A stretch of 64,000 nt of DNA, from NCBI GenBank assembly GCA_003116975.1, contig BGKB01000100.1, positions 1 to 64,000 of the forward strand, given 5' to 3'. This stretch comes from Aurantiochytrium sp. KH105 (Eukaryota; Sar; Bigyra; Thraustochytrida; Thraustochytriidae). The notes under the pieces are model-generated. The model was not told the origin of the DNA, made no database searches, and worked only from the letters and a program-made list of their open reading frames with translations. The position numbers and the translations under genes were made by a program. Below, piece by piece: positions 1-64,000 of this stretch (the stretch's first letter is position 1; each line of letters begins with the position of its first letter).

Positions 1-687
1 TCATCGGGATATTCGACACTATGGACTACGTAGACAAGAACGCACATTTTCATCTATTGTAACCCCTAGAACATAGGCATAAAAGACTCCGGAGTCCAAA
101 TCTCCTTCCCTTTGCGATGTTTCGTTGCTCTCAAGACTAGAAAAGCCAGACACGATGAGATTCTCTGTCAGCAGATGCTTTTTTCTAAGACACAGCAAGT
201 TCTTCGTCAGCTTTGCTGACCTCTTGCAAAGTACGTTTCCGTCGCCATGGGACGGTCCGCTGGATGGACCGGCGATTCTTGCTCGATACGATGCACGTCT
301 TCATGCGTTTTGTTACCGAAGCCCCTAACCCCAACATGAACCAAAATTCAAAAACATCTCGTAGAGATCCAGAATACCCCTCACTCGTTTTCCCGATTAC
401 TCGCAAAAGCACCGATTCTTTTTATCTTATTTTTTTCTTCTTCGGGATGAATGATCCAGACGGGCAACGTGCGGGCTTCGTCGCGAGCGTGGAGCGGCGC
501 GCGGAGCGCTGCGTCGCGCGCTGAGACGCCGCACGTTAAGGCGCCGGGAGGTGCGAGAAGAACAACGTCGCGCAATTCTTTCTTTTCTCTAGCGAGCTAA
601 TCGCGCGGACGCCGGCTCCGACTTCGACATCGACTTTGACTCATATAGCGACACCAGCACCGCCACCGGTGGCGGTCTTTTGGCGCC
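1..687. other. Intergenic DNA and leader of CLP1
   Basis: No gene is supported here. Short open frames occur on both strands, but none has a recognisable domain and they overlap each other. The first 450 bases are less GC-rich than what follows, with a T-rich run near 420-440. The last 200 bases become very GC-rich and lead into the CLP1 start. The left part could be the 3' flank of a gene outside the window. Confidence 0.5.
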
Positions 688-1992
688 ATGGGCCGCGTGC
701 GCGAGACAGTCGGCGCGCTCCAGGAGCTCCGCTTCGACACAAAGCGGTCCGTGCCGGGCGTAGACGACGCCAGCAGTGCCGCCGAGGCGCCAGTCGTGGC
801 GCTTCGTGTTGTGTCAGGGACCGCGGAGCTCTTTGGCGCCGAGCTCTACGCCGGCTTCGAGTACAAACTACGACCGGGACGAAGCTATGGCATCTTTACC
901 TGGTTTGGCTGCGAGGTCGAGCTTGACGACAGCTTTTGCACGGGCGTATATGTGTCCGAGGAGACGCCCATGGCGGAGGCGGCCAACGTTCACCGCAATT
1001 TGGAGGACGAGCGCAACAAAGGGTCGCGAGGCCCAAGAGTCGCCGTGGTGGGCCCACCCGCATCAGGAAAGACCTCTTTATGCAATATTCTGGCAGGGTA
1101 CGCCGTGCGGTCCGGTCGCAAGCCTACAATGGTCAGCTTGGATCTGGCCAAAAACGACCTGATGGTGCCCGGGGCCATTGCGGCCTCCGTGCTGCAGGGG
1201 CCGATCGATCTCTATGGTGAGCAGGGTGAGCTCGCGATGAGCGCACGGCAGCCTCTGGCCTACTTTGTTGGCGCAGACAAGGTGTCTTCGAACCCAACAC
1301 GCTTTCGCGAACAGGTCGATGCGCTTGCGGATGCCTTGGAGGCGAGACTGAGCGCCCAGCCCGTGGAACAGCAATCAGGCATGGTTATTGATACGTATGC
1401 ATGGAGCTCTGGCAGCCCGACCACGCAAAAGTGTCTTGTACATGCGCTAGAAAAGCTTGGCGTCGACGTTGTTTTGGTGATGGGCCACGATAGGCTGCTC
1501 TCAGAAATGCGCAAGGGCCTCCCCAAGATGCGAGTCGTCAAGCTGACGCGCTCTGGCGGCGTGAGCGAGTCAGATCAGCTTTCCGTGAAGCGACAAGCCA
1601 ACGAGCGCATGCGCTCGTACTTTTATGGTCCTTTGCACCACCTTTCGCCAGTGCGTAAAACCCTCAAGCTCGGCGAGGACGTGACGATCTTTTTGCTAAA
1701 ACAAAATGTAATTGCGGATTCGTCAATTATGCCAATTGGCATGGACAATGATCTAGACGCAAATCAGACGCCGCAAATGACCACTGTCGACAAGACTTTG
1801 GAGTTTTGCGTGCTTGCGGTGGTGCATGCTTCCAGTCCAGAGGAGGCTTTCAAGGCGCCCGTCGCTGGCTTCGTTCACGTCCTCGAAGTCGACGTGGCTT
1901 CGAATTCATTTTCGGCCGACTTCGCCTGTCCTGTGGACCTACCTTCCACTTATCTATTGCATGGGAGCATCAAGTGGTTTGAGCAGGACTAG
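688..1992 (+). CDS. CLP1: CLP1-like polynucleotide kinase, pre-mRNA 3'-end processing factor
   Basis: The 434-residue product matches CLP1 in order and length (human CLP1 is 425 residues). CLP1 acts in the nucleus in cleavage factor II, bridging cleavage factors during mRNA 3'-end formation; some members phosphorylate RNA 5' hydroxyls. The N-terminal beta domain is visible around residues 45-80, with FGAEL and FTWFGCEVEL-type segments. A Walker A loop, GPPASGKTS, lies at about 122-130, followed by the SLDLAKNDL and PGAIAA segments that CLP1 has after its P-loop. The C-terminal domain ends in a WF near the stop. The ATG at 688 is the first in-frame one and sits in a GCCATGG context. The gene is convergent with the uridylyltransferase, 241 bases away. 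Whether kinase activity is kept cannot be told from the P-loop alone. Confidence 0.93.
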   Translation: MGRVRETVGALQELRFDTKRSVPGVDDASSAAEAPVVALRVVSGTAELFGAELYAGFEYKLRPGRSYGIFTWFGCEVELDDSFCTGVYVSEETPMAEAANVHRNLEDERNKGSRGPRVAVVGPPASGKTSLCNILAGYAVRSGRKPTMVSLDLAKNDLMVPGAIAASVLQGPIDLYGEQGELAMSARQPLAYFVGADKVSSNPTRFREQVDALADALEARLSAQPVEQQSGMVIDTYAWSSGSPTTQKCLVHALEKLGVDVVLVMGHDRLLSEMRKGLPKMRVVKLTRSGGVSESDQLSVKRQANERMRSYFYGPLHHLSPVRKTLKLGEDVTIFLLKQNVIADSSIMPIGMDNDLDANQTPQMTTVDKTLEFCVLAVVHASSPEEAFKAPVAGFVHVLEVDVASNSFSADFACPVDLPSTYLLHGSIKWFEQD

Positions 1993-2233
1993 GCCCGAGG
2001 TCACTTATAAGGTAAATGGAAGCTGGCCCATGTCAAAGGCCTAATTCTAGCTAGCCTAGATCATTTCAACCTGTGGATTCTTTCAAGATTGGCACTGCCT
2101 CTGCTTTGCCGTGTGTGCCTTCTTTTCCCTCTGTCCTTTGTATGACTCCGAGGCTCAAGTGGTGCGCATCGAGAGATGCAGTCTTTGGCAGGTCTACTCA
2201 ATTCGTAATTCTTAAGGAATCCGTTGTTATAAC

Positions 2234-2927
2234 TTAGAAACCTGGAGGATGATGATCCTTTTCCGGGTGATAGAACTTGCAGCGGCTCCCATAGCTGCAA
2301 TCTCCAGCAATCCAATCGCGGCACACACGTTGCGAAGCACCGCCGCCTTTCTTATCACCACCCGTCTCGGCGCTCGTAGGCTTCTTCTTGTTGTTCTTTC
2401 TTTTGGTGCTCCCCTTGTCTGCAACCTTGCCATCAGAAACCGTGTCATGCGACTTGTCCGCACTCGCACTTGCTGTGGCCTCTGGCTTGGAAAGGTTATT
2501 TTCGGCTGTCCGCTGCTCTTTCTGCTTTGGAGGCATTTTTTGCTTTTGCTTGGGTTGTTTAGCATTCCCTTGCTGCTGCGGCTGCCGAGTGACAGACTCT
2601 TGATCCTTCTTGTCCGTATTTTTATTCTTTTTCTTCGGTTCTTGGTGCTTCTTCGTGTGCTCATCGTGCTTTTCCGTGTGCTCATTGTGCTTTTCCTTGA
2701 GCTCATTGTGCTTTCGAGAATTCTGCTTGGCGTGTTGGTGGGGCTGCTTCCTTGTATTGTCGTTCTTGTTATTGTTGCTAGTGTTGTTGTTAGGAGATTG
2801 CTGTCTCTTGGACTGTCGTTGCAACACCTGGCCTTGTTGCTGCTGTTGTTGCTTGCTATTGCTGTTGTTGGAAGACTTTGATCGACCTCTTTCTGCTTGA
2901 AGGCCAACAATCGCGGGACCAGAGGTG

Positions 2928-2963
<36 letters not shown>

Positions 2964-5521
2964 TGCTTCTGAGGACAATCGCGCGCTAAATGACCTGGCT
3001 TGCCACACACAAAACAGGCTCTCGAATCACCGCTGCCGCCGCCGCCGCCGCCGCCTCCATGACGGCGATCGGTCCGTTGATCCCCACGCTTTCTACGGCC
3101 GCGCGAGGAAGGACAGTTTCGAATCAAGTGGCCGAATTCGCCACAAAGATGACACACCTTATCCCCCAAAGAGCGCAAGTCACCGATGGCGCACTTCGCA
3201 GAACGATGCTGCGCGCTTCCGCAATTGAAGCAGCGACGCGGAAAGGCTGGCATCTGGACAGGTGCCTGCATGACCTCCGCATCGACAAGCGAGATTCCTT
3301 GCGCGATACGGAACATTTGCGCAGCGCGCGCAAGCTCCTCGTGAATCTTGGTCATGGCATCTTTGCTTGAGATCTTGGAACCAAGATCGTGCTGTCTTTC
3401 AAAGGGATCCTCAATCGCGAGACGCCAATCGGCTTGGGAGTAAGGACCTCCCAGTGTGCCACGACGCGCGGGGAAACCAAGACGAACGCTCACAACGTCC
3501 CTCCGCATATTGAACTCGTAGGCGTAGAAGGCAAAGAATTGCACGAGAAGCTCGCCGAGACTTTGCGCATTCGCATCCACTGGGAAGTCAGGCGGAGCCG
3601 TACGCACAAAAGTAGCGTCATACTCCTCGCCGTTCATCATGACGAGCTTTTTCGGCACTTTAGTCAGCAGTGCTGGGGCCTGCAGATTGGGAAGCACCGC
3701 GCGATACACGACGTCCAGCGATGGTTCGCTGTGCTCATCTGCCACAGCGCCGTCGCTACCGTCGCCGTCGTTGCCATCGTTGCCATCATTCCCGGTACTC
3801 TCGTCATCTTTAGTATCTTCACTGTCGACGTGACCGCGCCGATTTTCGCGGCGTGATGAAGCTTGTCTATTGTTGGCCTTTCTTGAACGCTTGCTTTTGC
3901 CCGTGGGATGGCGGTCTCGCGTTTGCTGCAGGAAAAAAATGACCATGAGTGTCCATGCGTACGAGGAAAGCGTGCCAAGCGAAGCATCGCAGATTCCGCG
4001 ACGTTTGGCCCAAAACTTGACTGCATAGATGAGGCTGCGCGCGCGGGGGTCGACCTCGCTGTAAGCGCGCAAGAGCTGCGTGTTCTGCAGGGCGATCGAG
4101 TTTCCCGAGGCCACATCGCAAGCAAGGCCACTTGCTATGTGGACGCACTTGACGATAGGCACCCTCGAAGTGAGAATGACATCTTGGATGGCAAATTGGG
4201 GCGACGCCGAGAGCGCGAGAGCGGCAATGGCGATGGCGCGACTATGCGTCCGTTCCTCGGCGACAGCAGCTCCGCGCTGGTCGCCCTGAAAATTCGCAAG
4301 ACGCTCTGCAACGCTGATCAGCGAAAAGTCAATGTCAGCGGACGCACGAAAGTTGAGCCCACTCGCGGCAGATCCAAAGATTTCCACTCCGACGGGAGTG
4401 CCTTGCTCTGTGTCGCTCAAGAGGCCCGCGGGCACATCATCTCGCACAGACTCGAGCGCACGCTGCAGGTTCTCGGGAGAGAGGGCCACTCGCATGTCAG
4501 CAATGACAGTGTCGCGACGCTCAAGGTCCTCCGGCGTCGGCTGGAGCGCGAGCACAAGGTCAGCCATTGCAGTGGAGAGCTGCGCGAGGATCGCGGGAGA
4601 GACGGCGGTTTGTGACATGTCTTGATTGGCCTTGGCCGCGTTCTTTTCTTCATTCTGCTCACGTCGCAGACGCTGGATGTTACTATTGATCTTGGCAAGA
4701 CTCTCCTTGAAAGGCGGGAAGACTGCAGCGAGTTGGTTGCGCCTGTCAAGTCCCCGTAGCCAGAGCTCGAGGTAGGTGAGAGATCCGAGCAAGTTAGGAT
4801 TGCTGAGGTCCTTGTGCGCGCTGATCAAAGCTTGACAGATAAAGTCGACGATGCGCGCGATCACATTCCGTAGCTTGTAATCTACCCTGGCGGCGACGAT
4901 GCCAGAAATTGCGCCTGCAAATGTGCGCGCTGCCATCCCGTGCGCTTCCATGTCAAGCATGGGATCGGGAGCCAATTCGTAGAAGTCCTCGAGAGCGCTA
5001 AAGAAGATCATGAGCTTCTTCGGCAGGGAAACACCACGAATGTCGGGGAGCCGGGGTAGGCTCTGCAGAAAAGCGTGCACCTCGGGGCTCATTTGCGCGT
5101 CGTCGGGTGTTGCGCCGTCAAATGCGCGGTGGCGGCCCCACTCGTCGGCAGACTCCTTGCCTTCCTTTTCTGTGAGCATTTCCAGAGCGCTTTGCGCGAG
5201 GCCATCGAGGCCAGTTTCGCCGCCGTCACTCTCGTCGTCTTGGTCAATTTGCGCGTCGCTTAAGACGTCATCATTCTCGTTCTCGTCCTCATCCGCGCCG
5301 ACGTCTTCGTCCTCCTCGTCCACGCCGTCGTCATCGTCGTTGTCTAGGTCCTCGTCCGCCTCCTCGTCAACGTCGCGCACGCGTGCGCTGTCGATATCGC
5401 CATGCTCTTCATGCGCTTCGCCGGCAGACCCAGAGCCCGGTAGAGCTTGCGCCAGCGTATGCAACGTGTTGCGGGTGAAGACGCCCGACTCTAGCTGCTC
5501 ATGAGCATCTTTGCTCGCCAT
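2234..5521 (-). CDS. Terminal nucleotidyltransferase (uridylyltransferase-like) with three CCHC knuckles and a CCCH finger
   Basis: A 1095-residue non-canonical poly(A)/poly(U) polymerase. The ATG at 5521 was chosen; the frame stays open upstream only to a TTG. Domains in order: a very acidic segment (about 45-105); a helical region; the polymerase-beta-type catalytic core with FGSAASGLNF (about 382-391), the DID aspartates at 396 and 398 and the third acidic residue in ACDV near 469; then KFWAKRRGICDASLGTLSSY, which is typical of terminal uridylyltransferases. A charged insert of about 70 residues (535-600) splits the central domain from the PAP-associated part (about 655-705). Three CCHC zinc knuckles follow near 764, 790 and 836. 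Next come a CAG-encoded glutamine run, a long Q/N/K-rich tail, and a C-terminal CCCH finger (CRDWIAGDCSYGSRCKFYH). The family adds U or A to RNA 3' ends in mRNA or small-RNA decay. Nucleotide preference cannot be read from the sequence. Confidence 0.9.
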
Positions 5522-6152
5522 GCTCTTCGCTTCGCGCCTTCGCAGCTGCAATTGCCGCGCGCGCAAGGCGGAAAACAGTTTGGATTTATGAAGGGCTTTT
5601 TTGATTCACATTAACCCGGTTTAGGCCTACCTATCCATGGCTGGTAATAACTAACTCTTGCCAAAAGACTGACTTGAGTTGAGTCGACTTGGCTTGGCTT
5701 GGCTTGGCTTGGCTTGGCTTGGCTTGGCTTGGCTTGGCTTGGCTTGGCTTGGCTTGACTTGACTTTGGAGATTTTCTGTGTATTTGCCGTCGGTATTTGC
5801 TGCTGCTCTTTGCAAAGCTGACGTGGAATTCGGATTCCCGTGGACAATGATAACTCGGACAGTGTGATGAATTTTGTTGTACTTCTTGTTGTTATGAGGA
5901 TGAAGGTGGAAACGGCGGCGGCGGCAACGTTAACAAAAAAAAATGTGGTATTAGTTTTAGAATCGAGTCTGAGGGATGGCTTCTCTGGCATCACGTCGAC
6001 CACCAAGCCGAGGAGGGACAAAACGAAAGCTCGGATGATCGTTATGTAGTATCTTGAATTTCGCGAAGAAAAAAAAAGCAAACAAGAACAAAGATAATCT
6101 TAAAGCGACGAGCAGTGCGTCCATAGCGTTCCCTCGCGGCTCTCTGCCTTCA
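5522..6152. other. Intergenic, with pentanucleotide array
   Basis: Divergent flank between the uridylyltransferase start (minus) and the 3' end of the CRAL-TRIO gene (minus). It contains a GGCTT array (separate entry) and an A-rich stretch near 5930-5945 and 6065-6080. Open frames here only translate the repeat. Confidence 0.6.
5691..5755. repeat. (GGCTT)13 microsatellite
   Basis: Thirteen uninterrupted copies of GGCTT, flanked by degenerate GACTT copies on both sides. It lies about 170 bases upstream of the uridylyltransferase start codon, so it probably falls in that gene's promoter or leader. Confidence 0.97.
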
Positions 6153-7250
6153 TTAGGCAGTTGAAGTCGATACCTGCGATGCTTTTCCAGGAGCCTCGAC
6201 ACTCGTCTTGGTCTTGGCCGGGTCTTGCGTTGCAGCTTCGATTTCAGCCTGAACAGAAGCCTCCGCAGCCGCGACTTGAGCGTCCGTACCGACGTTGTCA
6301 AGGTCTTCATTGGCATCATCCGCTGTCTGAGCACACTCTGCTTCAGGTTCGGCGGTAGAAGTGGAAGGAACGCTGGATGCAGACATGGACGGCGCGGCGA
6401 CGTGGTGACTGGCGTCGTCGAGCGAGACGCCCTCAATCTTGGCGCGGTGGGCCATGAATGCCTGCAACGAGTCCGAGACGGCGATGGGGCCGCCAAACTC
6501 TTGGGGTAGCATCTTGGGATCTTGCACAAAGTCGCCAACAGCGCGTTTCTTGGGCATTTTCACCTTGTTTGCAAACTCGGTGCTCATCATCCCACGGATG
6601 ATTTTCCAAATGGTCCCAAACCAGGAGGGGGGGTTGACAATGAGAAATTGGCGCACACGCATAGGGAAGCGACCTTGCATGGTGTCAAAGAAGGTTTTGG
6701 CGTAGCGAATGCCAAAGTTGGAAAAGGTCCAGCTGGTCATGTCGCACATGACGGCGATGCCATCAGTGCAGCACTGTTCGATCTCCGTCATGCACTCAAG
6801 CAAGTAGACGAGTCCGCGCATGAGTTCGTCAAGAGAATCTCTCTTTGGGAAAAAGAGAGCGGGCTTCATGAAAAGGTAGAGATGACCCTCTTTCGATCGC
6901 GTGCCAGGAATGCTGAGGACGCCGGTCTCGAGCTGCTTGCGCACCATGGCTACATTAAGTTCATCGAGTTTGATCTTTTTGCTCCACGCGGCAAAGTTCT
7001 TCATGACTTTCTGTGCCGTCTTGGTGTTGAACTTGGTTGGGCCGGGGCTGCTGCGCAGAAATCTCAGAAGCATGTAGTCTCCGAACTCTTGGTTCCTGTA
7101 CGTGTTCGCCTTGTTGGCCACGTACTCTTTCTTGAGCTCGTCAAAGGCGCTGCGTTCCTTGGCCGTCAGCGAGGCCACTTGTTCCTCCGTGCTGCGCTCC
7201 ACGGTGTCCGTGGGGACGGGAACTCCGTCGTTTACCGCTGCCGGCACCAT
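6153..7250 (-). CDS. CRAL-TRIO (Sec14-like) lipid-transfer protein
   Basis: A 365-residue protein starting at the ATG at 7250; the frame upstream opens only with a TTG and is low-complexity, so it was left out. The N-terminal CRAL-TRIO-N helices carry the LLRFLRSSPG segment typical of the family. The lipid-binding CRAL-TRIO domain follows: HLYLFMKPALFFPK, then a GIAVMCDMTSW strand, then the gate-helix region with FPMRVRQFLIVNPPSWF and the end of the pocket at LPQEFGGPI. The last 80 residues are Ala/Thr/Ser/Glu-rich and probably disordered. The family moves or presents phosphoinositides, phosphatidylcholine or other hydrophobic ligands between membranes. The ligand cannot be predicted here. 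No GOLD domain or transmembrane segment is seen. Confidence 0.9.
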   Translation of the reverse strand: MVPAAVNDGVPVPTDTVERSTEEQVASLTAKERSAFDELKKEYVANKANTYRNQEFGDYMLLRFLRSSPGPTKFNTKTAQKVMKNFAAWSKKIKLDELNVAMVRKQLETGVLSIPGTRSKEGHLYLFMKPALFFPKRDSLDELMRGLVYLLECMTEIEQCCTDGIAVMCDMTSWTFSNFGIRYAKTFFDTMQGRFPMRVRQFLIVNPPSWFGTIWKIIRGMMSTEFANKVKMPKKRAVGDFVQDPKMLPQEFGGPIAVSDSLQAFMAHRAKIEGVSLDDASHHVAAPSMSASSVPSTSTAEPEAECAQTADDANEDLDNVGTDAQVAAAEASVQAEIEAATQDPAKTKTSVEAPGKASQVSTSTA

Positions 7251-9192
7251 CTCTCTTCGCTGCGCTGTGCGCTGTGCGTCGCACGCGACCTGCCTATCCT
7301 GCGTGTCTTGCGTGCCTTGCGTGTCTTGGCTGCACGTCCGTTTCCTTCTTCCTTCGCTTGCCTGTCCCCCTCGGGGGCGATCTCCGTTTGCTTCTTGCTT
7401 GCTTTTTTGCTTGTTCAAGGTCCATCGAGCGCGCGCACGAAGAGAAAGACAAATTTCGCGTCGGTCTCACTCACATTGATCACTCGGATTGCCAGGTGAG
7501 GTATGGGCATTATAAAAGTCCCCAAACGCACGACGACAGTAGACTCGCGCCCAGCGAGGCGTCTTTCTTTCTTTCGACCACTGGCCAGCGACACACCCAC
7601 ACACAGACAAGACCATGGCGGCGACGGATGAATGTGGTGATGGCTTGCTCGCCTTCTTGCTCTTCTTTCCTTCGGGAGTCGCGACAACTTGTAATAAAGT
7701 ACTCGTACTCCTCCTCCTCCTCCTCCTCCTCCTCGCCCTTGACACGAGAAGAGATGAGAGCAGACAAGAAGAGCAAACGTCAACGCTTGCGCTGGCCAAC
7801 TCTTTGCCTGCACCTGCAGACGCCAGCCAGGCCCACGCCGCCACGCCTCCAAAGCGTCGCTTCCGTCGCGTGCGAGATCGGCGCCAGCACGCACTTGCGC
7901 AACGCATTTTCACACAATCGCTTCTGTTTACAGTGGCCGCTCCCTCGCGCCTCGACACCCCGCGGGGACGGCCTCCGCGTCCGTGGCCGGGTCGACCTTT
8001 CGCGCGCGGGGCCGTGCGCCGAAAGCCCTCTGCCCGGTCCCCGCGTCCCCGCGGACCGGGCAGCGGGGCTGGGTCCTGCTCCGCGCTGGCCTTGCGCGCG
8101 CCATTCCTGGAGCGGCGGTCGCCGATTGTTTGCGCCTCTTCGCTCGCTGTAACCTTTCTGCCTTTTTTCCCTCTTTCTTGCCAATTTTTTCCAGCTGCTA
8201 TACCCCACTTGCGGCCGCGTTTGCGCGTCTTGCGGCGCCGCTATACCCCACTTCGCGCCGCCTGCCCACCCGCATACTTCCCCCGGCGCCCGCCGCAAGA
8301 GGGTTATAGCCGCGCCGCAAGTCGCGCAAACGCGGCCGCAAGTCGCGCAAACGCGGCGGGAAACCGTCCCAGCCAGCCAGCTCGAGCCCGCGCGGCGCAA
8401 TCCAAACCCAAAAACCCTGCGCCCGCACGCGACCCCGCGCGCGCGCGAGCTCGCGCCCACACGCGACCCGGGCCCGCGCACGCCGCGCCGGAGCGGAGCG
8501 GAGACAGACCCCGTCCGCGCCCAGGCCCACGCGCGCGAGGAGGAGGGAGGGCGGGTGAGCCACCGCGTAAACGTCGAGTTCGGGACCTTGGTCGCGAGAA
8601 AGAGGCCACTCGCTCACTGCGCAGGACCAAGTGGACTCCGCCTCGCGACGCCGCAACCGCGTGCGCAGCGCAGGCCGGCGGGACGTCGAGGAGGGCGGCC
8701 GCGTGGCGGAGAGCGCGGAGCCGCGAGGCCCCGCGTCGCGTTGCCTTGGGGCTGGCTGGTGCCGGTCTGGTGTAGTCTTTCCCAGGCGAGCCTTGGGAAT
8801 AGAGGAATAGACCCAGAGGAACAGTCCAGTATTCCTGCTGCGTCCAGTATCGTCATTGGCTTGAGCAGCACGCAGGAAGCAAGCAAGCAAGCAAGCAGCG
8901 CGACACACGCAAGCCAGTAGATCTCCAGCGTGTCGCGAGCCTCGGGCTGGGCGGCCGTATCCGTATTTGCGTCCGCGTCCGCGCCTGCGTGGAGAGGGAC
9001 GTGCCGGATAGATCCTGCGGTGCCGAAAACCCCTTCTGCGGCGGGTGTGTTCGAGCAGAACCGCAAGCGAGATAGATATCCGTCCACCACACAAGAGGTT
9101 GACACAGACGCAGACGAGAGCGACTCTTGCGCGAGCGGCGCGCTTGCAGAACCGGAGGACTTGCAGAACCGGAGGACGTGGCGACGCTGAGA
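7251..9192. other. Long GC-rich intergenic region between CRAL-TRIO and bZIP genes
   Basis: Divergent promoter region of about 1.9 kb. Open frames on both strands are long only because GC is high. They encode Arg/Ala/Pro-rich sequence without domains. It contains a CTC run (about 7708-7734), a 41-bp inverted repeat (separate entry) and GCAA and GAACCGGAGGACTT short duplications just before the bZIP start. Several kinds of promoter element or leader introns could be present, but I cannot define any. Confidence 0.5.
8209..8341. repeat. Near-perfect 41-bp inverted repeat with tandem 21-bp copy
   Basis: Bases 8209-8249 and the reverse complement of 8301-8341 match at 38 of 41 positions, with a 51-base spacer. 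The right arm overlaps a tandem 21-bp direct repeat (8315-8335 and 8336-8356, unit beginning CCGCAAGTCGCGC). A 14-base direct repeat GCTATACCCCACTT (8197-8210, 8240-8253) overlaps the left arm. The block lies 0.85 kb upstream of the bZIP start. It could be a cruciform, a dimeric protein-binding region or a short fold-back element. Confidence 0.9.
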
Positions 9193-10674
9193 ATGTCGGG
9201 CGACCTCTTTGAGTTCGATCTCCTGCTCCCGGGCGTTGTGACAGATTCCGGGGGCATGTTTCTCGAGGAGAGCATGACCGGAGGGCACGGTGCTTCGAAC
9301 ATGTCGGCAGCGCACCATGGAGAGGGCTCCTTTTACGACGGCAACGGCCACCACAACGGCGGCATGCTTCCGCCCCCGGCGCCAACTGGTGGCAATGGCT
9401 ACCCTCACCATCACGACGCATCGTCGGGGCCAGCCAAAGTGACCTCTGCATCGCGATCATCGCGCAAATCAACACGCAGCGAGCGCGAAGCCACCGAAGA
9501 CGACGGCAACAGCCCCAAGGACCTGGACGGCAGCGCTTCGATGGTGGGCGGCGAAGACGACGCCGAGAAAAAGGCAAAGCGACGGAAACAGATTGCCGCG
9601 GCTAGCCGCATGTCGCGCGCTCGCCGAAAGCGCGAGCTCGAAGACCTTCGCGACGAGAACGAGAGGCTCCGCGAGGAGCGCTCGCAGTTCCTGGCCAAGA
9701 TCGGCGAGCTTCAGCTCAAGGTGGAGAGCCTGCGCGAGCAGGGCTCGACGGATATGCGCATCGAAAACGAGCTTTTGCGCGCACAACTCGAAGAGCATAA
9801 GCGCTTTGTGGCGTGCTTCAAGCGTCTTAGCGAGGGTGCTCCCTCATCTGTTAACGCGCGACACGCCATTTACAAGCAGGGCGCCGACACCGCGCAAGCG
9901 CACGTCTTGGGCCTCGTCTCGCAGAGTCAGGCAGATCAGTGGACGCAGGCGACGGTGCCGCTTGAGGCAGATCTGCCGTATCAAAACCTCTCGGTGTTTT
10001 ACAAGTTCATCGACGAGTATGGAAGCATCAAGAAGGAGGGTCCTGGCAGCGGGCCGGGCGGACCATCGACGCCGGGCGAAAAGCCAAGACGCAGACTCAA
10101 TGTGCGCGTGGACGTTCTTTTTCCCGGTATTGACGCCGCCTCGCTATCCGAGTTCTTTTGGGAGTCCTTTTCCAATACGGCTACAACGCAGCGTTTGTAC
10201 TCGGTACGCGGTGTGGAGATTACGCCGCTAACGGACGACATGCCAGACAAGGACACTAAGATGCTTTACTACCGCGAGCGCTGGAACGACGAAAAGGACC
10301 AGGATCTCGTGCTCATTTGCAACCGGCGACGCAAGGAGCTTGCGAAGTCAACGCTTGCGCTGCCGTACGGTTCAAAGACGAAACCTGCCGTTGGCAAGGT
10401 GGCTGCCATGATCATGGCGTTGAGTACCACACAGCACTCAGCAGCACCCGAGTACGAGAACGCCAATCGGATCAACTCCCTCTTTGTGCAGGGCGCCATC
10501 ATCTGGAACGTGTTGGCAGACAGCCGTCTTTGCGTCGTCTTTAGCTTCCCGGACGACATCAAGCTCAAGGCAATCAACAGTATTGACGACGTGATCAATT
10601 CGGAGGGTGCTATCACTATGAAATTCGTGGATATTCTCAAGTCTTACCGCCAGGAGCTCGGGAACCGCATCTGA
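9193..10674 (+). CDS. bZIP transcription factor with conserved-looking C-terminal domain
   Basis: A 493-residue product from the ATG at 9193 (MSGDLFEF). The basic region and zipper lie at about 125-190. The basic part reads QIAAASRMSRARRKREL, with the invariant arginine in SRARRK. Eight residues before it, where almost all bZIPs have asparagine, there is isoleucine. The zipper continues through LEDLRDENERL with heptad leucines. After a linker, residues from about 275 form a globular, domain-like part: FYKFIDEYGSI, a Gly/Pro-rich insert, VDVLFPGIDAASLSEFFWESF, and a C-terminal FVDILKSYRQELGN. The ending could be a START-like sensor fold of the kind reported in stramenopile bZIPs. That is a guess, as no motif proves it. 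Expected to act as a dimer in the nucleus. Confidence 0.9.
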   Translation: MSGDLFEFDLLLPGVVTDSGGMFLEESMTGGHGASNMSAAHHGEGSFYDGNGHHNGGMLPPPAPTGGNGYPHHHDASSGPAKVTSASRSSRKSTRSEREATEDDGNSPKDLDGSASMVGGEDDAEKKAKRRKQIAAASRMSRARRKRELEDLRDENERLREERSQFLAKIGELQLKVESLREQGSTDMRIENELLRAQLEEHKRFVACFKRLSEGAPSSVNARHAIYKQGADTAQAHVLGLVSQSQADQWTQATVPLEADLPYQNLSVFYKFIDEYGSIKKEGPGSGPGGPSTPGEKPRRRLNVRVDVLFPGIDAASLSEFFWESFSNTATTQRLYSVRGVEITPLTDDMPDKDTKMLYYRERWNDEKDQDLVLICNRRRKELAKSTLALPYGSKTKPAVGKVAAMIMALSTTQHSAAPEYENANRINSLFVQGAIIWNVLADSRLCVVFSFPDDIKLKAINSIDDVINSEGAITMKFVDILKSYRQELGNRI

Positions 10675-11358
10675 TCTGACCATATGCACTGTCAATGGAC
10701 GAGATAAGCAAGCAATTGCCAAGCAAGGCCCCAACCGAACCCTTCCCTTCCACCCCCCGGACATGCAACTCCTGCTAGCCGAAGCGAAAGCGTATGCACG
10801 TGGAGGCCACGATAATATTGCCGAGAGGAAATGGCCTGTACATGAATGGCCCGCATGGCAAGTTTCTTCTTTTTATAATTAGACCAAAAATGATGATGAT
10901 TTGACTTTTCATCGATTCTTTTGTGTTTGTTACTACATCTTGCGTCGCTATGGCGAGCCAAAGCGAAAGGGTATGTCGTACATGAATGGCCCGCATGGCA
11001 GATTTCTTCGATTTGACCATGCTTTGACTGCCAAGAGGAGACGATCTGTGCATGAATGGCCCGCATGGCAAGGTTAGACCAAAAATGATGATGACTTGAC
11101 CTTTCATTGATCGGTTTGTGTTTGCTGCTACATCTTGCCTTGCCATGACCCATGACCCCCTCAAAAAAAATTTGGAAAAAAAGCAAAAGAGAGGCTCATT
11201 CGCGTAGCGCGCCGTGTATCGGTTGTGATCGAGAACGGTCATCTCAAGTGCAGCAATATAGCAGACACACTATAAGAAACGATGTCAGAAACAAAGATAA
11301 AGTGTCAGCTATTCTCGTACTTTTTATAATCAATCTCGTATGTGTTAGAATACGACCT
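10675..11358. other. Intergenic between convergent bZIP and zinc-finger genes
   Basis: This is the shared 3' flank of the two genes. It is filled mostly by a degenerate tandem repeat (separate entry) and ends in an AT-richer 250 bases next to the zinc-finger stop codon, with TTTTTATAATCAATC-like sequence that may hold polyadenylation signals. Confidence 0.6.
10785..11150. repeat. Degenerate tandem repeats with an exact 20-mer in three copies
   Basis: CATGAATGGCCCGCATGGCA occurs exactly at 10841-10860, 10981-11000 and 11051-11070. A second block, beginning AGACCAAAAATGATGATGA and ending CTACATCTTGC, appears at about 10882-10952 and again at about 11075-11145 with few differences. A third piece, CCAAAGCGAAAGGGTATG or a close copy, precedes the first and second 20-mers. 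The arrangement suggests a roughly 140-200-bp unit with internal deletion. Confidence 0.9.
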
Positions 11359-12672
11359 TCATGCGTCGTAGCGCCAGGACTCGCGCTTGGCCTCGAGAAC
11401 TTCCTTGTGAACACGACCCTCAATATGCTCCTTGAGCTGCGCCGCGCTCGTGTACTGTTTCCGGCAAACGTGGCAATAGGAAGCCTTTCGTTCCTTTTCG
11501 ACGGCAATGGCGTGTTCCTCCGTCTTGCGGTGGGCAAAGAGTTCTTCTGGACTTTCGAATTGCGTCTGGCATGCGCGACAAAAGCACGGTCGTTTGGCGG
11601 CAGGCGCATAGGCGGCACCGGCAGCAAGGACAACGTTTTGCCGATGTAAAAGCGAACGTGCGTGCATCTTCCACGCTGATTTGAACTGTGTGCGAAAAGA
11701 ACATGCGTCGCAAGAGTACTCTCTGCGTCCCTGCGCTGGTTGGCCAGCCGTTGCGTGGGATTCTTCTGTTTGTGACTCGGGGGCAGTCGCCTCGTTACGG
11801 GGTGTAGGGTCTGGGAACGAAGTTCGCGCCCGCTTTGCAGCCTGGGATGCTGCCTTTGCAGCGTCTGCATCTTTCTTGCTCTTACTCGAAGTCGAGGCGG
11901 TCTTGCCAAAGCCCACGAATCTGCTGATACCAGGCGCTGGAAGCATATGCGCCGGCAATTTGGGGATTCTCTCGAGATCCTCATCGTCGTCTTCAGAATC
12001 ATCCGAATCCGAATCAGCTTGTGCAGCCTCCTTGGTCTTGGTCTTGGACTTCTCTAGATCTCCATCGCTGTCGCTGTCACTATTGCCGTCGCTTTCGTCA
12101 TCATCGTCATCGTCGTCGTCGTCGCTGAGCTCCGCTTCTAACGCCTTGATCTTAGCGTCAAGATCGTCGAGATCAAGTTCATCTTTCGCCAACTTGGTGG
12201 TCTTGTTTTTGGTCGAAGATGAAGGCTCGACATCGACTTCAGATGACGCAGACGACTTCGAAGACAACGAAGAGGAATCGGAGTCAGCAGACGAGGAAGA
12301 CTGCGACCTCTTACGTTTCCCTGTTTTGGGTCCTGCCTTTACTTTCGCTGCTGACTTTGTTTTTGCGATTTTCTTCGACGATGAAGACGGAGACGAGCTA
12401 GACGACGAGGAAGCAGAAGATGAAGACGAAGATGTCGACGCGGTCGACAAAGCTCGTTTTCTGCGTTTCGCATGCAGCGCCTTTTCCTTTGATGGGCCCT
12501 CCGCCTGCTGCTTCTTCTGCGTCGTCGTTGTCCCAGAACGCGTCTGCGCCTCCACCTCGTGCTCTGTCGCCTTTTTGTCCTTCTTTTTGTCTTTCTTCTT
12601 GCTCTTCATCTTCTTCCTCATCTTCTCGCCACCCTCGCTCTGCGACGCTCTCCTCCTCGACTCCGCCGCCAT
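11359..12672 (-). CDS. Three-finger C2H2 protein with long charged N-terminal region
   Basis: A 437-residue protein starting at the ATG at 12672. The N-terminal two thirds are Lys/Ser/Asp-rich, with runs of KKDKK, poly-Ser and a poly-Asp block, so it is probably disordered and nuclear. Three zinc fingers lie in the last 120 residues: CDACSFRTQFKSAWKMHARS, CRACQTQFESPEELFAHRKT and CHVCRKQYTSAAQLKEHIEG, each followed by a second His. The first finger and the H-x5-H-like spacing in the others recall RNA- or dsRNA-binding U1/JAZ-type fingers more than promoter-binding arrays, but this is uncertain. It is convergent with the bZIP gene. Its promoter side is the GC-rich gap before the first histidine kinase. 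Confidence 0.85.
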   Translation of the reverse strand: MAAESRRRASQSEGGEKMRKKMKSKKKDKKKDKKATEHEVEAQTRSGTTTTQKKQQAEGPSKEKALHAKRRKRALSTASTSSSSSSASSSSSSSPSSSSKKIAKTKSAAKVKAGPKTGKRKRSQSSSSADSDSSSLSSKSSASSEVDVEPSSSTKNKTTKLAKDELDLDDLDAKIKALEAELSDDDDDDDDDESDGNSDSDSDGDLEKSKTKTKEAAQADSDSDDSEDDDEDLERIPKLPAHMLPAPGISRFVGFGKTASTSSKSKKDADAAKAASQAAKRARTSFPDPTPRNEATAPESQTEESHATAGQPAQGRREYSCDACSFRTQFKSAWKMHARSLLHRQNVVLAAGAAYAPAAKRPCFCRACQTQFESPEELFAHRKTEEHAIAVEKERKASYCHVCRKQYTSAAQLKEHIEGRVHKEVLEAKRESWRYDA

Positions 12673-13817
12673 CGCGCTCCTCTCGCGGCGCGACTTCTTC
12701 TCCTTCCCGTCTGCCGCCCGCCCTCGCCGCCCTGGCCTCCACTCGTGTAGAGACGCCACTTTACGGGGACCCCTGTGTGCGCCCCACCCCAGCGCACACC
12801 TTTAAGGCTGCGCACCCCCTGCATTCGCGGGCATCTTTGCGGCCAATCTGCGTCAAACCACCCCGCATCGCGGTCGTAGTAACTAGCTTTCTCCACTACC
12901 GCGGACGAGCACGCAGAGGCCCTGTTTGAGGTTGTCTCAAGAAAGCAACGATCGGCAGTGAAAGAGGGAGAGGGCGAGTCTTGACAGTGCTTGTTATTCA
13001 GTGAGTTAAAGCCATGCCCTGGCTGGCTTTCGCGGGAGTTCGCCGCAGCCGCTGCCGGCAGCGGCCACTGCCAGCCGCCACCGGCCGTTCAGAGGCTCTC
13101 GCGCCGGCGACGCGTCGCGAGGCGTTCCGGGCCACCCAGACCTGCAGCAACGGCGGCATCGCGGGCCTCCTTACGAGCCAGCGGCGCGCCGGAAGAGCGA
13201 GCGCGAAAGCCTTCCGCGCTCTTTGGCCTCCCGCGGCGCCGGCGCCTGGCACTTGGCTGCAGCTTTCCCGCCGCGCTCACTGTGGGCCCCGTTTGCTTCC
13301 CCCGCCCTCACAACGCGAAGCTATGCCCCGCGCTGCGGGCCCGCCGCCCCTCTCTCTGCACCCATCCCCCGCCTCCCCGCCGCCACCGCATGCCGCCCAC
13401 GTGGGGGGTCACTGTGTGCCGGGCGGCTCCCACAGCTCCCTGCCAGCTTTGCCGACCAGCTTCGCCGGACAGCTACGCGCCCTCCGGCTTTCTGCCCTGC
13501 TTCCGCGCAGCTTCTCCGCCGCCTGCCGCGCCTTGCTGCCAGCTTCGCGCTGCTCCGCCCTGCTTCCCCCGCCTCGCCTGCCGCTACTGCAGACATGCGC
13601 GCGGCGCGGCTCGGGGTGCCGTGCCGTGCCAGGCCTGGCGCACCAGCTTCTCCTGCCTCCCTCCGAAGCGGTGGCTGACTCTTCCCGTGGCTGGCCGCCT
13701 GCCTGCCTGCAGACGGCCGACCCGTGGACTTTCGAGTTGTTGATTGGTGTTATTCTTTTATTCCAGCGATTACTGCCACCGGCCCTCGGGCAGGAAAAGC
13801 AGGCAGACACACCTCAG

Positions 13818-13848
<31 letters not shown>

Positions 13849-14176
13849 GCGGGCACTCGCCCTTGGGGCGGCGCAAGTCGGGAATGGCCGCGCTCGAAGT
13901 CGGGAATGGCGCCGTCGCAAGTCGGAATCCGCGCCTGCTTCTTCGGGGCCGCGGCCCGAGACAGACAGAGACAGAGACAGACCGCCAAAGCAGAGAAGCT
14001 GCTGCTGCGCGGCGCAGCGCAGCGTGCGCGCGGCCTCTCGCCGCCCGCCGCCCGACCACGAGCGCGAGCGCGAGCGCGATCGCGAGCGCGGAGGCCTTCT
14101 CGACGCTTGCGCGATAGCTCGCTCGGGGGCTTGGTGGCTTGCGGCCGCTGGCTGGAGCGCGAGCACGTCGCTCAGA
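12673..14176. other. GC-rich intergenic region upstream of first histidine kinase
   Basis: Divergent 1.5-kb gap. Its open frames are Arg/Ala/Pro/Cys-rich and overlap on several frames, so I see no gene. It contains a CAAG array at about 13820-13848 and repeated GCTTCCGCGCAGCTTC-like pyrimidine-rich segments around 13440-13600. The histidine-kinase frame is open upstream to about 13724, but only from a GTG, and the upstream translation is low-complexity. Confidence 0.5.
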
Positions 14177-16708
14177 ATGGAGACACCCGCAACCCTGGAC
14201 GCCGCTACCGCCGCCGACCTGGACGCGAACGTGGACACGGCCAGCGACCGCGTCGAGACGCTCGCGCACGAGACGCGGAGGCTGCCGGAGGTGGCAGACG
14301 AGATGGAGAGGGACAAGGCGGCGGCGCCGGAGGCGGCCGAGGATCTGCCCGAACTGCCTGTGACAGCCGAGACCGTGCGTCAGCTGCAGGAGCAGAACCG
14401 CGCGCTCGTTGCCGAGGCCAAACGACTCCGAGCGCACCGCAACGCCATGGCCACGGCGCTGAACGGCGCGAGAGTACCCATTTGCAGACACAAGGGCGAC
14501 AAGCGTAAAACTCTCGAATGGGGCAACAATGTGTTCTGGGAAAAGGTGAACAAGCGCAACCTCACCGAAAAGGTTAAAATCGGCGCCTCGCTCGTTGATG
14601 CCGGATGGCCCGTCATTGGCGGCAAGGGTTCCTTCAACTGGTACGAGATTGGACCCGACGGGGGCGACGTCAAACTTGGGTCTCTCATGGAAGACGAAGA
14701 TTACTTTGACGAGGTGGACACGAGCAGTCTCGATGCACAAACGGGCGTTCGCGACGAGGCTGATTCCCAAACGGGCGAGCCAGAGACCAACGAAGATACC
14801 ACGCATACGCAAACCGCTTCCGGGAAATCGGCGCAGACATTCGCCGTCGGTTTCTGGACGCCATCACTCGAGACGACGGGAAGTCTTACCCGGGCGGCGC
14901 TTCTGGACCTCCTGGCAGGCTCGACGTTGCCCGCTGTTGTGGCCTACTTGGACCGCGATGGTATCTACCGTTTTGCGAATTCGTCCTACTTGGAGTTTGT
15001 GCAGCAGCCACGCGTTCTTGGCTTGCATTATAAGGACGTCCTACCCGGTGCCGTTGTCAAGATCATTGAGCCACGGCTCACACGCGCACTTGCGGGGGAA
15101 GCACTCTCCCATCAGTCGACCGTCCCACGCCCCGATGGAAAGTGCGACGAGAACGGCGAGGTCATATACCAAAACTACGAAGTGCGCACTGTGCCAGATT
15201 TTCGAAATGGCGGCGTGCAGGGCTGTCTTATTGTTGCTCTCGACGTGACGGAGCGCGCCAAGCAGGAAAAGGCATTGTTGAAGGCCAAACACGAAGCCGA
15301 GGCTGCGAGCAAGGCCAAGTCCGAGTTCCTTTCTGTCATCACGCACGAGATTCGGACACCGCTGGTTGCCGTTCTTGGCTTCGCGGAGCTCTTGGAGAAG
15401 ACGACGCTCGCCAAAGCGCAGCGCGACATGCTCAAACAGATTGAGAGTTCGGGCGAGCTTCTTTTGCAGCTTCTCAACGACATTCTCGACATGGCAAAGA
15501 TCGAGGCAGGCAAACTCGAGCTTGAGCAGGGCGAGGTCAAGCTCTTTACGCTTTTGAAAACAGTGCACGATATCACGAGCGGGCCGGCGCAGCGCAAACA
15601 ACTCGAGTGGAATCTCGAGATTGGCGACTGCGTCCCTGCTGAGCTGATCGGAGACCAGGCGCGCTTCTCGCAGATCCTGCTCAACCTGTTGGGGAATGCA
15701 GTCAAGTTTACCCCTCGCGGTGGGCGCGTTACGCTTCGGGCTGCTGGCATCGCGCAAACTGCAGCGTTGCCCTTCAGTGATCTCCGTTCGCCCTCGAGCT
15801 CACGGAGCAACAGCACCTGCAGCATGAATTCGGGTGTTCGCGACATTAGTGTGAATCGAGCAAAGCGGCATCGCGCGAGCTCGACAGCGGGTGCCATCGA
15901 CACACTTGTGCTTGAAGTGCAGGACTCTGGAATCGGCATTGCCCAAGAAAAGCTGGACACTGTCTTTGAGGCCTTTACACAGGCCGAATCGAGCACAACA
16001 CGAAAATACGGTGGCACAGGTCTTGGTCTACAGCTTTGTAAGCGCCTCGCTGCCCTTCTCGGGGGTGATCTATCCGTGCACTCGGAGCTGAATGTCGGTA
16101 GCGTCTTTCGCGTGACGGTACCCATTCGCGTGGAGCGCGATACCGAGTTTTTGCCCTCGGGACTTGTCACTCAAGAGTACCTTACCCAGGGCGCGGCTTC
16201 GGAAACCATGAACGAGCAGTTTGGCGCCCTGCTCGACCAGTCTGATGCGGCGAGCGCGGCGCCTACGCCCATGGACTTGAACGTGTTGCTTGTGGAAGAT
16301 ACGCCGGTGAATCAGGTGATCATGCGACGTTTTCTCGAAGCAGCGGCGGTTGTGGTTGACACGGCCGATCACGGCGAGGAAGCCTTGCATAAATTCAAGG
16401 CAACGTGCGAGGGCGTGGGCCGACCTTACGACCTCATTTTCATGGACATTCAAATGCCCGTCATGGACGGTTTCGACGCGACGCGAAACATTCGCAAGAT
16501 CGAGCAAGAGGCAGGCCTGGACCCCGTGCCTATTGTGGCCCTCACCGCGTTTGCGGTAAAGTCGGACCTGCAGCGCTGCCTTGAGGCTGGATGCGACAGA
16601 TTTCTCATCAAGCCTGTGAAGCGAAAGGATTTGCTGTCCGCCATTTCCCAATACTCTCAGGGCCCGGGAATGGGGACACTTTCGTTATCCTCTTCGGGTG
16701 CTTCTTGA
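14177..16708 (+). CDS. Hybrid histidine kinase (PAS - HisKA - HATPase - receiver), paralogue 1
   Basis: An 843-residue product from the ATG at 14177. The N-terminus (to about 85) is a charged, coiled-coil-like segment. A region with NNVFWEKVNKRNL precedes an acidic linker. A PAS domain follows (about 240-370, VVAYLDRDGIYRFANSSYLE). The dimerisation/phosphoacceptor domain has THEIRTPL with phosphoacceptor His390. The ATPase domain has the N box in LLNLLGNAVKFT, then a Ser-rich insert of about 45 residues, then DSGIGI, and the G2 box GGTGLGL. The receiver domain has VLLVEDTPVNQ, phosphoacceptor Asp757 in MDIQMPVMDG and the Lys in LIKPVK. All residues needed for phosphorelay are present. No transmembrane segment is seen, so it is probably a cytosolic sensor. 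The output phosphotransfer protein is not in this window. It shares architecture and many receiver residues with the gene at 19714. Confidence 0.93.
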   Translation: METPATLDAATAADLDANVDTASDRVETLAHETRRLPEVADEMERDKAAAPEAAEDLPELPVTAETVRQLQEQNRALVAEAKRLRAHRNAMATALNGARVPICRHKGDKRKTLEWGNNVFWEKVNKRNLTEKVKIGASLVDAGWPVIGGKGSFNWYEIGPDGGDVKLGSLMEDEDYFDEVDTSSLDAQTGVRDEADSQTGEPETNEDTTHTQTASGKSAQTFAVGFWTPSLETTGSLTRAALLDLLAGSTLPAVVAYLDRDGIYRFANSSYLEFVQQPRVLGLHYKDVLPGAVVKIIEPRLTRALAGEALSHQSTVPRPDGKCDENGEVIYQNYEVRTVPDFRNGGVQGCLIVALDVTERAKQEKALLKAKHEAEAASKAKSEFLSVITHEIRTPLVAVLGFAELLEKTTLAKAQRDMLKQIESSGELLLQLLNDILDMAKIEAGKLELEQGEVKLFTLLKTVHDITSGPAQRKQLEWNLEIGDCVPAELIGDQARFSQILLNLLGNAVKFTPRGGRVTLRAAGIAQTAALPFSDLRSPSSSRSNSTCSMNSGVRDISVNRAKRHRASSTAGAIDTLVLEVQDSGIGIAQEKLDTVFEAFTQAESSTTRKYGGTGLGLQLCKRLAALLGGDLSVHSELNVGSVFRVTVPIRVERDTEFLPSGLVTQEYLTQGAASETMNEQFGALLDQSDAASAAPTPMDLNVLLVEDTPVNQVIMRRFLEAAAVVVDTADHGEEALHKFKATCEGVGRPYDLIFMDIQMPVMDGFDATRNIRKIEQEAGLDPVPIVALTAFAVKSDLQRCLEAGCDRFLIKPVKRKDLLSAISQYSQGPGMGTLSLSSSGAS

Positions 16709-18610
16709 TCGGCATAAGCCGGCTCCGTCAACCTTGTGCTGCGGCTAGCGCGGTTGCTCTGCATGTCCCGAATGGCCGGCCACATGGCTGCTTGCCTAGC
16801 TCTTTGCTTAGCTGGTCCTTGCACGTGCAGGGCAGGTTGTGAGACGGGTGAGAACTCGCGCACGCTCATTTTGCCCCCTTTTCCCACAGGGACTGAACGG
16901 CTGGATCACTCCAGGCTCATATACGTACGTATGAGAGGATGCAGCGCCCATCGCTGCACTTACTTCATCGATGTATTACCCGTATTGATTGGGTCGGGCA
17001 ATTCGGACGAGGATGAATTGTCGGGGTTATTCATGTCCTTTACTGGCCCGCATCCGACGTACGTTTGGCGGGCAAGCAACCCGGCGGCATTTGTTCATCG
17101 TCGCAAAGGTGCACGCAAAACACGTTTGTCCCCGACGACCACTTTGTCTGCCTGGGATTTTTTTTTCCTTTTTCTTACTTCTTCTCCCTGAATTTTGTTT
17201 TCCCACGACTCAGGGTGATTGCTCACCACCCCATCCATCCATGTTTGCTCGCCTCGCTTCGTGGCGCGCCTTTTCGTAGACCACCACTCGGTTGCTGGGA
17301 CGAGTTCCCAGCGACGTTTGATGCTTCTTCTTCTTCTTCATTTTTAATAACCTCTTTGTGTACGAATACATATATTTTCCTTTCTCTCACCTTTTCTGCT
17401 CACGCGAGACGAGAGAAGGGTCATCGCTCAAGTCCCCATCGTGTCCGGCGGGGACCAGTCTCGACGCGTGCGCACGCAGGCCTGTATTCCCTATTTTACT
17501 TTGGCCCGGGCTCGCATTCGATCACGAGCTCGCTCGCTCCCTACGCGGTCGGGTCGGTGCGGACGGCGGGTCTTCTCACCGCGCGCCAAGCGCGTGCGCG
17601 CGCTCGTTCGGGACGCTCGCCCGCGCCCCGCCGGGCCTCGCTCTCAGAAGCTGCGCAAAGGGAGAAAAGAAAGTCTCTTTGCCCGACAGTGAGGCTGCGG
17701 CGAAAGACACTCTCTCTCGCTTGGCTTCGAGAGAGACCCACCCGCCCCAAGCCCGCCCCGCCTGCGACTTGAAGCCGCGCGCTGCGGTTCGACGCGACGC
17801 GACGCGCTGCGCTGCGCTGCGATGCGCTGCGCTGCGATGCGATGCGAGACCTCGGTGGCGGCAGATGCGGCTCGGCGCGGCGCGAACGAAGCCCGCGCGA
17901 ACTGCGCAGAACTGTGGCGCCTTGGCACGCAAGGTGTTGCGAGCATGCGAGGCTTCCCGAGACCCTCGCTTTTCATCCCTCCGCGCCCGCGCCAACACGC
18001 CGCGCCGCGGCCACGCTACGCTACGCGAGGGCGTGGGCCTCGGGCAGGTCGCGCCGCGCCGCCAGCCCGGCGCGCGGCAGCGTCTCCCCTCGCGCCCTGC
18101 CTGCGGTGGCGGGGGGCGTGGCGTGGCATGGCATGCGGGGCGGGATTTTGGGGGCTGAATCTTGAGACATCGTTTTGGCGCGCACGTGCCCTCGCAGACC
18201 GAGCCTGACGCTCTGTCTCCGGCTCTCGCGCGCGGGAGCGGCAGCGGCGGGCACGCGGCTGCGCCAGGCGGCCGCGCGGGGAGGCCCCTCGCCCGGCGCC
18301 TCGCGACCGCGGCCCTCGTCTCGCGTCGTGTGATGGCGGCTGGTTGATGTCATGTCGCTCAGGGCATCTCATCGTGTCTCATGTGATCAGCCTCAGTCAA
18401 CCAGTCTCCGTCGTCGCGCGGCGCCGCGGCACGAAAAATCGCGCGCGCGCGCCTCCGCCCGACCGCGAGCGCGCCGCGAAAAGGCGCCGCGGCAGGGCGC
18501 GTTCGCAGCGCCGGGCCGGGTCGGTCAGGGCTTCGAGCCGCGCGTTGCTCGCCACAGAGAAGAAGACGTGGGAAAAGAAGAAGAAGAAGAACAAGAAGAA
18601 GGAGAAGAGG

Positions 18611-18648
18611 CAGGGCAGGGCAGGGCAGGGCAGGGCAGGGCAGGGCAG
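18611..18648 (+). repeat. (CAGGG)n G-rich array, potential G-quadruplex
   Basis: Seven near-perfect copies of CAGGG in a row give more than four GGG runs separated by two bases on the plus strand. This is the classical pattern for a G-quadruplex. It lies in the spacer between the two kinase genes, about 1.1 kb before the second. Confidence 0.9.
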
Positions 18649-18766
18649 AGACGCAGAAAGCGCCCGAGGAAAGTAAATGAATAAAGGCGGGTTCTTTCTT
18701 CTGGCAGTGGCAGTGGCGGGCAGCCAAAGGACCGGGCAAGCCAGCGAAAGGAAAGGAAACTTGTCC

Positions 18767-18930
18767 AGGCGAAAACAGAAAGAACAGAAAAAGAAAAGAA
18801 AAAAAAGAAAAGAAAAAGAAACGAAAAGAAAAGAAAAAGAAACGAAAAGAAAAAGAAAAGACAAGAAAAGACAAGAAAAGAAAAGAAACAAACAAAAAGG
18901 AAGGAAAGAAAGAAAGGAACTCACAGTCAA
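18767..18930 (+). repeat. Purine (A/G) tract of about 160 bases
   Basis: The plus strand is almost entirely A and G, built from AAAAG and GAAAC-type units, with only scattered C residues. Mirror-symmetric stretches within it could form triplex (H-DNA). It lies directly downstream of the G-rich array. Confidence 0.9.
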
Positions 18931-19107
18931 CATTCACAAACCAAAATTCAAAGACCCCAAAAAATAAAAAATTGACCAGGCCAAGTTCAAACCAAACGCC
19001 AAACGCACCTTCCTTCCCTCCCGCGCACGTCGAGCGAGCCGCCGCGCGCCCTAATTCCGCGCGCCGCGCCCGCGCTCGCGCCCTCCCTCCACGCCTGCCC
19101 GCACGCC

Positions 19108-19139
<32 letters not shown>

Positions 19140-19713
19140 CGGCCGCGCGGCCGCGAGCGAGCGAGGGCCAAAGGCGCGAGGAAGAGCGGAGGCAGGCAGG
19201 CGGGCGTCCGGCCGGGTGGCCGTAGCGTTTCGGCTACGAGGCCGCTAGCACGCGCGGCTGCGGACGGGCGGAGTGGACGCCGCGCGAGGCAGCCTGGCGG
19301 CACACAGAGCAGACTGACAGCAGGCAGGCAGGCGACCCGCCGCCGCCGCCGCCGCGAGCCCGCCCGCGCGCCCTCTTTCCCTTTCTCTCTCTCCCTCTCT
19401 CGCTCTCTCGCTCCCGCCCTTTTGGGGGCCTCGGTCATCGTCGTGCGGCAGACGACGCGCCCCGCCCGGGAAGCCTGACCTGAGTTGACTTGCCATCCAT
19501 CCCTCCCTCCATCCGTCGGGCCTCGCCTCGCGCAGCCGAGCCTGAAGGCGCCTCGTGGCTGGAGCCCCTTGCTCCGCGCCTTCGCCGCCGGAGCCGTCAG
19601 CTAGCTGGTTCGCTAGCTAGCTGGCTGGCTGGCTGGAGCGCGCGAGAAGATAGATAGATCGACTCGCGTAGGCGAGCGAGGAGGGCCAAGACACCAATCA
19701 TCACCATATCATA

Positions 19714-21996
19714 ATGGCCGTGGAGCTGCTCCAGGCGGAGCGTGACGCCTTCGCGCGCGTCGTCAACGACGCGCCGGCGACCCCGGAGGAGCCGCTGTGC
19801 ATCTACCGCGGCGAGGAGCGCGTGCTCGTGTACGGCAACCGCGCTTTCTGGGCGCTCGCGCCCAAAGACAGCGTGGCCGTCGGCCAGCCCCTGCAGGTCA
19901 GCGCGTGGCCGCCCCTGTGCAAACGTCGCGCCTGCCACGGCGGGCAACCGCCCGAACACCGCTGGGAGGAAACCGAAATTCAAAATGTAAATGGCCAGTC
20001 CTGGTGGTACGCCGTGGGCAAGGTCTCGGCCGCAGCCCAGCGCACGCACACGGCCAAATCCTCATGCGCCGACCTCCTCATGGACCGCGATGATGTGGTC
20101 GTCTGCTGCGTGGACGCCTCCGGTGACGTAACCTTTGCGAACGCCACCTTTGCCACGCTCATGGGTGAGGACCAAATCATCGGCGTCCCCGCTGGACGCA
20201 TCTTTGCAGGCAAACCAGAAGTCGCCTGTCTTTTGCGCGCATTGGCCGGCAACGAAGAGTGCGAATTTCGTCTCATCATGAAGAGCGAGGCCTCGGGGAC
20301 GCGCATGTTTCAAATGTACGGCAAACCTACGAATTCGGACGGCGCCGAAGTCTCACCTTTTGCCTTTGTGGGAACCGAGATTTCAGATCGCGTCGTCCTG
20401 GACAGAGAGCTGGCGCAAGGCAGGCTGAACGTTGCTGCCACGGAGCGCGTCAAGTCCACCTTTCTGTCGCTCGTCACGCACGAACTCCGTACCCCGCTCG
20501 TGTCTATTCTTGGGTCTATGGATGTTCTCCTCGATATGCAGCTCGAGGCGAAACAGGCGTCGCTCGTGCGGAGCGCGTCGCGCTCCGGCGAGCACCTCAT
20601 CCAGATGCTCGGCAACATTATTGATATGTCAAAGCTCGGGTCTGGAGCGATCACGCTTACGCGGGAGCATGTATCTGTGGGAGATATGCTGACCGAGGTC
20701 GAATGTCTCGTGCGCTGCAACGCTGCCGAAAAGGATCTTACGGTGAGTCTGCAGATTGGCCGCGGAGTTCCTTCGCAGGTGGTCGGGGACAAGTCCCGAC
20801 TTGTACAAATTCTCTTTAAAGTCCTTGACAACGCCGTCAAGTTCTCTCACGAGGGTAGCCACGTGCTGGTCAACATTTCTGGCCAATGGCACGAGGATCC
20901 GCGCGAGCACAGTGCCGCAACAGGGGCGTTACTGTGGGACCCCGAGGTCAAGAGCCCGGGCTTCAATTCCTCTTGCTCTTGCTCCGGCTCCGGCTCCGAC
21001 GACGGCAAAAGTCATGATTACCTCCCGGGACACCCGTTTCGCCGCAAAAGATTACTACGGAGCAAACACAGCGCCAGTAGCGCTGGAACGAGCAGCAGCG
21101 CCTCGGGCACCAAGGGTGAAGTGTGTTCTTCTGTTTGCAGCAGCACGTCGGCAGGATTCCCACAGCAGGACTTTTCACCACCTGCAGAGGGAAGGAACCC
21201 GTCTGACCGGAGGCAACCCTTTCGTGAGCTTGTTGTGCAGATTCAGGACTTTGGCGGCGGCATCGACCCACAGCAGTTGCAGCATGTGTTTGAGCCTTTT
21301 GCAATGGGTGATGACTCGTTTTCTCGCTCGTGCACCGGGACGGGCCTCGGTCTGCCGTTGTGCAAGCGTCTGCTTGACTTGATGGGCGGTTCCATCCGGC
21401 TCCACTCTGAGGTTGACGCAGGTACCTGCGCAACGGTTCATTTGCCTCTCGAGGTTCCCGAGCCTCTGCAGCTCTTGCAAGCTACGGGCCAACATGTAGC
21501 GATCGGGCCATCAATTTGGAAGGTCGAGCACCACGCAGCCTTTTCGGAAAAGCGTAGCAGTTTCAAGACGTCAGTGCGCAAGCCCATCAGTATGGATGCA
21601 TTGCAAGATTTTCACGTGCTCTTGGTAGAGGACACACCCTTAATTCAGGTCATCATGATGAAATTTCTCAAGGGCGCGCGAATGAAGGTTACGCTCGCCA
21701 AGAATGGCCGCGAGGCAGTCGACTATTTCGAGCAAAGTGACGCAGGCACCTTTGACGTGGTTCTTATGGACCTCCAGATGCCCATCATGGACGGATTCTC
21801 CGCAACGCGAATGATTCGCGCCTGTGAGCGCAAGCGGAAGACGGAGCCGTTGCCGCTCCTTGCGCTCACAGCTTTTACTTTGGCACAAGATCTCGACGCT
21901 TGCCTTGAGGCCGGTTGCGACAGCTACCTCATTAAACCGGTGAAGCGCGAGCTTTTGCTTTCCGCCATCCTGAGTGCATTACGAGGGACTCGCTAA
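19714..21996 (+). CDS. Hybrid histidine kinase (PAS - HisKA - HATPase - receiver), paralogue 2
   Basis: A 760-residue product from the ATG at 19714. The N-terminal 110 residues look like a degenerate PAS (LCIYRGEERVLVYGNRAFWAL). A clear PAS domain follows (about 125-230, VVVCCVDASGDVTFANATF). HisKA has LVTHELRTPL with His256. The ATPase domain has its N box in VLDNAVKFS. A low-complexity Ser/Gly insert of about 100 residues (roughly 395-500) then separates it from the G1 box, DFGGGI, and the G2 box TGTGLGL. The receiver has VLLVEDTPLIQ, Asp686 in MDLQMPIMDG and Lys in LIKPVK. Phosphorelay residues are complete. G1 is DFGGG rather than the commoner DxGxG with a small residue; Asp and the glycines are kept. 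Soluble, with no signal peptide. With the upstream paralogue it forms a tandem duplication. Its 3' end is convergent with the orphan gene. Confidence 0.93.
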   Translation: MAVELLQAERDAFARVVNDAPATPEEPLCIYRGEERVLVYGNRAFWALAPKDSVAVGQPLQVSAWPPLCKRRACHGGQPPEHRWEETEIQNVNGQSWWYAVGKVSAAAQRTHTAKSSCADLLMDRDDVVVCCVDASGDVTFANATFATLMGEDQIIGVPAGRIFAGKPEVACLLRALAGNEECEFRLIMKSEASGTRMFQMYGKPTNSDGAEVSPFAFVGTEISDRVVLDRELAQGRLNVAATERVKSTFLSLVTHELRTPLVSILGSMDVLLDMQLEAKQASLVRSASRSGEHLIQMLGNIIDMSKLGSGAITLTREHVSVGDMLTEVECLVRCNAAEKDLTVSLQIGRGVPSQVVGDKSRLVQILFKVLDNAVKFSHEGSHVLVNISGQWHEDPREHSAATGALLWDPEVKSPGFNSSCSCSGSGSDDGKSHDYLPGHPFRRKRLLRSKHSASSAGTSSSASGTKGEVCSSVCSSTSAGFPQQDFSPPAEGRNPSDRRQPFRELVVQIQDFGGGIDPQQLQHVFEPFAMGDDSFSRSCTGTGLGLPLCKRLLDLMGGSIRLHSEVDAGTCATVHLPLEVPEPLQLLQATGQHVAIGPSIWKVEHHAAFSEKRSSFKTSVRKPISMDALQDFHVLLVEDTPLIQVIMMKFLKGARMKVTLAKNGREAVDYFEQSDAGTFDVVLMDLQMPIMDGFSATRMIRACERKRKTEPLPLLALTAFTLAQDLDACLEAGCDSYLIKPVKRELLLSAILSALRGTR

Positions 21997-22391
21997 ACAC
22001 CCCCAGCGTTTCTATACATGAAAATTGATTACCAGATTAAACCCGTTCTTCTTCTTTCATCCCCTTGTGTGATTCTTTGTCGTCTTTCCAATAGAGAAAC
22101 TTTGATGTCTTGGCGCGCTCACGTCAAAAGACGGATCTCGATTGACGCAGCAATACAGCATAATTATGGTGTCATTTTTTTTTTTTACAAAAAGCGCGAC
22201 CACACACTGTGGACACAGACAGAAGAGGTTGGGGTTGTTATAGCCAGCCAGCCCTGTCAGGTGGTCGGTCTGCAAAGAGAAAAGTACACGGAGCAGAGGG
22301 AATAAATGAATCATAATGAAAAGTAAAAAAAGGGAAGAGACGAAAAAGTGACAGCTGCGCTGTCTCTAATTCTCCGTGCCAGGGTTGTAAT
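21997..22391. other. Intergenic between convergent histidine kinase 2 and orphan
   Basis: An AT-richer gap of 395 bases that probably carries both 3' untranslated regions. It has a T-run at about 22168-22182 and several AATAAA/AATGAA-like stretches near 22300. No gene. Confidence 0.6.
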
Positions 22392-25300
22392 TTAGTACAG
22401 GCTCATGGAAAAGTCGCAGGGGTTCTGAAGCCAAGAGACGGGGTCATCGTTGTCCGCATCGCGCGCAACGTCCTTGAAGCCGCGATCCTCATACACGGAC
22501 TTTTCAATGGCGCAAGTCCTGGAAAAGAGCTTTGTGACCCAGGGACTGTTGACGTCCTCACGGAACTGGAAACGAACCTCGGACTCGAGTCGTGTGCCGC
22601 AAACAGACTTGCGCGTCTCGCGAATCATGCGCTTGCGGCGCGAGTAGGTGACGGTGATGCAGAGGCAGCCGTCCTGGAGCGTGGCCACGTAGGTGGCGTG
22701 CGTTTGGGGGCGCTCCATGGGCAGCGGAGGCGGCACATCCCAGCGATGCTCCTTGCCATCGAGAATGTAGCGCTGAAAGCCAGACGAAAAGAGTTTGGCG
22801 TTGCACTCGGTATCAATCGCTCCCGGGCAGTGCGTGATCTTGACGTAGGTCTCCATGAACCGCGTCATGCGACGAAGAATGAAGGGAACGCCCATGGCCT
22901 CGCGAATGCTCTCGAGAACGTCGAGCGTCTCGGGCGGGCGCAGGTACTCGCCGGTAAAGTTGTTGCGCGGGTCCTGGTTGGGGACAAAGGCGAGCTCGTT
23001 GCTGAGCGAAAGCAAAAGCTCAGCGCCGGAGGGCTTGCGGCGGCGCCGACGAAGGCTTCCATCCGCGCTCGAGACCGACGAGGCCCCCGAATCATAGACG
23101 GGGTTTTGGCCGTCGGTTTCGTAGACTGAGCGCGGGCTGAGGCGATCCTTGCGGGGGCTGGCGTCCGTCTTGTCATCATCGTCATCGTCGGTTTCGTCGC
23201 TGCTGTGCTTGCTGGCGCCGCTGACGCTGCCCGCATTGTTAAAGCGGGCAGCTGCAGCAGCGGCTGTGGCAGCCATGGTTTTGAAGGTGTTGGTGTAATG
23301 CATAATGTTCTCGTTGAAGCTGCGCTCGGCCTCGGCAGAGGGGCGCATGGGATCCGCGGAGCTCGCGACCGCGTTGCTCCAGGAAATGTGGTGCGTCTTG
23401 CTGGTGTTGGCGTTGGCGCCACCATTGCTCGTGTCCTTGGGGTCCCAGACCTGCGTCTTGAAGAGAAAGTAGAGCTCATCAATGCTAATGCGGTAGCGCA
23501 TGAGGAACTTGCAGAGGAGGTCGAGCAGGATCGAGAGGGCAAGCGACGAGTGGCTCGAGGAGTCGCAGTTAAGACTGGCGCCGCAGAGTGCTTGCTTAAT
23601 GGTCGAGGTAAAGTCCTGCTCATCAATGAGAAAATAGGAAAAGTCCTTCATGATGTCGACAAACTTGAGCGGGCCTTGCGTCTCGTTTGAAGAGTGCTCG
23701 AGCACGCTAAAGTCGAGATCAAACGGCTGAAAGTCGTCAAGCGAGGCGAGGTCGCCGCCAATGCTGCCACGGTCCGCCGAACCGAGGAGCGTACCATCGT
23801 CGGCGTCGGACTCGGTGCCGGAGCTGCTGCTGAAAAAGTCCATGCAATCCGAGATAGACTTGCTAAAGTCATCGACAGAGACGACCGAGTTCGTGTCAGA
23901 GCCAATGTGGATGCCTTTGTTTTCGGCGGCGAGGTGCGCCAGAGGAGTGCAGCTTTTGATGTCGAGACGGAGGAGGCTGCGCAAGACGTGGTACAAGAGC
24001 GTGCGGCGCTGTTCGAGCGTGGTCGGGGGTACCACCACGCCGACCGGTGAGCTCGGCACCGCAAAGAAGCCATGGTCCGCGCCCGAGGACCCATGCGTTT
24101 GCTGCTGCGAGGTCCGGGAACGGTGTTGAAGGTGACTGCTACTCTTGTTTTTCTTTGTGTTGTTGGTGTTGCTGCCGGTGTTACTCTTGCGTGCAATAGG
24201 TTTCGAGAGCGCGTCCATGTCCACCATGAGGCCGCCTGTGCCCGTGCCGGAGTTGTTGTTGTTGCTGTTAACGTTGTTGTTCCGGTTTGCGGTGTTCGTC
24301 TGCATCTGCTTGTTGGAGTTGCCGCACGTGCACGAGCAGGTGCTCGCAGCGCAGTTATGACCGCGAACAGGAGCTTTGTGCATGTTTTCAAAAGGAGAAG
24401 AGTGATGATGATGGTGGTGGTGCTGCTGCTGATGGCTGTTGTTTTGCTGCGGGTGTTGGTGCATGTGGTTTTGCGCAAAGTCAACAATGTCGGAAGACTC
24501 GTACTTGACGATACCGTCAAGCACGTCGTTATCCTGGCCCTCGTCCATGCCGGCCAGACCAAAGTCGTCCGTTCCGGTGAGAATGTCGTCGTTATCAAAA
24601 AGACGCATCCGCTTGTTGATGTTGCCAGTATGAGAGCCGAGCAGACTGCTAAGGCTGCTAAGACTGCTGTTGCTGTTGCTATTGTTGACATTCTGGTACA
24701 GGGAGTTCGACAATGGCGCATTGTTGCGGGCGGCGCGCTTCTTGAGAGGCTTGAGCTCGTCCGGCGTGTCAGCAAAGGTGTTGTTGGCAACGCGAGGATT
24801 GACCGTAAAGTCCATGAGTGCGGGAAACTTCATGTCAAAGGGGGCGAGCCCGGGCGTCGACGCAGAAGCGGGCGATGCAGGCGAGCTCACAAGGTCGAGT
24901 GGGCGGTCCTTGACGACGGGGATGGACTTGGGCACGGCCTTGTGCGAGCGCTTACTTTCGTCCTGAAGCTCGAGCTGCATCTTGAGCTGCGCGGGCAGGC
25001 GGTCTAGGTTTTGGCGCTGGCGGCGACGGCAAAACAGTGTAAAGGAGGGTGTGTCTGATGATGCGATGACGCGAAAGTTGCCAGAGGAGACCTCTTCAAG
25101 GACATAGGCGCGGAGAACATGCTCGCTCTCGCACGTGTGCTTGTTGGCGACCCAGCCGTAGTGCCATCCGCGCTTGGCCTTGTTGATGACAAAGGTGACT
25201 CGTGCGGCGTTTGCAAAGACAGAGCCGTCTTCGAGCTCGCCCTCGAGCCAGGGGTTAAACTGTTCGTTCTTGGTTCGCAAGTTTTCTGCGATGCGCGCGG

Positions 25301-25556
25301 TGGTGACGACCTCGCCGATGCGGAGGCCGGGCTCCTCGTCGCTCTTTGTTGGCAACTTGACGAACTCGGCAAAGGCGCGCAGACGTTTCTGCTGCGGGTT
25401 TTCGACGGCGAGAAAGACAGGTCGGCCGCAGAAACCGCGAAGCTTGTGTTCGTCCGAGCAGAGGGGAAAGCACCGAAGGTTCTTGAGGCCGCTGCGCTTG
25501 TTGTTGCGCTGGTACCTCCGCGTGTAGAGGTCGGCGTCCTTGAAGGAGACCTGCAT
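22392..25556 (-). CDS. Large orphan protein with Q/N/H tracts, possible transcriptional regulator
   Basis: A 1054-residue protein from the ATG at 25556 (MQVSFKDADLY). I do not recognise the family. Residues 1-190 form a compact, conserved-looking domain with RCFPLCSDEHKLRGFCGRPV and GWHYGWVANKHTCESEHV. A basic segment, CRRRQRQNLDRLP, follows it. The middle (about 230-560) is disordered, with Asn, Ser, Gln and a His-rich block (HQQQHHHHHHHSS). A helical region near 530-720 follows, including LYHVLRSLLRLDIKSCTPLAHLA and LSILLDLLCKFLMRYRI. The last 180 residues (from LRPPETLDVLESIREAMGVPF) look like a mixed alpha/beta domain ending CDFSMSLY. The layout, two folded ends around polar tracts, is common in regulators, so a nuclear regulatory role is a guess. 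There is no transmembrane segment. Confidence 0.85.
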   Translation of the reverse strand: MQVSFKDADLYTRRYQRNNKRSGLKNLRCFPLCSDEHKLRGFCGRPVFLAVENPQQKRLRAFAEFVKLPTKSDEEPGLRIGEVVTTARIAENLRTKNEQFNPWLEGELEDGSVFANAARVTFVINKAKRGWHYGWVANKHTCESEHVLRAYVLEEVSSGNFRVIASSDTPSFTLFCRRRQRQNLDRLPAQLKMQLELQDESKRSHKAVPKSIPVVKDRPLDLVSSPASPASASTPGLAPFDMKFPALMDFTVNPRVANNTFADTPDELKPLKKRAARNNAPLSNSLYQNVNNSNSNSSLSSLSSLLGSHTGNINKRMRLFDNDDILTGTDDFGLAGMDEGQDNDVLDGIVKYESSDIVDFAQNHMHQHPQQNNSHQQQHHHHHHHSSPFENMHKAPVRGHNCAASTCSCTCGNSNKQMQTNTANRNNNVNSNNNNSGTGTGGLMVDMDALSKPIARKSNTGSNTNNTKKNKSSSHLQHRSRTSQQQTHGSSGADHGFFAVPSSPVGVVVPPTTLEQRRTLLYHVLRSLLRLDIKSCTPLAHLAAENKGIHIGSDTNSVVSVDDFSKSISDCMDFFSSSSGTESDADDGTLLGSADRGSIGGDLASLDDFQPFDLDFSVLEHSSNETQGPLKFVDIMKDFSYFLIDEQDFTSTIKQALCGASLNCDSSSHSSLALSILLDLLCKFLMRYRISIDELYFLFKTQVWDPKDTSNGGANANTSKTHHISWSNAVASSADPMRPSAEAERSFNENIMHYTNTFKTMAATAAAAAARFNNAGSVSGASKHSSDETDDDDDDKTDASPRKDRLSPRSVYETDGQNPVYDSGASSVSSADGSLRRRRRKPSGAELLLSLSNELAFVPNQDPRNNFTGEYLRPPETLDVLESIREAMGVPFILRRMTRFMETYVKITHCPGAIDTECNAKLFSSGFQRYILDGKEHRWDVPPPLPMERPQTHATYVATLQDGCLCITVTYSRRKRMIRETRKSVCGTRLESEVRFQFREDVNSPWVTKLFSRTCAIEKSVYEDRGFKDVARDADNDDPVSWLQNPCDFSMSLY

Positions 25557-28470
25557 CGTGTCAGCCGGGCTCGCGGTCACTTCACCGCCGCCGCTGCCGC
25601 TGCCTTCTGCTGCTGCTGCTGCTCCCCCTTGACTCCTGCTGCGTCAGTCGAAGCACGCGCTGATGCGTTGCGTGCGTGCGCGCTCTTTTCCGTGTCTATC
25701 CGCTCGTCTCGCGGCTTCGCCTCGCTTTGCTCTGCTCTGCTCTGCTTTGCGGCTATGCTACGTGCTGTCCCGGAGTGCGCTATGCTTTGCTACACTAAGC
25801 TGCGATGCGCGGCGATGCGATTGCGATCTCCCTCTCCCCTCCGGTCGGTCGGCCGTGCGTGCAGGGCCGCTTGCGAGTGTGCGCGTGGAAGGAAGCGAGG
25901 GAGGGAGGAAGCAGCGGCGATCGGCGATTGGGTGGGTCCACAGTCAGCCTCCACGCGTGGCAGGCGGGCAGGCGGGCGAGCTCGGGCTCTCCCTGTCCCT
26001 GTCCCTCTCCCTCTTACTCTGTCGGACGCTGTTTGCTCACAGGCAGGCAGGCCCAAGCTCGGGCTTGGCTGCGCGGCGCTTCCGAAATGGGGATTACAGG
26101 CGACGTGCCCAGACTTGCGTGCGTGAGTGCTCTGCTCCTCTGCCCTGAGGTCGTCTCGCGCGCCGTCGGTCTCGAAGTCGCTTTCGTTTGCTCGGTCGGT
26201 CGCTTGGTCGCGAACAGCAGCAGCGCGCACGACAGGTGGAATGTGGATGGATGGATGGATGACTGGATGGATGACTGGATAGATTGTTGGGCCTAGCGCC
26301 GCGGTCGTGAACGCGGTGCGCAAAAGATCGGGCGCGGTACGGCGCGCGGCTGCGGCTATCGTGTGTGAGCGCGAGCAGGAAAGCGCGTGCGAGCGCGAGC
26401 GCGGGGCTCACTGGTCGCTCGCTCGCTTGCTTGCTCGCTCTCTCCCACTCAAATGTGCTTGCAGCGGGAGGAGATATTAGACTTTTGATGCAATGCCGAT
26501 CAATGATCGACGCTGAGTTGGGGCTGGGAGCGAAGCTAGGCAAGGCAAAGCAAGCCAAGCCACGCCGGTCGTGCACCGGTCGGTCTACACGCTTGCTTGC
26601 GACGCACTCCGCGCTCGCTCCTCTTTGTTTCTTTTTTTTTTTTCCAACTTTTTTTTGGCGCTCACTCCGCGTCTGGATCCCGACCTGGACAGACGCTGGC
26701 TATGTCGCTGTGCTGCGCTGCGCTGCGACTCCACTGGCCGACGGACCGCTGCTACGCCACCGCTGCACGCTGGGCTCCTCTCGGCCCTGCTCTCCTGCGC
26801 CGCTCCTCGCGTCGGTCCCTCGACGTCGCAGGCGGCTCCGGTGCGCGATTCGAATTTGAATTCGAATGGAGTTTGCCTTCTGCTTTCTTTTTCTTTCTTT
26901 CTTCCCTTCTTTCTTTTTCTTTTCAATTTTATAGTTCTTTCTTTCCCTTCTTTCTTTCCTCCTGCGATGCGATGCGATGCGATGCGATGCGGCTCGAGCC
27001 TCTCTCTCTCGCTGCCAGGGACCACCGACGCGCCCGCCGCCTTCGTCGCGCAGCGGCCTGCCTCTGCTGCCTCCCGCCGCGGCTTCCGCGACCGCGCGGC
27101 GCGGTCGATCGACCACCGAGAGCCCTGTCCTGGGCGCACCGAGGAATCCGGTTTTCAGCTGCGGCTGGCTGCCTCTCCCTCTCTCTGCCTGCCAGGCAGC
27201 CGCATCCGAGCCGAAGCCAAGCGAGGCGAAGCGACTCGGCTCGAGCCGCGCCACGCCGCGCGACGTCGCCGGTGCGCGCAGGCGAGCGGGCCGGGCGCGC
27301 CAGGGCAGTGCAGGGCAGGGCTTCGGGGCGCGCGGCGCGATCTTCGCGCGCAAGAACCGCAACGTCGCGCGGTCTCCAGCCCCCGCGGGACGAGCGGCTC
27401 AGGCAGGTCTCCGCCGCAGGCAGCAGCAGCAGCAGACACGGGGGGATTTTTGAAAACTTTCAAAGCCTTTCGAACGAGGATTCGAGCAAGAAATTCGAAA
27501 AGAATTCAAAAAATTTATGCCAACACCCAAGAGGGAAATAACTGAGGTGGGTGGTAAAAGGAAGCCGCGGGAAACTCGCGCGGGGCCTCGGCCCACGCTC
27601 CAACCCCGGCCTGCCGTGGCCGCTGGCCGCGGCTCCGAGCGACGCACCGCACCCAGCCAGCGGCTTTTCGGCGAGCGCGGTGCGGTGCGGGCGGCAGCCG
27701 AATTGGCAAGGCGCATGCACGCATCTTGACGCACGCAACGCGTGCGCTGCGGTTCAAATCTTCCCCGCCGCAGGACGACCCCTCGCGTGGGGGCACGGCG
27801 CACGTCTAGGGCCGGAATGACCGCTGCCCACAGGGACAGCTGCCGCTCCCCTTTACGTTCCCTTGCGTTCTTACATGCGACTTAGTATGATGCCTAGGGT
27901 GGGGCCAAGGCGACGTCGCGCGCAGGATGCCCCTGCGGTGAAAGCCGCACTTTGGATGGCGTGAAAGCGCGACTTGCAGCGCGGTGCTGCAAGTGCGGAA
28001 AGATGGGGGTGCGCGCGGAGTCCCGGAGCGCAAGCTTCTGCACCCGCCGGTCCCCATGTCCGCTGCATCTTTTAACCACAAGCAACCTAACTTTCCAGGC
28101 GTGAGAAAAGAAAGAAATCCAGCCCACTCGCCAAGCAGCCAGAGAGGAACTTGTGAGACAGGAAACAGCGCAACAAGAACGACTCCAACCTGCCCGCCTT
28201 GCAAGGCAGGGATGAAGAAGCGCGCGAGGCGATGCGGCGCGACCTCCTCTCCTTCGAGTTCGAGCAAGATGTTTTGGCATGTCGCTTGCTTTGCTTCTTT
28301 TCTCTCTCTCTCCGGCTGCGAACCGTAGTTCGGGACGGGTCCAAGGCGCCGAACGCGCCCTCCTGGATCGGCTCCGCTCGGCAAAACAAGCAGCCGCAGG
28401 CCGTGACAGACAAACAGACAGAGAGACAGGCGGCTGGCGCCGAATGAAGGGAGAGAAAGCAAGCTGGCAG

Positions 28471-28504
<34 letters not shown>

Positions 28505-28614
28505 TCAAGTTGGCGGCGCCGTCAACGTTGTGCGTGCGTGCGTGCGTGCGTGCATGTATGCATGACGCATGCAGGACGGGCGGGCGGCGCATCATGCATG
28601 CATGCATGCATGCA
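28471..28614. repeat. Cluster of tetranucleotide arrays (GCAA, GCGT, GCAT)
   Basis: Three different tetranucleotide arrays follow one another within 150 bases: (GCAA)n at 28471-28505, (GCGT)n at about 28531-28552 and (GCAT)n at 28593-28614, the last perfectly self-complementary. GATC-type arrays continue 120 bases further on. Confidence 0.9.
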
Positions 28615-30583
28615 TTTATTTTATCTCCTGCTGCGCTGCGTGCGATGGCAGGTTCGTGCATGGACGGCGCAATTCAGCCAGCCAGTGGTCTGCACTGCTT
28701 GCTCGTTCCAACATCCATCCGCCAATCGATCGATCGATCGACCGACCGAACAATCGCTCGATTCAATTCGATTCGCTGTCGATCGATCGATGGATCGATC
28801 GATCGAGCATCGTCGCGCTCCAGCTCCTGGCAGCTCCGGCTCCGGCTGCGGCTCTGGCTGCGGCTTCCCCGCCGAAAAGAAAGAAAGCGAAGAAACAGGA
28901 GCAGAAAAAAGGGAAAAGAGAAGAAGCAGTGCCCAGCCGAGAGGGAGGGCTTCCCCACCCGACGGTGCTACGGTGGCTGGCAGCCCGCCGCAGCGATAGT
29001 ACTACGTGGGCCACGAGGCGCCAGCCACCGCCGCAGCGCGGGCGACGCTTCCCCGGCCGGCCACGGTAGGCAGCCGCACCTCCACCAGAAGGTATCTTCT
29101 GCCACTGGTGCTGCTGCTGCTTCTTCCCGTCCGAATCTCAGGGTTTTCTTTTCACATCGATCCATCGATCGATCGATGGACCGAGGGATCGAGGGACCGA
29201 GGGAGGGCGCACCGAGCTGGCGCACGCTCGCTCAGGCACGAAGCGGGGCCGGCCAGGCCCCGCGCGGCGCGATCCTTGCCGGCGGAGGCGGGGCCGATCG
29301 GCAGCGGTTGGCAGCGGCAGAGGCCGGCCAGCCGTGGGCCCTCGCAGGGCCGCCTCGGCGAGGAGACCTGTGAGCTCGGCTTGGTTGGGCTCGGTTGGTT
29401 GGTTGGTTGGTTGGTTATTATCACCGGTACAGCCACAGATCGATCGATGGATCGATAGATCGACTGGCCGGTTTTTTCAAGTTCAAACGCCACCACCAGT
29501 GTCCGATGGCCGCGCGCTCGGCTCGCTCGCTCGCACACCGTGGGATCAGAACGGAGCCAACCTCCGCGGCGCCTCTGCCCGGAATCCCCGCGCCGTGACG
29601 TGGCGGAGCGTGACGCGGCGCGGCCGCCAAGCCAGGCCTGCAGCCGCTGCCAGCGGCAGAAAAGTTGCCAACGATGGCGAGTGGCAGGCCGGACGCGGCC
29701 GCGGCCGGTTCGCCGCCGCTGCCTCTTTTGCCCCGCCGCCCGGGGCCGGAATGACGACGGCTGGTCCGGGCGCCGCGCGGGTGTGCACCGCGCGGGCGAA
29801 ATCCGGGTCGCTCGCCGCGCGCCCGTGCGTGCGCTGCCTGCTTGCTGGCTGCTGCTGGAGGAAGTGACTCAGGATGCGAGCAAGCAAGCAAGCCCGGGCG
29901 TGCGTGCTGCGATTGCGCCTTCATACCTTGGCATCTCCTTGCCGAATGATGAAGCGGCCACGAGCAGGCCTGATTGCGTGCGTGCCTTCGTGGGCTGGGC
30001 TCGTGCTCGTGCTCGTGCTCGTGCTGCGCTTGCTGCGCCCTCCAAGATGCTGCCAATGCTGCTTCTGCACTTCAAAAGAAATCCTTGCGGGTGCCGACCC
30101 GACGGGTGCAGCAGTCTGAGCGTAGAATCCGTGCTTCGCCGAGGACCCGGAGGGCGCGCCATGGGTGCAATAGGGGCCCGCGGCCTACAGGCAGAACCCG
30201 CGCGCGAGGTCTTACAGCGCGGCGTCATCGCCTCTGCCACCTTCCGTCGCGGCGCGGCCAGCACTGGCCAGAGCTCATCTCCCCGGTCCACCAATGGGCA
30301 GGCAATAAAGTGCGCGGGGCCGAGTGACATGGGAAAGATGGCACGGCGCATCCGAGACCGTGGCGATCCGAGTGAGCGCTGTGTCGCGCGCTGCCGCTGT
30401 GCCGAGAGCTTCTTCCGGCCGGGCAAGCATGGGTCCGTGTTGCCTTGCTGCTGCTGATGATGATGATGACGATGTTATCAGCCACCGGGCTCGCCATTAA
30501 TCATTTCGGGCCATGGCGCAGGCTCGAATGACGTGAGCACCTCTGTCCGCAGTGCGAAGTGAGCGCTATCGGTGAACGCACAT

Positions 30584-30586
<3 letters not shown>

Positions 30587-30628
<42 letters not shown>
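30587..30628. repeat. (CT)21 microsatellite
   Basis: An uninterrupted CT run of about 42 bases. It is a good candidate polymorphic marker and a possible polypyrimidine tract, but no adjoining exon was found. Confidence 0.95.
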
Positions 30629-30630
<2 letters not shown>

Positions 30631-31235
30631 AGCACGCGCAAGCTCGGCGATTCTGGCCAGCCAAGTCCGTGATGTGCGGACGTCGCAGATCAGGTCACCG
30701 GGGTCTTGGCCGTGCCGCCACAGAAGCGTACGCACAGGCGAGAGCGACGCCAGATTGTGCTGCCAAGGTGCCAAATGAGGCGTGGGCAACGCGCAAGGAT
30801 CACCGCGGTCATTCGACAACTTTCAGTTAGTTCGGGGAGGGTCAGTCAATCAAGTCCTTGTGCAAGTTCATGAGCAAGTCAATGTGCATGTCAATGTGCG
30901 TCACAGTTTATACTAAAGAAAAAAGCCAAAAGAACTCGAGCGCATAAAGAAGGGAAGATGCGCGCTGGCTCGCTCGCTCGCGCGCCCGCATCGAAAGGAG
31001 CGGAATGTGTATGCACGCATGCACGGGAGCAGTTCACAGTGAGCCCATTGGATCTCCATTCAGAGCAAGGCGAGGGGGACGCAATGCCGGCGCAAGACAT
31101 GACAAAGCAAAGAACAAGAGCAATTTGTTCTTTGCTTTTGCATGCGCCCCTAATTTTCGCGTGTCGCGCCGAGCACCGACTGCCCCGTACATGGTCTGCG
31201 CTCTGTGCTCTCGAGCCCTGTGCTCTTTTGCAAGC

Positions 31236-31847
31236 TTACTTTGGCGGCTTGGGCTCCCAGCCCGCAGGCGGTTCCAGAGGAACGCCGTCGAGAATCTTCT
31301 CCTCGCCGTCAGATTCGTCCACATAGTAAAAGTTGAGCGTAGGCGGGCTCTTGGCCGCCTTGCGCCGCGCCGCGCCGTCCATGTAGGGCTCGGGTGTCCG
31401 CGCGAGCATCTCCGCAATCTGCTCCTGCTGCTCCTCCGTAAAGTGGCTAAGCTCAGGGAAATCCGCGCCCTGATAGATGCGCAGACGCTGCATGCGCTGC
31501 TTGCGCAGACGGTTCTTGGGCAGCATGCCATTCACAGCCCGCTCCAAAAGCTCCTCGGGCCTGCCCTTGCGCTCCACAAGGTCCCGCGGCGTCATCGACC
31601 GAAAGCCGCCGGGATATCCGGTGTGCCACCTATACAGCTTTTGGTCGAACTTGCGTCCAGAAAACCTCATGTCCTCCGCGTTCACCACAACCACGTTGTC
31701 ACCGTTGTCCAGGTGCGGCGAAAACGTCGGCTTGTGCTTGCCCATAATCAGCGGGATGATGCGCGTCGCCATGCGCCCCACCACCTGCTCCCGCGCGTCG
31801 ATGAAGTGCCACATTACGTGGTTCATGCGCGACTTGCCGCACGACAT
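31236..31847 (-). CDS. MRPL13: Mitochondrial-type ribosomal protein uL13
   Basis: A 203-residue protein starting at the ATG at 31847. It is the bacterial/organellar type of L13, not the cytosolic L13A/L16 type. Signature segments are WHFIDAREQVVGRMAT, GKHKPTFSPHLDNGD, VVVNAEDMRFSGRKFDQKLY, GYPGG and AVNGMLPKNRLRKQRMQRLR. The match to bacterial L13 begins within ten residues of this start, so there is no long presequence. The upstream frame stays open, but only as a Gln-rich stretch reached from a TTG, so it was left out. The C-terminus extends about 50 residues beyond bacterial L13, ending in a Pro/Lys-rich tail. Its job would be large-subunit assembly in mitochondria. Targeting to a plastid is unlikely because nothing else suggests one. 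Confidence 0.92.
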   Translation of the reverse strand: MSCGKSRMNHVMWHFIDAREQVVGRMATRIIPLIMGKHKPTFSPHLDNGDNVVVVNAEDMRFSGRKFDQKLYRWHTGYPGGFRSMTPRDLVERKGRPEELLERAVNGMLPKNRLRKQRMQRLRIYQGADFPELSHFTEEQQEQIAEMLARTPEPYMDGAARRKAAKSPPTLNFYYVDESDGEEKILDGVPLEPPAGWEPKPPK

Positions 31848-32381
31848 CTTGGCGCTGCCTTTGTTCCTCTTGCTGCTCCTGCTGCTCCTCACCCGCTCTT
31901 TCTCCTGCTCCTGCTGCTGCTGCCGCTGCTGCTGCTGCTTGAGCACGTCCTCCGCGCGTCTCTTGCCGCACAATCCAGCCAGGAAAGGCGATCAGCCAGG
32001 TCGTCTTTTCGCAAGCCTGGCGACCTGCGCGCTCCCAGCGAGCACAACGAGCACGCACAGCCCGCCGTCGCTGCCACCAGCGACGTCTCCGCAAGCCTCG
32101 CGCCGATCGGGACTGGCCCCGCGCGCGCGCTGCGACGTCCTCGTCTCCTCCTCTCCTCCTCCCTTTCCCTTCCAGTCACCGCGCCCGGTTAGGTTTGCCT
32201 AGGGTCGTGGCTGCAAACAGCGCCGGTCTATCGCCACTGTCTTGGGTCTCTTTTTGGTTTTCCTGCATGACATGATGATCGGATAAAAAAAGGCCGCAGC
32301 GCATTCGTCGCTCGCTCGCTCGCTCGCTCTCGCTCGCTCGCTCTGTAGTCGTGGACCCGTTGGGCCAGGCGTCGCGCAAAT
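31848..32381. other. Divergent promoter region between uL13 and AttH-like genes
   Basis: 534 bases. The uL13-proximal part is Gln-codon (CAG/CTG) repeats that continue the open frame. A CTCG array (about 32308-32342) lies 40 bases upstream of the AttH-like start. A shared promoter is likely. Confidence 0.5.
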
Positions 32382-33737
32382 ATGCTCCCATTAGAGGTGG
32401 TCGTGGCCGCCACCACCCTGCTCGCGGCAGCAGCCGGAACATGGCTCCTCAGGAGCACCCCAAAGGTCGAGCGAGGACCCCGCGGCGAGAAACTCGACCC
32501 AGTTGGAGGCACCCGACTCAAGAACTTGCTAGGCTATGGCATGGCTCTCATTGCCAAACACAGAGAACGCCAAGCCTGTGCAAAGGCCTCGTTGCGGGAA
32601 CTCGAGGCCTTTCACAAACCAGAGCCGCATCCTTTCTTCAATGAATCCTTTTACTTTCATGGTTGCGACCGCGATACAGGAGATCATGTGTCAGCCCGCC
32701 TCAGCCGCCACGGTAGCGGGGCCGAGAAGAGCTACGTCGTTTTCTTCCTCGATATCGCTGGCGTTGGAATCTTCTCATTTGAGCGCGATGATGTCCCCGT
32801 TGCCGACGCCGCTCGGGCTTCGGGTCGCCCATCTGCCTGTGGGCTCGAACTCGAGTGTCTCGAGCCCATGCGCAAATGGCGCCTTCGTTTCGACGGCAAA
32901 ATGCGCCGTGGCTGTCACACTCCTCAACAGGCACGTACTCTCTCAGACAGTGACCTCATCGAGGTTAACGTAGATCTCGTCTACGAACGCCAAACTCCAG
33001 TCTTTTACTACATGCGCGACGATTGTGCGGAAACGCTCGCCAAAAATCTTTCGCAGGAACCCTGGGGTATCCAATTCGCCAAGGTTTGTCTCAATCGTTC
33101 CAAAAACCACGGACACTACGAAGACTTTGGCACGCTTTCTGGGACTGTCCACATCGATGGTAATTCTTCACGCGAATACGCCTTTGACACCTTTAGAGAT
33201 CACTCATGGGATATCCGCCGCTGGGCCACGATGGACAGTGTACTCATTCTTCTTGTCACGCTCGAGGAACCCTTGCATCTTTTCGGACACGAATACTGGT
33301 TTCTCGATCTCACGCTTGTATCCATGCCTGGAAACACGAGCGGGGTCGCGCGATACAGCACGGGCTACATGTTGCCCAAAGAGTCTCTTGATCCCGACGC
33401 ACCAGTCCTTTGCCTCGTTCGTGGGACCTCTATTCTCGATGTTCCCTGGGTACGTCACCCCGACGGATCTCGCGAGCCAGAGGCCGAAACGGATGTCGTC
33501 ATGTATGTTCGTCCCGAGGCCGCGCAAAGTCCGGCCATCCCTGTGCGCGTTCACATGAGCGGCACCGTGCGCCGTCTCATCTACTATCCCGATGGAAACC
33601 AATTTCAGTATATGGAGGACGACCTCGATTTTCGAGTCACCAACCTCGCCTCTGGCCAACAAGTCAAGGCCTATGGCAGCCGTCAAAGCGGTTTTCGTCA
33701 AGGTGACTTTGATCCTTCGCTGGGTGGATGTGGATAG
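32382..33737 (+). CDS. AttH/CrtC-like (lipocalin-fold) protein with N-terminal membrane anchor
   Basis: A 451-residue protein from the ATG at 32382. A hydrophobic N-terminus (about residues 4-24, VVVAATTLLAAAAGTWLL) looks like a signal anchor. The rest is rich in beta strands with many aromatic pairs. The sequence RDHSWDIRRW near residue 268 resembles the RDHSWG-R motif of the AttH / hydroxyneurosporene-dehydratase-like (CrtC) superfamily, whose members form double lipocalin barrels. DLDFRVTNLASGQQ near the end would be a late strand. The family is known for isoprenoid hydration in bacteria, but eukaryotic members are uncharacterised. The isoprenoid gene IDI lies two kilobases away, which may be chance. 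The assignment rests on one motif and overall texture, so it is moderate only. Confidence 0.6.
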   Translation: MLPLEVVVAATTLLAAAAGTWLLRSTPKVERGPRGEKLDPVGGTRLKNLLGYGMALIAKHRERQACAKASLRELEAFHKPEPHPFFNESFYFHGCDRDTGDHVSARLSRHGSGAEKSYVVFFLDIAGVGIFSFERDDVPVADAARASGRPSACGLELECLEPMRKWRLRFDGKMRRGCHTPQQARTLSDSDLIEVNVDLVYERQTPVFYYMRDDCAETLAKNLSQEPWGIQFAKVCLNRSKNHGHYEDFGTLSGTVHIDGNSSREYAFDTFRDHSWDIRRWATMDSVLILLVTLEEPLHLFGHEYWFLDLTLVSMPGNTSGVARYSTGYMLPKESLDPDAPVLCLVRGTSILDVPWVRHPDGSREPEAETDVVMYVRPEAAQSPAIPVRVHMSGTVRRLIYYPDGNQFQYMEDDLDFRVTNLASGQQVKAYGSRQSGFRQGDFDPSLGGCG

Positions 33738-34207
33738 ACAGACTGATGCAAATATCTGAACGAGGCGAGCGATGTCTTTTGTGTGTCTAGTATCATTTTG
33801 TTTCTTTCCATCTGATCATGCTGCGACGAACCCAGATTTTCTGCTCTCCCCTGAGAAGAAACTCAAATCTTCAAGGTATCAATAGATGCTGAGTTTCAAG
33901 GTATACGCGTCAAGTCGGTCCTGGTGATAGTGACTGACTGTCTGAAAATAATGGCTGATCGTGCAAAACCCCAAGACTAAATTGTCTGCGCTCAAGGTCT
34001 GATTCCAAGCGCAGAGAATTCAAATAGTTGTGCTGTTTTTTACTTCTTCAAAAACAAAAAAAGCAGCAATCGACAAAGTGACTGACACATAAGCTTGTGA
34101 ATTCACATAGTAATCTACGTCAAAGTGAATGTAGCTCTTTTTCCTCTCTCCAGCTGGAGAGTTTCTGCGTCTCTGATGTGTAAAGTGCGAACATGCAGCG
34201 GGGCAAC
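33738..34207. other. Intergenic between convergent AttH-like and IDI genes
   Basis: AT-rich shared 3' flank of 470 bases, free of long repeats. An AAAAACAAAAAAAGC stretch near 34050 may be part of a polyadenylation region. No gene. Confidence 0.6.
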
Positions 34208-35218
34208 TTACTCCTTGGCCGGAGCGATGCGGTGGATCGTTTCGTGGTCCTCGCAAGACTTGAGGTCACCATCGCGCATCGCCTGCCACCACTTGCCAAG
34301 GAACATCTTCTGGATGTATCCGAACCAAGGGGAAATGAGGGTACCCTTCTCCGGGGCCTCCTCGAGAAAGGTCTTGAGCTCCTCCTCGGAAAAGTAGCGC
34401 GCCTCCGCGACCTCATTTGGCACAGGAGCAACATCAACATCAGCCTGGATGACCAGGACGTGGTCAATCTCGTGCTCGCCCCACTGCGTGCCCTCCATCT
34501 TGGCAACGTAGTGAATACGCGTCAGGTAGTGGAACTTCTCAATGGGCACCTGCTCAGCCTTGATACCGAGCTCGTGCTCGAGCTTGCGGATCGCGGCGCG
34601 CTTCACGCCAAGGGCATCCTTGAGCTCCATCTCACCGTCAACCCAAAGAGGGTGGCTGCAGCACGTGTTGGCCCAGTACGCAGGAAAGGTGATCTTGTCA
34701 TCCGAGCGCTTCTGGAGCAGGAGCTTGCCCTCCGAGTTGAACAGGAAGACGCTAAAGGCGCGGTGCAAAAGACCCTTGTCGATGTTCTCGAGGAGATGCG
34801 TCTCGAGCTTGGTACCCGGTCGCTCTGCCTTATCCTGCGTGTCGACCACGATCACGCGCTCCTCCATGAGGGCCACCTGCGTGGCATCAAAGCTCTGTGC
34901 AATAATAAAAAGGACAAACGCATACAATTCAAGCACAGCATAGAATGCAGCAGTTAGAAGCAGCAGTAGCAAGAAGGCGTGCAAAGTCATGCAGTTAGTT
35001 GAACTGGTCCTCTTCTTCGACACAAACAGGGCTCGCGCGCTTGCGCTCCTCCCTCCCTCGCAGAGTCGCCCGCGACGCGTGCTGCTGGTTGGCGCGATAC
35101 CAATGCCGTCATCCATCACAGCCACGTGCGTGCGCGCGGCGCGCAGCTAAAACGCGCGCACGGCCGGCGCTACGCGGGGCTCATGGACACGTACCTCGAG
35201 GCTCGGGTTGGCGGCCAT
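34208..35218 (-). CDS. IDI1: Isopentenyl-diphosphate delta-isomerase, type 1 (two exons)
   Basis: It interconverts isopentenyl and dimethylallyl diphosphate, the priming step of isoprenoid and sterol synthesis. Proposed exons are 35195-35218 (24 nt, encoding MAANPSLE) and 34208-34894, giving 236 residues, close to other type 1 enzymes. The joined N-terminus reads straight into SFDATQVALMEERVIVVD, which aligns with the start of the family. The Nudix core follows: GLLHRAFSVFLFN, KITFPAYWANTCCSHPL with the catalytic cysteine, and GEHEIDHVL with the catalytic/metal-binding acidic residues. W-containing SPWFGYI and a charged end complete it. Left unspliced, the frame would begin with a hydrophobic stretch that is really intron polypyrimidine sequence. 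No peroxisomal or organelle signal is evident. The gene is downstream of the J-protein gene on the same strand. Confidence 0.92.
34895..35194 (-). other. Spliceosomal intron in IDI1 (300 nt)
   Basis: On the minus strand the donor is GAG|GTACGTG and the acceptor is TTTATTATTGCACAG|AGC, preceded by a T-rich tract. A CTAAC branch-point-like sequence lies at 34957-34953, 59 bases before the acceptor. Phase 0. It joins an eight-codon first exon to the conserved enzyme body and is the only intron defined with confidence in this window. Confidence 0.85.
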
Positions 35219-35660
35219 GGTTGTGTTGTGTGCGGGGAAGTCTGCTTCGAACGGCGCTCCACGTCGGCAACGAGTCGGCGACGGCGACGATGACGATGGG
35301 TTTCTGCTGTCGCGCAATCATCTTACGCGAAAACGTCAGGGGTACCCCCCTCTTACCTCCCACCTACCAGGGAAGTGTGCAAAGGGGGGCAGACACAAGC
35401 AAGAGCTCTTTCTTTCTTTTCTTTATTTCTCTCCTTGCGTTCATTCCCTGTCAATCATTCATTCAGTCATGAACGCATTAGCCTATAGCCTAGGCTAATG
35501 ACATCACACGCGCTCATCGCATGTCAAATTCGTTTTAACTTTTTAAAAATTGCTGGTGGGTCATGGCCCAAAGGCCAAGGACCTCAGAGGGAAAGGAGGA
35601 AAAAGTATGAGAGGCACGACGCCGAACAAATTACCGGACCCAAGAGCCTACAGATAACTT
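35219..35660. other. IDI1 promoter region with a perfect palindrome
   Basis: 442 bases between the J-protein stop and the IDI1 start. A perfect inverted repeat, CATTAGCCTA (35476-35485) and TAGGCTAATG (35491-35500) with five bases between, lies 260 bases upstream of the IDI1 start and 160 beyond the J-protein stop. It could be a terminator-like hairpin in the J-protein 3' end or a protein-binding site. Confidence 0.6.
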
Positions 35661-36532
35661 CTACTTCTTCCTCTTGACGCGTTTCGCATTGGCAAAGCTC
35701 TGCCACGTCTTGGCCCGAGACTCCCGTGTTTCGCGCATGTTTTCTTCTACCTTTTTCACAGACTGCCAATACGCTTGCTCGGACTGCTCCTTTTCTAGCT
35801 CGCGTTCATTGTATTTGCGTTTCATGAGCTCATTCTTGCGACGTTCCCGTTCCCGTGTGGCAAACTCTAGCTTCACCTTGCGATCAGTGGCGACGTCCAA
35901 CGTCCCAAGCTTTTCATCGACCTCAGCGGCGGAGAAGCCCTTGTCCAGAAGCTTTTCCCGTTCCGCAATCACCGAACCTTTGCATTGTTCAATAATGGCC
36001 CGCACGCGACTACGACTGTCATCATCCTGAAGTCGTTCGTAGGCGCGTCTTACTTCGGCAAAGGCGTCTTCCGCGCGAGCATCAGTGGTTTTATCGGGGT
36101 GAACAAGCGTCGACAATTTATGGTATCGCTTCTTGACGTCAAAGGCCGTCGCTTGTTCGTTTTGAATGCCAAGAACCTGAAATGGGTTCGTGTTGATCCA
36201 TTCGTGGTTTTTGCAAAGAATTCTGTCGAGCTGATTGCTCGCGTTCCAGCCAGATGTTTCTTTGCTGTGATCCACAACGCTGCGCGGTCCCTCCGAAGTT
36301 GCGTCTTTTGGTTTGGGTCGGGCTTTTGCCTGCGCCAGATCGCTCTCGAGTGACTCAATATCGTTCATGAAGCTTGCAAGCGGGTCTTCCTCCTCCTCCT
36401 CCTCTTTTCCTTTCTCTTTCTCTGCATCGGAACTCGCTGCAAGAACAGCAGTATCGCCAGCGGCAGAGGCTGAAGCTGCTGAGCTCACGCTAGGTTCCGC
36501 TTCTAGAGGAGTATTAGTAGCAGTGGTAGTAT

Positions 36533-36565
<33 letters not shown>

Positions 36566-37040
36566 CAGCAGCATTCGGAGCAGCAGCGGTGGCAGTACCG
36601 GAGGAAGACGAGGAACCCAGACGCGCACGACATTGCTCCGCGCCCTGGCAAAGTGTCAAGTTCTCTCCATCAACGCGAATACCCTCCTCGTATGCGAGAA
36701 GAGCATCTTGGACGCGCCCCAAATTCAAGAGGGCCGCGCCGCGTCGCCCATGGGCTTTCCCCCAAGTTGGCTTTCTTCGCAGACAAGCATCGGCGTCAGC
36801 AAGTGCATCCTCGTTCGCCTTATTGCGCAAATGCGCCGCAGAGCGATTGCTCAGCAGCAGCGCAAGCGCCTCCTTCACGGCGTCCTCGCTCTCAAACGCC
36901 TCGCACGCCACGATCCCTCGCGAGTACGCAGTCACGGCGGCCTCCAGCTTGCCTTCCCGGAGCCGCGCGTTGCCCTCCTCGCGCGCCTTGGTCGCGGTCT
37001 CCACCGCCGCCTCGGCCGCCGTGCTTGGGTCTGCCATCAT
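35661..37040 (-). CDS. TPR protein fused to a DNAJC8/SPF31-like J protein
   Basis: A 459-residue product starting at the tandem ATGs at 37040. The N-terminal 150 residues carry TPR repeats (EEGNARLREGKLEAAVTAYS; NRSAAHLRNKANEDALADAD; GRRGAALLNLGRVQDALLAYEEG). A Ala/Ser/Thr-rich linker follows, with a CAG-encoded Ala run. The C-terminal half resembles DNAJC8, a spliceosome-associated J protein: the SFMNDIESLESDL entry segment, NPFQVLGI (about 283), the J domain with HPD in VHPDKT (about 313), the KLEFATRERERRKN helix and the closing SRAKTWQSFANAK. J proteins stimulate Hsp70 ATPase through HPD, which is intact. DNAJC8 proteins I know lack TPRs, so this looks like a fusion. TPRs could recruit Hsp70 or Hsp90 tails. 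The upstream frame is open only to a TTG. Confidence 0.88.
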
Positions 37041-37509
37041 GGCGCCTTCCCGGAGTCGCTCTGCCGCCACCAACAACTTACGCGCCGCTGCGAGCGGACG
37101 CGTCCCCCGCCGCGAGGCGAGGTCCGCCTCTGCCGCACGCCGTGCCGTCCGCGCGCGGGCTCCCTCCGCGTCCGTGCGCGCGAGTCCCGCGCCGAGAGAC
37201 TTTGTGCTTTTGCTTTTGCTGGTGCTCTCCAAGTATACACGTGCCCTTTTGGCCTTGGCTTCTCAACGTAGACACTGATGTGCACAACGCAAACTTGCCG
37301 TATCCCGATTCGTTCTAAATCGGTTCGCCGCGCACCTTCGTTGTACGTATACGTAGCCACAAGCCTTTGGCGCCGGGTCACTGGTGTCACTTCGGCAAAA
37401 CCCCAAAGGCCGCTCGCCTTGGTCAGTCGAAAAGAACAGATTCACGGACGTAATAAGGGTGTCGGGCCCCGAGATCCGGACGGGTGCTGCGACCGCTTTT
37501 GAGTAGGAG
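37041..37509. promoter_or_regulatory. Divergent promoter of J-protein and SfsA genes
   Basis: 469 bases separate two opposite start codons. No repeats were seen. The J-protein-proximal half is GC-rich and open in frame. The SfsA-proximal half is more mixed. A shared bidirectional promoter is inferred from position only. Confidence 0.5.
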
Positions 37510-38433
37510 ATGAGGCCGTTTGCATTTCCTGAGGCGCTCGTGCGCGGCGTCATCGAATCGAGACCCAATCGCTTCGTCATGATGGTGCGACATGGAGACG
37601 CAGTCTATAGGTGTCATTGTCCGGTGACAGGCGACATTGCCGGCCTCGACTTTGGCCGCGGCGGCATCCCGTGCTTACTGAGCAAAAACACAGCGCCCAA
37701 GGCCAAGACTGACTTCACCGTTGAAGCCATCTCGCTCGACAACGTCAACATTGCCACCGCGAACGAGGGACAAGATGCTTCGTGGATTGGCATCAACCAG
37801 AACCGCGCAAATCGTTACGTGGAGCATTTCCTGAGGCAGGGAGGCTTGCTCGGTGCCTCACAGGAGGATCAAACGCACGCGGACGTTTCTGTGCCGTCAC
37901 GTAAGCGAAAGAAAACAAAGGCAAAGACGGTGACCAACGATGACGATCGACAGGCTATATTAAGTTCGGACCCGGACACGCAGCGCGAGACCGCAGAGGT
38001 CCAGAGAGAGCGTGTGCTAGGAAAGTCCAAGATTGACTTTCTTATTGGCGACAACCACTTTTGCGAGGTCAAATCTCCTCTCGGGTCGATTCCCACTCAA
38101 GATCATCCCAACTTTGACCCCAAGCGCAAGCGACCCAATGTTGGCATTACGCATCGTCTCATCCGCCACTTCGATGATCTCAGTCTTCTTCTCGAAACGG
38201 ATCCGACGGCTGCGGCGTCCATCATCATTTTCTTCATGTATGATGCACCAATTTTTCGTCCGCCCACGCCAAACGGCAAGAAGGCTCCTGTCAAGGAAAA
38301 AGAGCAGTATCGAACTGTCCTTCAGGCAAGCGCACGCGCGCGCGCCGCAGGTGTACGATTTTGGCAGCTCAACACGCGCATTACGCCTACGCATGTCCAC
38401 TTCGTCTCTCACTTCGACTTGCCAGATCTTTAA
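37510..38433 (+). CDS. SfsA-family protein (sugar fermentation stimulation protein homologue)
   Basis: A 307-residue protein from the ATG at 37510. It follows the SfsA pattern: an N-terminal OB-like part with NRFVMMVRHGDAVYRCHCP and TGDIAGLDFG, then SIDEK-type spacing to DASWIGINQNRANRYVEHFL. A nuclease-like core follows with SKIDFLIGDNHFCEVKSPLG, whose D and E-x-K resemble a PD-(D/E)xK motif. It ends FWQLNTRITPTHVHF. Compared with the roughly 235-residue bacterial proteins it has a charged insert at about 122-170. SfsA was found in E. coli as a DNA-binding regulator of maltose metabolism; its true activity is unsettled. It is mostly a bacterial, archaeal and plant/algal family, so transfer or organelle origin is possible. 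No clear targeting peptide is present. Confidence 0.85.
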   Translation: MRPFAFPEALVRGVIESRPNRFVMMVRHGDAVYRCHCPVTGDIAGLDFGRGGIPCLLSKNTAPKAKTDFTVEAISLDNVNIATANEGQDASWIGINQNRANRYVEHFLRQGGLLGASQEDQTHADVSVPSRKRKKTKAKTVTNDDDRQAILSSDPDTQRETAEVQRERVLGKSKIDFLIGDNHFCEVKSPLGSIPTQDHPNFDPKRKRPNVGITHRLIRHFDDLSLLLETDPTAAASIIIFFMYDAPIFRPPTPNGKKAPVKEKEQYRTVLQASARARAAGVRFWQLNTRITPTHVHFVSHFDLPDL

Positions 38434-39472
38434 AAGCTATACACCAAGTGCACGAAATTGTAGGGGAGACGAGTTACACATAGGCCTACACCAGTATTCC
38501 TTCTCTGTACAAGAGAAGCTCTTGTTCACTTCTTTTCCTGCATTTCAAAATTAAAAACAGTCGATGTGTGTAGCATGGCAGACTGTATACTTATCGTTTC
38601 CAAGCTTAATGAAACCAGTTAGCCGAGCCTTGATCGACTCTAGGCCCTACATTTCCTCTTCTTTTCGTTTCTTGTTCGCGCCAAGCACACCAAGCTCAAG
38701 TCTCGCGTAGCCGTCATTTTCGATCGAAGCCTCGCCGCGATCCACATCATCATCATCCTCACCCTAGCGGCACATCCATCATTCATTCCATTCATTCACC
38801 CATCCATCGCCGTCTTCCCCCGCTGGCCAAGCTTCTCATTCTCTCCCCACCCAGGATACCCCGCCCCGATTAGCAAAGTGCATGCCCGAGGCCGACCCCT
38901 CCCGCTTCGCGTCCAGGTCGAGATCGTCGACGCCCTCGATCGGATCGCCAGGTCCATCGAGTTCTCCGGCGCCCTCCCTGCTCGCCGTCGAGTCGAGCCT
39001 GTGCTTTCCAGGATGACATACATACGTACATAAATAAGCATAACCGCAAGCCAGGAAGGAGCCCAGGCGCAGGCGCTTCGAGCGAGCGCGCGCGCTTGAG
39101 CGCTTGAGCGAGCGAGCGAGCGAGCGCGGGCGCGAGGCCGCGGCCCCTGCTGCGCGCGGCGCGGGCAGACGCGCGAGGCCTCGCCGCGCGCGAGATCGGC
39201 GAGAGCGCGAGATCGGCGAGAGCGCGAGATCGGCATCCATCGGCCGCGGTTGGTGGCGAGGCGACTCCTCGCTGGCGACGACGGCGCGCGCGAAGGCCCG
39301 CCCGGCGGCGGCGCGCGAGGCGCGGAGAGGCGGGCGCGGCGCGTAGGCCCCGCGCCGCAGGCGCAGCGCGCAGCCCCGCCGCGGCCGCAGCTCGCGGAGC
39401 GCGCGCCAGCGTGGACGCGAGCCGAGAGCGGGATATCTGGGATATTCGAGCAAGGAGGCCGGCAACGGCGAG
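38434..39472. other. Intergenic / leader region upstream of topoisomerase I
   Basis: The first 250 bases are AT-rich 3' flank of SfsA. ATTC/CATC short repeats follow near 38780-38810, then a very GC-rich CG/GCGAGC stretch (39090-39420) directly before the topoisomerase start. Long minus-strand frames here are the complement of the charged topoisomerase N-terminus and are not genes. Confidence 0.55.
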
Positions 39473-42022
39473 ATGGACGTGGACGCCAAGAACGCCGCGG
39501 GGGCCGAGGCCGCCGCGGCGGCGCAGAGCGGAGAGGGGCTCACCGTCAAGGAAGAGGGCGCCCTCGCGAAGCAGGAAGCCGAAAAGGCTGCCGCGCGTGA
39601 AGAGGCCAAGATGGAGGACATCAGCGACGAGGAGGAGGACGATGACAACGACGAGGACGAGGACTTCGAGGACGCTGGCGAGAAGAAGCAGAAAAAGCAC
39701 AAAAAGTCGAAAAAGCACAAGAAACACAAAAAACATAAAAGAAAGATCCGCATCATTGATGATGACGATGATGACGACGATGACTTTGTCGAGGCAAAGA
39801 ATGGAAAGGCCGAGGGCGACGACGGCGACGACGATGATGGCGACGACGACGACGGAGACTTTGAAGAAGATGACGATGACGAGAGCCGTCAAGGCAAAAA
39901 GCATAAAAAGAGTAAAAAGCACAAGAAGAAGCACAAGAAGAAGCACAAGAAGAGCAAAAAGCGCAAGCGCGAAACCGACGACGAGGATGAGGAAGAAGAA
40001 GAAGAAGAGGAAGAGGTCGAAGCTGATTTCAAGTCTACGACGAAGGTCCCGGCGAAACCCAGCAAAAATATAAAACCGGAAGGTAGCGGCCGCGGTCCCG
40101 CGACGAAAAAGGCCCGCGTCAACAATGGTAAGGCAAAGACCACGTCTACCTCCAGCTCCGCAGCGAAAAGCGCCAACAAGTCTTCCAACCTGTACGAGAT
40201 GGGCAGATTGAAACTGCTAGAGTACGCAATGCAAGCCTATCGCTGGTGGGAGCACGAAAAGGATGGGTCCTTTCACTGGACTCGCATGGAGCACAATGGC
40301 ATCACCTTTCCAGACCCCTATGAACCTCACGGCGTCCCTCTGGTGTATGATGGCGAGGAAATCAAGCTTACGCCCGAGCAAGAAGAAGTCGCCACCTTTT
40401 TCGCAGAAATGCCTCTCGATGGACCCCAGCTCGGCACCCCAAAGGTGGCCAAGATCTTTACAGCAAACTTCTTCAAGGACTTTCGCAATGTCCTCGGGAA
40501 AAACCACAAAGTGAAAAAGTTCGAAAAGTGCGACTTTACCAAGCTGCGCGAGCTGGTGGCCCAGCGCCGGGAAGCGAAAAAGGCCGCTCGCGAGGCGCAG
40601 TCCAAGGAAACAAAGGCTCGTCTCAAGGAGATCGAAGACGAAAAGAAGTGCAAGAATTCCTTTGCCATCGTCGACGGCTACTTGCAAAAGGTAGGTAACA
40701 CCATGATCGAACCTCCGCAGCTTTTCCGTGGCCGCGGCATCCATCCCAAGACTGGAACGCTCAAGGAGCGTGTCATTCCATGCAACGTGCAGCTGAATCT
40801 TGGCCGCGACGACCCCGTGCCCCCGTGCCCAGAGCCGGGCATGCACTGGCAGGCCGTGGTGCACAAGCCAGACGTCACGTGGCTTGCCGTCTGGAAGGAA
40901 AATGTCACGGGCAACCCAAAGTACATGCAAATGGCTGCCAGCTCGGGCTTTAAGGGCGACTCGGACCGGCGAAAGTATGAAAAGGCGCGCGAGCTCAAGC
41001 GCATCATTGGCAAAATTCGCAAAGATTACGAGCGTAAGCTCAAGCTCAATGGAAAGAACGACATGAAAGATCGGCAGCTGGGTACCGCCGTCTGGATCAT
41101 TGACCGCCTCGCGCTCCGTGTCGGCGGCGAAAAAGACGATGATGAAGCCGATACCGTCGGCTGCTGCTCTCTCCGCGTCGAGCACATTACAGTGGACAAG
41201 GAAGCCAACACACTCACTCTCGATTTTCTCGGTAAAGATTCCATGCGACACAATCAGACATATTCGATGGACGACGAGCGCTACGCAGGTGTGGGCAAGC
41301 GCGTCCTGAACAACTTTTCCAAGTTTCTCGAGAAAAAGAAGCCTGACGCTCAAGTTTTTGACATGCTTTCCGTCATGGAGCTCAACGAGTATCTCAAGAC
41401 GTTTATGAAGGGCCTCTCTGCCAAGGTGTTCCGTACCATGAACGCATCCGTCACCCTCGAGGAGCAGCTTCCAAAGACAATGCCTCTCTACCTCACCGTC
41501 AATGAAAAGGTACTGGCCTACAATGATGCTAACCGTCAAGTGGCTATTCTCTGTAACCATCAGCGGACGGTGTCCAAGTCGCAAGAGGCGTCGATTGAAA
41601 AATCGGCTGCCATGCTCGAGCTCCTCAGGAAGCAGCGTGACGAGCTCAACGAAATGTGCAAGCGCACCAAAAAGAACAAGGATCTGCGTGTCCTCAAGCC
41701 TTCGCTCCCGAGCGATGCCACGCCAGAGGACAGGCGCAAGGTAGCTCATTTGTTTGCGCGTCAGCCCAAGTTTGAGGAGGTCAAGCGGCGTCTTAAGACC
41801 TGGGATAGCAAGATCACCGCTGCCGAGGTCAGGTACCAGGACAAGGATGACAACAAGTCCGTGGCGCTTGGCACTTCCAAGATCAACTACATGGATCCTC
41901 GGATCACGGTCGCCTGGTGCAAGCGCAACGAGGTCCCCATTGAAAAGACCTTTCCCACCGCTCTCCGCCAAAAGTTTCCCTGGGCTATGTCAGTCGATGC
42001 CAACTACAAGTTCGTCAAGTAA
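39473..42022 (+). CDS. TOP1: DNA topoisomerase I (type IB)
   Basis: An 849-residue nuclear enzyme that relaxes supercoils through a 3'-phosphotyrosine intermediate. The first 220 residues are a charged, disordered, highly repetitive Lys/Asp/Glu region (KKHKKSKKHKKHKK; acidic runs), as in other TOP1 proteins but longer. The core begins near residue 245 with WWEHEKDGSFHWTRMEHNG and continues through VTWLAVWKENVTGNPKYM. The catalytic pocket includes TAVWIIDRLALRVGGEKDDDEADTVG and LGKDSMRH. The C-terminal domain carries SKINYMDPRITVAWCK with catalytic Tyr806 and ends FPWAMSVDANYKF. The core and C-terminal lengths match other eukaryotes, with a coiled-coil linker between. It is convergent with the ankyrin gene, 157 bases away. 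Confidence 0.96.
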   Translation: MDVDAKNAAGAEAAAAAQSGEGLTVKEEGALAKQEAEKAAAREEAKMEDISDEEEDDDNDEDEDFEDAGEKKQKKHKKSKKHKKHKKHKRKIRIIDDDDDDDDDFVEAKNGKAEGDDGDDDDGDDDDGDFEEDDDDESRQGKKHKKSKKHKKKHKKKHKKSKKRKRETDDEDEEEEEEEEEVEADFKSTTKVPAKPSKNIKPEGSGRGPATKKARVNNGKAKTTSTSSSAAKSANKSSNLYEMGRLKLLEYAMQAYRWWEHEKDGSFHWTRMEHNGITFPDPYEPHGVPLVYDGEEIKLTPEQEEVATFFAEMPLDGPQLGTPKVAKIFTANFFKDFRNVLGKNHKVKKFEKCDFTKLRELVAQRREAKKAAREAQSKETKARLKEIEDEKKCKNSFAIVDGYLQKVGNTMIEPPQLFRGRGIHPKTGTLKERVIPCNVQLNLGRDDPVPPCPEPGMHWQAVVHKPDVTWLAVWKENVTGNPKYMQMAASSGFKGDSDRRKYEKARELKRIIGKIRKDYERKLKLNGKNDMKDRQLGTAVWIIDRLALRVGGEKDDDEADTVGCCSLRVEHITVDKEANTLTLDFLGKDSMRHNQTYSMDDERYAGVGKRVLNNFSKFLEKKKPDAQVFDMLSVMELNEYLKTFMKGLSAKVFRTMNASVTLEEQLPKTMPLYLTVNEKVLAYNDANRQVAILCNHQRTVSKSQEASIEKSAAMLELLRKQRDELNEMCKRTKKNKDLRVLKPSLPSDATPEDRRKVAHLFARQPKFEEVKRRLKTWDSKITAAEVRYQDKDDNKSVALGTSKINYMDPRITVAWCKRNEVPIEKTFPTALRQKFPWAMSVDANYKFVK

Positions 42023-42179
42023 GCCATCTTCTAACGATAAACCAGACAAAACTATACATTCCAATCCATTTATCCATCCATATCACCAAAGACGAAATTT
42101 GTAGAACAAACCGGATCATTTCATTGCGACCACGTGCTGAGTCCCTCGTTATGCGCGAGAAAGGTAAAGAAAGGCGCTT

Positions 42180-43655
42180 TTACTGAAACTTGCCCGACAG
42201 GCGCCGCATCGCGTCACCTAGCTGCTGGGATACACGCTTTGGCAGCGACTGCCGCGACGCCTGCGTAGCACCTGGGTTGAATCTTTCGAGAATTTTCTGT
42301 CGGTCGATTGACGAGGTTGCGCCCATTTCTTGGAGTTTTCTGTCTTGTAACGATGCGCAGGCTTCCTCCGTGAGCAAGTGCTCCTCGTAAAAGGCCACCA
42401 CGAGACTACGCGGCTGTTGCAGCTCGTCCAATAGAACCTCCGCCACCTCTGAGGCCACCGCGAACTCCAAGAATGCGACGGCATCCGCGCGAATCTCATA
42501 TCTCGCCACTGCAAGCGCGTCCTCTCCATCGGCGTCTTTCAGATTCAGATCAGCCCCGGCCGCATAGCAGAGCTTGATGCACCGCAAGAGACCTTCAACG
42601 GTGTGATGCGACGCGAATGGCTGCATGCATGCCATCATAACAGCTGTCGAGCCCTCCCTGCTCTGCAGATCGAGGTTGGCGCCGTGCTGGATGAGCAGCT
42701 GGACCGTGTTTGGCTGGTCGTGACCGCATGCGATCATAAGAGCGTTTGATCCATCGCTGCTCTGCAGATCGAGCTTGGCTCCGCGCCGGATAAGCAACTC
42801 GGCCGTATCTTGTTGGCCTTCGCCGGACGCAATCATGAGAGCAGTCCGCCCATCTTCATCCTGCAGGTCGAGCTTGGCCCCGCGCTCAATGAGCAGCTGG
42901 GCCGTGGCGGGCTGCTCATAGCGACACGCCAAAAGGAGAGCGAACCATCCATTATTCTGCTGCAGGTCTAACTTTGCGCCGCGCTGGATGAGCAACTGGG
43001 CCGTGTCGGGTTGGCCGCAGCGACATGCGTGCATGAGAGCGGTCCATCCGTCGACGTTCTGCAGATCCAGCTCGCTGCCCCGTTCGATAAGCATCTGAGC
43101 TGTTGTAGGCTGATCGTGGCGGCATGCCATATTGAGAGCGGTCCACCCATCGATTTCCTGCAAGTCAAGCTGGACGCCGCGCTCAATAAGCAGCCGGGCC
43201 GTGTCGGGCTGCTCGTAGCGGCATGCGAACATGAGAGCGGTCCATCCATCGTTGTCCCGCAAGTCGAGCTTGGCCCCGCGCTCAATGAGTAGCTGGGCCG
43301 TGTCAGGCTGCTCAAAAGCGCAAGCGAACATGAGAGCCGTCCAACCCGTGTTATTTTGTATGTCGAGCTTGGCACCGTGCTCGATGAGCGCACGGGCTAC
43401 TTCGGGCTGGTTGTAAGCGCACGCGTTCATAAGCGCAGTCCACCCGTAGTCTTCCTGCAGGTCAAGCTCAGCGCCACGCTCAATAAGCCACAGCGCGATG
43501 GCAGGCTGGACCCCGGAGCCTTTATCAAGGGCCCAAATGAGCGGTGTATCGTTTCCATTCGTCACTATCTCATTGAGTAGGGCAGGGTCGTTTCGCACGA
43601 CGCCCTGCACGCCGGCGAGGTCCCCATTCTCGATGAGCTCGAACATGCTCGTCAT
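42180..43655 (-). CDS. Ankyrin-repeat protein with C-terminal SAM-like segment
   Basis: A 491-residue protein starting at the ATG at 43655 (MTSMFELIENGDLAGV). About eleven ankyrin repeats of 33 residues fill residues 5-390. They are unusually alike: most read GWTALMxACxxxQPxTAxLLIERGAKLDL, so the array probably grew by recent tandem duplication. The last repeat is followed by a helical region with FYEEHLLTEEACASL and LQEMGATSSIDRQKILERF, which resembles the end of a SAM domain, and a short basic tail. Ankyrin arrays bind proteins. The partner is unknown. A role as a scaffold is inferred only. It diverges from the tubulin-ligase gene. Confidence 0.92.
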   Translation of the reverse strand: MTSMFELIENGDLAGVQGVVRNDPALLNEIVTNGNDTPLIWALDKGSGVQPAIALWLIERGAELDLQEDYGWTALMNACAYNQPEVARALIEHGAKLDIQNNTGWTALMFACAFEQPDTAQLLIERGAKLDLRDNDGWTALMFACRYEQPDTARLLIERGVQLDLQEIDGWTALNMACRHDQPTTAQMLIERGSELDLQNVDGWTALMHACRCGQPDTAQLLIQRGAKLDLQQNNGWFALLLACRYEQPATAQLLIERGAKLDLQDEDGRTALMIASGEGQQDTAELLIRRGAKLDLQSSDGSNALMIACGHDQPNTVQLLIQHGANLDLQSREGSTAVMMACMQPFASHHTVEGLLRCIKLCYAAGADLNLKDADGEDALAVARYEIRADAVAFLEFAVASEVAEVLLDELQQPRSLVVAFYEEHLLTEEACASLQDRKLQEMGATSSIDRQKILERFNPGATQASRQSLPKRVSQQLGDAMRRLSGKFQ

Positions 43656-44490
43656 CTTCGCCTCGTGCGCGTGGGCGGGCCCCTTCTGCCAGGGCTTGCC
43701 AGAGCTGGGCCTTTGGGGCTCCTGTTCATGCCCGTACACACGTACCCAGCAGCGAGGCGTGCGTGCGTGCGTATCTGCGTAGAGACGCGGCAGAGCGAGC
43801 GTTGGCTACGCGACGAGACAGTGCTCACCGCCGCCTCCCTCGCCTTTCGCGCGGATCGTACACGATGTTCAAGGTCTGTGCGCCACGCCAATGGCCACGG
43901 GGGCTGGCCCTGCACGTGCCAGCGAAAACAACGACGAAGGTGAACGAGTTTTCCGCGCCTTTACTGTGACGTCACACACACACACACACATGCGCGCGCG
44001 CGCGTCTGATTTTGCGGTAGTAAGCTATACCACACAACGAGCCCACCATCTGCAGCCAATGTGGACTTGATGTCATGGCGCGTTCGCTCTTGCCTTTCTT
44101 GCGAGCGAAACCAAGGGCACTGCCGGCTCATGTGAGATCAAATAATGAATGAACCGTTTAGCGGGCGTTTGTTGATCGGCGGAAAACGTCTTTTCTTTTT
44201 CTTTTCTTTTTTACGACCATTATCGTCTGCGCGAGTCTGACTTTGTCCCGAGTTACGAGGTTGAGTCATCAACGGCTACAACGGCTAGGTGAATGCGAGC
44301 GGAAATTGTGCAAAGACGGACGCGCTCTCAGCCGAGGCCCAAGTAGATAAGAAGGTAGAAAGGTGGTCGCTTTGCTGCTCGAAGACACTCGACGGCAAGC
44401 GATTGAAGTAAACGTCTTCGTGGAGCGGCGCGAAGGCGCGGAAGGCACATTAGCGAGCGAGCTTGGCAGCTCGATAGAGGGACTTGAACG
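43656..44490. promoter_or_regulatory. Divergent promoter of ankyrin and TTLL genes
   Basis: 835 bases. At 43965-43976 there is a perfect palindrome TGTGACGTCACA containing TGACGTCA, the classical CRE site bound by bZIP dimers. It is followed at once by the CA/GC array. The rest is mixed sequence with a T-rich run near 44190-44215. No gene. Confidence 0.55.
43973..44004. repeat. Alternating purine-pyrimidine (CA)n(GC)n tract
   Basis: Nine CA dinucleotides run into TGCGCGCGCGCGCG. The 32 bases alternate pyrimidine and purine almost throughout, a pattern that favours Z-DNA. It overlaps the 3' edge of the CRE palindrome. Confidence 0.9.
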
Positions 44491-47115
44491 ATGCAGACCC
44501 CACGCACAGAGTCCGGCGGCGACTCTGCGCGAAGGGGTCCGACGCGTGCAGAGCTTCGACAAGCCGAACTTCTCAAAAAGCTGCAACAAGAACGCGAAGA
44601 TCGGGAGGCAGAACGCGCGCGTGCACTTGTACTCGAAGAGAAACGCAAGCTCAGGATCAAGGAGCAAGCTCTCGGGCAGGGACACAACGAGATCTCGAGC
44701 AGGCTTTTATTGCCAAAGCGCAAGAGCAACCGACTGCGTCCCGAAGATCTACGCGCCGAAGAAGATAAACTTCGCGTTCAGCAAGATCTCAAGCTACAAA
44801 GAATTGTGCAACGCGTGCAAAGTCAAGGCCCTGACCCTCGACATGCTGACTTTCTGCGGCGCCTCTCCGATAAGAAACGTGCCGAAGAAAAAGCAGGCGA
44901 GGATGAAGCCCTGCGTCAACGTGATCGCCGCGCAGCTGTTGCCGAGGCTGCGCGTCGCGTTGGCCAACGCGTGCACGAGACTGATCTTCGAGGCGGGCCA
45001 GAAACTGACGAGTCGAACCTCGAGGAAGACCGTGAGGAAAAAGGCAACCACGATGTCTCAAATGACAGCAACGACGAGGAAAGCAAGGAGGCTGACGACA
45101 CGACTCTTGTTCCCAGCGTCTACACGAAGCACCGTCGCGCGGTAGAAAATGACTTCGAGCTCGAGAGGTCCTTTGATCGCGAACGCTGGGCGCAAAAGCA
45201 CGGTATCGACACCAAGACACCAGTCTTTATCTGCGCGGAGGGCTACCCAGCCGTTCGCGACGAGCTTGTGCGTCGAGGCTGGTTCGAGAATCCCGACAAG
45301 GAAAGCACAATCTGGGATTTTCAGTTTGCACGCACCGTGACCGCTTTCGATAAACGAGGCTTGCGCGAAGACCAAATCATCAATCGCTTTTACGGCACAG
45401 GAGAAATGTGCTCGAAAGCGGGTATTGCCAAAAACTTGCAAGACTTGCACTGGTTCGATAACGCTGACCCGAACGTCTTCTTTCCCCGCTGCTACAATCT
45501 TGGCAACTCCGACAAAGCAGAACTCGACGATTTTGTCGAGGACTTCAAAGTGACTGCTGCAGAGCGCGTTCTCAAGTTGCTTCAGACCAAAGTTCGTAAT
45601 GCCAAGAAATTTGACCAAACGAACATTGTCACGGTGTCGCCGTTTCTCGTACGAACCGCCGTGCGCGTTGCAAACAAATTTGCCAATCGCTACAACGACG
45701 ATTACGTGGATGCTCCTGTTGGGTTCGTCCCACCCGTGGTTTCGCCCATTGACTGGGCCGTCTTAATGCACGCACAAGACGATCTCAATCTTAAGCACAG
45801 CTTTCTCGCTGGTGCTCTTCAGTATGCCAGATCCGACAATCTCGATCAGCTCATGGAACACTGTATCGCCGATCAGGAACACGATCGTTTCTGGGGTCCT
45901 CAAGCCGACCTCGTCAATGAAGAAGAGACAAAGTTCGAGGATGACCCGCGCATTGATGTTCTCGCTCCGAGATCAAAGGCGATGCGCAAATATGTTCGGC
46001 ACCAGCTGCGAAAACTCGCCGAAGCCGCGCGAGATGGCTCGCTTGATACACAGGATGTCCGCATTGATGAGACCGACGGAATTGTCCAGCGATGTGCCGA
46101 GACGCTTGCGCAGCTCATGGAATTTCGCGGCGACCAGGGCCGCATTAATGGTGCCGACGGGCGCAACGTGTGGATCGTAAAGCCTGCTGGCAAGTCGCGA
46201 GGTCGCGGCATTCAGTGTTTCGACAACCTAGAACAATTATTTCGGTACACTCGGGCCAATACGCAAGAAACCACAAAGTGGGTGGTGCAAAAGTACATGG
46301 AAAACTCTCTCATTGTCCACCGAAGAAAGTTTGACATTCGCCAGTGGGTCCTCGTCACCAGTTGGAACCCACTCACCATCTTCTTTTACGATGACTGCTA
46401 TTTCCGCTTTTGCGTCGGCGAGTATTCGCTGCAAGACCTCGAGGATAAGTTTATTCACCTTGCCAATAACTCTATCAGCAAGCACAGTGAAAACTTCTAC
46501 AATGGGCCCGTCGCAGAAAACATGTGGCGCCGCGACGAGTTTCTCAAGCACCTCGATAATGTCAAGGGTAGGCCGGGAGTTGGCGCAGCTGCGTGGGCAG
46601 ACCACATTCGTCCCGCAATGGAGACCATTGTGCGCGCCTCTATGAGCTGCGTGCAGGACCTTGTACGGTCGCGAGCCAACTCGTTTGAAATTTTCGGATT
46701 CGACTTTATGCTCGACGACCAGCTCAATCCGTGGCTCATTGAAATCAACAGCAGTCCATCTATGGAGTACTCGACGGCCATCACAAAGGCTCTCGCCAGC
46801 GATGCCTTGCGAACTTCGGTAGCTTGTGTCCTTGATTTTAAGTACCGCACCGACGCTGACGGTCGGAGACGTCTTCGGACCAAGCCAGCGACGGATGTCG
46901 ACACTGGTTTGTGGAAACTCTTGCACGCCTCGCCCAACGAGTTCCGTCGCAAGCTCGAAGGCGCAGCGGACCTAGTCCTTACAGGTTCTGGCATCAAGTC
47001 TTACAACAAATCTCTGCGTCCTAAAAAGTTCTACGTCCGTCGACGCAAACCTCGCACCACGAAACCTGCACTTAAGCCAGCCGTGCAACTCCAAGAGGCT
47101 CAAATTGATCTCTAA
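44491..47115 (+). CDS. TTLL3/8-like tubulin glycine ligase
   Basis: An 874-residue member of the tubulin tyrosine ligase-like family from the ATG at 44491. The N-terminal 235 residues are a charged, probably coiled-coil region (LLKKLQQEREDREAERARAL). The catalytic half matches the ATP-grasp fold: NVWIVKPAGKSRGRGIQCFD (about 559-578), KWVVQKYMENSLIVHRRKFDIRQWV, FIHLANNSISKHSENF (about 655), and FGFDFMLDDQLNPWLIEINSSPS (about 734-757) with its metal-binding Glu and Asn. The lack of an internal insert and the IQCFD, NSISKHSENF and HRRKFDIRQW forms fit the TTLL3/8 glycylase group best. These enzymes add glycine to tubulin in cilia. This fits an organism with flagellated zoospores. Glycylation versus glutamylation cannot be proven by eye. 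Confidence 0.87.
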   Translation: MQTPRTESGGDSARRGPTRAELRQAELLKKLQQEREDREAERARALVLEEKRKLRIKEQALGQGHNEISSRLLLPKRKSNRLRPEDLRAEEDKLRVQQDLKLQRIVQRVQSQGPDPRHADFLRRLSDKKRAEEKAGEDEALRQRDRRAAVAEAARRVGQRVHETDLRGGPETDESNLEEDREEKGNHDVSNDSNDEESKEADDTTLVPSVYTKHRRAVENDFELERSFDRERWAQKHGIDTKTPVFICAEGYPAVRDELVRRGWFENPDKESTIWDFQFARTVTAFDKRGLREDQIINRFYGTGEMCSKAGIAKNLQDLHWFDNADPNVFFPRCYNLGNSDKAELDDFVEDFKVTAAERVLKLLQTKVRNAKKFDQTNIVTVSPFLVRTAVRVANKFANRYNDDYVDAPVGFVPPVVSPIDWAVLMHAQDDLNLKHSFLAGALQYARSDNLDQLMEHCIADQEHDRFWGPQADLVNEEETKFEDDPRIDVLAPRSKAMRKYVRHQLRKLAEAARDGSLDTQDVRIDETDGIVQRCAETLAQLMEFRGDQGRINGADGRNVWIVKPAGKSRGRGIQCFDNLEQLFRYTRANTQETTKWVVQKYMENSLIVHRRKFDIRQWVLVTSWNPLTIFFYDDCYFRFCVGEYSLQDLEDKFIHLANNSISKHSENFYNGPVAENMWRRDEFLKHLDNVKGRPGVGAAAWADHIRPAMETIVRASMSCVQDLVRSRANSFEIFGFDFMLDDQLNPWLIEINSSPSMEYSTAITKALASDALRTSVACVLDFKYRTDADGRRRLRTKPATDVDTGLWKLLHASPNEFRRKLEGAADLVLTGSGIKSYNKSLRPKKFYVRRRKPRTTKPALKPAVQLQEAQIDL

Positions 47116-47483
47116 CTTAATGTATCTTTCCCGTTCCTGTAGTTTCAATTTCTTAACATGGTCAGGTCAGTGTGCCGCTAGCGAGATAGCGCATTGAGTT
47201 GCAGGCTCTGATGTCATTGTGCCACGTAGCCAGAGTCTGGCCGAAATTCCACCTCCAAAATCATGGTACCCATGTATGTTCCTTGGCCTCGCTATTCATC
47301 CTCATATGTTTCTTCTCATAATGAGGGAGAAGAAAGGCGTGCTCTCTAGGCCCTTCAAGTTTCAACACATCGCCTTGCCAAATTTAGGTTTCTGATTGTA
47401 AGGTTCGCCCTTCTGAAGTTCACAGGTTGTGCAAGAAAAAGGAGAAGAAAAAGAAGAAGAAGAAAAAGAAGCTAGTCCACATC
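47116..47483. other. Intergenic between TTLL and helicase A
   Basis: AT-rich convergent gap with a purine-rich AAGAAGAAG run at about 47435-47470 just before the helicase stop codon. The helicase copies stop resembling each other exactly here. No gene. Confidence 0.6.
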
Positions 47484-50400
47484 TTAGGATTGACTACTCG
47501 AAGCAGAATGGTCGCGGAGCGGGAGACCAAGTTTCTCGCAGACTCTTCTCACAAGCGTATACGCTTCATTTTGAGCCTCGCGCCCATCCGTCTCGACTTT
47601 CACGATAACGTTTCCGGTAGCGCTTTGCGTGTGAGTTCCGTGACGATGAAGCGCCACGAGGTAGGGCAAGGTCTGTGGTCCTCTTCGAAGGGAGAACGTC
47701 CAATCTGATGAGCTCTGCTTGTCAAGCTTCTTCTCCCAAATGGCCTTGCAAAACTCATCGCGTACCCGCGAGCCGATGCTAGTTACGCTTCCGTCCCGCA
47801 ATTCCGAAGAAATTGAGCAGAGTAGTCTGCGCTCCACGTCTGAGAGCCCACTCTTCCGCGCACAATCCTTGCATACATCGTCACGATCATCAAGATTGTG
47901 ACCCTGGATCTCCGTGACTTGGCCGTCGAAATCGTACCGCCGTTCAAGTGGCAGAGCTCGGCGACAGGGTGGACACCAAAAGCATTCCGAACGATGCTCA
48001 TCGCAGAGGTGAGACCTGCTCTCAGGGCAACTCTTCATGCAACCCCCCTTGCGGCATCTCGACTTTCGCTTCTTCTGAGCTCTTGTAAGCCTACGGTAGT
48101 CAGAGCTTGGCTCATGCTCCCGACGATGGCGGAGAGACTCGATTGTACCAGTGTTGGGAGATGACAGCACGTCCACGGTCGTTTGCCTTGGCACTTCATT
48201 AATTATGCGCTGACATCCGGTGCAGCGCGAGCCGGGGCCCATGACACCAGGTACAACGCTGAAAATGTAGTCGCCCTGCTCATCGCTGCCCTTACGGAGA
48301 TGCTCATTTGGGTCCTTGCCATTCGTTGTGGACGACGCTACAGGAGCAAAACCCGCGTAATACTCAACGAAATTTATCGGGCTCATTTCGTCCGAGAAGC
48401 GCCACAGAATCATAGGTTGCAAACACTCTGTACAGTGCTCTCCACTCGCCAACTTCTCGACAACGCGTTTATGTGACGAATTCTCAATAAAGCAGTCAAA
48501 ATCAGCACCAGAGCTCGGCTCAGAAGCACACAGGGAGCAGGTGAGCAGGGGAAATTTGAGACTGCGTCGCTTTGCGTCTCTGGCAAAGCTGATCAGTCGA
48601 CTTGTGCCGTCTTTGACGTGCTTTTCATGAACCCAAAACCCGCATCGTCGTTTCTGATCATCGAGAGCAAATTCACCTCGAAAACACGACTCAGTCATAA
48701 GGTGCAACTTATCGGCAAGGCTGACTGGCGTCATGCTATCATGGCGGTCGCCTGTAAAGAAGCCAGGCTTCTTGCACGTGGCGCATGATGGCCACTTCTT
48801 ACGTACATCGTCCTCATATGCCTTGTCGAGTTGATGCGCAATGCGAGTCGCGTTCCTACCAGGCTGAATGGGGGATGTGGATGGCGCCTGGGTTCCTTGT
48901 GTTTTACGTTTGTTTCGATTGGACGATCGGAGCGTTCGATCGCTTTTTTCGACGGTAATAGCACGCAGATGTGTTTCCTCACTATCAGACTCACCCGACG
49001 ATGCATCCTCGCAGTCAGCGCCGGAGTCCGAGTCTGAGTCTGATCCTGATTCCGAGTCCGAGTCGTCCGCCTCTGCATCTTTGTCTAGGGTTGCGTCTTC
49101 CATCTCATCATCGCTGTCACTCTTTTGGGCATAAAATTCGCTGGAGCTGTCGTGTCTGCTGTGTCGATTTGTATTTGCCCTGTCATTCACCTCGTGACTG
49201 TGTCCGCCGGCATCTCCATTCGTGTTATCGTTCTCCGCGTGCTGGACACTCTCATTCTGAAACGCATTGCCGCCCTCGCTGCCGCGACGTTCGTCGTCTT
49301 CTTCTTCCACGTCTCCGTCGTCGACGTGATTGTCGCCGGCATCTCCGTCGTCGTCATCGTCGTCAACATCGGTATCTGCATAGTTTACAGCGGAATCAAT
49401 TCTTGGCCTCCTGAAACCTGGCCCCTCACTTGCCTCGTTCCTTTGGGCTTCGTCAATTTCTTCGATTGCACGTCTCCCGTCCATGCTATGAGGTGCGGCA
49501 TCAGGTTCAAGATCGTCACGATCAGGTTCCTCGTGCCTCGGTCTCCCTGTCGATGTTGGGGTCGAAGTGGGCGGCGAGGTATCGAGACGTCTCCTCACAT
49601 CTCTCGACGGGTCGATCGCGGGCCCGGGAGCTTGCTGTCTTGGCGAGCCCCAGGACTCCGAAACGTCATCTGCCTCCAGCCCATCAATATCCGTAAACTC
49701 ACTTCTGTCAATGCGCTCATTAGCACGTTGAAATCCATGACCATATGTCGGCAGCGTAATATCCGCGCAAAAGTCAGGCCGTTCGCAGATCCGCGCTGAC
49801 GATTGCTGAGGAGAGAAATAGTCGTCCTCGATACGAAGAGGCTTCTTGCAGTCTGAGCAGGTGACAAAAGCAGGAACTTGCATGAGTGCTTGTATGTCCT
49901 GAAGCGAGATGCCGCTTTGAAAAAGTGCTTTTGCGGCAAGGACCTTGTGCGGGTTGTCGTTGCGAATGATCAGAAACTTGGCAAGATGACGCTTCGGAAT
50001 GCCTGTGCCGCATAGGTACTTTTGCTCGATGATCTGCACCGCTTCGTCCACCGTGCCTTGGAGACGTCTGCTGTGCCGTTTAAGAATAGTTCTGATCGTG
50101 GCGCTATCGCGGTAGTTCCGTGTGACCCGTCCGAGGACCTGAAGGAAAGAGTTCATCTCGACACCCTTTGAGCGAAGCACCATGACAAATTGCTGCAGGG
50201 GAAAATTGAAGCCACGGATGTTCTTCATGAGAACGATGAGAAGATTTGCACGGCCGCTCTTGAAATCCTTTTCGACGTCGTCCGCCTCAATGTCGATAAA
50301 CGCCTGGCGCTTGGAGCACCACCGCTTGTGAATTTTTTCGAGGTCGACAATGGGAGTGAGGAACTGTTTGAATTTGGGACGTGCCCCGTGGGGGAGACTG

Positions 50401-52334
50401 ATCCATTTCTCGCCATCCAGACCGGCCTTAATGTAGCCCGAATACAGCCCATCGCCCTTGGGATTGCAGCAGTGATACCACTCTTGCTTTCTCGCCGACG
50501 CGTCTTCTTCGAGCTCGTATTCTGGATCGGCAATCTCCTGGAACTCCTCCTGGAACTTTGTAACGGCCCTTGCGTTCGAAAAGGACACCGTGCCAGCAAA
50601 AGGTAAGTAGTTGACCATTGTCTCGAAGAAGGCTCTTTCTTGGGCTGACTGAGCGCGTGGCAGGGGCTGCTGATGGAGCAAGTTTGCGCCCTCTAGGACT
50701 TTTTCAGCAAAGACCGAAAATCCAGAAATGAAGTCTTGAACATCGCTTGACATCGTCGCAGATCTTCCTTTGGGCCCTTGACCGTCGTAGAGGAAAATCG
50801 AAGGAAGCGAGGAGGGCGGCGATTCGATGCTCACTGATTGTCCAAGCCCCCAACCAAATCGGTAATCAGCACCCAGGATATTGCGCGCAACTCGCTCCTT
50901 GGAGCTCAGCACGTCGCATGTGCCGCTGAGGTGGAAGCTCACGGGGATGCGTGGCTCCACAACTTCCTTGAGCTCAAGACTTGTGGCGCCGTCCTTCCTG
51001 CTCGCAATATCTGCTTCGTCGCGAACGAGCTTGCCCCAGTGGGCCGCGCTTAGCCACATGGGGATCTGCTGATTGCGCTTGCGCTTGCTGGCTTTGCGTC
51101 GCGAACTCTTGTCGCTGTTCGAGTCCTTCCCTGAAAGGGTTCCCCAGCTTCCGACAAGAAGCACGACATGCTTGACATCCCATTGTGTGTCACATTTGTG
51201 ATTTTCGGTCGTGTACATGGGAAAGATGGGGCGCCAGCTCTTTTTACCCCCGAAGAAGCGAACTGTGCGAGCGAGAAGCCACGACAGAGGCGTGTACAAA
51301 TGGTTGCCAACTATGACCGTATCAAACATGGCTTCCGCGTACTTGCCGATCATAAACTGCCGCCCAAACACGCGGTGGAAGAGCTCGGCACCAAGCTTGA
51401 CCAACTTGACCTCGTCTTTGTTCTTGACCATAACGGCTCCGCTCAAGAGCGTGTCCCTGATGAAATCCCGTTTCTTCGCAATCGAATCGATGTCAAAGCG
51501 AAGCTTCGTAAGATTCAAAAGTTCCGTGCGCTCTTTGATCAGGATTTTGAGAATTCTCCAGATCCTGTCGATGCTTTCTTCATTTTCCAGCAGCAGCGTC
51601 AGATCGGGAAGGTCCCCGATAAAGGTTTGAGCAGGCTGCAGGTTGTATCCGAAAAAGACGGTGGACTCCATGAGACGATCAGTCGTGCCATTCAGCGAGT
51701 ACCCAACAACGCGGGCGTTGTCGTCCGCGATTTGCTTTACGATCGCTTTCGTCGTCGGGTCGCCAGACTTGATGCTTTTGCCACCACGAAGGACTTCGCG
51801 AAGGAAACGCGCGAGAGTCGTCGGTTTGTGCTGGCTGCTCAACCACTGCAGCCTTACAGGCATGTCACTCAGCACGTACTGGTACGCGAGGAGAGTACTC
51901 AGCAGGGTCTTGCCCTCGCCTGGAGCCAGAGGCACCTGCAAGCCGGGTTGAGTCACGGCAAGTGGACCCAGGTCGCGATCCTCGAAGACGCGGTTTTCTT
52001 TCTCGCGTTCATGGCGCACGACGCCCGTCTCCAGAGCCGTCATGACGAGCTGCTGCGAGGGGCGAAGAGAAAGATCGTTCGCGCCGCGTTTCGTCTTGAC
52101 GAAGTGCGCTAGACGAATGAATTGCTCGTTCTTGCGTATCTCCGCTTCGTCCAGCGAAGAACGGTTCGTGTCCCATTCCTTACACCCCTTCACCAGCTCA
52201 TCCAGGTTCTCCTCCGATATCACCTCTTCGATATTGCCCTGGTGACGCGCCACGGCAAGGGCCTCCGCTTGCCCCAGAGGGACGACACGCGCGCCCTCGT
52301 GGCGGGATGTAGCCATTTTCGATGCTCCGGCCAT
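47484..52334 (-). CDS. Large SF2 helicase with acidic region and cysteine clusters, copy A
   Basis: A 1616-residue protein from the ATG at 52334. It is a superfamily 2 helicase: a Q-motif-like SLRPSQQLVM (about 89-98), motif I LAPGEGKTLL (136-145), a long non-conserved insert, motif II DEAD (439-442), motif III LSGT (469-472), motif V region NLLIVLMKNIRGFNF (698-712) and motif VI LQVLGRVTR (731-739). After residue 850 comes a cysteine pair (CSDCKKPL), then a disordered acidic region (about 930-1180). A series of Cys pairs follows: CATCKKPG, CSLCASEP, CTECLQPM, CTGCQRI, CRKGGCMKSC with CFWCPPC, and CKDCARK, probably zinc-binding. It lacks RecQ, SNF2 or Helitron signatures. Function is unknown. 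It could act in DNA repair, chromatin or element maintenance. The gene is intact, intronless and nearly the same as copy B at 58571. Confidence 0.85.
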   Translation of the reverse strand: MAGASKMATSRHEGARVVPLGQAEALAVARHQGNIEEVISEENLDELVKGCKEWDTNRSSLDEAEIRKNEQFIRLAHFVKTKRGANDLSLRPSQQLVMTALETGVVRHEREKENRVFEDRDLGPLAVTQPGLQVPLAPGEGKTLLSTLLAYQYVLSDMPVRLQWLSSQHKPTTLARFLREVLRGGKSIKSGDPTTKAIVKQIADDNARVVGYSLNGTTDRLMESTVFFGYNLQPAQTFIGDLPDLTLLLENEESIDRIWRILKILIKERTELLNLTKLRFDIDSIAKKRDFIRDTLLSGAVMVKNKDEVKLVKLGAELFHRVFGRQFMIGKYAEAMFDTVIVGNHLYTPLSWLLARTVRFFGGKKSWRPIFPMYTTENHKCDTQWDVKHVVLLVGSWGTLSGKDSNSDKSSRRKASKRKRNQQIPMWLSAAHWGKLVRDEADIASRKDGATSLELKEVVEPRIPVSFHLSGTCDVLSSKERVARNILGADYRFGWGLGQSVSIESPPSSLPSIFLYDGQGPKGRSATMSSDVQDFISGFSVFAEKVLEGANLLHQQPLPRAQSAQERAFFETMVNYLPFAGTVSFSNARAVTKFQEEFQEIADPEYELEEDASARKQEWYHCCNPKGDGLYSGYIKAGLDGEKWISLPHGARPKFKQFLTPIVDLEKIHKRWCSKRQAFIDIEADDVEKDFKSGRANLLIVLMKNIRGFNFPLQQFVMVLRSKGVEMNSFLQVLGRVTRNYRDSATIRTILKRHSRRLQGTVDEAVQIIEQKYLCGTGIPKRHLAKFLIIRNDNPHKVLAAKALFQSGISLQDIQALMQVPAFVTCSDCKKPLRIEDDYFSPQQSSARICERPDFCADITLPTYGHGFQRANERIDRSEFTDIDGLEADDVSESWGSPRQQAPGPAIDPSRDVRRRLDTSPPTSTPTSTGRPRHEEPDRDDLEPDAAPHSMDGRRAIEEIDEAQRNEASEGPGFRRPRIDSAVNYADTDVDDDDDDGDAGDNHVDDGDVEEEDDERRGSEGGNAFQNESVQHAENDNTNGDAGGHSHEVNDRANTNRHSRHDSSSEFYAQKSDSDDEMEDATLDKDAEADDSDSESGSDSDSDSGADCEDASSGESDSEETHLRAITVEKSDRTLRSSNRNKRKTQGTQAPSTSPIQPGRNATRIAHQLDKAYEDDVRKKWPSCATCKKPGFFTGDRHDSMTPVSLADKLHLMTESCFRGEFALDDQKRRCGFWVHEKHVKDGTSRLISFARDAKRRSLKFPLLTCSLCASEPSSGADFDCFIENSSHKRVVEKLASGEHCTECLQPMILWRFSDEMSPINFVEYYAGFAPVASSTTNGKDPNEHLRKGSDEQGDYIFSVVPGVMGPGSRCTGCQRIINEVPRQTTVDVLSSPNTGTIESLRHRREHEPSSDYRRLTRAQKKRKSRCRKGGCMKSCPESRSHLCDEHRSECFWCPPCRRALPLERRYDFDGQVTEIQGHNLDDRDDVCKDCARKSGLSDVERRLLCSISSELRDGSVTSIGSRVRDEFCKAIWEKKLDKQSSSDWTFSLRRGPQTLPYLVALHRHGTHTQSATGNVIVKVETDGREAQNEAYTLVRRVCEKLGLPLRDHSASSSQS

Positions 52335-52735
52335 TGTTCTCTTGCGCTTGCTTGTTCACCTCTACTGGGTGCTTTGCCTTTGCTCTGCTTTGCTTGCGTG
52401 GCGTCGGTCGGGTGCTCTTCGTGCTCGTCTTGCTTTGCTTTGTTCTTCGTCTCGGAGTTGCGGGTTTGCTGCGGCAGGCCGCGCGACGAGCGGAGATGCC
52501 CCCGCCTTCCTCCTTCATCCCGCCTTCTTCCACCATTTCGACACACGAGGTGAGATCAAGTTTTTTTTAGAGAGCTCTCGAGACTGCGAAGTCGAGAGAG
52601 CGAAGTCGAGCTCGAGAGCGAGAGCACTCTCTGCGGGTCGTGCCTGCAGCACCGCGGCCGCGCAGAGAATCTCACCGCGCAGCGAGGGTCCCTCCTCCGC
52701 CGCTGGGCGGCCAGGTGATACGAGACGCAGCAGAC
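52335..52735 (-). promoter_or_regulatory. Shared upstream region of helicase A
   Basis: The first 210 bases upstream of the start codon match those of copy B almost base for base. They begin TGTTCTCTTGCGC and include repeated CTTTGC and GCTTGC segments and the CCGCCTTCTTCCACCATTTCG block. Copies then diverge for about 30 bases. Similarity resumes through a GAGAGCGAGAGC stretch (52600-52625), CAGAGAATCTCACCGCGCAG (52669-52688) and into the tandem repeats. It probably contains the promoter, but no defined site was recognised. Confidence 0.55.
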
Positions 52736-53555
52736 GGTGGCCACGTGCCATGAGCTTGCAAAACGTGACACGAAGACACTTCTTTGCCAGCGGCAACCAG
52801 CCAGCCGCAGGTGATATGAGACGCAGCAGCAGCAGACAGTGAGTGTCGAAAGCTTGTGAAACATGACACGAAGACACTTCTTTGCCAAGACAGCCCGCAG
52901 CATCACACGAAGCGGTCACGGCACCGAAAGCAGCGGCGGCAGCGGCGGCAGCCGCAAGCAGGAAGACCAGGCCCGCCCAAGCGAGGCGGACTCCGAGCAG
53001 CAGAGGGTGGCCATGTGACATGAGCTAGCAGAGTATGACACGAAGACACTTCTTTGCCAGCGGCGGGCCAGCCAGCCATGGCCGGTGACATGAGCCGCAG
53101 CAGACAGTGAGTGGCGAGAGCTTGAGAAACGTGGCACGAAGACACTAGTTGCCAAGACAGCCCGCAGCATCGCACGAAGCGGCCACGCCACCGAAACCAG
53201 CAGCAGCAGCACAGCAGCAGCCGCAAGCAGGAAGACCAGGCCCGCCCAAGCTAGACGGACTCCGAGCAGCAGAGGGTGGCCATGTGACATGAGCTAGCAG
53301 AGTATGACACGAAGACACTTCTTTGCCAGCGGCGGGCCAGCCAGCCGCAGGTGATATGAGACGCAGCAGCAGCAGACAGTGACCTGGTGAGTGTCAAAAG
53401 CTTGTGAAACATGACACGAAGACACTAGTTGCCAAGACAGCCCGCAGCATCGCACGAAGCGGCCACGCCACCGAAACCAGCAGCAGCAGCACAGCAGCAC
53501 AGCAGCAGCCGCAAGCAGGAAGACCAGGCCCATCCAGGCCAGGCGGACGCCGAGC
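52736..53555. repeat. Three 270-bp tandem repeats upstream of helicase A
   Basis: Units start at 52736, 53006 and 53275 (periods 270 and 269), each opening GGTGGCCA(C/T)GTG. The third ends near 53555. Each unit is an internal dimer: a core beginning TGACACGAAGACACT occurs at 52766, 52864, 53036, 53305 and 53412, and a one-base variant at 53132. Units carry CAG-rich blocks and a CCGCAAGCAGGAAGACCAGG segment. The first unit has the E-box CACGTG. The same repeat starts upstream of copy B at 63892. Whether it is a regulatory array, a subtelomeric repeat or the end of a mobile unit is open. Confidence 0.93.
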
Positions 53556-54380
53556 GTGCACATTTAGCCTTGAAGCCAGCCTCACCCCGCCCCCGCCTCT
53601 GGTGAGGGTTCGGGGTCTTCTTGGCAGCGGAGCTTGCCGACGATTTCTCAATCGATCGAGGCCTAGGTGCACACGTTCATTGTGAAAAGAGAGAGTGAAG
53701 TGAGAGCGCAGTCGAGAGCGCTTGCTTGCTGCTGAAGTGAACACGACGAGGAGATAGAGAAAGGGGGGGAAGGAGGCAAGGGAGCAATACGCAAACAGTA
53801 CTGCCTCATCTACACTGCGACGGGCCCGCGCTAGCCTCGCCTCCCGCGCCTTTGGGCTCAGAGCGCCGCTACCAGGGCTCTCTCTGCCTGCCCGCCTGCC
53901 TGCCCGCCTGCCTACACGGGAGTCAGATCGCGCTCATCTGAGCAAAGCAAGTCCGGAACTGCTGCTGCGCTAGGTAGGGCACGCGAAGCTGCCGGGACGC
54001 GGCGCTCCAGGGAAGGCTCCACAGACAGCCGCGGCGCACGGCCCGTCGCAGGGCGAACAGCTTTGCAAAGCTCGCGGCTTGCAAGCTTGCTTGCACGCTG
54101 GAGTTGGAATTGACCGTGAGGACGCGCGAGGAGCCTCGTCCGACGCAGTTTACCCGTGCGCGGGCCAGCGAGACATTGTGTTCCACTACGATCCACCAGA
54201 GCAGAGCCACAAAGTTCGTAAGCCTCGCAAGTTGCTTGTTGTGGATTCTACATCGATTGATATCGCTGGGCACGTTGATTTACTTTTCTTTCGCATCAAA
54301 ATTGCACAATACGGAACGCAGATCTCGAAGCTACTCCATTCGGGTGAAAGAGAAAGGACCGTCAGGACGAAGTAGACCAG
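53556..54380. other. Intergenic between tandem repeats and the 386-residue orphan
   Basis: 825 bases with no gene seen. A GCCTGCC run at about 53888-53914 is the only obvious simple repeat. From about 54090 the DNA becomes less GC-rich, continuing into the orphan gene. The left edge, GTGCACATTTAGCC, resembles the outer flank of copy A (CACATCTTAGG at about 47478), a weak hint of an insertion boundary. Confidence 0.5.
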
Positions 54381-55541
54381 ATGAATCCCATGTTGAAGAC
54401 TTGGGAGGAGCTCAGCAAGGATTCCGTGAAAGAGAAAATGCAACGATTTATCGGCACTGAATCAGCTCGTGTACTCACATCTTTCTGGGAACCACATGAG
54501 CTCGTCAAAGTGGAGCTGGCTATGAGAAAAGTCAAACCTACAAAGAAAACTGCTGACATTCTGGAAGAAATCTTTGCCACCAATTACTTTCACGAGGGAA
54601 CGCACGTGAAGAACATTGTCCGCGGAAGATGGAAAAAGGATCTGGAGAAAACTAAGGCATTGCTTGAGAAAAATGGCCCACCTGGTCACAGAGCTAAAGG
54701 CGAAGCAGTTCCACTGACACTATTCAGGTACTCACTCAAATACCGTCTCACGCCGCATGCTAAAATTGAGAACGACGAAAATCTGGTCATTCAGAATCTG
54801 TGGGAGCTCTTTCGCGGGAAAGCATGCAACACGTATGTATCTTCGATCCTTCATCGCGGTGTTGCCTACTCAACGAAAGGTCGATCTGGGGCGCAGAGCG
54901 TGTCAGGCGGTACGAGCATTGCAACAAGCGATTTGAATAATGCTCAAGCTGCGCATCTGCTCCCCGAAGGAATGCAAACGTCTCCAACGCACGAGAATAT
55001 TCCTGGCCACGCTTTAACACCTTCATCACAGAGTTCTTCGCCTCCGGGCAATCGAGGTATAAAGAGAAGGTTAGACTCCATGGACAGCGCCAGCAGTGAG
55101 TCGTTAGCCATATCATCCATCGTGTTACCAATCCGACGACCCAAAGTGGAGGCGGATTCATCAAGAACCTCCGGCGCGGCTCCTTCGCCACAGGTATCAT
55201 CCATGCCGTTGTCGGCAACAAGTCCGCAAATGACCCCTCAGTCAAGATCGCGGCAGCCTCCGCGCGAAGTTTGCATGTCGACAAAGAAGACAGAGAAGTC
55301 GAAGTCACGAATCAAGAGGGAACCTGAGTCCTCCACCTCTCGCAGCATGGCGAGGGAGGAAAGAAATGGTACTGAAGCGTGTGGCAGAATCTCCACGTTT
55401 TCACGAGTCGCGAGTGCGGCGAATGTCGTCGGCACTTCGTCCAAGGCGAAACGAAAAGCAAGAAAGCTCGATGAACGTTGCTCCTCCGCTCATTCTTCAG
55501 CACCTCGTGCCGGAGATCCAGACGTCATCGATCTTACCTGA
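54381..55541 (+). CDS. Orphan protein ending in a SUMO-interacting motif
   Basis: A 386-residue protein from the ATG at 54381. I do not recognise a family. Residues 1-110 are predicted helical and charged (WEELSKDSVKEKMQRFIG; AMRKVKPTKKTADILEEIF). A second folded-looking stretch, PLTLFRYSLKYRLTPHAKI, runs to about 160. The remaining 220 residues are Ser/Pro/Thr-rich and disordered, with basic patches (KKTEKSKSRIKREPES). Two short motifs stand out: IKRE, which fits the SUMO attachment consensus, and the very last residues DVIDLT, a canonical SUMO-interacting motif like those of PIAS and RNF4. A nuclear, SUMO-linked role is therefore plausible. Its base composition is less GC-rich than that of the housekeeping genes. 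It lies between the two helicase copies and is convergent with the next orphan. Confidence 0.8.
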   Translation: MNPMLKTWEELSKDSVKEKMQRFIGTESARVLTSFWEPHELVKVELAMRKVKPTKKTADILEEIFATNYFHEGTHVKNIVRGRWKKDLEKTKALLEKNGPPGHRAKGEAVPLTLFRYSLKYRLTPHAKIENDENLVIQNLWELFRGKACNTYVSSILHRGVAYSTKGRSGAQSVSGGTSIATSDLNNAQAAHLLPEGMQTSPTHENIPGHALTPSSQSSSPPGNRGIKRRLDSMDSASSESLAISSIVLPIRRPKVEADSSRTSGAAPSPQVSSMPLSATSPQMTPQSRSRQPPREVCMSTKKTEKSKSRIKREPESSTSRSMAREERNGTEACGRISTFSRVASAANVVGTSSKAKRKARKLDERCSSAHSSAPRAGDPDVIDLT

Positions 55542-56139
55542 GTTTCGATCATTGAAAGGTAAAGTACTTGAATCTGTTTTCTAAAGTCTCTTGAACGCTA
55601 TGAGTAATTCGATGCCGAACTCTTGTGCACAATCTCGTGAGCTTCTTGTTTCCGAGGTATATGCAAACCATGTGCATCTTGGAACAAACGCAGGTCAGGT
55701 ATGAGCTATACAGAAAGTCCAGTGTGTCTCATATTCATCTTTGCTCTTTCTTCTCATCATTGAAAGGAAGTACTCACAAGACACTTCAAGTTGCAACAAA
55801 GAACCAGATTAACTCATCATAAGATTCGAAGTTGTTCAAGAGATTCTCGAAAATATAAGGAATCGCCTCTCCTTGACCGAAGGCCTTGCGCAGCCGCACG
55901 CGCTGTCCCTGCAAAACCTGGCAAAAACTCAATCAGCAGCTAGCCAGCGTGGTAGGACAACAACCAGGTTGAACCGGGTCCTTCAAGACACCCCCCCCCC
56001 CCCTCCCCGGTGCGGGCCCTGCAGGGATGTGGAAAACACGGCCTTGTTAAGGCATGCCGCATGGGCGAGTAGAATTTGGAATGGCTCAGCTGCATCAAAA
56101 AGATCTTCGTTTGTCGTCACGTACGGGAAAAGAAAGTCG
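55542..56139. other. Intergenic between convergent orphans, with poly-C run
   Basis: 598 bases of AT-rich 3' flank on the left. At 55991-56003 there is a run of 13 C residues, followed by CTCCCCGG. No gene. Confidence 0.6.
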
Positions 56140-58086
56140 TCAATCCCCTGACCTCTGTTTCTTAAGGACTTGCTTCATGTTGGCGAGCTTGTTCTTGAGC
56201 TGCTTGTCGTTCGGAAACAACGCTGGCTTGTCGCTTGGCATTGCGCTCCATTCTGCCTCAGTCTGGCCCCACTTCTTACGGAAAAACTGGAGAGCATCCT
56301 TCGTAGCCAAAGATTGGTCAAGGGCTTCTTTAAGCGTTGCGACGTAGCGCGGATCCAGCCGGTCGCGCTTTCGCTTGGGTGCACGCTCTGCTTGCGTGTT
56401 GCCTTGTGTACTGCTTGCTTCTTGGCCTTGGCCAGCGGATCGCTGAGCTCTTCGCATCTGCATCAACTTGTCGGTGATGGTCTTGACCTGGACTGGATCC
56501 TCCATGTCCATGAGACCGCGTTGCTCCTCCGCATTTGCCGCAATAGAGCAGTGATGCCCAAAAGAACTATCCTTTGCGTTGGCATGTCGAAGCTCGACAA
56601 GAACTCTTGGTGAGTTGTTGAAGCGCTTGATAACGATGCAGAAGTTGCAGCCCTCGAGAACCTCTTTGCCAGACCTTGAATGCCTACCTTTGAACACCAA
56701 GTCGCCCACCTCTGGTACGCAAACACTAGCATTAGCTGCCCAAGATGACGCGACTTCATGAAGCGCCCTCAGCGCTAGCAAACCACGCTGCACCAGCTTC
56801 TGATCGACTTTCGAGACACCATTTTCCACTGCTCGCATAGTACTGTCAGCGAACGCTCCGACGTGCTCGATGGCACAATAGGCTTCATCGAGTAAATTGC
56901 CGTCGAGCCCTGCAACTTTTTTTAGGTACGAATCCTGTAAGTCTCGAAGAAGACGAAGTCGAATGCCGTTGCTTTCATCTTTTGCCCAGAGATCGGTCAG
57001 CGGAGCCCCAGGCGAGCCTGTGATCTTCTCTACCAACTTGCAGAGCACCTCGAGATCGTGCACCTGGTGTGCAGCAATGCGATTATTCTTCGCCAGTACG
57101 GATTGCGCGTGAGACTGGTTCCGCCGTTGTTGCGCATCAAATTTCGCCTTAAATCGACACTGAAACGTTTGGGACACGGTACATGGTCCAGCTTTGATCT
57201 TCTGGGAGATGCTTGAGTCTGATGGCTCACGCTCTCCGTCCTCCTGTTGCGATTGCCCTCCCCCCCCTAAAGCGGGTTGCTGATGTTGTCGAAGCAAAGC
57301 CTTCGCGCTTGATTCAAACATCGCGTTGTCGAAGGCACCCTTCTTACGTGACAAGCCTTCAAGATAGAGAGATTTCTCCACCATCTTGATCGACTTCGCG
57401 GTTTTCTCCCTTCCCCGCCACTTGCGTGCCTTCTTCTTGCCGTTTTTCGGCGGCGCATCGCCCGGACGTTCCGGAGGCTCAAGAAGTGCTGGATCGGGAT
57501 CGAAGCCATACGCCTTCAAGTCCTGCCGAAGCTCCTCCAGTGCGACATCGAAAGCATGCTGCTTTCCATTAACGTCCGAAGGATTGGCACGCTGCTTGTC
57601 CGTCCACTTGATGCGCGCAAGGGTAGTGTAGTATCCCCAGTCATCGATGGTCAAGCCCCTTGTCTTCGTCATGAAGGAATCACAGCCCATGTTCCCCAAG
57701 GTCAGTTGCGCGATGGAATCGTCCTTGAAGACGAAGGAAATGTTTGCGTCCGAACCCGACTTGTGTGAGGCGATTTTGTGAGCATTTTCACTCGCAGCCC
57801 GAAGAGACCAAACGTTTTCCTCAAGTTCGCTCAATGGAGCGCATAGTTCCTCTGATTCCTCCACCTCTGCAACGGGAGGTGAGAGATCAACGCCGCCACC
57901 GTCCTCTTGGAAGGTGTCTCTGGAGCCATGATCACGGAGGACAGCATGCATAAGGTGCGGTTGAGAATTAGCTTCAACTGTGCTAGGCCTACTCTCGCAC
58001 GAGCCATCTCGCGACGGCAGAGGCTCGTCTTCGAGCACGTTTGGCGCCTTAGCGTGGCTGTTGGCGGAAACCTGGACGCTCGTCAT
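56140..58086 (-). CDS. Orphan charged protein between the helicase copies
   Basis: A 648-residue protein from the ATG at 58086 (MTSVQVSANSHAKAPNVLED). An earlier in-frame ATG at 58284 would add 66 residues that look like translated leader, so I left them out. No known family was recognised. The first 130 residues are acidic and Ser/Pro-rich. A folded-looking part starts at TIDDWGYYTTLARIKWTDKQ and runs into a basic stretch (KKARKWRGREKTAKSIKMVE). The middle is helical, including HQVHDLEVLCKLVEKITG and DSYLKKVAGLDGNLLDEAYC. A segment with EVGDLVFKGRHSRSGKEVLEG recalls small beta domains that bind chromatin or RNA, but this is only a texture. The C-terminal 130 residues are basic and helical, rich in Lys/Gln. 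It follows helicase B on the same strand with 484 bases between. Confidence 0.75.
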   Translation of the reverse strand: MTSVQVSANSHAKAPNVLEDEPLPSRDGSCESRPSTVEANSQPHLMHAVLRDHGSRDTFQEDGGGVDLSPPVAEVEESEELCAPLSELEENVWSLRAASENAHKIASHKSGSDANISFVFKDDSIAQLTLGNMGCDSFMTKTRGLTIDDWGYYTTLARIKWTDKQRANPSDVNGKQHAFDVALEELRQDLKAYGFDPDPALLEPPERPGDAPPKNGKKKARKWRGREKTAKSIKMVEKSLYLEGLSRKKGAFDNAMFESSAKALLRQHQQPALGGGGQSQQEDGEREPSDSSISQKIKAGPCTVSQTFQCRFKAKFDAQQRRNQSHAQSVLAKNNRIAAHQVHDLEVLCKLVEKITGSPGAPLTDLWAKDESNGIRLRLLRDLQDSYLKKVAGLDGNLLDEAYCAIEHVGAFADSTMRAVENGVSKVDQKLVQRGLLALRALHEVASSWAANASVCVPEVGDLVFKGRHSRSGKEVLEGCNFCIVIKRFNNSPRVLVELRHANAKDSSFGHHCSIAANAEEQRGLMDMEDPVQVKTITDKLMQMRRAQRSAGQGQEASSTQGNTQAERAPKRKRDRLDPRYVATLKEALDQSLATKDALQFFRKKWGQTEAEWSAMPSDKPALFPNDKQLKNKLANMKQVLKKQRSGD

Positions 58087-58570
58087 GATCACTTGGTTCA
58101 CCTGGTTGCTTGTGGCTCTCAAGCAGCAGTACTCGAAGCAATGAGGGAGGGAGCCTGCGTTGCCTCCTTTGCCTCGCGCGTGCAGACAACTTGCAGCGCG
58201 GCCGCTACCAGGCGTCGCGCAGCGAAAAGGGATGGGCTTGCACAGCGTAGTATCCTCTCTGCTTGCAGATCGTTGCAGACCCATTCTATTTTTTCCCTTC
58301 GTGGCGCCTGCCCACCGGGTCGAGTTTCTAATAACCACTTCCCGCAGTGCGGTAAAAGTCTCGTATATACAATCCCCCCAGACCTGCGGTGTTTCGTCGA
58401 TGTTTCTCGTCACAACGAGATCGGTCGATCAATCGATTCGCCGAAGAGGAAAACGAAGGTGAAAGGATCCAGGTGCCAACAGGCCTTCGAACTTTCCTTT
58501 ATGTTATACTCAGGAACTCTGTGGTTCATTGAGGTAAAAGAAGAAAAATTGGGTTGTTGTTAGCACCTCA
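58087..58570. other. Gap between helicase B and the 648-residue orphan
   Basis: 484 bases from the orphan's chosen start to the helicase B stop codon. About 330 of these stay open in the orphan's frame from a GTG. Similarity to the flank of copy A is absent from the stop codon onward. No separate gene seen. Confidence 0.5.
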
Positions 58571-61500
58571 TTAGGATTGACTACTCGAAGCAGAATGGTC
58601 GCGGAGCGGGAGATCAAGTTTCTCACAGACTCTTCTCACAAGCGTATATGCTTCATTTTGAGCCTCGCGCCCATCCGTCTCGACTTTCACGATAACGTTT
58701 CCGGTGGCGCTTTGCGTATGAGTTCCGTGACGATGAAGCGTCACGAGGTAGGGCCAGGTCTGTGGTCCTTTTCGAAGGGAGAACGTCCAATCTGATGAGC
58801 TCTCTCTGTCAAGTTTTCTCTCGTTGATGGCCTTGCGAAACCTCTTGCGTACGAACAAGCCGGTGTCAGTCAAGCTTGCGACCGGGAGTTCCACATTGAC
58901 TATGCCGAGCAATCTGCGCTCAGAGTCCGAGAGTCGAATCTTCTCCGCACAATCCTTGCATACATCGTCACGATCATCAAGATTGTGCTCCTGAATCACT
59001 ATCACTCGGCCGATAGAATTACACCGCTGCGCAAGTGGCAGAGCTCGGCGACAGGGGGGACACCAAAAGCATTCCGAACGATGCTCATCGCAGAGGTGAG
59101 ACCTGCTCTCAGTGCAACTCTTCATGCAACCCCCCTTGCGGCATCTCGACTTTCGCTTCTTCTGAGCTCTTACAAGCCTACGGTAGTCTGAGCCTGGCTC
59201 ATGCTCCCGACGATGGCGGAGAGACTCGATTGTACCAGTGCCGCGAGATGACAGCACGTCCACGGTTGTTTCCGTTGGCGCTTCGTCAACAATGCGCTGA
59301 CATCCGGTGCAGCGCGAGCCGGGGCCCATGACACCAGGTACAACGCTGAAAATATAGTCGCTCTGCGCATCGCGGCCCTTGCGGAGATGCTCATTCGGGT
59401 CCTTGCCAGTCGTTGTGGACGATGCTACAGGAGCAAAACCCGCGTAATACTCAACGAAATTTATCGGGCTCATTTTGTCCGAGAAGCGCCACAGAATCAT
59501 AGGTTGCAAACACTCTGTACAGTGCTCTCCACTTGCCAACTTCTCGACCACGCGATCATGCGACGAATTCTCAATAAACCAGTCAAAATCAGCACCAGAG
59601 CTCGGCTCAGAAGCACACAGGGAGCAGGTGAGCGTGGGAAATCTGAGACTGCGTCGCTTTGCGTCTCTGGCAAAGCTGATCAGCCGGTTTGCGCCGCGTG
59701 TAACGTGCTTTTCATGTGGCCAGAAGCCGCATCGTCGATTCTGATCATCGAGAGCAAATTCACCTCGAAAACACGACTCAGTCATAAGGTGCAACTTATC
59801 GGCAAGGCTGACTGGCGTCATGCTATCATAGCGGTCGCCTGTAAAGAAGCCAGGCTTCTTGCACGTGGCGCATGATGGCCACTTCTTACGTACATCGTCC
59901 TCATATGCCTTGTCGAGTTGATGCGCAATGCGAGTCGCGTTCCTACCAGGCTGAATGGGGGATGAGGATGGCGCCTGGATTCGTTGCATTCTGCGCTTGT
60001 TTCGATTGGACGATCGGAGCGTTCGATCGCTTGTTCCGACGGTAATAGCGCGCAGATGTGTTTCCTCACTATCAGACTCACCGGAGGATGCATCCTCGAA
60101 GTCAGCGCCGGAGTTTGACTCGAAGCCAGAATCCGATTCCGGTTCCGAGTCGGATCCTGAGTCCGAGTCGTCCGCCTCTGCATCTTTGTCTAGGGTTGCG
60201 TCTTCCATCTCATCATCGCTGTCACTCTTTTGGGCATAAAATTCGCTGGAGCTGTCGTGTCTGCTGCGTCGAACTGTATTTTCCCTATCATTCAGCTCGC
60301 GACTGTGCCCGCCGGCATCTCCATTCGTGTTATCGTTCTCCGCGTGCTGGACACTCTCCGTTTGAAACGCATTGCCGCCCTCGCTGCCGCGATATTCGTC
60401 GTCCTCTTCTTCCATGTCTTCCTCATCGACGTGATTGTTGCCGACATATTCGTCGTCGTCATCGTCGTCAGCATCGGTATCTGCACAGTTTACAGCGGAA
60501 TCAATTCTTGGCCTCCTGAAACCTGGCCCCTCACTTGCCTCGTTCCTTTGAGCTTCGTCAATTTTTTCGATTGCACGGCTCGCGTTTACGCTATGAGGTG
60601 TGGCATCAGCTTCAAGATCGTCACGATCAGGTTCCTCGTGCCTCGGTCTCCCTGTCGATGTTGGGGTCGAAGTGGGCGGCGAGGTATCGAGACGTCTCCT
60701 CACATCTCTCGACGGGTCGATCGCGGGCCCGGGAGCTTGCTGTCTTGGCGAGACCCAGGACTCCGAAACGTCATCTGCCTCCAGCCCACCAAGATCCGTA
60801 AACGCACTTCTGTCAATGAGCTCATTAGCACGTTGAAATCCATGACCATATGTTGGCAACGTAATATCCGCGCAAGAGTCAGGCGGTTCGCAGATCCGCG
60901 CTGACGATTGCTGAGGAGAGAAATAGTCGTCCTCGATACGAAGAGGCTTCTTGCAGTCTGAGCAGGTGACAAAAGCAGGAACTTGCATGAGTGCTTTTAT
61001 GTCCTGAAGCGAGATGCCGCTTTGGAAAAGTGCTTTTGCGGCAAGGACCTTGTGCGGGTTGTCGTTGCGAATGATCAGAAACTTGGCAAGATGACGCTTC
61101 GGAATGCCTGTGCCGCATAGGTACTTTTGCTCGATGATCTGCACCGCTTCGTCCACCGTGCCTTGGAGACGTCTGCGGTGCCGTTTAAGAATAGTTCTGA
61201 TCGTGGCGCTATCGCGGTAGTTCCGTGTGACCCGTCCGAGGACCTGAAGGAAAGAGTTCATCTCGACACCCTTCGAGCGAAGCACCATGACAAATTGTTG
61301 CAGGGGAAAATTGAAGCCACGGATGTTCTTCATGAGAACGATGAGAAGATTTGCACGGCCGCTCTTGAAATCTTTTTCGACGTCGTCCGCCTCAATGTCG
61401 ATAAACGCCTGGCGCTTGGAGCACCAACGCTTGTGCATTTTTTCGAGGTCGACAATGGGAGTGAGGAACTGTTTGAACCTGGGACGTGCCCCTGGGGGGA

Positions 61501-63439
61501 GACTGATCCATTTCTCGCCATCCAGACCGGCCTTAATGTAGCCCGAATACAGCCCATCGCCCTTGGGATTGCAGCAGTGATACCACTCTTGCTTTCTCGC
61601 CGACGCGTCTTCTTCGAGCTCGTATTCTGGATCGGCAATCTCCTGGAACTCCTCCTGGAACTTTGCAACGGCCCTTGCGTTCGAAAAGGACACAGTGCCA
61701 GCAAAAGGTAAGTAGTTAACCATCGTCTCGAAGAAGGCTCTTTCTTGGGCTGACTGAGCGCGTGGCAGGGGCTGCTGATGGAGCAAGTTTGCGCCCTCTA
61801 GGACGTTTTGAGCAAAGACCGAAAATCCAGAAATGAAGTCTTGAACGTCGCTTGACATCGTCGCAGATCTTCCTTTGGGCCCTTGACCGTCGTAGAGGAA
61901 AATCGAAGGAAGCGAGGAGGGCGGTGATTCGATGCTCACTGATTGCCCAAGCCCCCAACCAAATCGGTAATCAGCACCCAGGATATTGCGCGCAACTCGC
62001 TCCTTGGAGCTTAGCACGTCGCATGTGCCGCTGAGGTGGAAGCTCACGGGGATGCGTGGCTCCACAACTTCCTTGAGCTCAAGACTTGTGGCGCCGTCCT
62101 TCCTGCTCGCAATGTCTGCTTCGTCGCGAACGAGCTTGCCCCAGTGGGCCGCGCTTAGCCACATGGGGATCTGCTGATTGCGCTTGCGCTTGCTGGCTTT
62201 GCGTCGCGAACTCTTGTCGCTGTTCGAGTCCTTCCCTGAAAGGGTTCCCCAGCTTCCGACAAGAAGCACGACATGCTTGACATTCCATTGTGTGTCACCT
62301 TCGTGATCTTCGGTCGTGTACATGGGAAAGATGGGGCGCCAGCTCTTTTTACCCCCGAAGAAGCGAACTGTGCGAGCGAGAAGCCACGACAGAGGCGTGT
62401 ACAAATGGTTGCCAACTATGGCCGTATCAAACATGGCTTCCGCGTACTTGCCGATCATGAACTGCCGCCCAAACACGCGGTGGAAGAGCTCGGCACCAAG
62501 CTTGACCAACTTGACCTCGTCTTTGTTCTTGACCATAACGGCTCCGCTCAAGAGCGTGTGTCTGATGAAATCCCGTTTCTTCGCAGTTGAATTGATGTCA
62601 AAGCGAAGCTTCGTAAGATTCAAAAGTTCCGTGCGCTCTTTGATCAGGACTTTGAGAATTCTCCAGATCCTGTCGATGCTTTCTTCATTTTTCAGCAGCA
62701 GCGTCAGATCGGGAAGGTCCCCGATAAAGGTTTGAGCAGGCTGCAGGTTATATCCGAAAAAGACGGTGGACTCCATGAGACGATCAGTCGTGCCATTCAG
62801 CGTGTACCCAACAACGCGGGCGTTGTCGTCCGCGATTTGCTTTACGATCGCTTTCGTCGTCGGGTCGCCAGACTTGATGCTTTTGCCACCACGAAGGACT
62901 TCGCGAAGGAAACGCGCAAGAGTCGTCGGTTTGTGCTGGCTGCTTAACCACTGCAGCCTTACAGGCATGTCACTCAGCACGTACTGGTACGCGAGGAGAG
63001 TACTCAGCAGGGTCTTGCCCTCGCCTGGAGCCAGAGGCACCTGCAAGCCGGGTTGAGTCACGGCAAGTGGACCCAGGTCGCGATCCTCGAAGACGCGGTT
63101 TTCTTTCTCGCGTTCATGGCGCACGACGCCCGTCTCCAGAGCCGTCATGACGAGCTGCTGCGAGGGGCGAAGAGAAAGATCGTTCGCGCCGCGTTTCGTC
63201 TTGACGAAGTGCGCTAGACGAATGAATTGCTCGTTCTTGCGTATCTCCGCTTCGTCCAGCGAAGAACGGTTCGTGTCCCATTCCTTACACCCCTTCACCA
63301 GCTCATCCAGGTTCTCCTCCGTTATAACCACTTTGACATCGCCCTGGTGCCGCGCCACGGCAAGGGCCTCCGCTTGCCTCAGAGCGACAACACGCGCGCC
63401 CTCGTGGCGGGATGTAGCCATTTTCGATGCTCCGGCCAT
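58571..63439 (-). CDS. Large SF2 helicase with acidic region and cysteine clusters, copy B
   Basis: A 1622-residue protein from the ATG at 63439, paralogue of the gene at 47484. Every helicase motif is kept: LAPGEGKTLL, DEAD, LSGT and LQVLGRVTR. All the C-terminal cysteine pairs also match. About thirty residues differ over the first 900, most of the rest being identical, so the copies are recent. The acidic region (about 930-1190) varies more and accounts for the six-residue length difference. A patch of about 90 residues near 1450-1545 is strikingly different, yet the last 75 residues are almost identical again. Both reading frames being intact suggests selection for the protein, or very recent duplication. 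The upstream flank carries the same short repeats as copy A. Its role remains unknown, and a multicopy, telomere-linked or mobile helicase is one reading. Confidence 0.85.
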   Translation of the reverse strand: MAGASKMATSRHEGARVVALRQAEALAVARHQGDVKVVITEENLDELVKGCKEWDTNRSSLDEAEIRKNEQFIRLAHFVKTKRGANDLSLRPSQQLVMTALETGVVRHEREKENRVFEDRDLGPLAVTQPGLQVPLAPGEGKTLLSTLLAYQYVLSDMPVRLQWLSSQHKPTTLARFLREVLRGGKSIKSGDPTTKAIVKQIADDNARVVGYTLNGTTDRLMESTVFFGYNLQPAQTFIGDLPDLTLLLKNEESIDRIWRILKVLIKERTELLNLTKLRFDINSTAKKRDFIRHTLLSGAVMVKNKDEVKLVKLGAELFHRVFGRQFMIGKYAEAMFDTAIVGNHLYTPLSWLLARTVRFFGGKKSWRPIFPMYTTEDHEGDTQWNVKHVVLLVGSWGTLSGKDSNSDKSSRRKASKRKRNQQIPMWLSAAHWGKLVRDEADIASRKDGATSLELKEVVEPRIPVSFHLSGTCDVLSSKERVARNILGADYRFGWGLGQSVSIESPPSSLPSIFLYDGQGPKGRSATMSSDVQDFISGFSVFAQNVLEGANLLHQQPLPRAQSAQERAFFETMVNYLPFAGTVSFSNARAVAKFQEEFQEIADPEYELEEDASARKQEWYHCCNPKGDGLYSGYIKAGLDGEKWISLPPGARPRFKQFLTPIVDLEKMHKRWCSKRQAFIDIEADDVEKDFKSGRANLLIVLMKNIRGFNFPLQQFVMVLRSKGVEMNSFLQVLGRVTRNYRDSATIRTILKRHRRRLQGTVDEAVQIIEQKYLCGTGIPKRHLAKFLIIRNDNPHKVLAAKALFQSGISLQDIKALMQVPAFVTCSDCKKPLRIEDDYFSPQQSSARICEPPDSCADITLPTYGHGFQRANELIDRSAFTDLGGLEADDVSESWVSPRQQAPGPAIDPSRDVRRRLDTSPPTSTPTSTGRPRHEEPDRDDLEADATPHSVNASRAIEKIDEAQRNEASEGPGFRRPRIDSAVNCADTDADDDDDDEYVGNNHVDEEDMEEEDDEYRGSEGGNAFQTESVQHAENDNTNGDAGGHSRELNDRENTVRRSRHDSSSEFYAQKSDSDDEMEDATLDKDAEADDSDSGSDSEPESDSGFESNSGADFEDASSGESDSEETHLRAITVGTSDRTLRSSNRNKRRMQRIQAPSSSPIQPGRNATRIAHQLDKAYEDDVRKKWPSCATCKKPGFFTGDRYDSMTPVSLADKLHLMTESCFRGEFALDDQNRRCGFWPHEKHVTRGANRLISFARDAKRRSLRFPTLTCSLCASEPSSGADFDWFIENSSHDRVVEKLASGEHCTECLQPMILWRFSDKMSPINFVEYYAGFAPVASSTTTGKDPNEHLRKGRDAQSDYIFSVVPGVMGPGSRCTGCQRIVDEAPTETTVDVLSSRGTGTIESLRHRREHEPGSDYRRLVRAQKKRKSRCRKGGCMKSCTESRSHLCDEHRSECFWCPPCRRALPLAQRCNSIGRVIVIQEHNLDDRDDVCKDCAEKIRLSDSERRLLGIVNVELPVASLTDTGLFVRKRFRKAINERKLDRESSSDWTFSLRKGPQTWPYLVTLHRHGTHTQSATGNVIVKVETDGREAQNEAYTLVRRVCEKLDLPLRDHSASSSQS

Positions 63440-63705
63440 TGTTCTCTTGCGCTTGCTTGTTCACCTCTACTGGGTGCTTTGCCTTTGCTCCGCTTGCTTG
63501 CGTGGCGTCGGTCGGGTGCTCTTCGTGCTCGTCTTGCTTTGCTTTGTTCTTCGTCTCGGGGTTGCGGGTTTGCTGCGGCAGGCCGCGCGACGAGCGGAGA
63601 TGCCGCCTTCCTCCTTCATCCCGCCTTCTTCCACCATTTCGCGGCGCCGCTGAGAGTGCGAGTTTATACAGGTGAGATCGATTTGAGAGTGCTCTTTGCA
63701 AAATC
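63440..63705 (-). promoter_or_regulatory. Shared upstream region of helicase B
   Basis: Nearly identical to the upstream region of copy A for about 200 bases from the start codon, then diverging after CCACCATTTCG. A short copy-specific segment, GCGGCGCCGCTGAGAGTGCG, replaces the one in A. Promoter sites cannot be named. Confidence 0.55.
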
Positions 63706-63774
63706 GAGAGCGAGAGCGACTTGAGAGCGAGAGCGACTTGAGAGCGAGAGCGACTTGAGAGCGAGAGCGAGAGC
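63706..63774. repeat. 17-bp tandem array upstream of helicase B
   Basis: The unit GAGAGCGAGAGCGACTT is repeated three times with a partial fourth copy ending in GAGAGCGAGAGCGAGAGC. Copy A has only a single degenerate version of this stretch at about 52600-52625, so the two upstream regions differ here in copy number. Confidence 0.9.
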
Positions 63775-63891
63775 ACCCCTGCTGGCCCCGCAGCACTGCG
63801 GCCGCGCAGAGATTCTCACCGCGCAGGCTGCGCGCGAAGCGCCCCGCGTGACTCGTGTCCCAGCGGCCAGGTGACACGAGTCGCAGCAGAC

Positions 63892-64000
63892 GGTGGCCAC
63901 GTGACATAAGCTTGCAAAACGTGACACGAAGACACTTCTTTACTTTACCAAGGCAGTTCGCAGCAGCATCGCCCGAACCGGCTACGCTACCGTGGCCACT
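63892..64000. repeat. Start of the 270-bp repeat beside helicase B (cut by window edge)
   Basis: It opens GGTGGCCACGTGACATAAGC, close to the first unit beside copy A, and holds the core beginning TGACACGAAGACACT at 63922. It then continues with CAAGGCAGTTCGCAGCAGC, like the later part of a unit. The number of units beyond the window is unknown. Confidence 0.85.

Follow-up and report, generated by a model that had tools for sequence, protein, structure and literature searches.

Helicases of superfamily 2 (SF2) are recognized by a Walker A sequence (motif I), a DEAD or DExH sequence (motif II), a SAT- or SGT-like motif III and a motif VI of the type QxxGRxxR, and their fold comprises two RecA-like domains. 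Large helicase ORFs which are subject to concerted evolution are known from the Y' elements of yeast and from the fungal telomere-linked helicases, and the locus described here resembles these systems in exactly this respect. In contrast to the Y' elements, it occupies one interior position, shows no telomere link and yields no RecQ-type Pfam match. With the ResIII/XPB-like helicases, represented by the helicase of the Sinorhizobium phage Phosso (546 aa, Pfam ResIII and Helicase_C), the helicases of the locus share the order of motif I, motifs V–VI and a following CxxC cluster. However, the motor of helicase A is longer (approximately 770 residues, 294 of which separate motifs I and II), and the acidic linker and the C-terminal zinc region are extras of the family described here. 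The SecA DEAD domain has a GEGKT-type motif I in common with helicases A and B and produced a sub-threshold Pfam match, but this match is limited to residues 43–161 and absent in helicase C. To our knowledge, neither the zinc region nor the acidic linker is a feature of SecA. The genes which adjoin the helicases, termed partners, encode low-complexity tails with a hydrophobic-hydrophobic-D-L-T motif like that of the SUMO-interacting-motif proteins PIAS and RNF4.

Organization of the helicase-partner locus

The sequence studied (the window) corresponds to the initial 64 kb of the 230-kb contig C100, which belongs to an assembly of 76 Mb in 367 contigs. Two loci of the assembly scored 930 bits each with the PUFA-synthase model omega_3_PfaA, a strong match although below the model cut-off of 1010. 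This is compatible with a thraustochytrid, but the model also responded below its cut-off in 11 of 14 control prokaryotes, so that the match is no more than supportive. The helicase and partner genes form head-to-head pairs, each separated by an intergenic region of 1–2 kb (Table 1). Helicases A and B are 92% identical at the protein level and 95.0% identical in their coding DNA. Both ORFs are intact, in agreement with an earlier note on this DNA which had described two near-identical genes of about 1.6 kilo-residues. Helicase C is 43–44% identical to helicase A. The earlier note did not record the partner genes, and helicase C was beyond its reach because this gene is located outside the window.

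Table 1: Positions of the genes and intergenic regions of the locus. Coordinates refer to the window unless preceded by C100; the starts of partners B and C are assumed to be the ATG preceding the conserved domain.
Feature	Position	Strand	Remarks
Helicase A	47484..52334	-	1616 aa, ATG to stop, internal stops absent
Helicase A-partner A intergenic region	52335..54380	.	putative shared promoter
Partner A (pA)	54381..55541	+	386 aa, head-to-head with helicase A
ORF757	56140..58413	-	757 aa, lies between units A and B
Helicase B	58571..63439	-	1622 aa, ATG to stop, internal stops absent; architecture as helicase A
Helicase B upstream region	63440..64000	.	continues to partner B beyond the window
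Partner B (pB)	C100:64544-66127	+	527 aa, outside the window, faces helicase B
Helicase C	C100:66723-71834	-	1703 aa, just past the window
Partner C (pC)	C100:72976-74154	+	outside the window, faces helicase C

The same gene order, helA(-) pA(+), ORF757(-), helB(-) pB(+), helC(-) pC(+), is found on a second contig, C107, which is collinear with C100 over the approximately 70 kb fetched, in blocks of 90–96% identity. The topoisomerase I gene of the window gave two full-length matches in the assembly, one on C100 and one on C107, and the remaining 51 match rows were short pieces. C100 and C107 probably represent two haplotypes; alternatively, they may be homeologues from a hybrid. The earlier note would have been undermined by a second copy created during assembly. 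Since helicases A and B are repeated in the same order on C107, no artefact is obvious and this origin of the two copies was rejected.

On one side the cluster is flanked by topoisomerase I and tubulin-tyrosine-ligase-like (TTL-like) genes, identified by Pfam. The genes on the other side we take, from our own reading of the ORFs, to be quinone-oxidoreductase-like (QOR-like) and seryl-tRNA-synthetase-like. All of these neighbours look ordinary. The distance from the cluster to either contig end is at least 47 kb on C100 and approximately 75 kb or more on C107. Over the fetched stretch the two contigs differ by the presence or absence of an ankyrin-repeat gene (window 42180–43739, minus strand), which has no counterpart in the collinear region C107:52001–122000. 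A segment of approximately 4.7 kb just beyond pair C (C107:103536–108233) is absent from C100, where it would fall between C100:75926 and 76027.

The genome search with ORF757 yielded at least 82 match rows among the best 59 of 116 candidates, some of them two pieces of one copy. Residues 642–755 recurred in at least 18 places with one identical score and 77% identity and appear to be a recently amplified repeat. Residues 106–642 matched contig C363 at 76%, and parts of the ORF matched four more loci at 33–35%, plus others. The counterpart on C107 is 94% identical and contains two in-frame TGA codons. Pfam assigned ORF757 to no family. By its many genome matches it is repeat-derived or chimaeric, and it was rejected as a member of the helicase or partner family.

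Domain structure and family assignment of the helicases

Helicase A is composed of a motor (approximately residues 60–830), a CxxC cluster (826–856), an acidic linker (approximately 870–1165), a zinc-rich C-terminal region (approximately 1180–1491) and a tail extending to residue 1616. The motor carries the sequences GEGKT (139–143), RDEAD (438–442), SGT (470–472) and QVLGRVTR (732–739). The corresponding SF2 motifs I, II, III and VI occur in this order and are invariant in all six family members (A, B and C on C100 and C107). Seven CxxC pairs (826/829, 1184/1187, 1266/1269, 1301/1304, 1371/1374, 1454/1457 and 1488/1491) are invariant in the same six proteins, and so, in addition, is C1427/C1432. 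Overall, 26 of 35 Cys, 13 of 20 Trp, 48 of 106 Gly and 16 of 45 His residues of helicase A are identical in all six. Thus, the full SF2 motif set, the long insert between motifs I and II and the six or more cysteine pairs recorded in the earlier note were confirmed. The acidic tail of the same note is actually an internal linker located before a zinc-rich C-terminal region of approximately 450 aa. Its content of D and E in helicase A amounts to 38% in residues 981–1040 and 32% in residues 1041–1100. The acidic stretch of helicase C is weaker, with at most 22% D and E in the measured windows.

The best Pfam match of helicases A and B was SecA_DEAD with an E-value of 0.029–0.03 and a score of 14 bits, below the cut-off of 24.6. 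Helicase C gave no helicase-like match in Pfam. RecQ, SNF2 and Pif1/Helitron domains of Pfam were not detected at E ≤ 1 in helicases A, B and C, and the motors gave no ResIII, DEAD or Helicase_C match in Pfam. When helicases A and B, partner A and ORF757 were compared with NCBIfam and PHROGs, the lowest E-values were 0.047 (an adhesin, aligned to the low-complexity linker) and 0.067, respectively; the profile scan of helicase C and of partners B and C covered Pfam only. Searches of the PDB by sequence and by profile produced only chance-level rows for the helicases. An hhalign comparison of the motor with the genome's own DEAD-box protein revealed no similarity (prob 0.5). These results bear out the earlier view that the helicases cannot be placed in the RecQ, SNF2, Pif1/Helitron or DEAD-box groups, and the search of profile libraries proposed there led to no significant match for an SF2-like motor combined with zinc clusters.

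A search of phages with helicase A returned a single weak tblastn match (E 0.04), the helicase of Sinorhizobium phage Phosso, which is 25% identical to helicase A over 198 columns in BLASTP. The phage search with helicase C returned zero matches. For hhalign, the family profile was compared with nine phage proteins, namely Phosso and 8 of 24 others among the matches listed (409 records in all); one of the nine lacks its start. Motifs V–VI aligned with prob 57.7 and E 1e-4, over 56 columns only. The alignments of motif I (prob 1.7) and of the following CxxC cluster (prob 0.5) were colinear with it and insignificant alone. As controls, the reversed motor and C-terminal half gave 0.2–0.4, and the genome's own DEAD-box protein as the positive control gave 97.3. 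No relatives of the helicases were found by four pattern scans of viral contigs (IMG/VR) or by two pattern scans of contigs from prokaryotic genomes, and none of helicase A in plasmids. Distant relatives can escape the contig scans because these were seeded by short exact peptide patterns. Measured against the viral, prokaryotic, plasmid and phage collections, the novelty of the helicases is qualified by one weak phage match at the sensitivity used. Among the literature matches listed, no title named such a helicase-partner locus.

AlphaFold models of the motor (mean pLDDT 30.1, from the two near-identical window sequences) and of the partner A domain (mean pLDDT 37.3, from one sequence) were too poor to compare, which we think is due to a lack of sequence depth. 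From the motifs and one sub-threshold profile match we conclude that the helicases are most probably SF2 proteins of a family unnamed by the libraries used. Their nearest relatives within SF2 are perhaps of the ResIII type.

Copy number and gene conversion

The genome search with helicase A (E ≤ 0.001, 9 of 9 candidates scored) gave seven match rows which correspond to six genes, the three helicases of each contig. With helicase C as the query (E ≤ 1, 21 of 21 scored), these six genes were retrieved again together with five short matches, of which three fall within the Gln/Ala repeat of the query. The helicase family is therefore found at one interior locus only, with three members per contig in the 76-Mb assembly. 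The earlier note had proposed a multicopy, amplifying family, possibly linked to telomeres, and had suggested counting the copies and mapping them relative to chromosome ends. The count is six genes on two collinear contigs and not many copies, and the cluster maps to the interior. Runs of at least three TTAGGG or TTTAGGG units on either strand were absent from the last 5 kb at all four ends of C100 and C107, and the neighbouring genes look ordinary. Consequently, the telomere link was rejected. A telomere-linked or amplifying family is extremely unlikely, even though two near-identical intact copies lie 11 kb apart, since their near-identity also has another origin, a conversion tract.

In windows of 250 bases, helicases A and B are 97–100% identical on C100 and 95–100% identical on C107 at positions 161–2410, and 73% identical on both contigs at positions 4381–4630. 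Past the stop codon the identity of A and B is 45–53%, the level of unrelated DNA, while the alleles are 90–98% identical there (87–96% in the last short window). The breakpoint test was based on 157 coding sites at which A, B and their C107 counterparts group by allele or by contig; five cross-type sites were left out. The best single break is located between coding positions 3641 and 3787, near codon 1,240. On its 5' side the grouping is by contig, A with B, at 76 of 81 sites (the remaining 5 are of the allele type), and on its 3' side it is by allele at 71 of 76. The likelihood ratio of this break was 71.5 compared to a permutation maximum of 12.9, and none of 2,000 permutations was as good. 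Thus, A and B are old copies in which a 5' tract (codons 1 to approximately 1,240) was homogenised by gene conversion in each haplotype.

This identity could also have been obtained by recent tandem duplications that occurred independently in the two haplotypes, or by a motor half under strong constraint, and the motor half is indeed the more constrained one. However, most of the sites after codon 1,240–1,260 or so group by allele, and therefore both copies predate the split of C100 and C107. Moreover, each helicase copy has its own old partner. Synonymous divergence is lower in the motor half as well: dS between A and B is 0.042 (C100) and 0.057 (C107) in residues 1–830, and 0.147 and 0.203, respectively, in the C-terminal part, so that protein constraint alone is insufficient. 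We regard an origin of the identity other than conversion as very improbable.

With the conversion signature the argument for recent amplification falls, and this explanation was rejected: the two copies taken as recent in the earlier note are old outside the converted tract. The statement that the family is under selection or amplifying holds for its first part, as the ORFs are intact and dN/dS is below 1, whereas amplification is unsupported. As this case shows, near-identical neighbours can be mistaken for a recent amplification.

Partner genes, selection and possible function

Partner A consists of a conserved domain (residues 1 to approximately 162) and a low-complexity tail which ends in DVIDLT. 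A genome search with this protein (E ≤ 1) detected six partner genes, all at the helicase locus, and two short matches (E 0.03 and 0.38). The partner family thus occurs three times, each time beside a helicase and nowhere else in the assembly, which suggests inheritance of the pair as a unit; the head-to-head arrangement may also be a coincidental co-duplication. Each partner domain is at the same distance from the other two (47/154, 47/151 and 47/152 identical residues, approximately 31%). Therefore, the helicase-partner unit was triplicated long ago. Among the helicases, A and B share 1143 of 1213 residues and A and C 530 of 1167, a pattern that old units with converted helicases A and B would produce.

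No partner reached a Pfam cut-off, the only match of partner A being EcoR124_C at a sub-threshold E of 0.1, and the partner profile gave no rows in the PDB. SIM-like motifs are present in partner A (VIDLT at 382, the last five residues) and in partner B (YIDLE at 403 and FIDLT at 521 of 527, two residues before the end). In partner C, scanned as a whole protein, TIDLS at 186 is not C-terminal, and the tail taken from residue 190 contains no such motif. Shuffled tails carried a motif of this kind in 5, 10 and 24 of 5000 cases for partners A, B and C, respectively, for a pattern which is short and was chosen after viewing the tails. By its motif, the IDLT-type sequence would be SUMO-interaction-like.

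The intergenic region of pair A contains a 269-bp tandem repeat in 2.8 copies (52727–53499), whose unit shares sequence with the helicase B upstream region. The upstream regions of helicases A and B are 78% identical over the first 450–500 bases or so. Compared to the corresponding region of pair C, the A and B regions gave no match at E 1e-3.

Selection was assessed by dN/dS between C100 and C107 for 12 of 13 genes; the ankyrin gene has no value because its counterpart is absent on the C107 stretch. The helicases gave 0.34 (A), 0.47 (B) and 0.19 (C), where the values of A and B mix conversion with selection and have to be read with care. The whole partners gave 0.96 (A, bootstrap 0.54–1.73), 0.62 (B, 0.43–0.90) and 0.27 (C) with the assumed starts; longer ORFs resulted in 0.69 for partner B and 0.30 for partner C. 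For the partner domains alone the values were 1.00, 0.73 and 0.06, respectively. Among the other genes we obtained 0.07 for topoisomerase I, 0.08 for the TTL-like, 0.01 for the seryl-tRNA-synthetase-like and 0.39 for the QOR-like gene, and 0.30 for ORF757; a few unrelated neighbours are thus also middling. Pair C is the constrained pair: both its helicase and its partner are clearly constrained in their reading frames, and the constraint on partner A is weak or lacking. For partners A and B, the comparison of two sequences does not distinguish between relaxation, decay and diversification. The value of 1.00 for the partner A domain could indicate decay.

The explanation which we favor, and to which we give an even chance, is that three paralogous helicase-partner pairs in one cluster act as a SUMO-guided nuclear translocase system. 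In each pair, a putative large zinc-cluster SF2 helicase or translocase would be encoded on the minus strand, diverging across the intergenic region from its partner on the plus strand. The motor may drive ATP-dependent movement along nucleic acid in the nucleus, and the zinc region may bind nucleic acid or protein. The N-terminal domain of the partner would dock on the helicase and its IDLT-type motif would read SUMO, so that the pair would form a SUMO-guided translocase on chromatin or on replication or repair intermediates. Judged from sequence, a nuclear SF2 translocase with a SUMO-reading adaptor is the likeliest function. Pair C has the appearance of a conserved housekeeping version. Pairs A and B resemble duplicates that evolve faster and between which conversion maintains the similarity of the helicases. 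Provided that the pairing is functional, the locus would represent, in a probable thraustochytrid, an SF2 family unnamed by the libraries used here whose dedicated partner was duplicated along with it. It would also be a clear natural case in which conversion homogenises the motors and the adjoining partners are free to diverge.

A less probable, though still serious, alternative is a host helicase of the ordinary kind, conserved within its lineage (for example in labyrinthulomycetes) and present in related genomes as an unannotated prediction, which underwent a tandem duplication at this locus and whose neighbour is not part of a system. The single locus, the ordinary-looking neighbours and the purifying selection on C fit this explanation. 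Against it stands the partner family, present three times, always beside a helicase and not elsewhere in the assembly. Should relatives prove common in other protists, the locus would reduce to a locally duplicated host helicase of an ordinary, as yet unnamed kind. At the speculative end, pairs A and B might form a lineage-specific two-component nuclear conflict system: a divergent SF2 translocase and a fast-evolving, SUMO-reading partner that chooses the target, for instance viral or transposon DNA. In such a tandem array the motors would be homogenised by conversion while the partners diversify, giving one engine several specificities. Fast partners and homogenised motors would fit a genetic conflict, but this is a guess and we consider the system improbable.

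Slightly less credit is due to a domesticated or still mobile element, or a viral cassette, that carries the helicase. The profile libraries used do not recognize the helicase family, the homology of A and B ends sharply at the stop codon, and the repeat-related ORF757 lies between the units, all of which would suit such an element. On the other hand, the cluster occupies the same site on both contigs, inverted repeats of at least 60 bp are absent from the 64-kb window, and no transposase or capsid family was detected in the 14 ORFs given to Pfam. IMG/VR scans and plasmids contained no helicase relatives, and phages contributed one weak match. As the searches of the 76-Mb assembly revealed no dispersed copies, the mobile element reading was rejected.

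Finally, C100:78641–80128 (+) contains an ORF with many Cys/His repeats, which by eye only resemble WRKY-like zinc repeats. This repeat-rich CxxC gene showed a dN/dS of 0.51 between C100 and C107.
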